Source: Spinacia oleracea
Taxonomy: Eukaryota; Streptophyta; Magnoliopsida; Caryophyllales; Amaranthaceae
DNA length: 64,000 nt
Reading direction: 5' to 3'
Assembly: GCF_020520425.1 (NCBI RefSeq)
Contig: NC_079492.1
Span: 68,501,671 to 68,565,670 of the forward strand
Under the pieces are notes generated by a model. That model ran no database searches and had not been told where the DNA came from. It saw nothing but the letters and a program-made list of their open reading frames with translations. Of this stretch, positions 1 through 64,000 are shown in pieces (position 1 is the first letter of the stretch; every line of letters begins with the position of its first letter). A program made the translations under genes and the position numbers.

Positions 1-1525
1 GAGATCCGGTCTCAAGGAACGCGAGTTCCTTGAGTAGTAACAAACAATAGTCTAGGATAATCAATCAACAACAGAAAATAAAACCGTCTCCCCGGCAACG
101 GCGCCAAAATTTGACAGGCTAAATCGCACTCCTATCAAAGATAAACCTAACGTTCACCAACTAAAAATATAGCAAGGGAAGCAGGGATCGTATCCACAGG
201 GAAACAATGTTCTTTCCACTATTAAATTATTAATCTAGACTACTGGTAACAAGAATATGGATTGATTTGTATAATATAACTAGGACGATAATAAAATAGG
301 AAGAAATCAGATATTAAAAGGTCTAGGGCATAGGTTCACCGATGAACAACATTCCAAGACGACAACAATCGATAACAATCAATATAACAGTTAATTAGAC
401 CAGCATGCTCTCTCGAATCGATACTAATCATAGACTTAGAATTAACGGGCTCTCGCTACGTATTAATCCCAATTCTACCTATTGAAACAAGCCTAAACAT
501 CAAATTGCATCTCTCGAATCTTAATTTGATATTGCGAAACTAATACAATCAAACCTGCGCAAATCTAATTGCAAAGTAAATAAGGGCAATCAATAGGAAT
601 TAACAGCTAAACCAACAATCAACAACAATTAATCATCCTTTCACATTCGTTCATGGATTCCCAAAACCCTAGAAAATCAACTACTCACACATATTAACAA
701 TAAGCAAAGCAATTGGCATGATTGAAAACATAATTAAAGCTTAAACAAAGAATTGAAATAAGGAATAATACCTAATTGAAGGACAATGGCAAATGAAAGC
801 TTCGATTTTTCTTTGATTGAAAATAAACTAAGTGTTTGAATTGATGTAGAGAGAAAAATAAAACTTAGAAAAATAAACTAAGGGTTTTGTGCTGGAAAAA
901 TAAGATGTTCGTCAAAAATAAAACAAGTTTGCTTATATAGTTTTTGCCAAAATAAGGCTTAAAAACGGAATTAAAAACGCGAAAAACTGCTGGAGGTTGG
1001 CGTCGCCCGATCGGGCGACGCTTCGCCCGATCGGGCTAATCACTCGATAGTCGGCCCGATCGGGCCAAAATCCGCCCGATCGGGCGGGTTGCGAAATCTC
1101 CACAAGACCTCCAGATTGACCGCCCGATCCGGATCGGGCGAGCTGCGCCCGATCGGGCGCGCGTTGATGAACTTGGCTTGCTTATACTTCCGCCCGATGG
1201 TTGCATTTCGCCCTCAGCTTCCAGGGCGATTTGCAATCTTCAATGTATCTCGCCCGTGTCACCAAGTCTAACTCCCGGGGCTCAACCATAAGCATCTCAG
1301 GCTCCCGAAAGTCGACGATGGAGGTCCCGAACTTCTCGGACTCATATAGTGGCCTTGATCAACAATGAAACGGGTCTAAAACGACCAATTTCTCATAATC
1401 AAACCTGAAACTCAAGGCACACTCAATAACACACATTAGTACTAGAAACGGCTCCTAAGAGCACGTTTGATACATAAAAGTACTAAGGGACGGGGGCAAA
1501 AATTCTATATAAAACGCATATATCA
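1..1525 (-). mobile_element. Ty3/gypsy LTR retrotransposon, 5' LTR and primer-binding site (partial)
   Basis: On the minus strand, the sequence at 90-106 is TGGCGCCGTTGCCGGGG, which matches the 3' end of plant tRNA-Asp and is a usual primer-binding site of plant Ty3/gypsy elements. Five bases away an LTR-like block of about 1.41 kb starts (112-1525), with TG/CA ends when read on the minus strand. The rest of the element lies left of the window, so only the 5' LTR and the first part of the leader are visible. The far LTR border at 1525 is chosen from the TG start and the style of the sequence; no second LTR is present to confirm it. Treated as a fossil; no gene of the element is visible here. 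Confidence 0.7.
1004..1160. repeat. Cluster of palindromic GCCCGATCGGGC motifs inside the LTR
   Basis: The 12-bp palindrome GCCCGATCGGGC occurs five times exactly (1005-1016, 1025-1036, 1054-1065, 1074-1085, 1147-1158). A sixth, split version lies at about 1122-1139. The block is strongly GC-rich in an otherwise AT-rich LTR. Confidence 0.85.
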
Positions 1526-1978
1526 GGAACTCCTAAAAGATCGTATCTCTAGAATCATGACTAATTATTTATTATGTTTTATTTTCAAATCTAGTACGTT
1601 GGAACTTAACTTTGAGACTAACTTAGTTTGCCAACCGTTGATCGGAAGGCGCTATAATCGGTATATATTAGTATTGTGTATTTCTACTTTTTGTTAATGC
1701 CAACAGGGGAAATGAATGCAAACTTAAATTAAATTGATCACTTGAGTCCGTCTCACTACTCTCTTCTCGATGTAAGTTTTTAAAATTTTGTTTTCCGTTT
1801 TAATTTAATTTCGTTTATTAAAATTAATTTTAATTTTCCGTTAAATTTATTTCGGAAGTTTAGATTAACTTTTAATAAACTACTTTATTTATTTTATTGC
1901 TTAATATTTATGCTAATTGATTATTATTGCATTTAGTGAAAGTTTGCTTTTGTTGTCATCACCAAAAAGGGGGAATAT
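1526..1978 (+). mobile_element. Probable 3' interior of a Copia element
   Basis: This AT-rich stretch lies between the gypsy LTR and the Copia LTR and ends in a purine tract (about 1964-1973, AAAAAGGGGG) of the kind found just before the 3' LTR of SIRE/Maximus-type Copia elements. No gene is recognised in it. The gypsy element probably inserted here and cut the Copia element, but the junction is inferred. Confidence 0.45.
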
Positions 1979-3268
1979 TGTTGACCCTAAAGTTTTGATG
2001 ATGACAAAGCAAACTCCTGACATTTGGTTAAGTTATGTTGCATAATAGGTTCCAAGATCCTTAGAGGGATAATGCCAAGTTAAGGAGATCCTGAGTTGGA
2101 TAAACTAAGCAACGCGGAATATAAGCAAGTAATTGATCCATGTCAGACACTACATTGAAGAAATAATCATTAAGCGAGTTTACAAAGGCGAGATCCTTAG
2201 GCGAGTTCCTAAGGCGAGATCCTCATATATTATGTGGATCCTCGACGTTCCAGAGAAGGAACAAATTGGGAAGTCTTCGAGTGAAGCTTCTAAAGGTGCA
2301 ACATGAAGACTACAACATATGAGTTTATGTTTTAGGATTTATGTAAGTATTTAATAAAGTTTAAACGTAATTTGGAATGAAAGGGACATAAGTAATTTGG
2401 TACGTTTTAAATGAAATATATTAACTGTAATTATAAAAGAGTTTTAAGTTAGAAATTTTTTTTAATAAATAAAATGAATTTAATTAATAAATGTAAACAT
2501 AGGATTCTGGTTTTATTCTCCTTGTTTCTCAAGCAAAAGATTTTCCATGTTCCTTGAAACTCTCCCACGTATTTCTGTTTGTGCATTTAGTGTTTTGAAT
2601 TGGTCTCCCCTGTTTCTCTCCAACTATGCCCATGTTACTGAGCAGTAACTGTTAGTGGGTAGTTGAGGAGAACATGGGTACCCAACCCTAGGTAAAACTC
2701 TCCTATAAAAGGAAAAGAGTTTTTGCTTTTCAAAACACACAACTGATCTTTGCAAAATATATCTTAAAGAGCTTAAACGTTTTAAAAGAGAATCAGTTTT
2801 CAAAAGAGTGTCCCTTGAGTTCCTTATTACTTTAAGCTTTATTACGTACTAGAGTTTTATATCAAATTGTATTTTGGGTTTAAGGGTTAATTGAGTGATC
2901 CTTAATTGACTTAGAGTTAAGTCAAAGAGAAAAAGAGTGACTTAGAGTTAAGTCAAAGAGAAAAAGAGCGACTTAGAGTTAAGTCAGAGAGAGAAAGAGG
3001 AGCACAGTAATCAAAGGGGATTGCTGTGGGGAACTCGTGTTCGAGAGGAACTCGAGTTAAAGAGTGTATTTGTAATAGAGTTATTGCATTAATACAAAAT
3101 AGTAGTGAGGTTCTTCTTGATTAGGATCAAGAAGGTTCCTCCGTTTTATATCTTTCTCCGCTTATTGTTGATCAGTCTCTTTATTGTTTAAATTCCGTAA
3201 GAAACTTACCCAAGTTCCCAAGAAACAATTCACCCCCCCTCTTGTCAAGTGTTCTTACTGAACTATCA
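1979..3268 (+). mobile_element. Copia (SIRE/Maximus-like) 3' LTR
   Basis: An LTR-like block starts TGTTGACCC directly after a polypurine tract. It contains a TATA-like segment (TATAAAAGG, about 2704), and near 3229 the C-rich string that commonly closes this class of LTR, and ends in TATCA. About 1.29 kb long. It includes a 31-bp unit repeated three times at about 2908-2990. The 5' part of the element is missing or outside the window. The exact right border is uncertain by some tens of bases. Confidence 0.65.
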
Positions 3269-3563
3269 TAGACTAAAATAGCTAGAAATATATCTGAAAC
3301 ATTAAACTAAGTTTTATTGTTTGGAGTTTATGATGCACAAGTTGAGTGTAAGAGAACATTGTTTAGAACGTAAGAATCAATATTTAGAACACAAGGTTAT
3401 TCTTTTAGAACATATAAACTTCGAAATATATTAACCATTTTTAGTTGTTAGTTTTTGTAAATTTTAATTATCTACTAGTAATACAATGGATAATATAATT
3501 AACACCCTAAATAAAAGTGAAGGGTAAGTCAATATTTACTATACCTAATCTCTTTGTTTGTAG
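3269..3563. other. Unassigned AT-rich stretch
   Basis: No gene is seen. It contains several TAGAAC/AGAACAT words (3351-3420) like those at 45230-45490 and 48500-48860, suggesting a relic of the same unidentified repeat. Confidence 0.4.
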
Positions 3564-3571
3564 GATGGGTG

Positions 3572-4458
3572 TAGAGCTGTCAAAACAGGTCATCGGGTCG
3601 GGTTTGGGTCGGGTCATCTCGGGTTTCGGGTCATGATCAGGCCGGGTCGTGTCGGGTTAATATTTCATTCGGGTTGAGTTCGGGTTCGGTCGGGTCGATT
3701 TCAGGTCGGGTCATATTGGGTTTTTTCCTATCCCGGGTTCAGGTCGGGTTCGAGTCGGGTCACATTTCAGTCAGGTTTGATTTCGGGTTAGGGTCTTATC
3801 GGGTCGGGTTTAAGTCGATTTGTAGCAGATAATTTCGAGTTCGGGTCTTATCGAGTCGGGTTTAAGTCGGTTTGCAACACAGTTATTTTCGGGTTCGGAT
3901 CTTAGTTTGGATCGGATAATAACCAGATCAAATAGAATTCAGATCGGGTCACTCTCAGGGACGGGTCAAACTCGGGTCTGATAATTAACCTATACATTTT
4001 AAGGATTTTATATTCTAAAAATTTTTGTTTAACTTATTTTAGAGTTAAATTTTTCAATATTTAGCAATAAATAATTAAAATAGATATATCAATGAAGTTA
4101 ATATTTGGTCGTGTCATTGATAACTCGGGTAAATCGAGTAGCGGGTTCTCACAGGTCGGGTCTATAGCAGGTTTCATCGAGTTACAATCGGTTTCGGGTT
4201 GACATCGGGTCGGGTATCAAATCGGGTTCGGGTCATTGTTCGGTCGGGTCAGTTCGGTTATCGGTCATTTTCGGGTCGGATGTCGGGTTCGGGTTCGGGT
4301 GTTACAACATCGGGTTAAAATCGGTTATCGGTTTTTTCGGGTCGGGTACAGGTCGGGTTTCGGGTTACCTGTTTTACCGTAATTTCGGGTCATGGTCGGT
4401 TACGGGTTCGGTCGGTTCAGGTCGGGTTTTCGGGTCGGGTCAGTTTTTGACAGCTCTA
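3572..4458. mobile_element. Non-autonomous hAT element (887 bp)
   Basis: The ends are inverted repeats, TAGAGCTGTCAAAA on the left and TTTTTGACAGCTCTA on the right, flanked by a perfect 8-bp duplication GATGGGTG (3564-3571 and 4459-4466). An 8-bp duplication with this TIR is diagnostic of hAT. The interior has no coding sequence. It is filled on both sides with variants of TCGGGTCGGGTT, leaving an AT-rich centre at about 3990-4110. Confidence 0.92.
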
Positions 4459-4466
4459 GATGGGTG

Positions 4467-4814
4467 GAGTAATTGAATTGAATGGGTTCAAAGGCTCAAA
4501 ATTTTGATTCTTGTACACTAACCTTAAGCTCTAAACAATGCGAGTTTTATTCTAACTTTGATGGTCCTAACTTTGCGAAAACGTGTCCATAATTACTGTA
4601 TGAAAGTGATATAACCAAGGAAAGGATCCTTAGAAAATTTCTGAGTTTAAGATTGTACAAGAAAATTTCTGAGCAACAAGAAATCAGTTAACTAGTGGAA
4701 AATTGGTAGTTCATTTAAGAATATTCATAATTGAAGTCGACTTTTTCCTATTATGATCATCTGACTTTTTCTTGTGATGAGTAGTCGATTGACTGTTTAA
4801 ATGTCCTTTTAGTA
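4467..4814. other. Flanking sequence left of MULE-1
   Basis: No gene, RNA or recognisable repeat is seen. The last 10 bases before the element (4815-4824) are the MULE-1 target duplication. Confidence 0.4.
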
Positions 4815-4824
4815 AGTGGCTACA

Positions 4825-4876
4825 GAGGAAGTCTTGCTCCATAATGGCTTGTGTCCAATCTGGACACAAGTGGGGG
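4825..4876. repeat. MULE-1 left terminal inverted repeat with embedded hairpin
   Basis: It starts GAGGAAGTCTTGCTCCATAA and contains at 4849-4871 a hairpin whose 10-base arms CTTGTGTCCA and TGGACACAAG flank three bases. The right end of the element (18761-18810) has the equivalent sequence with a slightly imperfect hairpin. Confidence 0.85.
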
Positions 4877-5861
4877 CATTATGGTATTTTCACCGTAAAA
4901 AGAGAGAGGCCCACTTGGAAATAACGGACTCCGTTATTCATTGCTGGCAAAAATTTCAGATTTCAAAATTTTTGAATTTGAGGTATTTAATACTCACATT
5001 GTCTCTCTCCTCCTTGTTATTCTCTCTCCTCCTTCAAAGCAGTCCTTCTTCCTCGTGCTCCTCCTGCAGTGAAGACGAGCAAGAAATTCAGATTTCGGGA
5101 ATTTTGGGCAAAAAATTCACACCTCCATTTTCAAGACGAGCTAAAAAATTCACACCTCCATTTTCAAGACGAGCTAGGATTGTTCGTTAATTTGGTGAAT
5201 TCGTGAAAAGCAATTGCGCTGGAGGAAGAATTATTTGTCATCAAGAGGTAAAACCCTAAAACCCAAATCGAAAATTTAAAAAGTTAATGTATTTAGGCTT
5301 ATTGGAGGGTTTAGGGTTGTAATCCTAATTGTTAAAGTCGTCTAATTTTAAGAATTTCTGGGTTTCAGTTAGTTAGGGTTTCTGGTTTAATTGCTGCATG
5401 TTTTAGTTCGTTTATTAATAATCGTTTTTTAATATTTGTTTAGGGTTTTGTAGGCTGTTGGTGGAATTAGGAGTATGAATAATGGTTGTTTTGTAACTGG
5501 GTTTTGATATTTGAACAAATTTGGTATATTTGATGTCGCCTAAATTTTGGAAATTTGTTAAAAATAGTGTTGATAATATGGAGAATAGTACTTAAATATA
5601 GAATTATTTTTAAAAAGGATCATAATTTTATATTGATCCTAAAATGGTACTGAAAGTGTTTGACAGTTTGGTATCGCAAATGAGATTTGGATTGGTAGAT
5701 TTGTACCAAACTGGGTCTAATTACTGGTCTAATTATGTGTGGATGTTTATATGTGTGCATTTTAAAAGTAATTGCAGTGTGAAGTTTTGGAATGTTGTGA
5801 ATTTCTTGTGTTTAGTTTACGTTGTTATTGTAGTCATTAAGTTTTATAATTTTTTAGGAAA

Positions 5862-8800
5862 ATGGGTAAACGTAATGCTCCACTTCCAAAGGAGAAAAAA
5901 ACAGAGGAAGACGTTGTTAAGGGAAAGGGCGTGTCTACAAGGGCAGGAGCACGAACGGTAATTAAGAATGCTATTGTATTAAATAGAAGAATCCAATTCT
6001 AATCCAATTCTATTTTTAATATTCAGACATAAGTAAACTTGTTGTGTTGTGTGTGTAGAGAACAACTGCATGTGGACTAAAGGCAGTGGAAGGTTCTTCC
6101 AGTGGAAAGAAGAGAAAAGTCTATGATGCGGAGATTAGTGGAGAGGAGGAGCCACGTACAGAGAGCAACGATGACGAGGACGTCGTTAGTATTCATAACT
6201 TAACCACTACTATTAGACCGATGGTTTGTTGAATTGTTAACTACCTATTTCATGGATATCTATTTTGTGATTGAAAATTAATCAGAACAAATGTTTATGA
6301 TCAATTCTTACATGGTTTTGATTTAGTGGGCATTGTTGTATGCATCTTAGTTGAGTGTAGGTGCTCAGGTGAAGAAATCGGAGACTGTTGTGTCCACCAG
6401 GCTGAGGAAAGGCATGCATGAGAATGATAGGATTGAGGTGTTTTCAAAGTTGGTGTCACTGTTGGATGACAGTCGAAGGGATTTAGTTAGAAAAATGGGG
6501 TTTGGAGCCCTCCTCACCGTGAAACTGCGCAACCTGTCCCCAGAATTTGCCTACTGGTTAGTGACCAGGGTAGATGGTGCTAATGGGGTGTTTTATGGTG
6601 GGGGCGATATGGAATTCAGCCTGGATCCCATCCAATTTAACTGTGTTTTGGGGCTGCCTATGGGTACTCAGCCTGTACCATCTCTTAATGGAAACCTAGA
6701 CACACGCCATAGGAATATAGCAGACCATATTGTTCAGATGTATGGGGATAGTGGTGGGGTTTCTGTTCAGAAAGCTTGGGAATTTGCAGTTGGGATGAGG
6801 GATGGACAGGGTAAGGCGGTGGCTACTATTGTCCCAATTGTAACAAGAGAGGAGGAATTTGAATTTAGAATAGCCTTTATGATTGTTATACTGGAGCTGG
6901 TGTTGTGCCCAAGCACAGACGGGTTTACCTTGATCAGCATGGAGTTGTTTCTGGATTGGGGGGCTGCAGCCTATTTTTGACGGTTGGTATAACTGAAAAT
7001 ATTTTTATTTATTGTGTATAATTTTGCAAAGCTCTTATTTGATTCTGAAGCAAGTTGGTTAATGTTGTAGGTGTTCTACCTGGACCACCTGAATGTTGTT
7101 CCTAGGCAATGGTGTGTTATGCCGAGGGTGGCTGTGTGGTCCCAATCTGATGTGGATGCCCTGATAGAGGCAGACAAGAAAGCTGGAGGTGACTATGGAA
7201 GAACTCAGGTGAGATGGAATACCAAAAATTTATGTTGTGTTAGTAGTGATTCAGCAGTATAATGATTCATTCATATATGGACTGATGTTTTATTTTGATG
7301 TTCCACAACCAGTCTGTTGATGTTGCTTACGGCGAGAGACACCATCCTCGATTGCCAAGAGATATGCGGGGTTCCTACATTGCAAAAGAGGTTTAATCTA
7401 TTGTTTCTAATCCAATTTGGTTTAATTAGATTATTAGTTGATTAGTTTATAAGTTTCTGGCTTCTGTCCCGCGCGCGCACTAGATATTCTGATTGTGTGA
7501 TTGAAATTTGTATATAGGTTCTGAATGTTTTAACAAGCCGATTTGAGAGAATCGAGGAGCAAATGCACAACCAAGGAGAGGTTTTAAGAAGTATGAAACT
7601 TGATTTGTCAAGAATAGTAGGGGTGAGGGAACAAGATAGTGGGTTGAAGGACACTCAAAGTGGAGGTACAAGTGGTGGTAGTGTGGGTGGTGTGGCTGTT
7701 TGCCCTGCTCTCGGAGGTACGCAGACAATGAGGCCGACCACAATTCCTACGGCCACTGCACAGCAGTTTGGAGTTCCGTCGCCGGTGGGTTTTGCACCGG
7801 CCTTTGGTTCAGCTCGGGGTATTGGCACCCGAGGCTTTGGGTTCCCTCCTCCTTCCACTTCAGTCTCTCCAGTTTTGGTGAGTGATCCTATAACCCCTGG
7901 TCCTTCTTCTGCGGTTACCTCAGATGTTCTTGGATTTATGGCTCCCTCTTCCTCTGATTGTTCTGTCCCTACGAAATCTATGACCACGCTACAGACTGAA
8001 GTACAATCTCCTGCTCAGAAGCCGGTACATTTTCTTACACTACTGTGAATGAACAATCCAAGATATACTTATCTTAGATAATTTTAATGTTGGGTTATAT
8101 ACATATCCAAATTGCACAGGTAATCACCACTGAAATTTTAAAGGGAGTTTCACCTCTTAGGAGCTCCCGGAAGAGTCGTACTGATATGGAGAAGGAATTG
8201 GTTGCTTTCATCAAGGAGTGCCAGGGAAATAGCAAGTAAATGTCAAACTTTTTAGTAAATTATGATTATTAATGTATTTGTATTTTGTTAATGTTTACAA
8301 GTTTTAACTTGGAATACGACAGTTGATTATCCTTCAATTGATCAATATATGCAGGGATGAAGGACCAGAGTTGATTGAGTTCGATGGTTTATGTCTAAGC
8401 AAATATCAGATGTATCGAATGGTAGCAATGGATGAGTATGCGGGGATAGAATACGTCAAAGTGGCTAGTAAGATGTATACTAGCAGGTGGAAGGCAGAAT
8501 TGGGTGCCGGTAGAGGACGAAGTGTAATGCTTGAACCTGGTTTCGGGGTTAGTTTTCAGACGTATTTCTCATCTATGTTATCATGATCTGATAATTTTTT
8601 TGTAAACGTATCTTGAGGTAATTAGTACACCTTCTAATTGTGGCAGGTTAAGGTACAAACAAACGAACCCCCTCAGTCTCTTGTAGCCCCATTCGGTGCC
8701 CCCTTTGAAAACCTCGTCATTCGGGAAATGTTTGTGGTATGTGAGATAACATCACATTCTAAATTAAATACATTTGTGATAATTATTGGTAAATTTTTAA

Positions 8801-9549
8801 TTTACCATTTAACTTATCGTATCTATTTTACAATTCATGCCAGGTTGTAGTACCCGTGTTGCACATGTACTTCACACTTCCACCGCACACACGTTGGTAT
8901 TGTGTTGCATTATCCATGAAGGATAAGCGGATTTGGGTCCTTGATCCTACATCAGACGAGCCTTTGTCTGAGCACGGTCGTCTGATTAGCCACATGGTAA
9001 TGATTGTATCTAAAAACATTTAATAATTATCGCATACATTTCATACATATGATTGACTTGTTATTCTTGTAGTTCAAGTACTTGGACACCCTGTTTTACT
9101 TTAAAGACGAGTCATGGGTAAAGGATGGACTGAGTGGATGGGGGGTTGACCTTGTTTCTGTCCCACCAAGCGATGAGTAAGTAACCCAACGCAATCGCTT
9201 CGCGTAAATATAAGTTGGTTTGTTTATATAAGGATTATATGGTTTGATCACTGTAATGCAGTGTGTCAAGTTGTGTTGTAATGCTAGCATGGATAAAGGA
9301 CATAGTCCAACGCAACAAAATTTCTCCCACATTCCAACCGGTACGTTCATTTAGTTCCATGTGTTTAGTTGTGTGTGTTCTTGAAAACAATAGTCCTGTA
9401 GTAATGCTATCATATTTATTTGCTATCATCATCAGGGTGCAATAGAGGATGCAAGGGTATCACTTGCTGTTGATGACATCTTGTGCGAGTTGAATGTGAG
9501 GAGACCTGAGGTGTACGACCTTATTTCTGGGAGGCAAGTCCGTGTGTAG
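5862..9549 (+). pseudogene. ULP-A of MULE-1: Ulp1-like protein gene, 115-bp deletion
   Basis: Thirteen exons can be read: 5862-5957, 6059-6223, 6369-6982, 7071-7208, 7313-7390, 7518-8024, 8120-8235, 8355-8547, 8647-8736, 8844-8996, 9073-9176, 9262-9340, 9436-9549. All phases agree except exon 3, which is 115 bp shorter than in MULE-2 and shifts frame. The undamaged gene would encode about 853 residues: a basic/acidic N-terminus, a DUF1985-like block (with MGFGALLTVKL), a Ser/Gly/Pro-rich linker in exon 6, and a C-terminal C48 fold. In the C48 part the expected His-Trp is Arg-Trp (RWYCVALS, about R721), Asp is kept (WVLDP, about D738), and the Cys lies in SSCVVMLAW (about C794). So even whole, it may lack peptidase activity. 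It is a paralogue of ULP-B and points towards it. Function in the element is unknown. Confidence 0.8.
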
Positions 9550-10639
9550 ACCGTGTTTACGTGCTTGAACTTAAGTTTTTGGATGTAATTTGGATGTATT
9601 TTGGATGTATTTCGGCAACTCTGTTGCATTTGAATTCTGGTACTTAGTTTGGAAGTTAGTTTGGAAGTTTGTGTGGAAGTTAGTTTATGACCAAACATTT
9701 GATGTTGTATGTTTATATTTCTACTGTGAACTAAGGGGTCTTTTGTTTTAAAGGAATCCAGGTAGAAATAAGATATTTATGCGCCAATTAAGATCCCTGA
9801 TTTGTAGTTATGTATGAAATCAATCAGATAAATGAACACAAGTAGTGAAATGCACACATGTAGTGAAATGCAGGTCAACTTTGGTATACGACATTTGTCA
9901 ACTTTGGTATATGTCATTTGTCAACTTTGGTATGAGTATGACATTTGCCAACTTGGCTTTGGTACAGTTCATGTAGTCCTAAATTCAAGTTTGGTACAAT
10001 GCATTTAACCAGAACTTTGACTTTGGTACGTTTTCATGTCGTAACACGATTTGGTACATTAAATGTAGCCAGAACATCGAATTTGGTACATTAGATGTAC
10101 CAAGAACTTCGACTTCAAGTAAACCCATTATATTTGCTACACTTTTGGCACGATTTGGTACATTAAATGTAGCCAGAACATCGAATTTGGTACATTAGAC
10201 GTACCAAGAACTTCGACTTCAAGTAAACCCATTATATTTGCTACACTTTTGGTGGTGATAATAAGATTTTAAAGTTGCCAAACTTCGTACACTTCTTATT
10301 TGGTACCACCACTTAGGCAAATAATAAAACACTTGACTTTCATTTGACCCACTTTTGGTGGTGATAATAAGATTTTAAAGTTGCCAAACTTCGTACACAT
10401 AATAGGCAAATAATAAAACACTTACAAAGAAAAGAGTTAAGTAAACGATAATAATCCAAAATCAACTAACAAGACCCTTAGATATAAATTATCCGCATAG
10501 CAGTAAAGTGAATTATCCAAAAGCAGCAGTAAACATTACCACCAAAAAATCCGACACAAATCTTAAACATTAGATAATCCGGCTAATAAACAGTTTCCAA
10601 GAGTTACATAATATTACTACGAGAATCATCAGATGACTT
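9550..10639. repeat. Tail-to-tail intergenic region with TTTGGTAC words and local duplications
   Basis: This region separates the 3' ends of ULP-A and ULP-B. From 9886 on it is crowded with TTTGGTA(C/T) and its complement. A segment of about 110 bp carrying TTTGGTACATTAGA is present twice in tandem (about 10030-10250), and a second one carrying GATTTTAAAGTTGCCAAACT is repeated (about 10258 and 10367). The MULE-2 counterpart (30904-31849) has these segments once. No gene is seen. Confidence 0.75.
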
Positions 10640-13600
10640 TCAAGTACAGGTGATTGCTGACAATGCTTCATCCTTTGCTTCATTAAATTCCGAGAGAAAG
10701 TCTTCCATTAGTAGCGCTTTTCGAGCCACAACAATATTTTCCTACAACGATGAATGAATGGTAATAAGGAGCAATATATATGAGGGCTAAATACAAAGCC
10801 ACTTACCATTCCATATCTTGATACGATACGAGCGGCCGATGACTTTATCCATCCCAACATTAGTACGCCGCAGCTATGACTGCAAGAAAACTAGTTGTGA
10901 TTAAATGGGGGAATAAATTTTAAATGACACACAGAATGATTTAAATCCTCTGGTTCACATACTTGTCGGTGTTGTTCATAAGCTCGACTAGTTGTCTTCC
11001 CCAACTACCCATTGTGCCTAGTTCCCACTGGGGGTCATGGACATTTAACATCGTGTCGATGGCCGGGATCTGTGATGTAAAGCATTCACATCAACCCCAG
11101 AAATTGTAGTTTGTAAATGACAATCGGCGTAAAAACTTTGGAAGCAAAACATACCATATTTTTCAGAATAGACTTATGCTTCTCTTCGGGGTTGGGGTAC
11201 ATAGTATCCATGAACCATACGGTCTTCTCCTTCAACTCAAATGCAGCACACCACCAATGGTCATCGTCCAATACAGGAACAAAAATCTGATTCCATCATA
11301 TTACCACAGGAATTATTAGTTATTTGTTTATTCAGAGAACATGTGAAAGGAGAATGTTAAAACTAGGAAAAATACCACACAAATCTGGGATGCAGTTATG
11401 TCACGAAGAGGTTGGCCGTGCTTCTTTGCCAGATGTTCAAAAGGATCCTTATTCGTAATTACCCTCATCTGTAATATAAAATGATGTTCAATAAATATAT
11501 TCTGGTGTAAACCCTAAACACCTAAAACTTAAAAATGTGATTTTAATAATTAAAAATGTGATTTACGAATTCAAACTTAAAAGTGTGATTTAAATAATCA
11601 AAAATGTGATTTAAGGCGTAATAATTCAATTCAAGGCGTAATTACCGCAAATGTTGGGTCAAGCATAATTCTCCGACTCTTGCCTTCGTAATCCATTGCC
11701 CACTTTTTCATATACATCTCCGAAGCCATCCTTACATAGTCAGCACTGACCCTCGCTCTTGTATGCAAGACCCCATAGCAGTCTCTTTGGGTTGCACTCC
11801 TGCCATCGCAGGTAATCATGACTTGTCCTGGACTGCAAAACAGAACTGCTTTAGTTAAGGTATTAAATGAAATGGGATGATATTCTTATAAGTTGATTAA
11901 CTTACTTAGCCTCGTCTCTCAAATCTTTCCATCTCTTAACGAAGGCAGTGATGTCATTAACCGGACCTGTGACCCTTTGGTTTGTACCAGACACGAAATC
12001 TCCCGAAAATACTGCTGCAGATGGAATATGAGTTCGGTGTCCTAAACTTCTCCTCCTCCTTGGTCCTCCTCCTCCAGCAGCGGCCTCTTCATTGTCACGC
12101 GCATCCTCATTCAACTCCTCATCATTGTCACGCGCATCCTCATTCAACTCCTTACTAGTCAATGGGTCGTCCTGATTCAACTCCTTATTGTTCCCAGGAT
12201 CATTCTCGTTATTGGCATGATACTCTTCATGACGTTGTGCTAATACGGATTGAAGAGATTCATTTGCAACTTTGCCAATGACATCAGTAACTGATACTTG
12301 ATGGTGATTGTCAATGTGTAACATATCGTCGACAGCGGCCATCTTCTTGTTGATCTCTTGTTGCTCTGTTTGGGTTCTTTGTGAGGTTGGATTGATTATC
12401 CTTGGACTTCCCAGTTGCTCAAGAGACGTGAATGGTTGATTCAAACCAAGATCAAGATCTTGTATATCGTCAGCAAAATGATGAGCCGGAGAATGGATAT
12501 GGAACTGGTCATGTATGGGAAAGCCAAAGGGTCTTGTGTTGTCCCGTGCCGTTTGCAACTTATCAATCTTCTCCTCCAGCCTCTCTAGGTAAGGTGTGAT
12601 CAACTTCATAATCTGTACCATATATGGAAGATGACCAAATTTTAGTGTGTATACTCGAACGATTTATACAATGTAAAAATATAAATGCGTAGATGAATTA
12701 CATACATTATTTACTAGCCTTGTATCCTCGCAATCCTCATCTTCATCTTCCTGCGAGATGGGTGTAATTTTGTCTCTGGCGAGTCGGGGATGTGGTTCCC
12801 CATATGCAATGTCCAGTGACTGCCACAATAAACATTAAACATTTCCATAAATAATAACCAATAACCAGAATAAGTTTGCTACACATGATTTTAATGTTGT
12901 GTTGTGATTCATTGTAAAAGGATCAACTTACTGATAGCTTTCCGTAGTCGTCAGTTTCCTTCTTGTCCAAATCCCTAGCCAGGAAGACATGCTCAGTTGT
13001 CCAAACTCCTATCCTTGGGAACTCGTTCCACGACAGAGGAGGCCTGTTCAAATGATCTAGGTAGAATATCTGTTCACCAAAATGTTTAATCAAAAATTAT
13101 TTAAATAATACGAAAAGTAACATTCACTATGGGGAAAAAAGGTTTGGAAAAGTACCAAGAGGAACAGGGTACAACCACCACATCCCGCCACGAACCCAGC
13201 TTTGTCAAACTTCTCAGCAAACTCAGAAGACTTAGTCATAAGCCACTCATGGGCAAACGTACACCAATCATATTCAATTGACATGTCTGCCACAGTACAC
13301 GCTTGCATCAAGGGCTTAGACATATATGATCCATCAGTCGAAGGACATATGACCAGACCCAAGAGCGCCATCAAGAAAGCAGTACGGAATTCGCTACGGG
13401 CCGATTCGGTTTCTAGCTGGGTGACGTTGCCATCTTCATCCTCTTCGACTAACGCATCGATGACTGAACGTAAAGAAACCATTTCCTTTCCCTCCCCATT
13501 CACCATTGTGAATTTCCGAGCCACCTTCGCAGCCTTAACAACCAACGTCGGACTATCAACCACGTCGAAGGGAACCGTCTTACCTCCCATTGGGAGATCA

Positions 13601-13929
13601 AATATGCATTTCCATTGTGTTGGAGACAACGGTAAGACTCTGCCATCACCTGCAACCAAGGTCTGGGCAACTCCATCCACCCTAGTCATTAACCAATAGC
13701 AGAACTGTCGCGAGAGTTGGGTCAACTTCAACATTAGCATCCCACCAAAACCCATTTGTTTAACAACTTCAATTCTAGAAGCATCAAACCTTTTGATCAA
13801 CTTCGAAAATGCATCAACACGGCAAATGAATTGGGAATTATTAAATATTCTCCCAATCAATCGGAAATGAATTCCCGCATCACCAACCGAATTGCTTACA
13901 AAAGAAAATCGATATAGATCCGTTGTCAT
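10640..13929 (-). CDS. ULP-B of MULE-1: Ulp1-like (C48) peptidase, rearranged 5' end
   Basis: Predicted SUMO/Nedd8-type cysteine peptidase of a transposon. The C-terminal core carries HWWCAAFELK (catalytic His), FMDTMY (Asp) and HSCGVLML (Cys). Upstream is a DUF1985-like block (MGFGGMLMLKL) and a Glu/Asn/Asp-rich linker with repeated ELNEDARDN. First exon 13156-13929; later exons match MULE-2 one by one down to the TGA at 10640-10642. All appear open, giving about 805 residues. Compared with MULE-2, the first two exons and their upstream sequence (2,831 bp) are gone. The deletion joined, in frame, an ATG-started stretch of about 34 codons from the former upstream region to exon 3 (NSQF|ICRVD). 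The protein thus has a new N-terminus and may have lost its promoter. Whether it is expressed cannot be seen. Confidence 0.75.
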
Positions 13930-14489
13930 TTGTACATATCGGTTATAGGTAATTACTTTAGGGTTTGAGGGTTTAGGGTTAGGGTTAGGTATTTCATTTG
14001 TACATGTCGGTTCTACACATTAAACGTAATGGAAGGGCATAGATTTAATACAACAAAATTAAGTATGGATTACTGCACACTAATTAGGGACTTTTAAAAA
14101 TTAAGTATGGATTAGGGACTTTTAAAAATTGGTACCCTAGTTATTCAAATACAGCCCACGCATGTTGAATTTGTTACATTTGTTGTACCAAATTAGGGTA
14201 TCTTTGTTAAAGATTTTGGAATTTTTGTACCAAATTGGGTTATGTGTGCTGTATTTGGTACAGTATTTGTACCAAATTAGGTTTATTAGTACTTTTTAAA
14301 GCTTGAAGAATGACAGTAAGGATCGCAAAGTTGTGGTAATAACAACACATAAATATAGATTCTATCCCATTCAAACACATACACAGAAACACATACATAT
14401 AGATCATTCAAATATCTGAAATGAACAACAACACATAAACAATTTCATTGTTAAACCTATTTTCCTCTTCATAGTTTTGACTTCGAAAA

Positions 14490-17343
14490 TCACTTATCCC
14501 ACCCAAGAGAATTTCGGCATAAAAGATCATCAACATTGTCAAGTCCAAGTCCATCATCACCAACATCACCAACATCACCAACATCATCTCCTCCAACTAT
14601 GCTGGTGAAATACCCAACTGACCCATCTTGAGATAACATCTCAATACCCCCAGCAGAAGTGTGTGTCAACTCAACATCATCAGCGCCCTGAATAAGAATA
14701 AGTCAAATCAAAGTTAATGGTTTGGACATATGAACTGCAACGAAACAAGTACTATAAATACATTTGTAATACCTGCGTGGGAGGTTCCTGTGAGCAACCA
14801 GCAACATCATTTGTTTTGCTTCTCCTTCTCCTTATGGGTGTTTTCTTTTTTGGCTCAACACAAGAACGGTGCCTACAACTTGGTGTCCTATGTGGTTTAT
14901 TTCTTGCCACAGGATCATTCACCTTGACGTTATCAGGAGGTGTTGCACATTTGTTTCGTTTGTTCACAGACTTAGGGGTACTTTTGGTGGTCCTCTTGTT
15001 TTTGGTTTGACTGCACCCATTGGTAACAGATTTTGGAGTAGTTGCCCTCTTCTTGTTGGTTTGAGACAAACCAGGAGTACCAACATCATCCTGTGTCTCA
15101 TCAGCATCCATATCTTCCACACCAATCAACTGTTGATCCAACCGCTTCTCCAACACCTTCAATGTATCCATCACAATTTTAATGCACTCGGGATTCGTTG
15201 ACGCCTTCAAACTGATTGGCTCGTATGCTAGCATTAATTTATCATGCTTCATGACATCTTCGGTCTTACTTGGATCATGGTACACCACCTTCACGCGCGA
15301 GTGCTTCCTTGACACATCTTTCCTCCATCTACGAAGAATATAAACATCTGGGACATCTTGAATGTCATGCATGTCATACACTTTTATAATGTGCCTGCAA
15401 AGTATACCGTCACTTTCAAACAGCTTGCATTCGCACTCCGCCAATTTAGTCTCCAAATTGAACTGCACAATATAATTCCGCCTGTACTTTGTTGAAAATT
15501 CCTTGCGGGTTTCCTTACACAACACCCACACTCTGTCCTCCAGCTTATGATGTGCAACTTCAGCTGACACCATAGTAGTCTCAAGAGAAGTAAGGTACAG
15601 TACACGATTGCACTGCTCTTGAACCTCGAGGAATTTTGCATCCGTGTACACCTTTCTAAAGGCTCTCTCAACACTAAATTGGGTGGCCAACGGGCGAACT
15701 GCCCTTTGGTCAGCTGCATCAGCCTGTTGCTCATCGTTAGCTCTAGATTCCACTGCTTTAATATAAAATGGAGCAAACTCAAACAATCGTGTGTGCTTAT
15801 CAACGAACCCATCAAAGAACCTGTTTATGCTTTCGGATCTTTGAGTGCTCTTCATTCCAGCCCAAAACATCCCGTTCATAAATGCAGGCACCCACATTTC
15901 CCTTCCATGGTATAATCCTGAAATAGTAGCAAAAGGAAATCAACATAAACAAGTCTTGAACATCTTAAGGTCTGTTTTTTCTGCAGGAAAATGTGTGTCT
16001 ACATGAAAATGTACCATATGGTTTTTTAATTAATGTACCATATATGAAATAATGAAAAGTATAATTATGGAATTACCTGCAAGCCAAATCTCACCCTCCA
16101 GTTTATACTTCTTGATTACATCAGTCCATTGCACTTCAAATTCATTCTTGGTAAGGCTGTTGTAAATCACATTATGAAGCTCAACTTTGAACAGCTCATA
16201 GTCATTGTATTTTCCAAGTTTGTGACTGAACTTGGTAAGTATGTGCCACAAGCACCATCGATGTCGGACATCAGGCATTACTTCTCGTAGGGCCTTCCTC
16301 ATGGCAGCGTCTTGGTCAGTAAGAAAACCAATGGGTTTTTTATTAGACATACATGACAACCACTCGGTAAATAACCATTCAAAGGTCTCTGAATCTTCAT
16401 GGGATAACAATGCACACCCAAGCAGAATGGTTTGACCATGGTGATTAACCCCAACAAAGTTAGAAAATGGCAAGTCATACTCGTTTGTTAAGTAGGTGGA
16501 GTCAAACACTACAACATCTCCAAACTCTTCGTAAGCAGCTCTACTCCTAGCATCTACCCACATCACATCCTTTAATATGTTATCCTCACCCACCCTATGC
16601 TTGTGAAAGAAATTTTCATTGTCAGTAGACATCGCTTTAAAGTACTTCCACATTGCATTCCAATCTCCCTCCTTCATCTTTTCTGCCTTATCCCTAGCAA
16701 TGATGTTTTGAAGATCTTTTTTGGTGAATGTCACGTTCTCAACTCCATTCCTCTCGCTAGCTAGACAGTTAAATATCTGAGGAACGTTAGCACCCGAGTT
16801 GTAGTCATTAAACAACTTCCTCTTTACAAGAGAGGTGATGTCTTCCTGTCGATACCTAGGAACATACCTAGATTTCCTCGGTGTTGGACAATGGTTCTTA
16901 TGCTCATTAACTGCCCTTTTAACCACCCATTCCCCATCCTTGGTCCTGTTGCAATACATTAGAACAGGGCAATCACATTTCTTTGACCTTTTGGTGCCAA
17001 GCTCATCCCTAGTTGAGTAAACCCTTTTCCCCTCAACCCGACGCCTATACACTGCACGACCATAACATTCACACTTCCACAAGTATCCCCTCAGTTCCTT
17101 AGATTTTGCCCCCCCCTTTTGCACATACGACCCTGCAGCACGGAGTATGCCAAATCCTTGTTGTCTCCCATACCTTTTGTAGTACGTATCCACTTCTTCC
17201 CAACTCTGGAATACCATCCCAACAAATGGAGGACTCAGTATATCATCATCGGCTCCATTTTCTTCTTCATCATCCGTAATGTGTACTTCCTCAATTACAT
17301 CCTCAATTACATCCTCATTATCATTCCCAACAAATTCAACCAT
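14490..17343 (-). CDS. MULE-1 transposase (FAR1-MULE-SWIM), open reading frame intact
   Basis: Three exons, 17343-16077, 15917-14773 and 14687-14490, add to 2,610 nt and keep frame, giving 869 residues. The N-terminus is acidic. A FAR1-type DNA-binding region follows at about 35-155, with Cys/His pairs in CECYG, CDCPVLMY and VNEHKNHC. The MULE transposase core has VVVFDSTYLT (Asp281) and FLTDQDAAM (Asp343/345), followed by RHRWCLWHI. After the first splice comes the family motif AGMKSTQRSESINRFFDG. A SWIM zinc finger (ECECK...ILCRHIIKV) lies near 570-590. The basic Thr/Lys/Arg-rich tail is followed by a Gly/Asp repeat in exon 3. It should bind the element's TIRs and cut and join DNA in the nucleus. 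The ATG at 17343 is the first in the frame and is conserved in MULE-2. FAR1/FHY3-like host genes share these domains, but position inside the TIRs argues for a transposase. Confidence 0.92.
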
Positions 17344-18810
17344 ATTTCTGCAACATTTTACATTTCAATTAAGTAAAAACCCCTTTCAAAACCCTAACCC
17401 TAACCCTAACAAAGATTATTTCAGTACCTAAAAATCATTATCCATTCTCAAGGCTTATACATTCCCACTTATTTAATTATCAATACAGATTATTATAATT
17501 CACACTTAATTAATAATCATGCCTCAATTCTTACAAATTACCAATAATTTGTTTTGCTCATAATTTGTTTTGCTCAATTACAAAACTTAATTGCAATTTA
17601 TCAATAACTGATTACCCTAATTCATTAATTGAATATGCAAAATTCATATATTGATTTACATAATTAAGACAAGCACATACCTTAAACTTGCTCAATGATG
17701 TGCGACCAAGTGTTGATTTTTGTAGGAATACCAAATTCAACTCTGCTTTCTTTATCTCTCCTAAAACAATAAACCCCTAAAATTCTTTTTACACTGTACT
17801 TTCTATTTTCCCGCCCTTCTATTTCCATAATTTCCCCCCCTTTTTTGGGATATTTTGGCAGGCCAATAACGTGTCGGAATAAGGGGAACCAATCTCCTCT
17901 GACAAATAGGACCTTGAAAAGGTAAAAAATATTCTCAAGATTTCGTATTATCTTATTGACTTTCTTCGTAAAATTATTATGGTACATAATACGTACCAAA
18001 TATAAATTTTTTTGAATATAGTATTATTTTAATACCAAATATAGTTCATTTCACATTTGGTATAAATAAAATACCTGAATTTATGTCGGGTCGTAAATTT
18101 GGTACATATATCATACTGTTCCCTAAAATCTGGTACGGAATGGTACAACTGAAGTACCAACCTAAGTTTTTAGTATCATATGTTAACTTCTTGGTTACAT
18201 ATCTAAAGTATGGTACATATATAGTACCAATATCTATATTGGTACACATACAGTATATTCTTTTTTTTACCAGTTAATCAATGGTACTTGTTACATCCAA
18301 ATGTAGTATATTTTGTCTTTCATAAATAGATACATTTCCATTTATGAATACATTTTCATCTTCAAGTTAATACTCTTTGAATTTCGACTTTAATTTCAAT
18401 GAAGAACCAAACTTCAAATACATTTTCAATCAGTTGAAAATTGGGAGTATTGGGGTTCTCTATAAGTTGGTACCATCCCTTATCTCCATCTCCCCTTATC
18501 TTTCTCTCTGATTTTGTTCTGGTTTCTTTCTCTCTCCTGTTGAAGCAACAGAGGAACGCTTGCCTTCGAAGGAATTTCGTGGAAATATTTCCCTCCAACT
18601 TTTCGCGAAAATCTTTCCTCCAATTTGGCGAAATTTTCCCACCATGATTTTCCCCCTCAAATTTCAGCACATCCCGTTCCCCGTTACGGTGCAAAAGTAC
18701 CATTCCAGCTCATTTTGGACACTTCTCCTTTAAATTTTAAGCAGTTTATATTTTTATAATGGTACTTGTGTCCATTTTGGACGCAAGCCATTATGGGCTG
18801 AGAAACCCTC
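17344..18810. promoter_or_regulatory. MULE-1 transposase upstream region and right subterminal region
   Basis: It lies between the transposase start and the right TIR. It holds a telo-box-like run (three CCCTAA units, about 17394-17411), AT-rich sequence, and a dense set of GTACCAAAT / ATTTGGTAC words at 17994-18260. Reading frames at 17682-17999 and 18362-18703 recur in MULE-2, but their conservation is no better than that of the surrounding non-coding DNA; I do not call them genes. Confidence 0.55.
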
Positions 18811-18820
18811 AGTGGCTACA

Positions 18821-19506
18821 TGCTTGGTAGCTTCTAAAATCTGGTTTTGTTGTCAGTGAATCAAGGATGGTATAGAGCTGATTGCAGTATCCCATCAGTT
18901 TTCTCATCTTTAAGAGAATATGTCTGCTTATGCACAATTTTTATTTTATTTTTAGTTGGTAAAAAATAATTTTTTCTTTTTAGGTAATAAAACATAATTT
19001 ATCAATTTTTTTAGGTGGTACTCCCTCTGTATTTATTTAAGAGATACACTTGTCTTTTCCGGCCGTATTTATTTAAGAGATACACTTGCCATTTTTAGTA
19101 ACTTATCAACACCACCCTCTAATTAAATAATCTATCTACACCCCACCCCCCAGGCCCCCACTCCCTAAAATGACATGGTCCCCACTTGCTTTTCTTATTA
19201 AAATATCTACTCAACCCCACTTGTTTTATTACTTTATTTCATTCAATTACTCGGCCAAGTGTATCTCTTAAATTAATACGGAGGGGGTAAAAATAAGTTA
19301 ACCTTATTTTTATTTTATTTTCTTCCCTTTTGTATAAATTGTTTACGTATGGAAAAAAAATACAGGATTATAGAATATGACTATATACGATTTTGGTAAT
19401 ATTTTAGTCAAATCGCCGCGTATCAATTCTTTACACAATATTTAGGTCAAATTAATGTATTAAGCATATCAAATATTTTGGTCAAATCATCATATTAAAC
19501 ATATAA
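18821..19506. other. Spacer between MULE-1 and the nested CACTA/MULE-2 block
   Basis: No gene is seen. It contains one Stowaway MITE (19021-19287); the remainder is AT-rich single-copy-looking sequence. Confidence 0.5.
19021..19287. mobile_element. Stowaway MITE (Tc1/mariner, 267 bp)
   Basis: Inverted ends CTCCCTCTGTATTTATTTAA and the complement of it ending in ACGGAGGGGG are flanked by TA on both sides (19019-19020, 19288-19289). No coding sequence. Confidence 0.92.
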
Positions 19507-19844
19507 AATATATAATACAAACTTTTACGAAAGACGGTCTAACGGTTAGACCACTTTTATATAATGGAACAACTAATTAGTTAATCACTAAACCAAGTAG
19601 TTAAGTCTGAAATTCAATTAGTTAAGCAACGAAACCAATTAGCACTAGTAGAAAAAACCTCAAGTGCTTTGAGCCAAGTGCTTGGGTTTTAGAGAAACCC
19701 CAAGCACTTGATTGAACCTAGAAAAAAATCTAATTAAGTGCTTGGAGTTTTTAATTCACCCAAGCACAAAATTGCAAATTCTACAAATGCTTGGGGTTTA
19801 CTATTCACCCCAAGCCCTTAAACCTACATTTTCACTACATCACC

Positions 19845-21333
19845 GAGGGTTTCTCAGCCCATAATGGCTTGCGTCCAAAATGGACACAAGTACCATTATA
19901 AAAATATAAACTGGTTAAATTTTAAAGGAGAAGTGTCCAAAATGAGCTGGAATGGTACTTTTGCACCGTAACGGGGAACGGGATGTTCTGAAATTTGAGG
20001 GGGGAAAACATGGTGGGAAAATTTCGCCAATTTGCTGGAAAGATTTTCGCGAAAAGTTGGAGGGAAATATTTCCACGAAATTCCTTCGAAGGCAAGCGTT
20101 CCTCTGTTGCTTCAACAGGAGAGAGAAAGAAACCAGAACAAAATCAGAGAGAAAGATAAGGGGAGATGGAGATAAGGGATGGTACCAACTTATAGAGAAC
20201 CCCAATACTCCCAATTTTCAACTGATTGAAAATGTATTTGAAGTTTGGTTCTTCATTGAAATTAAAGTCGAAATTCAAAGAGTATTAACTTGAAGATGAA
20301 AATGTATTCATAAATGGAAATGTATCGATTTATGAAAGACAAAATATACTACATTTGGACTTAACAAGTACCATTGATTAACTGGTAAAAAAGAGAATAT
20401 ACTGTATGTGTACCAATATAGATATTGGTACTATATATGTACCATACTTTAGATATGTAACAAAGAAGTTAACATATGATACTAAATTTCAAATTTAGTA
20501 CACTAGAAATACGTTTAAACTTAGGTTGGTACTTCAGTTGTACCATTCCGTACCCGTTTTGAGGGAACGGTATGATATATGTACCAAATTTACGACCCGA
20601 CATAAATTCAGGTATTTTATTTATACCAAAAGTGAAATGAACTATATTTGGTATTAAAATAATACTATATTCAAAAAAATTTATATTTGGCACGTATTAT
20701 GTACCATAATAATTTTACGAAGAAAGTCAATAAGATAATACCAAATCTTGAGAATATTTTTTACCTTTTCAAAGTCCTATTTGTCAGAGGAGATTGGTTC
20801 CCCTTATTCCGACACGTTATTGGCCTGCCAAAATATCCCAAAAAAAGGGGGGAAATTATGGAAATAGAAGGGCGGGAAAATAGAAAGTACAGTATAAAAC
20901 GAATTTTAGGGGTTTATTGTTTTAGGAGAGATAAAGAAAGCAGAGTTGAATTTGGTATTCCTACAAAAATCAACAGTTGGTCGCACATCATTGAGCAAGT
21001 TTAAGGTATGTGCTTGTCTTAATTATGTAAATCAATATATGAATTTTGCATATTCAATTAATGAATTAGGGTAATCAGTTATTGATAAATTGCAATTAAG
21101 TTTTGTACTTGAGCAAAACAAATTATGAGCAAAACAAATTATTGGTAATTTGTAAGAATTGAGGCATGATTATTAATTAAGTGTGAATTATAATAATCTG
21201 TATTGATAATTAAATAAGTGGGAATGTATAAGCCTTGAGAATGGATAATGATTTTTAGGTATTGAAATCTTTGTTAGGGTTAGGGTTTTGAAAGGGGTTT
21301 TTACTTAATTGAAATGTAAAATGTTGCAGAAAT
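19845..21333. promoter_or_regulatory. MULE-2 left TIR, subterminal region and transposase upstream region
   Basis: The TIR carries the hairpin CTTGCGTCC...GGACACAAG (19868-19890). Inside follow many GTACCAAAT-type words (20360-20700) and a short telo-box-like run (about 21275-21292) just before the transposase ATG. The content mirrors 17344-18810. Confidence 0.6.
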
Positions 21334-24198
21334 ATGGTTGAATTTGTTGGGAATGATAATGAGGATGTAATTGAGGATGTAATTGAGGAAGTACACATTA
21401 CGGATGATGAAGAAGAAAATGGAGCCGATGATGATGTAGTGAGTCCTCCATTTGTTGGGATGGTATTCCAGAGTTGGGAAGAAGTGGATACGTACTACAA
21501 AAGGTATGGGAGACAACAAGGATTTGGCATACTCCGTGCTGCAGGGTCGTATGTGCAAAAGGGGGGGGGGGGCAAAATCTAAGGAACTGAGGGGATACTT
21601 GTGGAAGTGTGAATGTTATGGTCGTGCAGTGTATAGGCGTCGGGTTGAGGGGAAAAGGGTTTACTCAACTAGGGATGAGCTTGGCACCAAAAGGTCAAAG
21701 AAATGTGATTGCCCTGTTCTAATGTATTGCAACAGGACCAAGGATGGGAAATGGGTGGTTAAAAGGGCAGTTAATGAGCATAAGAACCATTGTCCAACAC
21801 CGAGGAAATCTAGGTATGTTCCTAGGTATCGACAGGAAGACATCACCTCTCTTGTAAAGAGGAAGTTGTTTAATGACTACAACTCGGGTGCTAACGTTCC
21901 TCAAATATTTAACTGGTCTAGCTAGCGAGAGGAATGGAGTTGAGAACGTGACATTCACCAAAAAAGATCTTCAAAACATCATTGCTAGGGATAAGGCAGA
22001 AAAGATGAAGGAGGGAGATTGGAATGCAATGTGGAAGTACTTTAAAGCGATGTCTACTGACAATGAAAATTTCTTTCACAAGCATAGGGTGGGTGAGGAT
22101 AACATATTAAAGGATGTGATGTGGGTAGATGCTAGGAGTAGAGCTGCTTACGAAGAGTTTGGAGATGTTGTAGTGTTTAACTCCACCTACTTAACAAACG
22201 AGTATGACTTGCCATTTTCTAACTTTGTTGGGGTTAATCACCATGGTCAAACCATTCTGCTTGGGTGTGCATTGTTATCCCATGAAGATTCAGAGACCTT
22301 TGAATGGTTATTTACCGAGTGGTTGTCATGTATGTCTAACAAAAAACCCATTGGTTTTCTTACTGACCAAGACGCTGCCATGAGGAAGGCCCTACGAGAA
22401 GTAATGCCTGATGTCCGACATCGATGGTGCTTGTGGCACATACTTACCAAGTTCAGTCACAAACTTGGAAAATACAATGCCTATGAGCTGTTCAAAGTTG
22501 AGCTTCATAATGTGATTTACAACAGCCTTACCAAGAATGAATTTGAAGTGCAATGGACTGATGTAATCAAGAAGTATAAACTGGAGGGTGAGATTTGGCT
22601 TGCAGGTAATTCCATAATTATATTTTTCATTATTTCATATATGGTACATTAATTAAAAAACCATATGGTACATTTTCATGTAGACACACATTTTCCTGCA
22701 GAAAAAACAGACCTTAAGATGTTCAAGACTTGTTTATGTTGATTTCCTTTTGCTACTATTTCAGGATTATACCATGGAAGGGAAATGTGGGTGCCTGCAT
22801 TTATGAACGGGATGTTTTGGGCTGGAATGAAGAGCACTCAAAGATCCGAAAGCATAAACAGGTTCTTTGATGGGTTCGTTGATAAGCACACTCGATTGTT
22901 TGAGTTTGCTCCATTTTATATTAAAGCAGTGGAATCTAGAGCTAACGATGAGCAACAGGCTGATGCAGCTGACCAAAGGGCAGTTCGCCCGTTGGCCACC
23001 CAATTTAGTGTTGAGAGAGCCTTTAGAAAGGTGTACACAGATGCAAAATTCCTCGAGGTTCAAGAGCAGTGCAATCGTGTACTGTACCTTACTTCTCTTG
23101 AGACTACTATGGTGTCAGCTGAAGTTGCACATCATAAGCTGGAGGACAGAGTGTGGGTGTTGTGTAAGGAAACCCGCAAGGAATTTTCAACAAAGTACAG
23201 GCGGAATTATATCGTGCAGATAAATTTGGAGACTAAATTGGCGGAGTGCGAATGCAAGCTGTTTGAAAGTGACGGTATACTTTGCAGGCACATTATAAAA
23301 GTGTATGACATGCATGACATTCAAGATGTCCCAGATGTTTATATTCTTCGTAGATGGAGGAAAGATGTGTCAAGGAAGCACTCGCGCGTGAAGGTGGTGT
23401 ACCATGATCCAAGTAAGACCGAAGATGTCATGAAGCATGATAAATTAATGCTAGCATACGAGCCAATCAGTTTGAAGGCGTCAACGAATCCCGAGTGCAT
23501 TAAAATCGTGATGGATACATTGAAGGTGTTGGAGAAGCGGTTGGATCAACAGTTGATTGGTGTGGAAGATATGGATGCTGATGAGACACAGGATGATGTT
23601 GGTACTCCTGGTTTGTCTCAAACCAACAAGAAGAGGGCAACTACTCCAAAATCTGTTACCAATGGGTGCAGTCAAACCAAAAACAAGAGGACCACCAAAA
23701 GTACCCCTAAGTCTGTGAACAAACGAAACAAATGTGCAACACCTCCTGATAACGTCATGGTGAATGATCATGTGGCAAGAAATAAACCACATAGGACACC
23801 AAGTTGTAGGCACCGTTCTTGTGTTGAGCCAAAAAAGAAAACACCCATAAGGAGAAGGAGAAGCAAAACAAATGATGTTGCTGGTTGCTCACAGGAACCT
23901 CCCACGCAGGTATTACAAATGTATTTATAGTACTTGTTACGTTGCAGTTCATATGTCCAAACCATTAACTTTGATTTGACTTATTCTTATTCAGGACGCT
24001 GATGATGTTGAGTTGACACACACTTCTGCTGGGGGTATTGAGATGTTATCTCAAGATGGGTCAGTTGGGTATTTCACCAGCATAGTTGGAGGAGATGATG
24101 GACTTGACATTGTTGGTGATGTTGGTGATGATGATGGACTTGGACTTGACAATGTTGATGATCTTTTATGCCGAAATTCTCTTGGGTGGGATAAGTGA
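21334..24198 (+). pseudogene. MULE-2 transposase, frameshifted and missing first catalytic Asp
   Basis: Exons 21334-22605, 22765-23909 and 23995-24198 correspond to those of MULE-1. Exon 1 is 5 bp longer than in MULE-1. A G run at 21561-21572 has 12 G where MULE-1 has 8, and one extra G lies near 21917 (AACTGGTCTAGC against AACTGTCTAGC). Each shifts the frame. In addition the codon for the first catalytic Asp has become Asn (VVVFNSTYLT, about 22180). The second Asp region (TDQDAAM) and the SWIM finger are unchanged. Elsewhere the proteins differ by only a few residues, so the damage is recent. Confidence 0.93.
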
Positions 24199-26941
24199 TT
24201 TTCGAAGTCAAAACTATGAAGAGGAAAATAGGTTTAACAATGAAATTGTTTATGTGTTGTTGTTCATTTCAGATATTTGAATGATCTATATGTATGTGTT
24301 TCTGTGTATGTGTTTGAATGGGATAGAATCTATATTTATGTGTTGTTATTACCACAACTTTGCGATCCTTACTGTCATTCTTCAAGACTTAAAAAGTACT
24401 AATAAACCTAATTTGGTACAAATACTGTACCAAATACAGCACACATAACCCCATTTGGTACAAAAATTCCAAAATCTTTAACAAAGATACCCTAATTTGG
24501 TACAACAAATGTAACAAATTCAACATGCGTGAGCTGTATTTGAATAACTAGGGTACCAATTTTTAAAAGTCCCTAATCCATACTTAATTTTTAAAAGTCC
24601 CTAATTAGTGTCCAGTAATCCATACTTAATTTTGTTGTATTAAATCTATGCCCTTCCATTTTTTTGAACCTGTTTTTGAAAAAATACGTTTAATGTGTAG
24701 AACCGACATGTACAAATGAAATACCTAACCCTAACCCTAAACCCTCAAACCCTAAAGTAATTACCTATAACCGATATGTACAAATGACAACGGATCTATA
24801 TCAATTTTCTTTTGTAAGCAATTCGGTTGGTGATGCGGGAATTCATTTCCGATTGGGAGAATATTTAATAATTCCCAATTCATTTCCGTTTTCTATTGTA
24901 ATGTATTGTAATGTATCCGATTTTGACAATATATTTCTATTTCTGAAAATATTTCAATTTCCGGAAATATTTCCGAGGACTCCGGCAATATTTCAATTTT
25001 CGAAAATATTTTCTGATACGTACCATGTTTCCGTTTCCGGCAACATCTACGTCTTTGATAGGATACGATCCATATTTCCGTTTCCTGGAATACAACCGGC
25101 CTCTAGCTAGGCATACGGTTCACCAACACTTATTAGACTACTTAACCTTAAATGGATACTTGGGCATTATTTCCTTCACATTGACCCTTAACCCTTAGTA
25201 GTTTCGAAGCATTAGGGTGCGTTATGTTCAACTTATTTGACCTGAACTTATCTGAACTTATCTGAACTTACACGTTTCCCACTTTTCCACACCATTTTCG
25301 CACTTTTCTATAAATCATTAATTAAGGTTCAAATAGTAAATAATAAGTAATAATAAATTAATAATATTTAATAATTAATAATTAATAAATAATAAATAAG
25401 TCATTGAATATTGAATAAATAAGTCGTGCAAATAGTAAGCGTAAAGAACATTAAGGAATGTAGGTAGTAATAAATAATTATTAATACATAATAAATAATA
25501 AATAATAAATAATGAATAATAAATAATAAATAATACATAATAAATAATAATACATAATAAAAATAAAATTTAAATAATTAATGTCTATTAATTACTTAAT
25601 AATTATAAGTTAATAATTAATATTTAATAATTATGTAGTGAATAATTGTTATTAATTATTAATTATTAATTATTAATTATTACTTATTAATCAGTAATTA
25701 TTAAGTAATTAATAATTACTAATTAATAATTAATACTTATTTATTAATAATTAATAATTAATTGGAACTAATTGGAATTTATCTGAAGTTATTGGAACTT
25801 ATTGAAACATATTGAAACTTATCTGAATTTATCTGAACGAACTTATTGGACTTGAAACTTATTTTTATAAGGTACCCTTAGTGAACATCTATGTACTGTT
25901 CTCTATGTCCTTTTTTGTAATGGTACCTAGCGTTTGTATAGTTTTGTTAGATACTATCGTCATTTGGTACTTATACTTTTATAAATATGATAGATACTAG
26001 TGAATTTGGTACGTTAAATTTTACAAATATGTCAAGTTCGTACTTTGTCCTTAAAAAATGATTCAACCATTGGGGCTTAAAATTGTCCTTATAGTGTTTT
26101 TTTTATGGGCGGGATATTTGACTAACACTTAAATTTCAAAAAAGTTATTATTCAAAACAAAGACACTTGTCGATTCCACAGTACAAATAACTTAATATTA
26201 AACCCATATTTTAATTTAAAAATAAAATTATTATAGGAAAATCCTTTCTCTCTCCTGTCATTTCTACTTGTGTATTTTCTCTCTCCTGAAGTGTCGCAGT
26301 TCTTCGACTTCCCCACTCCGACTTGCCTTGTCGACGGCGTTCACCAAATCCACCACCCAGGTATCAAAGTCGAAATTTTCTTTACAATTTCAGTATTTCA
26401 ATTTGAATCACTACTTGTTCCCAATTCAATTGTTCCCAATTTCCATTTAGGGTTCCCTAAATGGAATTAACAAATCCATATTGAATTTTGTATGAGTTTT
26501 TGTCGTTAGTTGTATGGTGATTTGACAGTAGTACATAGTAATTGTAGTAAAGTTTATGAGAAGACCCAATTCAAAAGATGTCGTTTATAAATTAGGGTTC
26601 CTAAATTAGGGTTCTTACAAATTGAGTAATGTATGGTTAGTTTTTGCGTTCTTTGTTGGGGAATTGACATCAGTATTGAGTAGTTGTACTCAACTATTTC
26701 TAAAGGCCCAGTTGTACATTTCTCGTTTCTAAATTGGGTTTGGTAAAACTGAAGTGATGTAGTCAAATTGATTACTGTATGGTACTTTTTGTGTCCGTTG
26801 TTGGTGATTTGAGATGCATATAAAGTAATTGTAGTTAACCATTTTGCGTAATGTTTGGTTTTTTTGTGTGTTTGTTGTTGGTAATTTGAGATGAGTATAA
26901 GTATTTGATTTTGTGTCCCTATTTATTATTTTCACAGTGTC
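24199..26941. other. MULE-2 intergenic region with AT-rich insertion-like block
   Basis: The part up to 24880 matches MULE-1 (GTACCAAAT words 24415-24560, CCCTAA run 24726-24755). The rest is unique to this copy. It includes 25205-25880, a block with TGAACTTATCTGAACTTATC-like words at both edges and a long TAATAAT-rich centre (about 25320-25760), probably a degenerate MITE. 26220-26470 looks like an AT-rich leader before ULP-B. No gene is seen. Confidence 0.5.
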
Positions 26942-29900
26942 ATGAGGAAGGGACTAGTTCATAGTCATACGAAGAGAAAAATGGGGAATAATGTCATTGA
27001 ATATGAGGGAACTTCAAAGTCCAAATACAAATAACATAAATCCTTCGGGGACTTTGGGGATGATGAACTGTGTAAGTACTTCACCAGTGACTTGAGTGTA
27101 CTTCCTATTCATAAACCGCCAACGAAAAAGTGTAGGGCGGTCGTAGATGAAGATTCGTACGAAGACGAAAGTCAAGATGAGGGTGATGAGGACTATGAAG
27201 CTGAGGAGACTAACAATGATGAAGTTGAGAATTCTGATGAGGAGTACGATGAAGTGCCAGAGCGAGAGACACATCCAATTAAGAGGGGATACAAACAACA
27301 AGTGTCTCGGAAAATATTACCCAAGCAAGGTGTAAAAAGGAGACGACTTCCTACCCCAAAGCCACGGCCACAGGTAAAGCAATGCAGCAGGAGTGAGTCA
27401 TTGTAATTGGTTCCCCTGTTGATTGGCAAAAATGAATTCTAAATATATTTGTTATTGGTATTCAGGAGCAGCAATACGTTGTGAGAAGAACCAAAGGTCT
27501 GTCAGGTCTGTCAAACGGGGAACAAGTTAAGAGGGAAGAGTTATGTGTTGCGACGCAACTACAAAAATGTCGCAACAAGGTTAGTCAGTGAACTTTATCT
27601 AAATGATGAAACTGTATTCATTAAAATTCAGTGTCCCATTATTCATTTCTAGTTGTACAGGAATGTTTTTTATATGACCATACGCTTTTCATGTTTACAG
27701 CAACCAGCGGTCATTTGCCGTGTTGATGCATTTTCGAAGTTGATCAAAAGGTTTGATGCTTCTAGAATTGAAGTTGTTAAACAAATGGGTTTTGGTGGGA
27801 TGCTAATGTTGAAGTTGACCAACTCTCGCGACAGTTCTGCTATTGGTTAATGACTAGGGTGGATGGAGTTGCCCAGACCTTGGTTGCAGGTGATGGCAGA
27901 GTCTTACCGTTGTCTCCAACACAATGGAAATGCATATTTGATCTCCCAATGGGAGGTAAGACGGTTCCCTTCGACGTGGTTGATAGTCCGGCGTTGGTTG
28001 TTAAGGTTGCGAAGGTGTCTCGGAAATTCACAATGGTGAATGGGGAGGGAAAGGAAATGGTTTCTTTACGTTCAGTCATCGATGCGTTAGTCGAAGAGGA
28101 TGAAGATGGCAACGTCACCCAGCTAGAAACCGAATCGGGCCGTAGCGAATTCCGTACTGCTTTCTTGATGGCGCTCTTGGGTCTGGTCATATGTCCTTCG
28201 ACTGATGGATCATATATGTCTAAGCCCTTGATGCAAGCGTGTACTGTGGCAGACATGTCAATTGAATATGATTGGTGTACGTTTGCCCATGAGTGGCTTA
28301 TGACTAAGTCTTCTGAGTTTGCTGAGAAGTTTGACAAAGCTGGGTTCGTGGCGGGATGTGGTGGTTGTACTCTGTTCCTCTTGGTACTTTTCCAAACCTT
28401 TTTTCCCCATAGTGAATGTTACTTTTCGTATTATTTAAATAATTTTTGATTAAACATTTGGTGAACAGATATTCTACCTAGATCATTTGAACAGGCCTCC
28501 TCTGTCGTGGAACGAGTTTCCAAGGATAGGAGTTTGGACAACTGAGCATGTCTTCCTGGCTAGGGATTTGGACAAGAAGGAAACTGACGACTACGGAAAG
28601 CTATCAGTAAGTTGATCCTTTTACAATGAATCACAACACAACATTAAAATCATGTGTAGCAAACTTATTCTGGTTATTGGTTATTATTTATGGAAATGTT
28701 TAATGTTTATTGTGGCAGTCACTGGACATTGCATATGGGGAACCACATCCCCGACTCGCCAGAGACAAAATTACACCCATCTCGCAGGAAGATGAGGATT
28801 GCGAGGATACAAGGCTAGTAAATAATGTATGTAATTCATCTACGCATTTATATTTTTACATTGTATAAATCGTTCGAGTATACACACTAAAATTTGGTCA
28901 TCTTCCATACATGGTACAGATTATGAAGTTGATCACACCTTACCTAGAGAGGCTGGAGGAGAAGATTGATAAGTTGCAAACGGCACGGGACAACACAAGA
29001 CCCTTTGGCTTTCCCATACATGACCAGTTCCATATCCATTCTCTGGCTCATCATTTTGCTGACAATATACAAGATCTTGATCTTGGTTTGAATCAACCAT
29101 TCACGTCTCTTGAGAAAGTGGGAAGTCCAAGGATAATCAATCCAACCTCACAAAGAACCCAAACAGAGCAACAAGAGATCAACAAGAAGATGGCCGCTGT
29201 CGACGATTTGTTGCACATTGACAATCACCATCAAGTATCAGTTACTGATGTCATTGGCAAAGTTGCAAATGAATCTCTTCAATCCGTATTAGCACAACGT
29301 AATGAAGAGTGTCATGGCAATAACGAGAATGATCCTGTGAACAATAAGGAGTTGAATCAGGACGACCCATTGACTAGTAAGGAGTTGAATGAGGATGCGC
29401 GTGACAATGATGAGGAGTTGAATGAGGATGCGCGTGACAATGAAGAGGCCGCTGCTGGAGGAGGACCAAGGAGGAGGAGGAGTTTAGGACACCGAACTCA
29501 TATTCCATCTGCAGCAGTATTTTCGGGAGATTTCGTGTCTGGTACAAACCAAAGGGTCACAGGTCCGGTTAATGACATCACTGCGTTCGTTAAGAGATGG
29601 AAAGATTTGAGAGACGAGGCTAAGTAAGTTAATCAACTTATAAGAATATGATCCCATTTAATACCTTAACTAAAGCAGTTCTGTTTTGCAGTCCAGGATA
29701 AGTCATGATTACCTGCGATGGCAAGAGTGCAACCCAAAGAGACTGCTATGGGGCCTTGCATACAAGAGCGAGGGTCAGTGCTGACTATGTAAGGATGGCT
29801 TCGGAGATGTATATGAAAAAGTGGGCAATGGATTACGATGGCAAGAGTCGGAGAATTATGCTTGACCCAACATTTGCGGTAATTGCGCCTTGAATTGAAT

Positions 29901-30903
29901 TATTACGCCTTAGATCACATTTTTTATTATTTAAATCACACTTTTAAGTTTGAATTCTTAAATCACATTTTTAATTATTAAAATCACATTTTTAAGTTTT
30001 AGGTGTTTAGGGTTTACACCAGAATATATTTATTGAACATCATTTTATATTACAGATGAGGGTAATTACGAATAAGGATCCTTTTGAACATCTGGCAAAG
30101 AAGCACGGCCAACCGCTTCGTGACATAACTGCATCCCAGATTTGTGTGGTATTTTTCCTAGTTTTAACATTCTCCTTTCACATGTTCTCTGAATAAACAA
30201 ATAATTAATAATTCCTGTGGTAATATGATGGAATCAGATTTTTGTTCCTGTATTGGACGATGACCATTGGTGGTGTGCTGCATTTGAGTTGAAGGAGAAG
30301 ACCATATGGTTCATGGATACTATGTACCCCAACCCCGAAGAGAAGCATAAGTCTATTCTGAAAAATATGGTATGTTTTGCTTCCAAAGTTTTTACGCCGA
30401 TTGTCATTTACAAACTACAATTTCTGGGGTTGATGTGAATGCTTTACATCACAGATCCCGGCCATCGACACGATGTTAAATGTCCATGACCCCCAGTGGG
30501 AACTAGGCACAATGGGTAGTTGGGGAAGACAACTAGTCGAGCTTATGAACAACACCGACAAGTATGTGAACCAGAGGATTTAAATCATTCTCTGTGTCAT
30601 TTCAATTTTATTCCCCCGTTTAATCACAACTAGTTTTCTTGCAGTCATAGCTGCGGCGTACTAATGTTGGGATGGATAAAGTCATCGGCCGCTCGTATCG
30701 TATCAAGATATGGAATGGTAAGTGGCTTTGTATTTAGCCCTCATATATATATGGTAGCCTACAAACTATTGCTCCTTATTACCATTCATTCATCGTTGTA
30801 GGAAAATATTGTTGTGGCTCGAAAAGCGCTACTAATGGAAGACTTTCTCTCGGAATTTAATGAAGCAAAGGATGAAGCATTGTCAGCAATCACCTATACT
30901 TGA
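26942..30903 (+). pseudogene. ULP-B of MULE-2: full-length Ulp1-like (C48) gene with lesions
   Basis: Twelve exons: 26942-27373, 27466-27579, 27701-28383, 28469-28606, 28719-28826, 28920-29623, 29692-29878, 30056-30148, 30238-30369, 30455-30561, 30645-30717, 30802-30903. Repairing nothing, the layout gives a 957-residue design: a very acidic N-terminus (residues 45-100), a basic stretch, the DUF1985-like block, an acidic linker with ELNEDARDN repeats, and a C48 core with His (about 830, HWWC), Asp (about 847, FMDT) and Cys (about 903, HSCGVLM). Lesions: TAA at 27032-27034; one base missing in exon 3 near 27817 (TTGACCAACT against TTGACCCAACT of MULE-1); a TAA in place of CAA at about 29698. 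The ATG at 26942 is the first that continues into the acidic region. C48 proteins remove SUMO-like tags in the nucleus; the target here is unknown. Confidence 0.85.
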
Positions 30904-31849
30904 AAGGCATCTGATGATTCTCGTAGTAATATTATGTAACTCTTGGAAACTGTTTATTAGCCGGATTATCTAATGTTTAAGATTTGTGTCGGATTTTTTG
31001 GTGGTAATGTTTACTGCTGCTTTTGGATAATTCACTTCATTTGGGATAGTTTAGTGCTATGCGGATAATTTATATCTAAGGGTCTTAATAGTTGATTTTG
31101 GATTATTATCGTTTACTTAACTCTTTTCTTTGTAAGTGTTTTATTATTTGCCTATTATGTAAGTGGTGGTACCAAATAAGAAGTGTACGAAGTTTGGCAA
31201 CTTTAAAATCTTATTATCACCACCAAAAGTGTAGCAAATATAATGGGTTGGGTCAAATGAAAATGTAAGTTGACTTGAAGTCGAAGTTCTTGGTACATCT
31301 AATGTACCAAATTCGATGTTCTGGCTACATTTAATGTACCAAATCGAAGTTCTGTTACGACATGAAAACGTACCAAAGTCAAAGTTCTGGTTAAATGCAT
31401 TGTACCAAACTTGAATTTAGGACTACATGAACTGTACCAAAGCCAAGTTGGCAAATGTCATACTCATACCAAAGTTGACAAATGACATATACCAAAGTTG
31501 ACAAATGTCGTATACCAAAGTTGACCTGCATTTCACTACCTGTGTGCATTTCACTACTTGTGTTCATTTATCTGATTGATTTCATACATAACTACAAATC
31601 AGGGATCTTAATTGGCGCATAAATATCTTATTTCTACCTGGATTCCTTTAAAACAAAAGACCCCTTAGTTCACAGTAGAAATATAAACATACAACATCAA
31701 ATGTTTAGTCATAAACTAACTTCCACACAAACTTCCAAACTAACTTCCAAACTAAGTACCAGAATTCAAATGCAACAGAGTTGCCGAAATACATCCAAAA
31801 TACATCCAAAATACATCCAAAAACTTAAGTTCAAGCACGTAAACACGGT
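30904..31849. repeat. MULE-2 intergenic region between ULP-B and ULP-A
   Basis: Counterpart of 9550-10639 without the tandem duplications. It is rich in ATGTACCAAAT words (31290-31520). No gene is seen. Confidence 0.6.
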
Positions 31850-34800
31850 CTACACACGGACTTGCCTCCCAGAAATAAGGTCGTACACCTCAGGTCTCCT
31901 CACATTCAACTCGCACAAGATGTCATCAACAGCAAGTGATACCCTTGCATCCTCTATTGCACCCTGATGATGATAGCAAATAAATATGATAGCATTACTA
32001 CAGGACTATTGTTTTCAAGAACACACACAACTAAACACATGGAACTAAATGAACGTACCGGTTGGAATGTGGGAGAAATTTTGTTGCGTTGGACTATGTC
32101 CTTTATCCATGCTAGCATTACAACACAACTTGACACACTGCATTACAGTGATCAAACCATATAATCCTTATATAAACAAACCAACTTATATTTACGCGAA
32201 GCGATTGCGTTGGGTTACTTACTCATCGCTTGGTGGGACAGAAACAAGGTCAACCCCCCATCCACTCAGTCCATCCTTTACCCATGACTCGTCTTTAGAG
32301 TAAAACAGGGTGTCCAAGTACTTCAACTACAAGAATAACAAGTCAATCATATGTATGAAATGTATGCGATAATTATTAAATGTTTTTAGATACAATCATT
32401 ACCATGTGGCTAATCAGACGATCGTGCTCAGACAAAGGCTCGTCTGATGTAGGATCAAGGACCCAAATCCGCTTATCCTTCATGGATAATGCAACACAAT
32501 ACCAACGTGTGTGCGGTGGAAGTGTGAAGTACATGTGCAACACGGGTACTACAACCTGGCATGAATTGCAAAATAGATACGATAAGTTAAATGGTAAATT
32601 AAAAATTTACATATAATTATCACAAATGTATTTAATTTAGAATGTGATGTTATCTCACATACCACAAACATTTCCCGAATGACGAGGTTTTCAAAGGGGG
32701 CACCGAATGGGGCTACAAGAGACTGAGGGGGTTCGTTTGTTTGTACCTTAACCTGCCACAATTAGAAGGTGTACTAATTACCTCAAGATACGTTTACAAA
32801 AAAATTATCAGATCATGATAACATAGATGAGAAATACGTCTGAAAACTAACCCCGAAACCAGGTTCAAGCATTACACTTCGTCCTCTACCGGCACCCAAT
32901 TCTGCCTTCCACCTGCTAGTATACATCTTACTAGCCAATTTGACGTATTCTATCCCCGCATACTCATCCATTGCTACCATTCGATACATCTGATATTTGC
33001 TTAGACATAAACCATCGAACTCAATCAACTCTTGTCCTTCATCCCTGCATATATTGATCAATTGAAGGATAATCAACTTTCGTATTCCAAGTTAAAACTT
33101 GTAAACATTAACAAAATACAAATACATTAATAATCATAATTTACTAAAAAGTTTGACATTTACTTGCTATTTCCCTAGCACTCCTTGATGAAAGCAACCA
33201 ATTCCTTCTCCATATCAGTACGACTCTTCCGGGAGCTCCTAAGAGGTGAAACTCCCTTTAAAATTTCAGTGGTGATTACCTGTGCAATTTGGATATGTAT
33301 ATAACCCAACATTAAAATTATCTAAGATAAGTATATCTTGGATTGTTCATTCACAGTAGTGTAAGAAAATGTACCGGCTTCTGAGCAGGAGATTGTACTT
33401 CAGTCTGTAGCGTGGTCATAGATTTCGTAGGGACAGAACAATCAGAGGAAGAGGGAGCCATAAATCCAAGAACATCTGAGGTAACCGCAGAAGAAGGATC
33501 AGGGGTTATAGGATCACTCACCAAAACTGGAGAGACTGAAGTGGAAGGAGGAGGGAACCCAAAGCCTCGGGTGCCAAAACCCCGAGCTGAACCAAATGCC
33601 GGTGCAAAACCCACCGGCGACGGAACTCCAAACTGCTGTGCAGTGGCCGTAGGAATTGTGGTCGGCCTCATTGTCTGCGTACCTCCGAGAGCAGGGCAAA
33701 CAGCCACACCACTCACACTACCACCACTTGTACCTCCACTTTGAGTGTCCTTCAACCCACTATCTTGTTCCCTCACCCCTACTATTCTTGACAAATCAAG
33801 TTTCATACTTCTTAAAACCTCTCCTTGGTTGTGCATTTGCTCCTCGATTCTCTCAAATCGGCTTGTTAAAACATTCAGAACCTATATACAAATTTTATTC
33901 CAAGCACACAATCAGAATATCTAGTGCGCGCGCGGGACAGAAGCCAGAAACTTATAAACTAATCAACTAATAATCTAATTAAACCAAATTGGATTAGAAA
34001 CAATAGATTAAACCTCTTTTGCAATGTAGGAACCCCACATATCTCTTGGCAATCGAGGATGGTGTCTCTCGCCGTAAGCAACATCAACAGACTGGTTGTG
34101 GAACATCAACATAAAACATCAGTCCATATATGAATGAATCATTATACTGCTGAATCACTACTAACACAACAGAAATTTTTGGTATTCCATCTCACCTGAG
34201 TTCTTCCATAGTCACCTCCAGCTTTCTTGTCTGCCTCTATCAGGGCATCCACATCAGATTGGGACCACACAGCCACCCTCGGCATAACACACCATTGCCT
34301 AGGAACAACATTCAGGTGGTCCAGGTAGAACACCTACAACATTAACCAACTTGCTTCAGAATCAAATAAGAGCTTTGCAAAATTATACACAATAAATAAA
34401 AATATTTTCAGTTATACCAACCGTCAAAAATAGGCTGCAGCCCCCCCAATCCAGAAACAACTCCATGCTGATCAAACTGATGTGCAAACATTTTGCACCA
34501 TATCTTTAGCCACTCTAAACAGAACGTGCACCAATCATATGAATTTGACTCCGGTGCTACCGATGCGGCAGGTAACAACCTTCCCGCCAAGGTAAACCCG
34601 TCTGTGCTTGGGCACAACACCAGCTCCAGTATAACAATCATAAAGGCTATTCTAAATTCAAATTCCTCCTCTCTTGTTACAATTGGGACAATAGTAGCCA
34701 CCGCCTTACGCTGTCCATCCCTCATCCCAACTGCAAATTCCCAAGCTTTCTGAACAGAAACCCCACCACTATCCCCATACATCTGAACAATATGGTCTGC

Positions 34801-35667
34801 TATATTCCTATGGCGTGTGTCTAGGTTTCCATTAAGAGATGGTACAGGCTGAGTACCCATAGGCAGCCCCAAAACACAGTTAAATTGGATGGGATACAGG
34901 CTGAATTCCATATCGCCCCCACCATAAAACACCCCATTAGCACCATCTACCCTGGTCACTAACCAGTAGGCAAATTCCGGGGACAGGTTGCGCAGTTTCA
35001 CGGTGAGGAGGGCTCCAAACCCCATTTTTCTAACTAAATCCCTTCGACTGTCATCCAACAGTGACACCAACTTTGAAAACACCTCAATCCTATCATTCTC
35101 ATGCATGTCTTTCCTCAGCCTGGTGGACACAACAGTCTCCGATTTCTTCACCTAAGCACCTACACTCAACTAAGATGCATACAACAATGCCCACTAAATC
35201 AAAACCATGTAAGAATTGATCATAAACATTTGTTCTGATTAATGTACTTTCAATCACAAAATAGATATCCATGAAATAGGTAGTTAACAATTCAACAAAC
35301 CTTCGGTCTAATAGTAGTGGTTAAGTTATGAATACTAACGACGTCCTCGTCATCGTTGCTCTCTGTACGTGGCTCCTCCTCTCCACTAGTCTCCGCATCA
35401 TAGACTTTTCTCTTCTTTCCACTGGAAGAACCTTCCACTGCCTTTAGTCCACATGCAGTTGTTCTCTACACACACAACACAACAAGTTTACTTATGTCTG
35501 AATATTAAAAATAGAATTGGATTAGAATTGGATTCTTCTATTTAATACAATAGCATTCTTGTACTAATTACCGTTCGTGCTCCTGCCCTTGTAGACACGC
35601 CCTTTCCCTTAACAACGTCTTCCTCCGTTTTTTTCTCCTTTGGAAGTGGAGCATTACGTTTACCCAT
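31850..35667 (-). pseudogene. ULP-A of MULE-2: Ulp1-like pseudo-enzyme gene, one frameshift
   Basis: This is the same thirteen-exon gene as at 5862-9549, from the ATG at 35665-35667 (MGKRNAPLPKEKK) to the stop at 31850-31852. Exon 3 is complete here, including the segment lost in MULE-1 (around 34454-34570). A G run near its end (34441-34447 on the plus strand, 7 C) is one longer than in MULE-1 and shifts the frame just before the splice donor. The C48 core shows the same Arg-Trp in place of His-Trp. The substitution therefore predates the two copies and is not private damage. Confidence 0.85.
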
Positions 35668-36682
35668 TTTCCTACAAAATTATAAAACTTAATGACTACA
35701 ATAACAACGTAAACTAAACACAAGAAATTCACAACATTCAAAAACTTCACACTGCAATTACTTTATTTTTAAAATGCACACATATAAACATCCACACATA
35801 ATTAGACCAGTAATTAGACCCATTTTGGTACAAATCTACCAATCCAAATCTCATTTGCGATACCAAACTGTCAAACACTTTCAGTACCATTTTAGGATCA
35901 ATATAAAATTATGATCCTTTTTAAAATTAATTCTATATTTTAAGTACTATTCTCCATATTATCAACACTATTTTTAACAAATTTCCAAAATTTAGGCGAC
36001 ATCAAATATACCAAATTTGTTCAAATATCAAAACCCAGTTACAAAACAACCATTATTCATACTCCTAATTCCACCAACAGCCTACAAAACCCTAAACAAA
36101 TATTAAAAAATGATTATTAATAAACGAACTAAAACATGCAGCAATTAAACCAGAAACCCTAACTAACTGAAAGCCAGAAATTCTTAAAATTAGACGACTT
36201 TAACAATTAGGATTACAACCCTAAACCCTCCAATAAGCCTAAATACGTTAACTTTTTAAATTTTCGATTTGGGTTTTAGGGTTTTACCTCTTGATGACAA
36301 ATAATTCTTCCTCCAGCGCAATTTCTTATCACGAATTCACCAAATTAACGAACAATCCTAGCTCGTCTTGAAAATGGAGGTGTGAATTTTTTGCCCAGAA
36401 CACTTTCGCCGCGAAATTGGATAGAAGGAGGAGCACAAATGGAACCTCGACTGCTTTGAAGGAGGAGAGAGAATAACAAGGAGGAGAGAGAGAGTACACT
36501 GTGAGTATTAAATACCTGAGCTCCTTCAAATTCAAAAATTTTGAAATCTGAAATTTTGGCCAGCAAAGCAAACGGACTCCGTTTTACACATGTGGGCCTC
36601 TCCCTTTATTTCGGTGAAAATACCAATAAGCCCCCACTTGTGTCCAGATTGGACACAAGCCATTATGGAGCAAGACTTCCTC
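35668..36682. promoter_or_regulatory. ULP-A upstream region and right TIR of MULE-2
   Basis: Counterpart of 4825-5861. It is AT-rich upstream sequence with AAACCCTAA-type words (about 36090-36290), then the TIR with its hairpin CTTGTGTCC...GGACACAAG at 36637-36659. No gene is supported. Confidence 0.55.
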
Positions 36683-36692
36683 CTACATCACC

Positions 36693-39299
36693 TAGGTTTA
36701 TTTGCAAAAATATTCCTCCCCTTCCAATGTTCATTTCCCCGCCCTTTGATTCTCACACAGCCTTCGTTGAGTTCTTTCTCATCTGCGTGGCTTCGTTTCT
36801 TCCCAAACCTTCTCACCTGCATTTCTTCCCCAACACCGCCCACCCCAAAAGCACCACCGTGTCGTGGCTGCCATATCCACCCCAACTCGCGTTTCTCCCC
36901 TCCCCCGCGTGACTGAAGACGTCTCCTACTGCTAGAAGCCCCCGTGTTTCTCCGACTCGCCCACTTCTGGAAGACGCCCAACCGCCTCATCTCCTCTCCC
37001 CTCCTACGCGCACTGCCGCCGTCTATGGCTCTCCTCCCACCGGCCACTGCTAGGTTCTTCCTGCAATTTTGTAATTTTTGTTATGTAAATTTATTTTGTC
37101 AATTTTGTTATTTCTGCAATTTGTTTACTCACCATTTTTGTTAATTTTGTTCTATAAATTTGATAATTATTCCTCAAAAGTATCAATTAGTGAATTAACC
37201 ACCAGTTAATTTTGTTAACCACCGTTGATTTTATTAAATTTGTTGTAATTTTGGTTTCTTTTTTTTCGGCTTGGCCTGTGACTGAATTGAAGGCCTGTGC
37301 ACAGTTATTCTAGGATAACTATCTTGCTTATCATAACTACTTTATGATGTTGGTTGCAAGTAGAAACTGATGGAGAATTGAATTGTGTGCTTGTTTGCCA
37401 GTGAATTCAAAATGCCTCTAGTTATTCTAGGCCTGTCAATGTTGATTGAAATAATAAAAACAAGCAGGAGGATAAAGCTACTGTCAGATAAGAGAGACTT
37501 TAGCATACAAAGAAATAAGATTTCTTGCTTGTAATTTATGGATACTTTTGGAAATTAGGGGAATAAATAGGCAACTAAATTGCCTTTGATGCTTACTTTG
37601 TCGCTTGTCTTTTATGTCTGAACCATATTAGTGTATTAGAAGATTTAAATTTGTCTACAAGGTGCTTTGAATAGCCTATATTTTTATTTAAAAACAAAAA
37701 ATATTCTGATAATTAGGATTTCTGTCATTCTAAACAAAATAAGGCGTCAAACTGTCAGATTAATCTATAGGTGACTTTTTTTGGTGTACTCTTTGTGCTT
37801 CTTCCGCGTTGCCACAAAGCAGACTTATATAGAGGGTTTGAACGTTAGAGGGAGGCACTAAGGTCGTGTAGAGATGTAGGCAGAGCAGGAAGGTGAATAT
37901 GCATGATGTATTCTGCAGTTTAATTCATATTCTAAAAAAAATTGCAAGACTGAACCATAAAGAAATCTGGAGTAACTGCTAAAGGAGTAGTAAAAGGAAG
38001 GAAACAAAGCAGGTGAAGGGGTTTAATATCAGAACTCAGAGACCGTTTTATTTGTATTTGGTTGAGTAGCCACGTTGTAAGCCGGGATGGTTATTGGACG
38101 AGGGCTTAATGGAAAAAGAGGGTCGGATCAGGCATTTAAGTGCTCTAATTCGTTTATATTATTCTTGTGAGTATGAATGCCCAAACAATAAATGTGGCTT
38201 ACCCGTGACTGACCCCAAAGTTTTAGAATTTTCCTCATCCTCATGATATTTATCATATTTAAACTAGAATTTTTACTGGTGGAGGTGTGCAGATAGCTAT
38301 TTAAAGTATCAAAGGCTAAGTTTGCAGCTGAAACAAGAAATACAGAACTTCTAGACTTAATCTTAAAGTTTTGGAATGGAATTATGGAAGTGCATAATCT
38401 TCGGTATAACTCATTGAGGCAGGATACTTTGTAAGTAATAAGTAAGGTACTTTAGGACATGTTTGGTTCAACTTACTATATTTTGTTTAACTGTTTTATT
38501 CTAGCTTATCAGAATTTGTATCCATAATTATTTGCACTTATCTAAATTAATATTTTCTGAATTAAGTAGAACAAGTTTCCGTAAAAAAAATGTTCTAATA
38601 TTGATGATTGATTTTGTAGCGATACGATTCAACTTGGAGCTAGTGAGGAGTGTACGTAGCGATCGAAATTAATAGCCCCATTGATAATGATATGTATTTC
38701 TTACATTTTATTCTTTCTCTTTATATTTTGTAAATATTGGGTGGTTATGTCTAAGTGAGATTTGTGATGACAACTGCTAGTCCAATTCAGGGGATGTGAA
38801 GTATTATATCGAAAATGGTATCCAAAAATCGAAAACAAAAAACGTCAAGTTCATCGTTGCTCCGATTATACAAGGGTATGTTTCATAATATTGTTTAATG
38901 AATGCTATTGTACAAAAATAGTAGCAAGAAATAACAATTTTTTTTTTAAACTAATCCTTTTGATATGCTCTTCAAGTTACACAATCTATCAATTTGATTT
39001 TCTCCGACAAGATCCACCACGAAACTTACTAGTTAAACGGTTGTTGAACATGTATTGATATTTATTTTGTTTAACATGTCAATTTGATTTTGTACTTATG
39101 CATGATATTCCAACTAAAAGTTCTTATTCTGGAGGTGCAGCGCATTGAAGAAAATAAATGGAAGTGATATATACAAATCAAGATCACCTTTATGAAAATC
39201 AGTGAAGGTAATTAATTAATGTATATATTCATCACTTTGTTATTCGGCAACAACATACTTTTTCTAACATCCATCTTATTTGTGTGATTTTAATTTTAG
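36693..39299 (+). other. Interior of CACTA-1 upstream of the Ulp1-like exons
   Basis: A C-rich, CpG-containing stretch at 36710-37050 looks like a leader or captured 5' end, followed by AT-rich sequence. Possible weak exon traces of the Ulp1-like gene lie at 38790-38876 (DVKYYIENGIQKSK) and 39140-39210. I cannot support a complete gene or a transposase here. Confidence 0.4.
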
Positions 39300-42200
39300 T
39301 GTGCACAACAAAGATACAATCAAGAATGTGGCTACTACGTGATGAGGTTTATGTACGATATAGTCACATGTTGCTCGGAAGTTGAGCATCTCAAGAAGGT
39401 ACATACTATACTATAATTATTGATGCTTTAAATAGAAATAAGCTCCCACAAATTTTATAAAATAGGTGAGAATGAGTCTTAAAAACATGAAACTAAGTTT
39501 ATTAAACATGTAAAGGGTTTAGAATACCTATTTAGCTTCATTAGTTGAGAGTTGGGAGTGAAAACAATCATTAGAGTCAAAATATATCCTATAAGGATAA
39601 AACGAGGCTTAAATGTGCATAACTTGACCAAAGTAGAAGAGAATGAGTCTTATAAACCTAACAATAAGTATATTAAACATGTTAAGGGTTTAGAATGCCT
39701 ATTTAGCTTCATTAGTTAAGAGTTGGGAGCGAAAACAACCATTATAGTCAAAATATGTCATATAACGATCAAACGAGCCTTTAATGTGCATAAGTTGACC
39801 AAAGTAGATGAGAATGAGTCTTATCATCCTAATACTAAGTATATTAAACATGTAAAGGGTTTAGAATATCTAATTAGCTTCATTAGTTGAGAGTTGGGAG
39901 CGAAAACAACCATTATAGTCAAAATATGTCCTATAACGATGAAACTAGCATTGATGTGCATAACTTGACCAAATTAGATGAAAATGAGAATTATCAACCT
40001 AATACTAAGTATATTAAACATGTAAACAGTTTAGAATACTTATTTAGGTTCATTAGTTAAGAGTTGGAAGCGAAAACGACCATTTAAGTCAAAATATGAC
40101 ATATAATGATCAAACGAGCCTTAAATGTGCATAAGTTGACCGAAGTATATAAGAATGAATCTTATCATACCAATATTGAGTATATTAAACATTTAAAGGG
40201 TTTAGAATACCTATTTAGCTTCATTAGTTGAGAGTTGGGAGCGAAAACAACCATTATAATCAAAATATGTCCTAAAACAATTAAAAAAGCCTTAAATCTG
40301 CATAACTTGACCAAAGTAGATGAGAATGAGTCTTATCAACCTAATATTAAGTATATTTAACATAAAAATATTTAGAATACCTATTTAGCTTCATTAGTTA
40401 AGAGTTGGGAGCGAAAACAACCATTATAGTTAAAATATATCCTATAACGAATTAAACGATCCTTAAATGCGCATAACTTGACCAAAGTAGATGAGAATGA
40501 GTCTTAGAAATATAAAACCTAGTATGTTAAAAATTTCAAGATTGTAGAATGGTTATTTAGGTTCATTAGTTGAGAGTTCGGTGCGAAAACGACCGATATA
40601 GTCAAAATATGACTTATAACGGTCAAACGAGCCTTCAATGTGCATAACTTGACAAACCTAGGAGAGAGTGAGTCTTAGAAATATAAAAAATATATATATT
40701 AAACATGTAAAGGGTTTATAATACCTATTTAACTACAGGGGTTAGAGTTGGGAGCGAAAACGACTATAATAGTCAAAATATGACCTATAACGATCAAATA
40801 AGCCTTAAATGTGCATAACTTGACCAAAGTAGATGAGAATGAGTCTTAGAAACCTAATAATAAGTAAATTAAACATGTAAAGGGTTTAGAATACCTATTT
40901 AGGTTTATTAGTTAAGAGTTGGAAGCGAAAACTATCATTTAAGCCGAAATATGACATATAACGATCAAACGAGACTTAAATGTGCATAACTTGGCCAAGG
41001 TAGATGAGAATAAGTCTTAGCAACCTAATACTAAGTATATTAAACGTGTAAAGGGTTTAGAATACCTATTTAGCTTCATTAGTTTAGAGTTGGGACCGAA
41101 AACGACCTTTATAGTCAAAATATGTCCTATAACGGTCAAACGAGCCTCAAATGTGCATAAGTTGACCAAAGTAGATGTTAATGAGTCTTAGCAACTTTAT
41201 ATAATTATATTAAACTTAGGGTTTAGAAATACCTATTTAGCTTCATTAGTTTAGAGTTGGGACCAAAAACGACCATTAGTCAACATATGACCTATAAAGG
41301 TCAAACGGGCCTTAAATGTGCATAACTTGACCAAAGTAGATGAGAATGAATCTTAGCAACCTAATACTAAGTATATTAAAGGTGTAAAGTTTTAAAATAC
41401 TTATTTAGGTTCATTAGTTAAGAGTTGGGATCGAAAACGACCATTATAGTCAAAATATGTCATATAACGATCAAACGAGCCTTAAATTGCATAAGGTGAC
41501 CAAAGTAGATGAGAATGAGTCTTAACATCCTAATATTAAGTATATTAAGCATTTAAAAGGCTTACATTAAACATGTAAAAGGCTTATAATACCTATTTTA
41601 CTTCATTAGTTCAAAGTTGGGAGCAAAAACAACCATTATAGTTAAAATATCTCCTATAACGGTCAACGAGCCTCAAATGTGCATAACTTGACCGATGTAG
41701 ATGCTAATGAGCCTCAACAACCTAATACTAAGTATATGAAACGTGTAAAGGATAGGGAATACGTATTTAGGTTCATTAGTAAAGAGTTGGGAGCGAAAAC
41801 GACCATTATAGTCAAAATATGTCATATAACGATCAAACGAGCCTTAAATGTGCTTAAGTTGACCAAAATAGCTGATAATGAGTCTTAGCCACCTAATACT
41901 AAGTATGTTAAAGGTGTAAAAGTTTATAATATCTATTAAGCTTCATTAGTTGAGAGTTGGGACCGAAAACGACCATTATAGTCAAAATATGTCCTATAAC
42001 GGTCAAACGGGCCTTAAATGTGCATAACTTGACCAAAGTAGATAAGAATGAGTCTTAGCAACCTAATACTAAGTATATTAAACATATAAAAGGATAGAGA
42101 ATCCGTATTTGGGTTCGTTAGTCTAGTTGGGAGCGAAAACGACCACTATAGTCAAAATATGTCATATAACGATCAAACGAGCCTTAAATTGCATAAGTTG

Positions 42201-43045
42201 ACCAAAGTAGCATCGAATGAGTCTTAACATCCTAATATTTAGTATATTAACAAATTAAAGGGCTTAGAATACCTATTTATCTTCATTAGTTGAGAGTTGG
42301 GAGCAAAAACAACAATTATAGTCAAAATATGACATATAACGATCAAACGAACCTTAAATTGCATAAGTTGACCAAAGTAGATGAGAATGAGTTTTGGAAT
42401 CCTAATATGAAGTATATTAAACATGTAAAGTTCTTAGAATACCTATTTAGTTTCATTAGTTAAGAGTTCGAACCGAAAATAACCATTATAGCAAAATATG
42501 ACATATAACGATCAAACGAGCCATGAACTGCATAACTTGACCGAAGTAGCTGTGAATTAGTCTTATCATACTAATATTAAGTATATTAAACATGTAAATT
42601 TCTTATAATACCTATTTAGCTTCATTAGTTGAGAGTTGGGAGCGAAAACAACCATTATAGTCAAAATATATCATATAACAATCAAACGAGCCATAAATGT
42701 GCATAACTTGACCAAAGTAGATGAGAATGAATCTTATCATCCTAATATTAAGTAGATTAAACGTGTAAATGGTTTGGAATACATATTTAGGTTCATTAGT
42801 TAAGAGTTGGAACCGAAAACGGCCATTTAAGTCAAAATTGTTCATATAACTCCATTATTGTTTTAAAATAATGTTCATATTATATTTTGCAATATTCATT
42901 TCTCATACTAATTTATTACATGTTTTTTTTTTGGATTTGATTATAGGAATTCATGAACAAACCAAGGGAGCGTTCCTTCACGAGTGATGAAATAAAATGT
43001 GTTCGAGACAAGTTGGCACGATTTATTACTAATGAATGTCTTTGA
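39300..43045 (+). pseudogene. CACTA-1 Ulp1-like (C48) gene, last two exons
   Basis: Exon 39300-39398 encodes the Gln-Cys part of a C48 active site (QECGYYVMRFMYDIV), a motif typical of the Ulp1-like genes carried by plant CACTA elements. Exon 42947-43045 supplies the C-terminal tail (EFMNKPRERSF...FITNECL) and a TGA stop; both exons are 99 nt and in phase. The intron between them is 3,548 bp because of a minisatellite. The His/Asp half of the active site is not found upstream, so the gene is probably truncated. It is unrelated in detail to ULP-A/ULP-B of the MULEs. Confidence 0.75.
39440..42850. repeat. Minisatellite of ~171-bp units in a CACTA Ulp1 intron
   Basis: About 20 head-to-tail units of roughly 168-172 bp, each containing GAGTTGGGAGCGAAAAC, ATAACGATCAAACGAGCC and TTAGAATACCTATTTAG. 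Successive units start at about 39547, 39718, 39891, 40060, 40229 and 40399 (position of GAGTTGG). Units differ by scattered substitutions and small indels. The array fills nearly all of the intron. Confidence 0.93.
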
Positions 43046-43956
43046 TTGGTCGCGTTTTTAGCATTATAATGAATCTAATAATGTAGTTATCTACCTATTT
43101 CCATTAAAAATTTAGATACAATATGTTTTAATCTGTTGTTTGATATTTGTTTTGATTTTTTTTTTCACTTGTGTTATTGAATGGTGAATGGATGAGCTAA
43201 GGGCATGTTTATTGGTGTATAATATATAAGTTATGGTTGAATGAGGTTGTTTGATGTAAGTACAGGTTTTATAGCTACTACATATTGTGCTAAAGTGGTA
43301 CGGGCCTGGAAAAATTTACAAAAAAAAATGGATATTATGTGCTTGGGGTATTAAAAATACCCCAAGGACTTGATAGTAGCAGATTTTATTTAAAATATAT
43401 TGTTAATATCAAGTGCTTGGGGTTTTCCAGAAATCCCAAGTTTAAGTGCTTGGGGTTTTTTGTTAACCCCAAGCACTTAACTTGTCAAGTGCTTGGGGTT
43501 TCTGGAACCCCAAGCACTTAACATGTTAAGTGCTTCGGGTCAACCCCAAGCACTTGAAATATTACAAAGTGCTTTACCCTCAAGTGATGGGGGCATAATT
43601 ACCAACACTTGATGGCATTTTACCCCAAGCATTTGAGGTTTTTTCTACTAGTGTAGTTATGCAACCGAACTAATTAATTAAGCACTGAACCAATTAGTTA
43701 AACAATGAAACTGATTAGTTAAACAATGAGATCAATTAGTTAAGATTTTATGAGTTTTAGTTAATAATAAGGTTGTTCAAAAATAATAACTATTCGACTC
43801 ATAAATTTAACTATTTGTCTTTATACCTTAACTATTTTGTTATTCAGTTAGTTATGATTTTATTACTTTTAGTTATGTTTTACACTAGTTTAGTTAGTAC
43901 CAAAAAGTGGTGTAACCGTTAGACGGTCTTACACAAAACTTTCTGAATATATAATA

Positions 43957-44671
43957 CGTAGTAGGACGGAAATTGCATATTAGATGAAAAAATGAGTAAG
44001 TTCGAAATTTATTAATTATGCATTAGATTTAGTGTATAAATGTTTAAGTTGAATATTTCTTTAAAAATAAATGGCCAAATTATATTTTTTGAATATTTGT
44101 GCATGCACGGGCCATAATCTAGTATATATACTACGTATATATAAGAACACTTTTCTCGGTAAGAACACTTCTCTCGATAAAAACACTCTTTGGACCGTAA
44201 GATTTAATCTGATTTGACCGCTCAAAATGAATTTCTTACTAATGGCATGTTTGTAATTTTGTTAAACACTTACCCCTATCATCTTATTCACCCGTGCTCA
44301 ATTTCTCTCTCTCTAAACCTGCAACTTCTATGTACTTTCTCTCTCTTGCTAACGCCGCACACATTGGAGCATCAACTGCATCGGATTTCATCATTCTGGT
44401 CAAATTCTTGCGACTTTACACAACATTATTGATTATATTCGTCGAATTTTCATACTCTGTATTTTTTAGGTTTAATTTAAAGGTATGTTTTCAATTTGGG
44501 TTCAGTTTTGAACTATATAATTTCAATTATTTATTTTGGTGATTATATGTTTGATCTTGTAATTCAGTCATACTTCGACTGAATTTTATGTATTTTGATT
44601 CAATTTCACTTTGATTTTTAGTTTCTGATAGAAATTTGAGGACGTACGCGGAAGTTTTGATGGACCTCAAT
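43957..44671. other. Sequence right of the split MITE
   Basis: No gene is supported. GTGCATGCAC followed by CTAG at 44119-44122 resembles a Helitron 3' end, and TCTAGTATATATACTACG from 44118 could equally be a Helitron 5' end; neither is certain. Confidence 0.3.
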
Positions 44672-44972
44672 TGTATAAAAAAATTGCATTGTGATCATTG
44701 ATTACATTAATAAGAATTGTACAACACTATTTGCTTTGGTAGAAAACTTGTTTCTACCTCTCATATTTTGTGGGAGCTCTCTTGATTAGCTCACCCATCA
44801 ACTTATGCATACAACATATTTATAGTGGGTGTATCCTACTTTCTAGATTTTTCTACACTTGTCATTTATCTAGATTTTTCTTACTAGATTTTTCTTAGGA
44901 TAATTCTAGAAATTCTCCTACTAGATTTTTACAAACATATTATCTAGATTTTTCTAGATTAATATTTCAACA
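44672..44972 (-). mobile_element. Probable solo LTR (~301 bp)
   Basis: Read on the minus strand it starts TGTTGAAATATTAATCTAGA, holds a TATA box (CTATAAATATG) and ends in TATACA, the layout of a short Copia LTR. No internal region or second LTR is nearby, and a clean target duplication is not seen. Treated as a fossil. Confidence 0.5.
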
Positions 44973-45551
44973 GTTTCAATAACATATTTTCTTTTATTCA
45001 TGTGTTTGATTTGTTCATTCAATTCAAATTATAATTTGATTGAATATCTTATAGAATTTGTGCTTTTTTATTTAAATTTGTCTTAGTTTGTATTATTGGA
45101 GGAAACTGATTTAATTTTGCAATTTGCATCTATGTTTGTTCTAAATATCTGGTATTCATATTCTTAATTTTTCTTGTTTGAATCAATTGTGGTATCCGGT
45201 GAATTAATGAATTTATGTCGACGGTATTAGGTCCTAAATCATTATTTCTTATGTTCAAAACTAGTGGTGCATATGTTCTAAATTAGTGCTTTTATGTTCC
45301 GCCATCGAAGATTTAGAACAAATGGTAAAACGGAAGTGAAAATTTTATTGTGGATATATAAAATCAGCAGTACGTAGGTAGTGAAATAGGGAGAGATTAA
45401 TAGAGAATTAATGAAGGTATGGAGTCGATAATTCATTCCTAGCTTATTCTAATTAGTAGCTCCTTATGTTCTAATCTTTATTGCATATGTTCTGACCTAT
45501 AACTGAAGACGTTATGAACTATAAGTGCACCAATTCCACTTGCATGGACCC
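44973..45551. other. AT-rich stretch with ATGTTCTA words
   Basis: No gene is seen. ATGTTCTAAAT / ATGTTC words cluster at 45250-45500, as they do at 48500-48860. Confidence 0.4.
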
Positions 45552-45577
45552 GGTCCACGCTATAATTAGCGTGGACC
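45552..45577. repeat. Perfect palindrome, 11-bp arms
   Basis: GGTCCACGCTA and TAGCGTGGACC are separated by TAAT. It resembles hairpins embedded in MULE TIRs, but no partner end was found. Confidence 0.75.
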
Positions 45578-46400
45578 AGGGTTTTTTTTGTAAATAGCAA
45601 TAGTGGACAGGGAGAATTTTACATGACCTAACCCACCTCCTCCCCCTTCTTTCTCTCCCATTACACCACCTCTCCGATGTTCTCTCTCCTCCCTTTCCCC
45701 CGTGGCTTCCAAAGAAGACCAACCTATCTACAATAACTACGAACGACGATAATGATGATGACGATGACAGTGAGTCTCTCAATGGTGGTGTTCCTTGCGA
45801 CGATGTTGTCGTTGATTCCTACTCTTCTTCCGGCAAAGAATCTACCATCGCGTGAGATTCCATCGCATTTGCTATTCCGTCATCCTCTACTGCTATCTCC
45901 GTTGCAGTTCAATTCCATTTACAAATTAATTACATAAAATCAATCATCATATCAATTCGACTTGCAAATCTCATGGTAGTCTAACCCTCAAATCAACCAT
46001 TTTATCTTACAAATCAAGCAAATTGGTTGTGATTCATCTACAAATCAAGCAAATTTGTTGTGATTCGATGAGATTGATATTGTATAGATTGTTTCATATA
46101 GTAAATATTTCTATAAGTTTAGTGTTTTTGGGGAAATCGACTTTGTTCGAATCCGTTCCGTTCCTACAGTGGATGTTCTTGTTGTTTTTTGGTTTGATTT
46201 GATTTGGTTTTGTGTTATTGAATTGATTTTTGATGGTTTTTTTAATTACAGAGCAAGAAACCGGAGAAGGCTTTGATTACTTTTTGTAATCTTATAGAAA
46301 TATTTACTCTTTTATATCATATAGTAACTCTTTTTATTCTATAGTTACTATTATACTTCGTATATCTTATAGTTAATGTTATCCGAAATAGTAACTATAT
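45578..46400. other. Unassigned stretch
   Basis: Contains a CT-rich segment (45640-45720) and GATGATGACGATGAC (about 45750) that give short reading frames without recognisable content. No gene is called. Confidence 0.35.
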
Positions 46401-47092
46401 AAAAAATAAGAATAATTATATATTTATTCTTGCAGACAAAAAGAGTACGTAAATTATAGAAACTATAGGTTATGTAAATTAACTATATCTTCAGAATAGT
46501 AACTATGAAAAAAAATGTCATTTTGATAAGAATAACTATTCTATCCCAAGCGTAATTATATCATCTAAGATAGTAATTTTAACTGTAAAACAATTACTAT
46601 AAAAATAAGAATAATTATATACTCATTATTACAGACAAAAAGAGTAAATTATAGAAAGTATAGGTTCTGTAAAGTAATATCTTCAGAATAGTAACTGTGA
46701 AAATAATAATAATAATATAGTCATTTCGATAAGAATAACTATTTTATCCAAAGATTAACTATATCATATAGAAAAGTAATTTTAACTGTAAAACAATTAC
46801 TATAAAAATAAGAATAATTATATATTCATTTTTGCAGACAAAAAGAGTAAATTATAGAAACTATAGGTTCTGTAAAGTAACTATATCTTCAGAATAGTAA
46901 CTATGAAAACAAAAATATAGTCATTTCGATAAGAATAACTATTATATCCAAATAGTAACTATATCATATAGAAAAGTAATTTTAACTGTAAAACAATTAC
47001 TATAAAAATAAGAATAATTATATATTCATTTTTGCAAACAAAACGAGTAAATTGTAGAAACTATAGATTCTGTAAAGTAACTATATCTTTAG

Positions 47093-47146
<54 letters not shown>

Positions 47147-47250
47147 TAGTCATTTCGATAATGGTAACTAATCTATCCAAAGAGTAACTAACTAACTATA
47201 TCATATAGAAAAGTAAATTTAACTGAAAACAATTATTATATTATAAAATA
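46400..47250. repeat. Tandem repeat of ~200-bp AT-rich units
   Basis: Four to five units begin with AAGAATAATTATATA at about 46408, 46608, 46809 and 47009. Each contains GACAAAAAGAGTA, TCTTCAGAATAGTAACTATG and GATAAGAATAACTAT. The last copy is interrupted by a trinucleotide microsatellite. Confidence 0.85.
47093..47144. repeat. (AAT)n microsatellite
   Basis: About 17 uninterrupted ATA/AAT units. Confidence 0.95.
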
Positions 47251-47900
47251 AACCATATGATATAGATGCTTAGAGGTCATATTGTAACTTTTTCTATTAT
47301 ATAGTTACTATTATATATCATATAATTATTGAAATTAAAAAAAGTAACTATATCAAAAGTAAGAGTAATTATAACTCTTGAACAGTAATTAAGAAAAACA
47401 ATACTACATGGTTAGTTGTTTTTAGCTACGACGTTCTAATTATTTGCATCTATTATATTAAATAAACCACATTAGCTCAAATGTTTTTTGGACTAAACAA
47501 TACTAATCGCCACGTCCACGTCCCTCCCTCCTTCCACCAGCACATCCTCTCCTTCCACATCCGCGTCATCTCCTTCCTCTACGTACCACGTCCTTGGTTT
47601 TCATGGTTGTCATAACTTTATTCTTCTTCTCATGCTTTTGTGGTCCTTGCAGAAGTTATTATTTGCCCGAGTTCAATTCTGAATGCATCATCCTTGTATT
47701 TATGAATTAATCATATATAAACTAAGTTAATAATTTAACATGTAAATATGAAAAAATAACATAGTAACTATGTAAAACATATAGTTTCTATTATGCATCA
47801 TATAGTAACTCTTAGATTTAACGATGGTAAGATACTCACATAATTGCTGATATAGTTATTGTTATTGTCATAGTCATATAGTTACTGTCATAATAATATA
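47251..47900. other. AT-rich stretch without a gene
   Basis: TATAGTTACT-type words continue from the tandem array. A C-rich patch at 47510-47590 has no recognisable coding content. Confidence 0.4.
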
Positions 47901-48155
47901 CTACCTCCGTTTCACAAAGTTCTTTACGCTTTGGAAAATGTGTTCAAAGTATACAAACTTTGACCGTATATTCTCACCATTATATACATCAAAACGTTAC
48001 ATGTAAGATCTTGTTAGATTGGCCTCGGAATGTATTTTCAGAATATCAAATTTTTATAAATTTTTCACATACAAAATTGGATATATCAGTAGTTAAATAT
48101 TGCATTAAAATCCGTGCAAATAGTAACTGTAAAGATCTTTTTGAAACGGAGGTAG
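47901..48155. mobile_element. Stowaway-like MITE (255 bp)
   Basis: Inverted ends CTACCTCCGTTTCACAAAG and its complement ending GAAACGGAGGTAG, flanked by TA (47899-47900, 48156-48157). Confidence 0.9.
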
Positions 48156-49061
48156 TAGTCACTTTTATTACTTATAACATAGAGTACAAAGAAAGAACAT
48201 AATAAGAACATCATGTTATAAATAATGACACGACATGTTTTAAATTTGTATAACACTTTGATTATATATTCCTTAGTTTTATTGACATTAATCTGTCTAT
48301 TTTTTTCAGGGTTTTGTCATAGAAATAGAGAATGATGTTTTTGGGCTGAAGTTTTATTTTACTCAACTTTCATTCGTATTAGCTAGTTTTGAAAAATGAT
48401 CAAAGATTGAACTTTTGTGTCGTATTTTTAGTGTTATGGTCGAAATTGTAAGATAAATTTTATACTTCATATTTTAATTTCAAAGTATTTTAGCTTGGTT
48501 GACCATGTTCTAAAATCTATCACCTTATGTTCTACGTAGTACAAATTATGACCCGTGTTCTGAATTTTTGTTGTATGTTTAATAACCGTATGTCGATTCG
48601 GTTTGACCAATAAGACGACGGATGGTTGTTTAATATAAGATTCAATATTGACGAAATTTACAATAATACACATATTGTTTAGAGCTCGAGGTTTATGTAC
48701 ATTTTAAATGATTATATTGTAGACAAATTAGCAAAGGCAATATCACGTAGGAACAAACTGCATCAACATAGAAATATAAGTCCAATTGATTCCATGTTCT
48801 AAAAATCTCAGGTTTATGTTCTAAATTGTATTGCTATATGTTCTACAAATCATGCCCCTACTCTTTACTAACATTAAAGTAACAAAGCAAATTAGCCGTA
48901 TCAGAAAGTGAGCAACCCAAGTAACCTATCGGTGCCCCCTAATTATATAGGTAGCTACTTATCAATAAATCGGGGGAAAAGGGAGGGGAGGGGTAGCTCA
49001 ATGCAGCTTGAAACAAGATGCAAAAATAGTCATTAACAAGGCCATAACTTATTTTACATTA
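48156..49061. other. AT-rich stretch with ATGTTCTA words
   Basis: No gene. ATGTTCTA occurs repeatedly at 48507-48860 in the same orientation as at 45250-45500. Confidence 0.4.
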
Positions 49062-49410
49062 TCTCTATTATATAAGTGAAGATGTGAGGTTATTTTAGTA
49101 AATTCACTTTTGGTGTCTCCCTGAGATTACTAAAATACCCTCCGCACTTATGAAATAGATAATATAATGGCAACCTACCCACTAGGAAAAGCCCAAAGAA
49201 GCATTTTAATCAATCTAACCCTTAAATAAATTCTTTATCATTTTAATCAATTTGTTTATATGCGTTCGCCTATATCTAACTTATATGTTTCTTATATTCG
49301 AATGCATTCATCACATTTATATTATATTTTTTACATGTTATTTCAAGTTTAAATGTAATAACACAAATCTGTTTCTTATATTCGCACGCATCGTGTGCAT
49401 ATAACACTAG
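49062..49410 (+). mobile_element. Small non-autonomous Helitron (349 bp)
   Basis: Starts TCTCTATTATATAAGTGAAG after an A. Ends in a hairpin (GCACGCATCGTGTGC) a few bases before the terminal CACTAG and a following T. These are the Helitron 5' TC, 3' hairpin plus CTAG and A/T insertion features. There is no coding sequence and no target duplication, as expected. Confidence 0.75.
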
Positions 49411-49923
49411 TATTAATATATGTACAGATATGGGAGACATGGTAGCACTATGCCAGTAGCAATCACTACCAAAGTTAACCCTACAAAAAACAGAAGAAAC
49501 CTCGCTACTGCAACTGAAGTGAGGAAGTCTTGATCTATACTAGGTATACCATTTAAATGGTATACTAGCATTAAAATAATAGTTTCTCCAAAAGTGGGGT
49601 AAAAGGTGTGTGAAAAATAAAAGGAAATAGCATACTCAGTTTAGCGCCATTTGCATTTACTGAATTCTAGAGAGAGAGTGAAATATTGATGAATTGCGCC
49701 AAAGATTTGGCTGAAAGTTGAGCGGCAAAAATTGGTATAGTTCTTCACAATCATTTTGTAAATAATTACTCCTTCCTTCTATTAGTAACCGGGTCTCCTT
49801 CAAATTACATCTGGGTTCCTTAATTAATCAACTTCTTCACTCCTTTCAGATCTGGTAATTGGAAATCGGTTTTCCGAATAATGTTGCATCTGGGTTCCTT
49901 AACCTAAGAGATAAGTCGCATCC

Positions 49924-52900
49924 ATGGAGGAAGAAGGAGTCTTGAGTAGCAAAAGAAAGTTGCATTTAGACCAGGTATGTATTCGTATTCAATTCAAATA
50001 ATGTCGGGAAGTTTTAGGGTATATTAATAACAAAATTGAATTGGGGAAGAACATTGCAAGGTATTAGCGATTAATGCAGGGTTTAGGATTTTTAATGCTG
50101 AATTAATGTGAACTTGGTAATAAATTAATGTGGAAAACCTTGCAATGAGTACAGATTAAGTAAGGGTTTAGGCTTATAATGCGTTAGGGTTTAACTTTGT
50201 TGGTAATTAAATAATGTGGAAAACCTTGCAATCATTAGAGATTAATTTAGGGTTTAGCCTTATAATGCTGAATTATTGTAAAATTGGTAGTTAATGAATG
50301 TGGAAAACCTTGCAATGATTAGAGATTTAGAGGGCATGCATTGTCTGAAAGATTAAGAAGTTTGATTTGTTGTTGACTAAATTGTTTATAGTTATTGATA
50401 CCAAACTGAATATGTATAAAAAAAAATTCAAGTTCGGTATTAGAAGTGTGTACGAATCTCCAAAATTAATGCATTGTATGTGCTATTATTAAGGTAGTTG
50501 AAAATGATGGGGATGATGATTTCTTGGATGATGAAGGGAATTTTTGTAGTGATGATGGTTTTGAGGAATATGATGGGGCAAGTGATAGTGATGAAGAAGT
50601 AGTTCGAGGTGATGCGGAAGAAGGTGATGCGGAAGTAGGTGATGCGGAAGAAGGTGATGATAGTGGGGAGGAGGATGACTTGGTTGATGATGATTGTGAT
50701 GAATCACTGGATGCCGGAGATGAACTAGATGAGGAATTATTTATTGAAAATGATGATGACCTGAATGATGATAAGTCAGAAGATGTTTTTGTTGATGAAG
50801 AAGATATTGTGGACGTAGGAAACACTTATGGTAAGGAGAATCTAATAACTGGCGGGGGTGATGGGGATGATGGTGGGTTTGGGGCAGATGTAGGGGGGAA
50901 CCATAAGGATGTTTATACGACTCCTACGAAGAGGACAACTGGTCCTGTTATTGCAAGCCCTGCTGTTGGAATGACATTTGACAATTGGGAAGGTTTGAAC
51001 GAATATTACCGTTCCTATGGGGAGCAGCAAGGTTTTGGTGTGGTCTGTATGGGAGGGAATAGGAGCCAGGGTAAAGACAATGAAACAGGGAAATCAAATT
51101 CCCTCAGGACCTATGTATGGAGGTGCGAGTGTCACGGAAGGCCAAAGTACCGGCGTAGGGTTAATGGGAAGATAGTCACCTGTGTTCAGGAACCAATTGT
51201 TAAGAGGAAGACGAAGAAGTGTGGTTGCCCTGTTATGTTGTACGGTGCTCGTAATGGGAACTTTTGGGTTGTGAAGACTGTTGTGAATGAACACGTTAAC
51301 CATGTTCCTACGCCTACCAAGTCAACACATATTTCGATGTTTCGGGTGAAGAGAATAACACAGACAATCCTGAAACAGATGGAAAACGATCACGATTCAG
51401 GGGCCCCTATTGCACAGATTTTCAACAACTTAGCGGGCAGAAGGAATGGGGTAGAGAATATAGGTTTCACCAAGAAAGATATGCACAATATTTTAAATAA
51501 GAGGATGCGACTAAGGCTTAGAGATGGGGATGCTGTTGCAATGATAAATTACTTAGATAAAATGACCAAGGACAACCAAAATTTTTTCCATCTTCACCGG
51601 CTTGACAAAACAGGGAAGTTGAAGGACGTAATGTGGGTTGATGCTCGAAGCAGAGCTGCCTATCAGTATTTTGGGGATGTTGTATGTTTTGACTCTACGT
51701 ATTTAACAAATAAGTACGAGCTGCCATTTTCGAATTTTGTCGGGGTTAATCACCATGGTCAAACTATATTGCTTGGTTGTGCATTAGTTTCCCATGAAGA
51801 TGCGGAAACGTTTGTGTGGCTCTTCAGGTCATGGTTGTCGTGTATGGGGGGGGAAAACCTCCAGCTGCAATGATGACTGACCAAGATGCAGCTATGAGGA
51901 AGGCAATTCGAATAGAAATGCCAAGGCCTAAAACCAGACATCGTTGGTGTATGTGGCATATTATGCAGAAGTTTAGCCGGAAATTGGGATCGTTGACTGA
52001 TTTTCCCCAAATCAAAGTTGCCTTACAGAATGTGATATACAATAGTTTGACCCCCGAAGAATTCGAGGAGGACTGGGCTGAAGTTGTCAAAACTTTTAAG
52101 CTTGAGGAGGCAAAGAAAAGCTATAAGTGGCTTAACGGTATGCAATGATTTCGCAAAAGTTATATATGTTGTCTAATAGTTGCAAATCTTTGATGGTAAT
52201 CCTTTAGAATTCAGTGGACCAAACTGCTTGAATTTGGTACATGAGTAAGATGTAAACAACCCTTTTTTTTCAAAGTACATCCTCAGTTGGTACATGATTA
52301 ACATTTACACAACTTGCATATTTATTTTGGTTTTCAAACAACGTTCTGTACATCTTCATTTGTTTAGGTAGTAAGTCACCCATGTTGTTATTTTTATCAG
52401 GGTTGTATAAACAGCGAGAAATGTGGATCCCAGCTTACGTGAAGCATATATTTTGGGCAGGGATGCAGACGACCCAGAGGGTAGAAAGTATTAATAGTTT
52501 TTTTGACGGGTACTTAAAGAAGAATACGAGGTTATATCAGTTTGCTCCTAGGTATTGCAAGGCTATGGAAAGTAGGGCGAACGATGAAAAAGCTGCTGAT
52601 GTGAACTGTTGTCGGTTCACTCGTTGTTTGATTGGTGAGTTTGCTGTGGAGAGAAAGTTCCAGAAACTATACACGGATGCAAAGTTTGTTGAAGTCCAGA
52701 TACAGTGCATGCGGGTATGTTATGTAACACCTGTTAGTTCTAAAATAATATCTGATCAGGAGGTTGAGCATAATGTGTCGGACAAAGTATGGATATGATC
52801 AAAGTTCTTGAAAAAGGAAATTTCACTAGGTGGCCGGAAGCGTATTTATATTGTATTGTTCAACAAGGAGACCTGTTTTGCAAAGTGTGAATGCAAACAC

Positions 52901-54223
52901 TTTGAGTGTCATGGCATAGTTTGTAGGCACATCATTAAGGTTTTGGACATGGAGAACGTTGAAACTGTACCAGCCGGTTACATTGTTGATCGTTGGAGGA
53001 AGGATATCCAACGCAAGCACACTCTTGTGAAGGTTGCTTACCATGATCCGTAGAAAACAGATGAAGTTAAGCGCTATGACAAGATTATGAATGCGGTGGA
53101 ACCCGCTGCTCTTAGAGGTTCAATTTCTGAGCAGAAGTTGGACTTGGTGATTGAAGGCATTATGAATATTGTGTTACGGCTGGATGAAAGTGATGTGGTA
53201 ACAGCAGTTGTCGGTGATAATGAAGGAGGTGGACCATCTTCCGTCGGGAAGAGAAAGGCGAGTGACGGACCAACAACTCCAGGGTCCGTAAACAAACCTC
53301 CTAATAGCATTGGAGAGACTCCCACTCCAACCCCAACACTAAGTATAAAAGATCCTGATACGCGTGGTGGTGTCAAGGCTCACAGGACACGTGACAAACG
53401 ATTCTTGCAACCAGGCGAGAATAAAAAACCGGGAAAGAGACAAGTGAGGAAAAGCAAAAACGTAGTTGCTGATGTCAACCCAGAACCAAGTATTAATCAA
53501 AACAGGGGGGCTGTGTTGGTACATCAACAAAATAATTATGTTCACCCACAGAACCCCTTCTCTCCTGGTTGGGGTGGCCATAATCGACATGTGAGTCAAA
53601 GAGAACGTATTTTAGTTATTGGAAAATATGTTATTGTCGTCCTTACGGTTGTTTTGAAAGACTTTTATTTTGAATGACACCAGGTAAGTAGTGTTGCTGC
53701 TGATTCACAGCAACGTGAAGGGGTTGTAAGAGGCAGTATGCTATACCCGCAACAGAATTACAACAATGGGTTCCCTGTTCAACACTACCAGGTGACTTAT
53801 TTAATTACACTTTATATAACACATTAATATTGATGAGCCTACTTCATTCTGAATATGATTTTTTTAATATTGTAGTCATCCAGCAGTAGAGCTGGTGGAG
53901 GAGTTGCCACAAATTTGTTCCCAACACCAGGACAGACACATATTCAAATGTCTGTTGGTGGGATTCGTATGACTCCTGAGGGGGCTGATGTGATTATGTC
54001 GTCCCAAGATCCTTGCGGGATTGTATTGAACCCAAACATACCTAGTATGCCAATTGCACAACGACCTCATATGTCCCAACACGTTGGCGGTGTTCAACTA
54101 TCCCAAAACCTTAATGGAGTGCAAATGTCGCAGAACATCATCGGAATGCAACTGTCTCAAATGTCACAAAACCACAGCGGAGTGCAACTGTCTCAAAATT
54201 CACAACTCTGTAATGGGGATTAG
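49924..54223 (+). pseudogene. MULE-3 transposase (FAR1-MULE-SWIM), degraded
   Basis: Exons 49924-49974, 50494-52137, 52401-53590, 53684-53791 and 53876 onward. The long acidic N-terminus is Asp/Glu-rich with GDAEEGD-like repeats. Then come the FAR1 region (TFDNWEGLNEYYRSYGEQQG), the MULE core with VVCFDSTYLT and MMTDQDAAMRKA, the AGMQTTQRVESINSFFDG motif, and a SWIM finger (KCECKHFECHGIVCRHIIKV). The tail is Gln/Asn/Ser-rich with repeats of GVQLSQN (54090-54200). Both catalytic Asp codons are present. Lesions: a G run at 51846-51853 is one base short for the frame; in-frame TGA at 52796-52798 and TAG at 53051-53053. A further in-frame TAG at 54221-54223 may be damage too, because LSQN-type coding continues to a stop at 54511. 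It is clearly homologous to the MULE-1 transposase but a different family. Confidence 0.88.
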
Positions 54224-54511
54224 CTGTCCCAGAATGCTGCTTCCATTAGGTACTTCACCAGCAATGGTACTGGAAATTATCATGCCACCGTGAATCAGTG
54301 TTTGCAAGGTGTATTTAACAGTAAGCAGGGTTTTCAGGTGGGTGGGAATGAGTCCTGCCTTGGTGGTCCCCAACATTTTCAAAAAACCGGCTATCCCATG
54401 TTGCAAGCCAATCCGTCTTTGCAAGCCAATCAAGTTTATCATGGCACCCATAATCATAATCAAATATTCACACAAGACCTCCTCGGATGTCATGACCTTA
54501 GCAAAAATTAA

Positions 54512-55275
54512 GAACCTAGGTCTTCATCATGTTGTACAATATTGTTTACATCCCTTATAGGTATTATTTAAAATTCTTGATCGTGTTTTCTGGTCATTAA
54601 TAAGTCTGGTTTATTTCCTGTACTAAACTCTTGTATTCTTGCAACAGAATTCATTCTTTCCTTCACCCAATATCAGTATTTCATAAATTAGTACTTAATG
54701 TATATGGTATGGCATAGTATTTGGTACTTTATTGGTGAATGTAAATGGGTTTGTCAAAGTGTTTGGTATTTTCCTATGTATGTTGTACTCTTGGTTGGAC
54801 TACCATACTCCCCTGTCGAATGTGCCAAAGCAAATTACTAATAGGTTGTTTGGTACTTTACATTTGGTATTTGATCATTACATAGGTATTTCATCATGCA
54901 CGTTCCATTTGCGTATAATATTACATGTTGAAAACACTGGTAAACAGTACTTAAAATATTACATGGCATAGAAACATGTACCATAAAATTTTGGGACTTA
55001 AAAGTTAAGATCGATAATAGAGTATCCGGTAATTGTTAAATAAAGGTTCTAAAATATTACATGGCATAGAAACATTACTAAAATATTACATGGCATAGAA
55101 ACGTCGATAACATTTAGACCGACAAAATAATTATACAAAAGCTTACTCCCATAATTATAATGCATAATGTTGTTGTTCTAACCAAATTCGCATACTTACC
55201 ATGCTCCGACAAACGCATTAAAATTAATTTCACCTAATCTTCCACACCAGACACACAATAGCCAGGGAAAAATTG
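54512..55275. repeat. MULE-3 intergenic region with TTTGGTAC words and a short repeat
   Basis: TTTGGTACTT words recur (54700-54860). AAATATTACATGGCATAGAAAC is present three times in variants (about 54953, 55052, 55079). No gene is seen. Confidence 0.6.
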
Positions 55276-56701
55276 TTACGTTGTATCATAACACAACATA
55301 ACTACTGGTGTGTGGTTCCAGGTGACACCATGGCTGGCTACAGTTCTAGTTTTCGAGCCAGTTGTAGCTTTGGGGGCCTTGTCGGAGGGTTGAAAACCGG
55401 CTGCAAAAACATACAATTCATAAGGTAATTCATTAGTATTAAATAAGTACTTCGTAATACATACCAAGCGGTTTGAAAAAAACAAACTGTAAAAATTCTA
55501 GTTTGGCACCAGAGTAAATGTTACGCAGTACCAATCTGTATATTATGTTGTCAACGTAAAATGAAATCTGAATCTTATACAGTTTGGTAGTTGCTTAACA
55601 TAAATATTGGGGACATACTAAAATTTACCTTGAAAATGAGTTTAAACATATTAGGACCTATGTCATCTTCTATGAACTTTGCAACCAATTCTGTTTGTCG
55701 CCACATAACTACTACCCCTCCACACTTATTTAGATCTTGGAAAACGGTACACTTGAAGTTCCCCGGGAGTTCCTTAACAATTCGTTTGCAATCTTGCCAA
55801 GTTACCTTGATTGTGTTATGACAAGCAAAGAAGGTTTGTGTGCATCGTACAGGGTTTTGAACGCGTTTTCAAAAGATGGTCAGGCCATAGACCTAGAGTT
55901 TCAAATTACAATGACCGTACCTCGAGGGATGTACGTCGTGTATTCTCCGTAGTTTGTTGTCTCACCCTTCAAGGTCATCTGTACGTACTCGCGATTCAAT
56001 CTCCAAAGGATTTTATGATTCACATCTATTTCCACATAGTACATGAACGATTCAACACTTGTTACATGGACACTGTCAGCGTCTGGTGAAATGTACACAT
56101 GACTGGGTGAAATTGGAAAGCTATAAGGTGTAAGATTTTCTATGTTAATACCTGGAATCGGGTCTATTAGAGGAATTAACTCTTTAGGTAATAACATGGA
56201 AGATCCAGTTGCTCGGAGACCATCTGCAGCCCAGTCTAAAAACGCCCAAAAAGCCAGATGTAGATCACTTTGGTCGTCGATTATCGGTCTGTGTGGAGGC
56301 ACTGCCTTTCCATCAGTTGATGCCATGATTTCACATTGGAAGCTCTCTATATCGTAGGGCTGCTGGAGCATCTTGTCTCGTAGTTGGTGTTTCAAGTCAC
56401 GTTGAACCGCGTCACGTATGCAGATTTGGCGGTGGAAGTCTTCGTTGTCGACGAAGAAGAAAGTGTTGTTATAATCTAGATCTGGAACAATTTTTGATGG
56501 GTAATGTTTGAACAGGATGATATTTCTTGGGTGATAGTTGATAGTCCGGCTACTACCAATTTGGGTGTTCAAAACTTTCTGGGATATGGATTTTTGGAAG
56601 TTAAACATTGTGTCTTTTGTCGTGGGTGCTTTACTTACGGAAGGAATGACTGAACCGCAACAGAAAAATGGGTGTGGTTTCATATTTATGGTCGGTATCA
56701 A
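55276..56701 (-). pseudogene. MULE-3 cargo gene 1 (paralogue of cargo gene 2)
   Basis: The long exon 56701-55901 reads through a domain with DLDYNNTFFFVDNEDF, HRPIIDDQSDLHLAFWAFLDWA and YSFPISPSHVYISPDADSVH, then IPRGTVIVI. The following motif NSRSMA...PSFENAFKTL is broken by two TGA codons (55901-55903 and 55880-55882), each where cargo gene 2 has Trp or Arg. A donor-like site near 55629 and a last exon from about 55400 to the TAA at 55276 complete the model. The start is uncertain: the first ATG in frame is near 56683. The C-terminal part resembles the beginning of an endonuclease/exonuclease/phosphatase (LINE-type) domain. Function unknown. Confidence 0.6.
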
Positions 56702-57035
56702 ACATATTTATGGTGGTGGTGGCACACTCCGAGAGAGTTGTTGGGCCAAATTCAATTATAACCCCTTGATTTTCTTTTAAATCTTGTTTGGTACCAAAAC
56801 AAATGTACCACGTCTGATTTTGTCCTAGTTTGAGTACCAATAATGTATGATGGTACATCGACATATGGTAAAGCTATACCAAACACGTTAAACTTATCAA
56901 ACGACTATAGTTACGTACGAAAATAAGACTGTTATAGCTTGTGAATCCATAAACTACCATGGTCACCTATTGTGACTAACCGTAAGTATTAAAACCTTAT
57001 AGAAAACAATCGACTGGTTAAAAAAAGGGATAATG

Positions 57036-57950
57036 TTTACCTCGAACAGAACGTCAAACAGCGCGTCGTCATCGCAATCGAAATCAGATTCCTTGAAGTC
57101 AACATATAGGTCGTTGACTCGCCACATAAGGACTACCCCTCTGCAGTGATTCTCGAATATGGTAGAGTCGAATTTTCCGGGTAGTAGGGTAAGCAGCTCC
57201 TTACAGTCGTTGTTGCAGATCCTTGCTTCAGTAACAACAATGAGTGATGGATGGTGGGTTGCAAACAACTCAAGAAACAGGTGCTTGAACGACGGCCTTG
57301 CCATGGATCGTGCGTTCCATAAAATGACCATCGTCCCCCGGGGTATCACGGTGGAGCCGCCTGTTTGAACCTTCTGGCCCTCCAAGCATATTTCTGTATA
57401 TTTTCTGCGTCGCTCCCATAAACACTTTGGTACCACCTTAACTTGTAATCCGTAGAAAAAGTTTTCTACCCGCATTACGTGCACGGCGTTGGTGTTTGAC
57501 GCAATGAAAACGTGGCCTTCGAAATCAGGGAAGCTATAAACAGGTAGATCGTCTACATCTACATCCGGGATAGGATCGATCACACCAAGAAGATCATTAG
57601 GGTACATTTCCCAAGACACTTGTGTAGTAAGCCGGTTGGAACACCACTCTAGGTACGCCCAAAAACCCAAATGCATGTGAGGGTGGTCTGTAATTAGTGG
57701 GTGGTGGGCCGGAGAAGCTACCCCATCTGCGGTTACCATAACTGAACACGGGAAGCAGTCAGGGTCGTATGGTGTGTGATTGAGTATGGCATTCAGCTGG
57801 ACGTTTAAGTCGGATTTAATTGCATCCGGAACAACCAAATCCATTTCCAACTCTTCGGTGTCCACAAAGTATGAAGTGGTGTTATAATTAATTTCTGGGA
57901 CGTGGTTGAACGAGGGTGGTCGAAATATAAAACGCACTTCGGGTGAAAAA
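57036..57950 (-). CDS. MULE-3 cargo gene 2: unknown domain plus endonuclease-like start
   Basis: An open stretch, here ended at a donor-like GGTAAAC near 57041. The N-terminal two-thirds (EINYNTTSYFVDTEELEMDL, HPLITDHPHMHLGFWAYLEW, VYSFPDFEGHVFIASNTNAVH) match cargo gene 1 block by block. Then follow VPRGTMVILWNARSMARPSF, HPSLIVVTEARI and RGVVLMWRVNDLYVDF. The order WN...TE.R...G.VLMW is that of the first strands of the endonuclease/exonuclease/phosphatase fold used by plant LINEs (metal-binding Asn and Glu), but the later Asp/His part is absent. The 5' end is unclear because coding similarity runs upstream into a 16-C run at 57972-57987. It could be a 5' fragment of a captured gene or a binding protein using only part of the fold. 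Confidence 0.6.
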
Positions 57951-57971
57951 TTATTGAACGACTACCTCCCT

Positions 57972-57987
57972 CCCCCCCCCCCCCCCC
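57972..57987. repeat. Poly-C tract (16 C)
   Basis: A homopolymer just upstream of cargo gene 2, a likely site of length error or slippage. Confidence 0.9.
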
Positions 57988-58140
57988 AAAAAACTTGGTT
58001 TTCTGCTAATCTTGATGAAATGGACCTAGATTTGTTCATGTTGTATGAAATATTGTGTTGTTTAGGCAAGGGGATGAATGACAATTTGAAGGAAGGTAGT
58101 GGTAGATGTAATGCAATGCAGAACGATAATGAGTGTTAAT

Positions 58141-58759
58141 GCTGTGTTAGTTCCTTCCCCGACTATTTATTTATTATAGGTCAGACAATGTGTAGTTGTG
58201 GTGCATTAATTGGGAAAGTGGGTGCCAGTGCGACAAAGTACGATGTTTGGCTTTGTTGACATTGTTTGGTACCTATTTATACCTAAATGGCATGTACAAA
58301 ATACTATACAGAATACCAACATCGTATGGTATTGGTGTTTGATCCGTATTGTAATTTAGGGTTATGGTAATTTACCACATTTAAACAAATGAGGCAGTTG
58401 TCAAATTGTGTGTGCTTTCATATATTTAATACAAATTGTGAGAACGTTTGAAATTTACGTAATTACGTACTATTATTACATACATTAACAAAAATACCTG
58501 GGGTTAGGTATCTCTAGAACACTTGATAGGTTTAGTCGACTCTATGAAATAGTAATTTAGGGTTTGGGGTTTACTAGAAATAAAACTAAGTTAGATGTTA
58601 GATGTTTAATAACTAACAAAAAAGTCTTTGAATATTATTTTGTACATAATCTATAAAATGATGCAATATGTATTTGATGCAAAGGACTCTAGTGCCTCGC
58701 CTGCATTGCATAAATCAACATACGACGTACACGATGTATGGAGTACGATTGCGAATGTC
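58141..58759. other. AT-rich stretch between MULE-3 cargo and CACTA-2
   Basis: No gene is recognised. A few GGTATTGG/TTTGGTACC words suggest it is still MULE-3 sequence up to at least 58350. Its last three bases (GTC) are the CACTA-2 target duplication. Confidence 0.4.
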
Positions 58760-58999
58760 CACTACTACAGAAATATTATTTAATAGCGTCTTTTTAACAG
58801 CGCTTTTACCTCTTCCGCTATCAAAAGTATAAAAAATAACATATTATAGCGCTTATATAAAAACCACTGTCTTACGTACACATATTATAGCGCTTATATA
58901 AAAAGCGCCATCATATGTACATAATATTACAACGCTTAAGTCATATGCTCTCTCAAACTATTGCTATTATAAGGCTTCTAAAAAAAATGCTATTAAAAC

Positions 59000-60378
59000 G
59001 TATAGGAGATAAAAAAACATAAGGAAAAAAAAACCGCATTTTTATCCTTCCCTGTTCTCTTCACTCTAAGCCTCAAGACCCTAATTGAGCGAGACCAGCC
59101 TAAATCAATCACACGGCGGCGATTACGGTGGTGGCGATATCCTTTAGGTGGCGGCCTTTCCTCCGCCCAACGGTTCTTCTTCTCATGGCGAAAGAGAATT
59201 TCAAGGTAATCCATCCTTAAAATGTGCGATTTCTGTTGATTTTATGTTTGGTTGTTCGTAATTTGCGTTTTAAGTGTTGGATTATTGTTAATTAGTTTTC
59301 TTGAATGGTTTTGTGGTGAAAGGGGTTTGCATTCGATTAGGATTGGTTTAATTTGTGTTATAGGGTTTTGTTCCTCTGAATTGGTTCACGTATGTAGTGA
59401 GAATTTAGATTGTAATTGGGTTTTGATTCTCTATTTTGATAATAGGTTGTTGGATTATTTGGATTTCATTATTGCACTAGAGTATTACATTTGCTGGAAT
59501 TTTGGAAAACTACAGTAGGATACTTATCACTTTAACTTCAAATGTGACTATTTCATTTGTAAGAAAACATTATACCAACTGGAAGTGGGATATATATTTG
59601 TTTAGGATGCTTATCACTTTATCTTACTAGTCTCAATTCTCCTTAGACGACTCTTGATGCACAATTGTATTTCAAGTGTTTCAAGAATATTTTGTTTTGA
59701 TCTTGGATCTACACTGCATAATTTCTTCAAATGTGGCTTCTTTGTTACATTTGATGAATAACTGAAGGCTACTTTTCAGGTTAGTTAAATTTTTTTCTAC
59801 TATGTTCTGAGATTGTAATTTATTTATTTTTGGTTAAAAACTTAAAATTAATTTGATCTGATTTTAATTTTAGTTAAACTTTATGGGTTAGTAATTTGGT
59901 TTTAAACTTATCTGATTATGTGATTCAATGCTATTTTTTCGAGTAAATATGTTTTTGATTGTTTGGTCGAATGAGTATGATTCAATTCGGTCAACAAGTG
60001 ACCAATTTTGACTGATTCTGGTTGTATTTAAAGGAATTGGAATTAGGCGGAGATAGATATAGGTTTTCGGTTAGTTAGAGCTTAATTAATGGAAGTTTTC
60101 TCCACTTTTTGCCTTAAAAAGTAGATTATAGGATTCAGAGAAAGATTTCATCAAGAACTTTAATTGGACAATTAACTTTTATCAGGAACTATTAATATCG
60201 AACCAGAACTGCTGTTTTATCAGAACTATTTTATCAGGAAATTTCTATTCAAACCTTACTGTGTTGACCTTGTGTAATGATTTGGAATGGTTGTCGTGTT
60301 GATTTCAAAACTAGAACTGCTGCTGTAGATGAATTTCTTTCACTGGTTTGGTAGACATACTATCATCCTCTTCACATT
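59000..60378. other. CACTA-2 interior left of the captured fragment
   Basis: A CpG-containing, leader-like patch lies at 59040-59190, then T-rich, intron-like sequence. Short frames (59252-59518) show no recognisable protein. Confidence 0.35.
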
Positions 60379-61092
60379 AGGATAAAGCTAAATAGAAGCT
60401 ATGATATCTTGTGGATCCCCATCTCAACTTTTGGAAAATGGAGCAATAATGTAGTTAATATCTTCAATATTTTATCAAACTCCTTGTCGAGGTACTCAAT
60501 TCGACAACCATGGTCAGTCAGCTCAAAGACGGTTAACTATACAAAAAAGGAATGGCAAATCGATAAAATTCCCAGTATGGTTGTCTTAGACCCTACAGGA
60601 ACAATAACCAATATAAATGCAACTGATATGATATGGATCTAGGGTAAGCATACCCCTTCGCAGGTTCAAGAGAAAAGGAGTTGCGGAGAATAGAAAAATG
60701 GAATCTGAGACTCTTACTTGACAGTATCAACCTCTTTTTCCCATGTAGGTATGATCTTTGTTCTAGCATTTTAAAATCTTCTCTGTTATAGTTGCAATAA
60801 ACTTGTGCACTGGTCATTACCTCACAATAATGTCAGGTAGAAAAGGGAAGAACACTTTGCATTTACGGAAGTATTAAACTTGAGTCGGTAAGAGAGTTCA
60901 ACGCTGAGATTAAAAACACTAAAAGCTTAGTTACACAACTTCAGGTGGTTTATGTTGGAAAAAAGGTCAAAGTGTACTAGTAAGAAACATAGTCTCTTCC
61001 ACAGAGAAAGAGAAGCTAAGCCACTCTCTTACTTTGACTAAGATATCTTTATTTTGGAGGCGGCTTGAGAGTATCAGACAGTCCAATACTCA
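60379..61092 (+). pseudogene. Captured fragment of a sieve element occlusion (SEO) gene
   Basis: A reading from 60379 gives NRSYDILWIPIS, then KKEWQIDKIPSMVVLDPTGT and INATDMIWI, the C-terminal SEO block usually written as WIPI, PxLVVLDPQG and NAxxMIWIWG. After a stop and a shift of frame at about 60642 comes AYPFAGSREKELRRIEKWNL, then after an intron-like gap VEKGRTLCIYG (60838 on), LQVVYVGKKVKVY, and finally ISLFWRRLESIRQSN (61043-61090). The order and spacing follow the known gene family. SEO proteins form the forisome or P-protein filaments that plug sieve tubes. Here the copy is a partial, broken exon set inside CACTA-2. Confidence 0.82.
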
Positions 61093-62560
61093 GGTTTTGA
61101 TTTTGGTTTTGTTATTTTCTTTTCAACTTTCTCTAATTAATATATTTTGTTTTATCTTTTCCTATTGATAGGCGACATGTATGGACACAATTTTGCTTGT
61201 CTTATCGTGGTCAGAAGCTACTAAATGACAACGAATATCTCAGAAACAGTCAGAGATTGTGATGGAATGAGGTATGTTTGCTCACATACTCTTTAAACTC
61301 TACCATGATATTTGTGTTGCAACTGAGTTATGTTTGCGTACATACTCTTTAAACTCCAAGTGCTCTTACATTTGTATTACAACTGAGTTAAGTTTGCTTA
61401 CGTACTATTTAAACTCTGAGTACCCCAAGCAGGAAATATAATATACTTCATGCCTTCCTGGTATTGATTATTCACTTCCCTAACTTGCATTTTACAATTC
61501 CAAGTCATGATAAGATTTTTTTAGTTGTCTGCATTGTACTCTTTTTTTTTCATGTATTTGTGTGATTGGTTTTATATGGTTGTCAGTGCTTTGTCGGCTG
61601 AAAAATTGAGATTTATGGGCATTGAGTATGCTTCTTATTATTTTAGGTCAACATATCATCGTTCCGCAACTTTTCTTTTAGATAGTAAAATATGAGGATA
61701 CATTTTCAATATTTTATCTAAGCATGTGGTATTAAACCAACCTTGTAATATCTCTCTACATTGTTGTTGCTGCTGCTCGTTAATTCGTGGAACTTGGTGC
61801 TCAAGAACATTGTTCAATTCTCTATTAAAATTAAACTCTTAACAACTTCAACTGTCTAATCTACACTTAACATCTTCAACTGTCCAATCTCTCCTACTGC
61901 TGCTGCATTCTTATTTTGTTTGTGTTTCTCCTTTTCTACCTTCTTTTATACTGATTCTTTGTATGCATTACGACCGATTGACCGGTGGTAAAGCCTCTTT
62001 TTTTTCCTGTGGTTGGGGGGACTTTGGGGAACTTTGGCTAATGAAGGTTTCAGGCGGCGAGAGTGAATTAACCTAGACGAACTTTTGTTAATTTATTTTT
62101 CAATAGAGTTCTTATATTAATGCTAAATCCTTTGTGTTTATTTTTTTTCTCCTCCTATATTTGTATGAGTATCTTATACCCTGTTGTTTCGCAATACTTT
62201 TCAGATTGGCAGTTTCCAATTTATGACCAAGAGTAGATGGACAAAGTAAAAACTCACTGGATGCGCTATGTTGTTCAACAGATGTACATTAGCTAGGCTA
62301 CGTTAAAGGAACCAACAAATATACACCTCTATTATTTTATTTTATTCGAAGTTCAATATGTTTGGTCTTATTTTAGAACATATTTATGTAATTGGTTTTA
62401 TTGTAGTGACAGTTTCTTCTTTTTATTGAAGTTTGGAAATTAATATTAAACTATTTACTATAACTCTTCAATATACGGTGTTATTATTAAATATTTATAG
62501 TTTTGTAGTATAAAATGAAATATATATCGTAGCCAAAAAAATTATAAAAAAAAACTTTCA
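61093..62560. other. CACTA-2 interior right of the captured fragment
   Basis: Nothing firm is seen. CAACTGAGTTA and CATACTCTTTAAACTC repeats occur at 61280-61420. A short frame at 61160-61270 may be part of a second captured exon, but I do not recognise it. Confidence 0.35.
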
Positions 62561-62834
62561 AAAAATTACTTTAATAACGCTTTATATACAAACGCTATTA
62601 GAAAATAATTTAAAAGTTGGCGGCATTATCTTTAACAGCACACCTATAATAGCGCTTATAATGTGCTATAAAAGAAACATTTGAATTATCCTAATAGTTC
62701 TTTTGACAGCGCTTTTGCAAAGCGCTATTAAAAGCACCTTTTACTTTTAATAGCGGAGCCATCAACAACGCTTCAAGAAGCGCTTTAAAAGGCAAAAATA
62801 AGCGCTATTAAAAGTATTTTCTGTAGTAGTGGTC

Positions 62835-63316
62835 GATGCATAAACGACTAAACTTATTAGGCTATGAAACTATGAAACAAGTGTAGCTTCCACGTAAGTA
62901 CGCAATGAGGTCCCTAGTCGTGTTACGGATGACTTTGCACTAATGTTACATGATATTATTTATAAAAATTGCACACTTACTTTGATCTAATGTTAGGGTT
63001 GAGCTAATCTTAGGGTACCTCTAATTGGAATATTAGGTAACAAATGGATATGGATCGGGTATGGAGTTCGCAGAGTATGGAGTTCGCAGAGACTCCTACT
63101 CGATTCTGACCCGAGTCCGAATCCGAGTGCAAATTCGACTTGAAAAAATTTCAGTGTATTATTGTTCGTCCATACTTTTTTTTATTTTGTATTTCTCAAT
63201 ATAATCTTATATATTAGAATAAAACGCATATATTTTTTATTTATTAATCTATTATGAACTTGAATTTAGTAAATGGGAATTAGAATAACTAACTCGAACG
63301 GGTATGGATCGGATAT
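62835..63316. other. Sequence between CACTA-2 and the foldback repeat
   Basis: No gene. GTATGGAGTTCGCAGA is duplicated in tandem at 63060-63093, and GGTATGGATCGG-like words suggest a relic of the same repeat family as the foldback. Confidence 0.4.
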
Positions 63317-63453
63317 GGGTTGTACTAAATCAGACCCGGATTCGATTCCTACTGTAGACGCGTGTGGCTTGACACGTAATTCCACCATAGTAAATTTTCA
63401 CCATAGTAAATTTTAGGGTAGGAATCGAATCCGGGTCTAATTTAGTACAACCC
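63317..63453. repeat. Foldback inverted repeat, 36-bp arms
   Basis: Arms 63317-63352 and 63418-63453 are reverse complements with one mismatch. The 65-bp loop holds CCATAGTAAATTTT twice, and further copies follow the right arm. About 210 bp upstream of the zinc-finger gene start. Confidence 0.9.
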
Positions 63454-63596
63454 ATAGTAAATTTACTATTCCACCATAGTAAATTTTCCTTAATAGTTGT
63501 TTTCATAATTATTCAAACATGTGGGCGGGAAAATTCCCCCCTTTTCTACTCCGCCCAAGGCTCCAAAGCTTCTTTGGGAAGCTTCACCATATACCC

Positions 63597-63604
63597 CTAT
63601 TTAA
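63597..63604 (+). promoter_or_regulatory. Possible TATA box of the zinc-finger gene
   Basis: TATTTAAG lies 60 bases upstream of the ATG, a reasonable spacing for a short leader. It is weak by itself. Confidence 0.35.
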
Positions 63605-63663
63605 GGAGACCCAAGTACAATTGCATAACCCAACTGAAATTAGGTCCCTTTCGCCGGAAAATC

Positions 63664-64000
63664 ATGTCCACTAATTCCACCACGCAAACATCACCACCGG
63701 CAAACGTCGGCGGCGTCGGTGCTCAACAAATACTATGGTGCGAAACAATAAGGTGCCCCAATTGTCCAAACTGTATAACGGAACTCAGGATTTCTCAAAC
63801 AACGACAAATCCAATGAAATTGTACTACAAATGTAGATTCTGCGGATGGTTCCGGGGGGTGGAAGAGCAGAATTTGATTAAGGCTGGGACGATGGTACCG
63901 TCGTCGCTAGTTCAATTAGGTATGCACGGTGTTACGGAGCAGCTAAAAGGGATTGAGAAAATTGTAAAACAAGTGTTCAAACTTTCAATTTGTTGTTTAG
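63664..64000 (+). CDS. GRF-like zinc-finger protein, N-terminal part
   Basis: The frame opens at the ATG 63664 and stays open to the window end (112 codons). After a Ser/Thr/Gly-rich start (MSTNSTTQTSPPANVGG) comes a Cys-rich block at about residues 30-65: RCPNCPNC, then NPMKLYYKCRFCGWFRGVEE. The pattern C-x2-C, N-P-x4-YYxC, C-G-W-F resembles the GRF zinc finger, a small single-strand nucleic-acid-binding domain common in short plant proteins. A coiled stretch follows (GVTEQLKGIEKIVKQVFKLS), also usual for these proteins. Higher GC than its surroundings and a plausible promoter suggest a host gene, though GRF proteins also multiply near transposons. The 3' end is outside the window. Confidence 0.75.
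   Translation, partial: MSTNSTTQTSPPANVGGVGAQQILWCETIRCPNCPNCITELRISQTTTNPMKLYYKCRFCGWFRGVEEQNLIKAGTMVPSSLVQLGMHGVTEQLKGIEKIVKQVFKLSICCL

Follow-up and report, generated by a model that had tools for sequence, protein, structure and literature searches.

A 64,000-nucleotide stretch of Spinacia oleracea DNA (hereafter the window) contains two nearly identical MULEs, each of which carries a MURA transposase gene and two paralogous Ulp1-like genes, ULP-A and ULP-B, and comparison of the two genes' active sites supports active-site loss in one of the duplicated paralogues. What is new is that the pair lies beside dense arrays of GTACCAAA in noncoding DNA, which resemble the targets of VANC proteins. 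The reading we prefer, at about even odds, places the element broadly among VANDAL/Kaonashi (KIU) MULEs, with two paralogous effectors that would serve anti-silencing and of which one would no longer be a peptidase.

Two independent insertions of one MULE

Each element is flanked by an exact 10-bp target duplication (Table 1), within the range usual for MULEs (about 9-11 bp), and the duplications differ in sequence, so elements 1 and 2 are independent insertions. That both copies arose by segmental inverted duplication was ruled out, as each has its own target duplication and its own flanks. Both elements have degenerate 46-bp TIRs matching end to end at 36 of 46 positions, and elements 1 and 2 have identical TIRs. 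With about 99% identity, and differences at 60 of 7321 coding sites, the two copies count as one observation. Noncoding DNA has diverged more (88/6156) than coding DNA (Fisher p 0.0009), and the coding change shows no synonymous-site bias. An Rfam scan returned no match at gathering scores. The MURA gene encodes MULE (PF10551, E 9.8e-33), SWIM (PF04434, E 4.8e-6) and FAR1 (PF03101, E 3.9e-7) domains.

Table 1. Features of the two elements, their genes and the third MULE (window positions)
Feature	Position	Strand	Description
MULE element 1	4825..18810	.	10-bp target duplication AGTGGCTACA at 4815-4824 and 18811-18820; limits from homology to element 2
Left terminal inverted repeat, element 1	4825..4870	+	36/46 positions match the right one
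Right terminal inverted repeat, element 1	18765..18810	-	
ULP-A, element 1	5862..9549	+	13 exons; 115-bp out-of-frame deletion in exon 3 at about 6929
ULP-A exon 10	8844..8996	+	PPHTRWYC and VLDP; Arg where ULP-B has catalytic His
ULP-A exon 12	9262..9340	+	VSSCVVMLAW; Ser at catalytic Cys in the intron-anchored alignment
Tandem repeats between gene tails	9874..10252	.	noncoding; periods 23, 32, 104; carry TTTGGTA / TACCAAA
ULP-B, element 1	13929..10640	-	10 exons modelled, start codon chosen by us; open, 808 aa
ULP-B exon 9	10807..10879	-	HSCGVLMLGW; candidate nucleophile
ULP-B exon 7	11155..11286	-	DDDHWWC and FMDT
Spacer, ULP-B 5' end to MURA 3' end	13930..14751	.	five GTACCA sites
MURA transposase	14752..17364	-	two long open stretches, 14752-15939 and 16030-17364; no exact exon model
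MURA 5' end to right terminus	17365..18810	.	fourteen GTACCA sites
MULE element 2, inverted	19845..36682	.	10-bp target duplication CTACATCACC at 19835-19844 and 36683-36692
ULP-B, element 2	24784..30903	+	broken by 2.8-kb insertion (about 24886-27716) and a nonsense codon
ULP-A, element 2	31850..35667	-	one-base frameshift in exon 3; nonsense codon in exon 7
Third, diverged MULE	50470..57961	.	related MURA on +; two paralogous accessory genes on -; same motif

ULP-A and ULP-B are paralogues

Gene models and homology confirmed the original prediction of two tail-to-tail paralogous Ulp1-like genes per element, ULP-A on the plus and ULP-B on the minus strand of element 1. The paralogues are homologous both in an N-terminal block (35% over 168 aa, E 6e-29) and in the C-terminal part (29% over 257 aa, E 1e-32). 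Each of the nine introns in the ULP-B model is matched in ULP-A by an intron of the same phase (for the ULP-A exon 3/4 junction, as read on the final 21 nt of exon 3), which makes the genes DNA-level duplicates. The predicted duplication thus stands, and its placement inside the element lineage is the simplest reading. The shared N block and C48 core were likewise borne out as homologous regions, but the label DUF1985-like was not: Pfam DUF1985 (PF09331) has no match in either N block at E<=10, though the blocks may be remote homologues. AlphaFold2 gave no usable fold for the N block (mean pLDDT 34.7). A search for relatives with ULP-B alone as the query produced 19 pattern matches in a genome-contig collection and 1 in a viral-contig collection, none of which was confirmed.

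Across three aligned blocks, identity between ULP-A and ULP-B at codon positions 1, 2 and 3 is 0.51-0.55, 0.58-0.68 and 0.32-0.35, with pN at 0.40-0.48 against a near-saturated pS of 0.71-0.76. These values indicate that both genes were protein-coding and under constraint after the duplication, a pattern that does not date the active-site loss. A dN/dS comparison, proposed earlier for the wider family and made here between the two copies only, gave 3 synonymous to 14 nonsynonymous differences for ULP-A and 6 to 19 for ULP-B (leaving out the final 56 nt of exon 3 in ULP-A, 7 ULP-B gap codons and stop codons); both are compatible with neutrality, and the comparison is silent on selection in the active lineage. 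The active/inactive pairing, earlier taken to be fixed, is thus seen in a single lineage whose two copies differ in the way expected of neutral ones, and it may or may not be fixed.

One paralogue has lost catalytic residues

ULP-B matches Peptidase_C48 (PF02902) above the Pfam cut-off at residues 615-766 (E 9e-7). The predicted retention of His-Asp-Cys held, in that DDDHWWC, FMDT and HSCG occur in both copies and supply the full set (HWW, FMD, SCG), the Cys being assigned by motif. phmmer aligned the HW and D with yeast Ulp1 (1euv) in a weak match (E 0.96), and a profile of the C48 core built from two sequences had no match among PDB chains at E<=10. The residue six positions before the Cys is Asn (NNTDNHSCG); we take this to be the position of the oxyanion-hole Gln in Ulp1/SENP enzymes, so that ULP-B would lack that Gln.

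ULP-A reads HTRWYC, VLDP and SSCVV in both copies, and the predicted Arg-Trp in place of His-Trp was found in both; with Arg for His, the catalytic His-Asp-Cys set is incomplete. The second predicted change, a Cys followed by Val, is literally present, but a gap-free count from the shared phase-2 intron places the ULP-A Ser on the catalytic Cys and the ULP-A Cys on the Gly. An ordinary alignment, by contrast, pairs the Cys residues of ULP-A and ULP-B by using one gap. Ser thus probably occupies the catalytic Cys position in ULP-A, an assignment that is ambiguous between intron anchoring and ordinary alignment. Pfam found no Peptidase_C48 in ULP-A at E<=10 with a 523-aa C-terminal piece; the core alone scored E 0.13 against PF02902, under the Pfam cut-off, and is homologous to ULP-B across that region. 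The loss had been called ancestral because both copies share it; with so few coding differences between them, the sharing shows the change only for their recent common ancestor.

Motif arrays in the noncoding DNA

GTACCAAA, first spotted by eye before any k-mer ranking, is the top 8-mer by z-score in the noncoding DNA of element 1, where it occurs 15 times in 6590 nt against 0.3 expected; none of 200 dinucleotide shuffles reached 15, and the 7397 nt of coding sequence contain none. With one 104-bp tandem copy removed, 13 occurrences were left against 0.4 expected. Chance enrichment in element 1 was ruled out by the shuffles together with coding and flank controls, and GTACCA was not enriched outside the elements at 1-4825, 18813-19840, 36683-50099 or 58700-64000.

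Element 1 has 41 GTACCA sites, 31 of them at the gene tails, between ULP-B and MURA or 5' of MURA; the tail-to-tail stretch (9550-10639) holds 12. The 23-, 32- and 104-bp tandem repeats contain 6 of the 41 GTACCA and 7 of the 24 TACCAAA sites. Despite the near identity of the elements, the array at 9860-10400 occupies 541 nt in element 1 and 383 nt in element 2.

The third MULE has a MURA related to that of element 1 (55% over 304 aa, 45% over 388 aa), and tblastn detected no ULP gene in it at E<=1e-3. Its outer ends were not found, and no TIRs were recognised among the best 25 of 30 repeat pairs (by length). Its noncoding DNA has 12 GTACCA sites in 3023 nt against 2.4 expected, an enrichment test that is post hoc, the region and its coding stretches having been delimited after the motif cluster was noticed. 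The 2.8-kb insertion of element 2 shows mild GTACCA enrichment (5 against 1.3 expected; 2/200 shuffles). Sasaki et al. in 2022 reportedly described helical periodicity as a feature; with one tandem copy left out, helical spacing of the motif was not significant here in element 1 (137/2000) or the third MULE (142/2000).

Comparison with known systems

The elements share with Kaonashi (KI/KIU) MULEs (Hoen et al. 2006, as presented in PMC6117577, PMC2528002 and PMC13317346) a MULE transposase together with an element-borne, element-multiplied C48 (Ulp1-like) gene, here ULP-B, and ULP-A lies opposite to MURA, as in descriptions of KI-MULEs. They differ in that each element has a pair of C48 paralogues, against a published description of KIU as one coding gene among three (PMC13317346), in that one paralogue lacks catalytic residues, and in having TIRs, since KI-MULEs are described as non-TIR. 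The ULP1-bearing MULEs of melon, rice and grapevine (van Leeuwen 2007; Benjak 2008) are described as carrying ULP in TIR and non-TIR elements, in either orientation, downstream of the transposase; that description (PMC2528002) gives no ULP pair per element and no active/inactive pairing. No active/inactive ULP pair inside one MULE appeared in the literature, judged by titles and abstract beginnings among the matches listed.

The Arabidopsis elements VANDAL21, VANDAL6 and VANDAL1 are likewise described as three-gene MULEs with degenerate TIRs, and as having noncoding short-motif tandem repeats that change quickly between copies. Their VANC proteins are reported to carry DUF1985 (PMC5735166); VANC21 binds short motifs densely set in noncoding regions (PMC5735166, PMC10398659), and VANC targets are described as fast-changing tandem repeats (PMC10398659). 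As far as the DNA letters go, GTACCAAA is such a motif, dense in noncoding DNA and partly in tandem repeats. The likeness is limited by the lack of a Pfam DUF1985 match at E<=10, by the motif itself, which is not the YAGTATTAY of VANC21 (PMC5735166), by a target duplication of 10 bp rather than the 9 bp listed for the VANDAL group, and by the presence of the motif in a MULE with no detected ULP gene. Some VANCs are stated to have Ulp1 domains and to hypomethylate KIU-VANDALs, and the same 2026 review calls the exact role of Ulp1 domains in plant transposons unknown (PMC13317346).

Discussion

The reading we prefer is as follows. One ancestral gene, coding for a conserved block at the N-terminus, then a variable middle and a C-terminal Ulp1/C48 fold, would have been duplicated, most simply within the element lineage, and then turned tail to tail. 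At least one of the two products would be a sequence-specific anti-silencing protein that binds GTACCAAA-type motifs in the element's own noncoding DNA and strips silent chromatin marks there in the manner of VANC. The C48 fold of ULP-A might survive only as a folding or binding module, and ULP-B may keep some peptidase activity; this DNA binding, the ensuing demethylation and a division of labour are what we infer. The fullest version, in which two duplicated anti-silencing proteins, one a peptidase and the other a dead C48 fold kept by selection, jointly read their own GTACCAAA array, we consider unlikely. Several results speak against a VANC-like mechanism: the N blocks without a Pfam DUF1985 match; the same enrichment in the third MULE, so that the motif may instead be recognised by MURA or some host factor; the mildly enriched 2.8-kb insertion; helical spacing that is not significant; and the position of 35 of the 41 GTACCA sites outside the tail-region tandem repeats, when VANC targets are described as tandem repeats.

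These results lead to the alternative that survives best, which we nonetheless find rather improbable: the arrays would be recognised by the MURA transposase or some host factor and be unconnected with the ULP genes, and the ULP pair would be a transduplicated passenger. The third MULE, with its MURA relative and motif but no detected ULP gene, fits this, as does the report that maize MuDR MURA induces TIR hypomethylation (PMC10398659). The distribution of the motif argues against it, 31 of 41 sites lying between genes and partly in tandem repeats, the kind of noncoding DNA described for VANC targets, and the third MULE's own accessory pair might serve the motif there.

We also doubt, somewhat more strongly, that ULP-A is merely a decaying gene, whose C48 site degenerated after its use was lost and whose changes common to both copies came from a recent decayed master. 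Its reading frame is disrupted in both copies by different lesions, and its copy-to-copy change is mostly nonsynonymous, as decay would have it. Yet its exons are in frame apart from those copy-specific lesions, all 12 introns are GT-AG in both copies, and the codon positions point to long-term constraint. ULP-B, moreover, shows the same neutral copy-to-copy pattern and has an intact frame in element 1 only, one of its two copies being broken, so post-insertion decay is not special to ULP-A.

A SUMO binding, decoy or heterodimer role for the pair, as originally proposed, is possible; in its full form, with ULP-B cleaving SUMO, or some SUMO-like protein, carried by silencing factors, and ULP-A acting as SUMO decoy or heterodimer partner, it would account for the His-Asp-Cys of ULP-B, the loss of at least the His in ULP-A and the constraint on both genes, but the Asn of ULP-B and the statement in a review of plant ULPs that KIUs are unlikely to act on SUMO (PMC6117577) leave it the least probable reading. 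The published VANC/KIU anti-silencing system, absent from that proposal, is the better-supported frame.

If the fullest version of this reading is right, the dead C48 would have been kept by selection as a module that binds DNA, SUMO or a partner, and the persistence of Ulp1 domains without a known enzymatic role in plant MULEs would be explained. The GTACCAAA arrays offer a concrete and cheap candidate binding target for judging the anti-silencing role, and the matched pair, in which only one active site looks functional, amounts to a natural experiment in which the need for peptidase activity can be judged.

Two insertions of one MULE family

Elements 1 and 2, two Mutator-like elements (MULEs) that each carry MURA and the tail-to-tail accessory genes ULP-A and ULP-B, lie ~1 kb apart in opposite orientation and have identical 46-bp degenerate TIRs, with 36 of 46 positions matching between ends. 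Each element has its own exact 10-bp target duplication (AGTGGCTACA and CTACATCACC), so we conclude that these are two insertions of one family; the separate duplications rule out a folded-back segmental duplication. The copies differ at 60/7321 aligned coding sites and 88/6156 noncoding sites. This greater noncoding divergence (Fisher p 0.0009; positions 5143-18812 versus element 2) was seen despite coding changes without bias to synonymous sites.

Positions of the elements and associated features in the window
Feature	Position	Strand	Description
Element 1	4825-18810		MULE
Element 2	19845-36682		MULE, inverted relative to element 1
2.8-kb insertion	24886-27716		in ULP-B exon 1 of element 2; AT-rich repeats inside
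33-bp in-frame tandem repeat	12084-12152		ULP-B exon 4; two ELNEDARDN-type units
171-bp satellite	39459-42850		~20 copies, between element 2 and third MULE; 342-bp dimer also fits
Third, diverged MULE	50470-57961, within about 50.4-58.5 kb	+ (MURA relative)	accessory pair on -
Third MULE accessory genes	56966-57961 and 55904-56707	-	tandem paralogues, 37% over 212 aa

MURA of element 1, on the minus strand, has two long open stretches and carries FAR1, MULE, and SWIM domains; its counterpart in element 2 shows length differences of 1 bp and 4 bp, and the first part splits across two open frames. Our models give ULP-A 13 exons (plus strand) and ULP-B 10 exons (minus strand), with GT-AG introns in both copies. 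Because we chose the ULP-B start codon, upstream exons may be absent from its model. The sole undamaged accessory gene copy is ULP-B of element 1, open for 808 codons (the 33-bp repeat lies within the protein's variable middle part). ULP-A is damaged by a 115-bp deletion in element 1 and by a one-base frameshift plus a nonsense codon in element 2, where ULP-B carries the 2.8-kb insertion and a nonsense codon; an intact trio is present in 0 of 2 elements. Copy-to-copy changes were compatible with neutrality both in ULP-A (3 synonymous, 14 nonsynonymous; binomial p 0.78) and in ULP-B (6 synonymous, 19 nonsynonymous; binomial p 0.81). This pattern should be the expectation for two dead-end insertions, and it argues neither for nor against selection on the active lineage. 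One ULP-B scan each of genome contigs and viral contigs, in non-plant collections, found no relative.

ULP-A and ULP-B are diverged paralogues

ULP-A and ULP-B share 35% identity over 168 aa in the N-terminal block (E 6e-29) and 29% over 257 aa in the Ulp1-like C part (E 1e-32). The original prediction of a shared DUF1985-like N-terminal block therefore stands as to the sharing, but Pfam returned no DUF1985 match. Each of the nine introns in the ULP-B model is matched by a ULP-A intron of the same phase; ULP-A has three extra introns, one of them in the middle region and the other two upstream. The retained introns indicate duplication at the DNA level and rule out retroposition. Across three aligned blocks, identity at codon positions 1/2/3 was 0.51-0.55 / 0.58-0.68 / 0.32-0.35, with pN 0.40-0.48 and pS near saturation at 0.71-0.76, a pattern indicating that both genes were long under protein constraint after their split; it neither dates the active-site loss nor places the duplication inside or outside the element.

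ULP-A is a predicted pseudo-enzyme

ULP-B matches PF02902 above cut-off (E 9e-7), and its HWW and FMD motifs align, weakly (E 0.96), to yeast Ulp1 (1euv). The 523-aa C piece of ULP-A has no PF02902 match, and its core alone falls below cut-off (E 0.13). In ULP-A, Arg replaces His, with a seven-residue insertion shortly upstream. The alignments from both BLAST and MAFFT match the two Cys residues to each other via a gap opened at Gly. A gapless reading from the phase-2 intron shared just upstream gives, as ULP-A/ULP-B, V/H, S/S, S/C, C/G, V/V, V/L, M/M, L/L, A/G, W/W, which aligns the catalytic Cys with a ULP-A Ser and the Gly with the ULP-A Cys. We consider the intron-anchored homology somewhat likelier because 7 of 8 other shared introns sit at an aligned position; the exception, ULP-A exon 7/8 versus ULP-B exon 4/5, is a few residues off in a poorly aligning hinge. 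Since Arg stands in for His, ULP-A is expected to lack peptidase activity whichever reading holds. The proposal that ULP-A is a pseudo-enzyme is upheld, and the case may be stronger than claimed, since Cys is perhaps lost along with His. Peptidase activity of ULP-B is itself not certain, because it has Asn at what we take to be the oxyanion Gln position of Ulp1/SENP enzymes.

Motif arrays and their possible reader

Noncoding DNA of element 1 (6590 nt) contains 35 GTACCA (3.0 expected) and 15 GTACCAAA (0.3 expected), versus 5 (3.1 expected) and 0 (0.3 expected) in the 7397 nt that we treated as coding. Among all 41 GTACCA sites of the element, 2 lie 5' of ULP-A, 12 between the ULP-A and ULP-B tails, 5 between ULP-B and MURA, 2 at the MURA intron, and 14 from MURA to the right end. 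The tail-to-tail cluster is built partly of 23-, 32-, and 104-bp tandem repeats that contain 7/24 TACCAAA and 6/41 GTACCA sites of element 1; this repeat array is 541 nt long in element 1 versus 383 nt in element 2. GTACCA was not enriched at 1-4825 (1 versus 1.4 expected), 18813-19840 (1 versus 0.4), 36683-50099 (3 versus 4.6), or 58700-64000 (1 versus 1.9), and was mildly enriched in the 2.8-kb insertion (5 versus 1.3). Telo-box-like AACCCTAA runs (11 versus 0.33 expected in element 1 noncoding DNA) occur at the ULP-B leader (13958-13986), the MURA leader (17390-17409), and 5252, 5311, 5373, 5440, and 11510, some upstream of ULP-A.

VANC proteins of Arabidopsis VANDAL MULEs are DUF1985 proteins that recognize short motifs packed into the noncoding DNA of their own element and remove silent marks there; the targeted sequences are fast-changing tandem repeats (PMC5735166, PMC10398659). 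Our element resembles VANC/KIU VANDALs in the number of genes, the degenerate TIRs, the presence of a Ulp1 domain, and the motif arrays. It differs in a defining feature: because the Pfam DUF1985 match is absent, we do not class the ULP proteins as VANCs, although the element has the look of one that would work in a VANC-like way.

What counts most against a VANC-like reading is the third MULE, whose region we delimited post hoc. Its noncoding DNA (3023 nt) shares the motif (GTACCA, 12 versus 2.4 expected; GTACCAAA, 6 versus 0.2), its related MURA is 45-60% identical in three aligned stretches, and tblastn at E<=1e-3 found no ULP gene in it. If the motif has a reader common to both kinds of element, MURA is the obvious candidate; maize MURA is reported to cause TIR hypomethylation (PMC10398659).

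Pfam returned no match at E<=10 for the third MULE's accessory pair. With this second pair, both MULE families in the window have accessory genes that come as paired paralogues. According to a 2026 review (PMC13317346), some VANCs captured an Ulp1 domain (KIU) and act on KIU-bearing VANDALs, the role of the domain being unknown. With the corrections made here, the predicted ULP pair is real, putatively a fixed active/inactive one.
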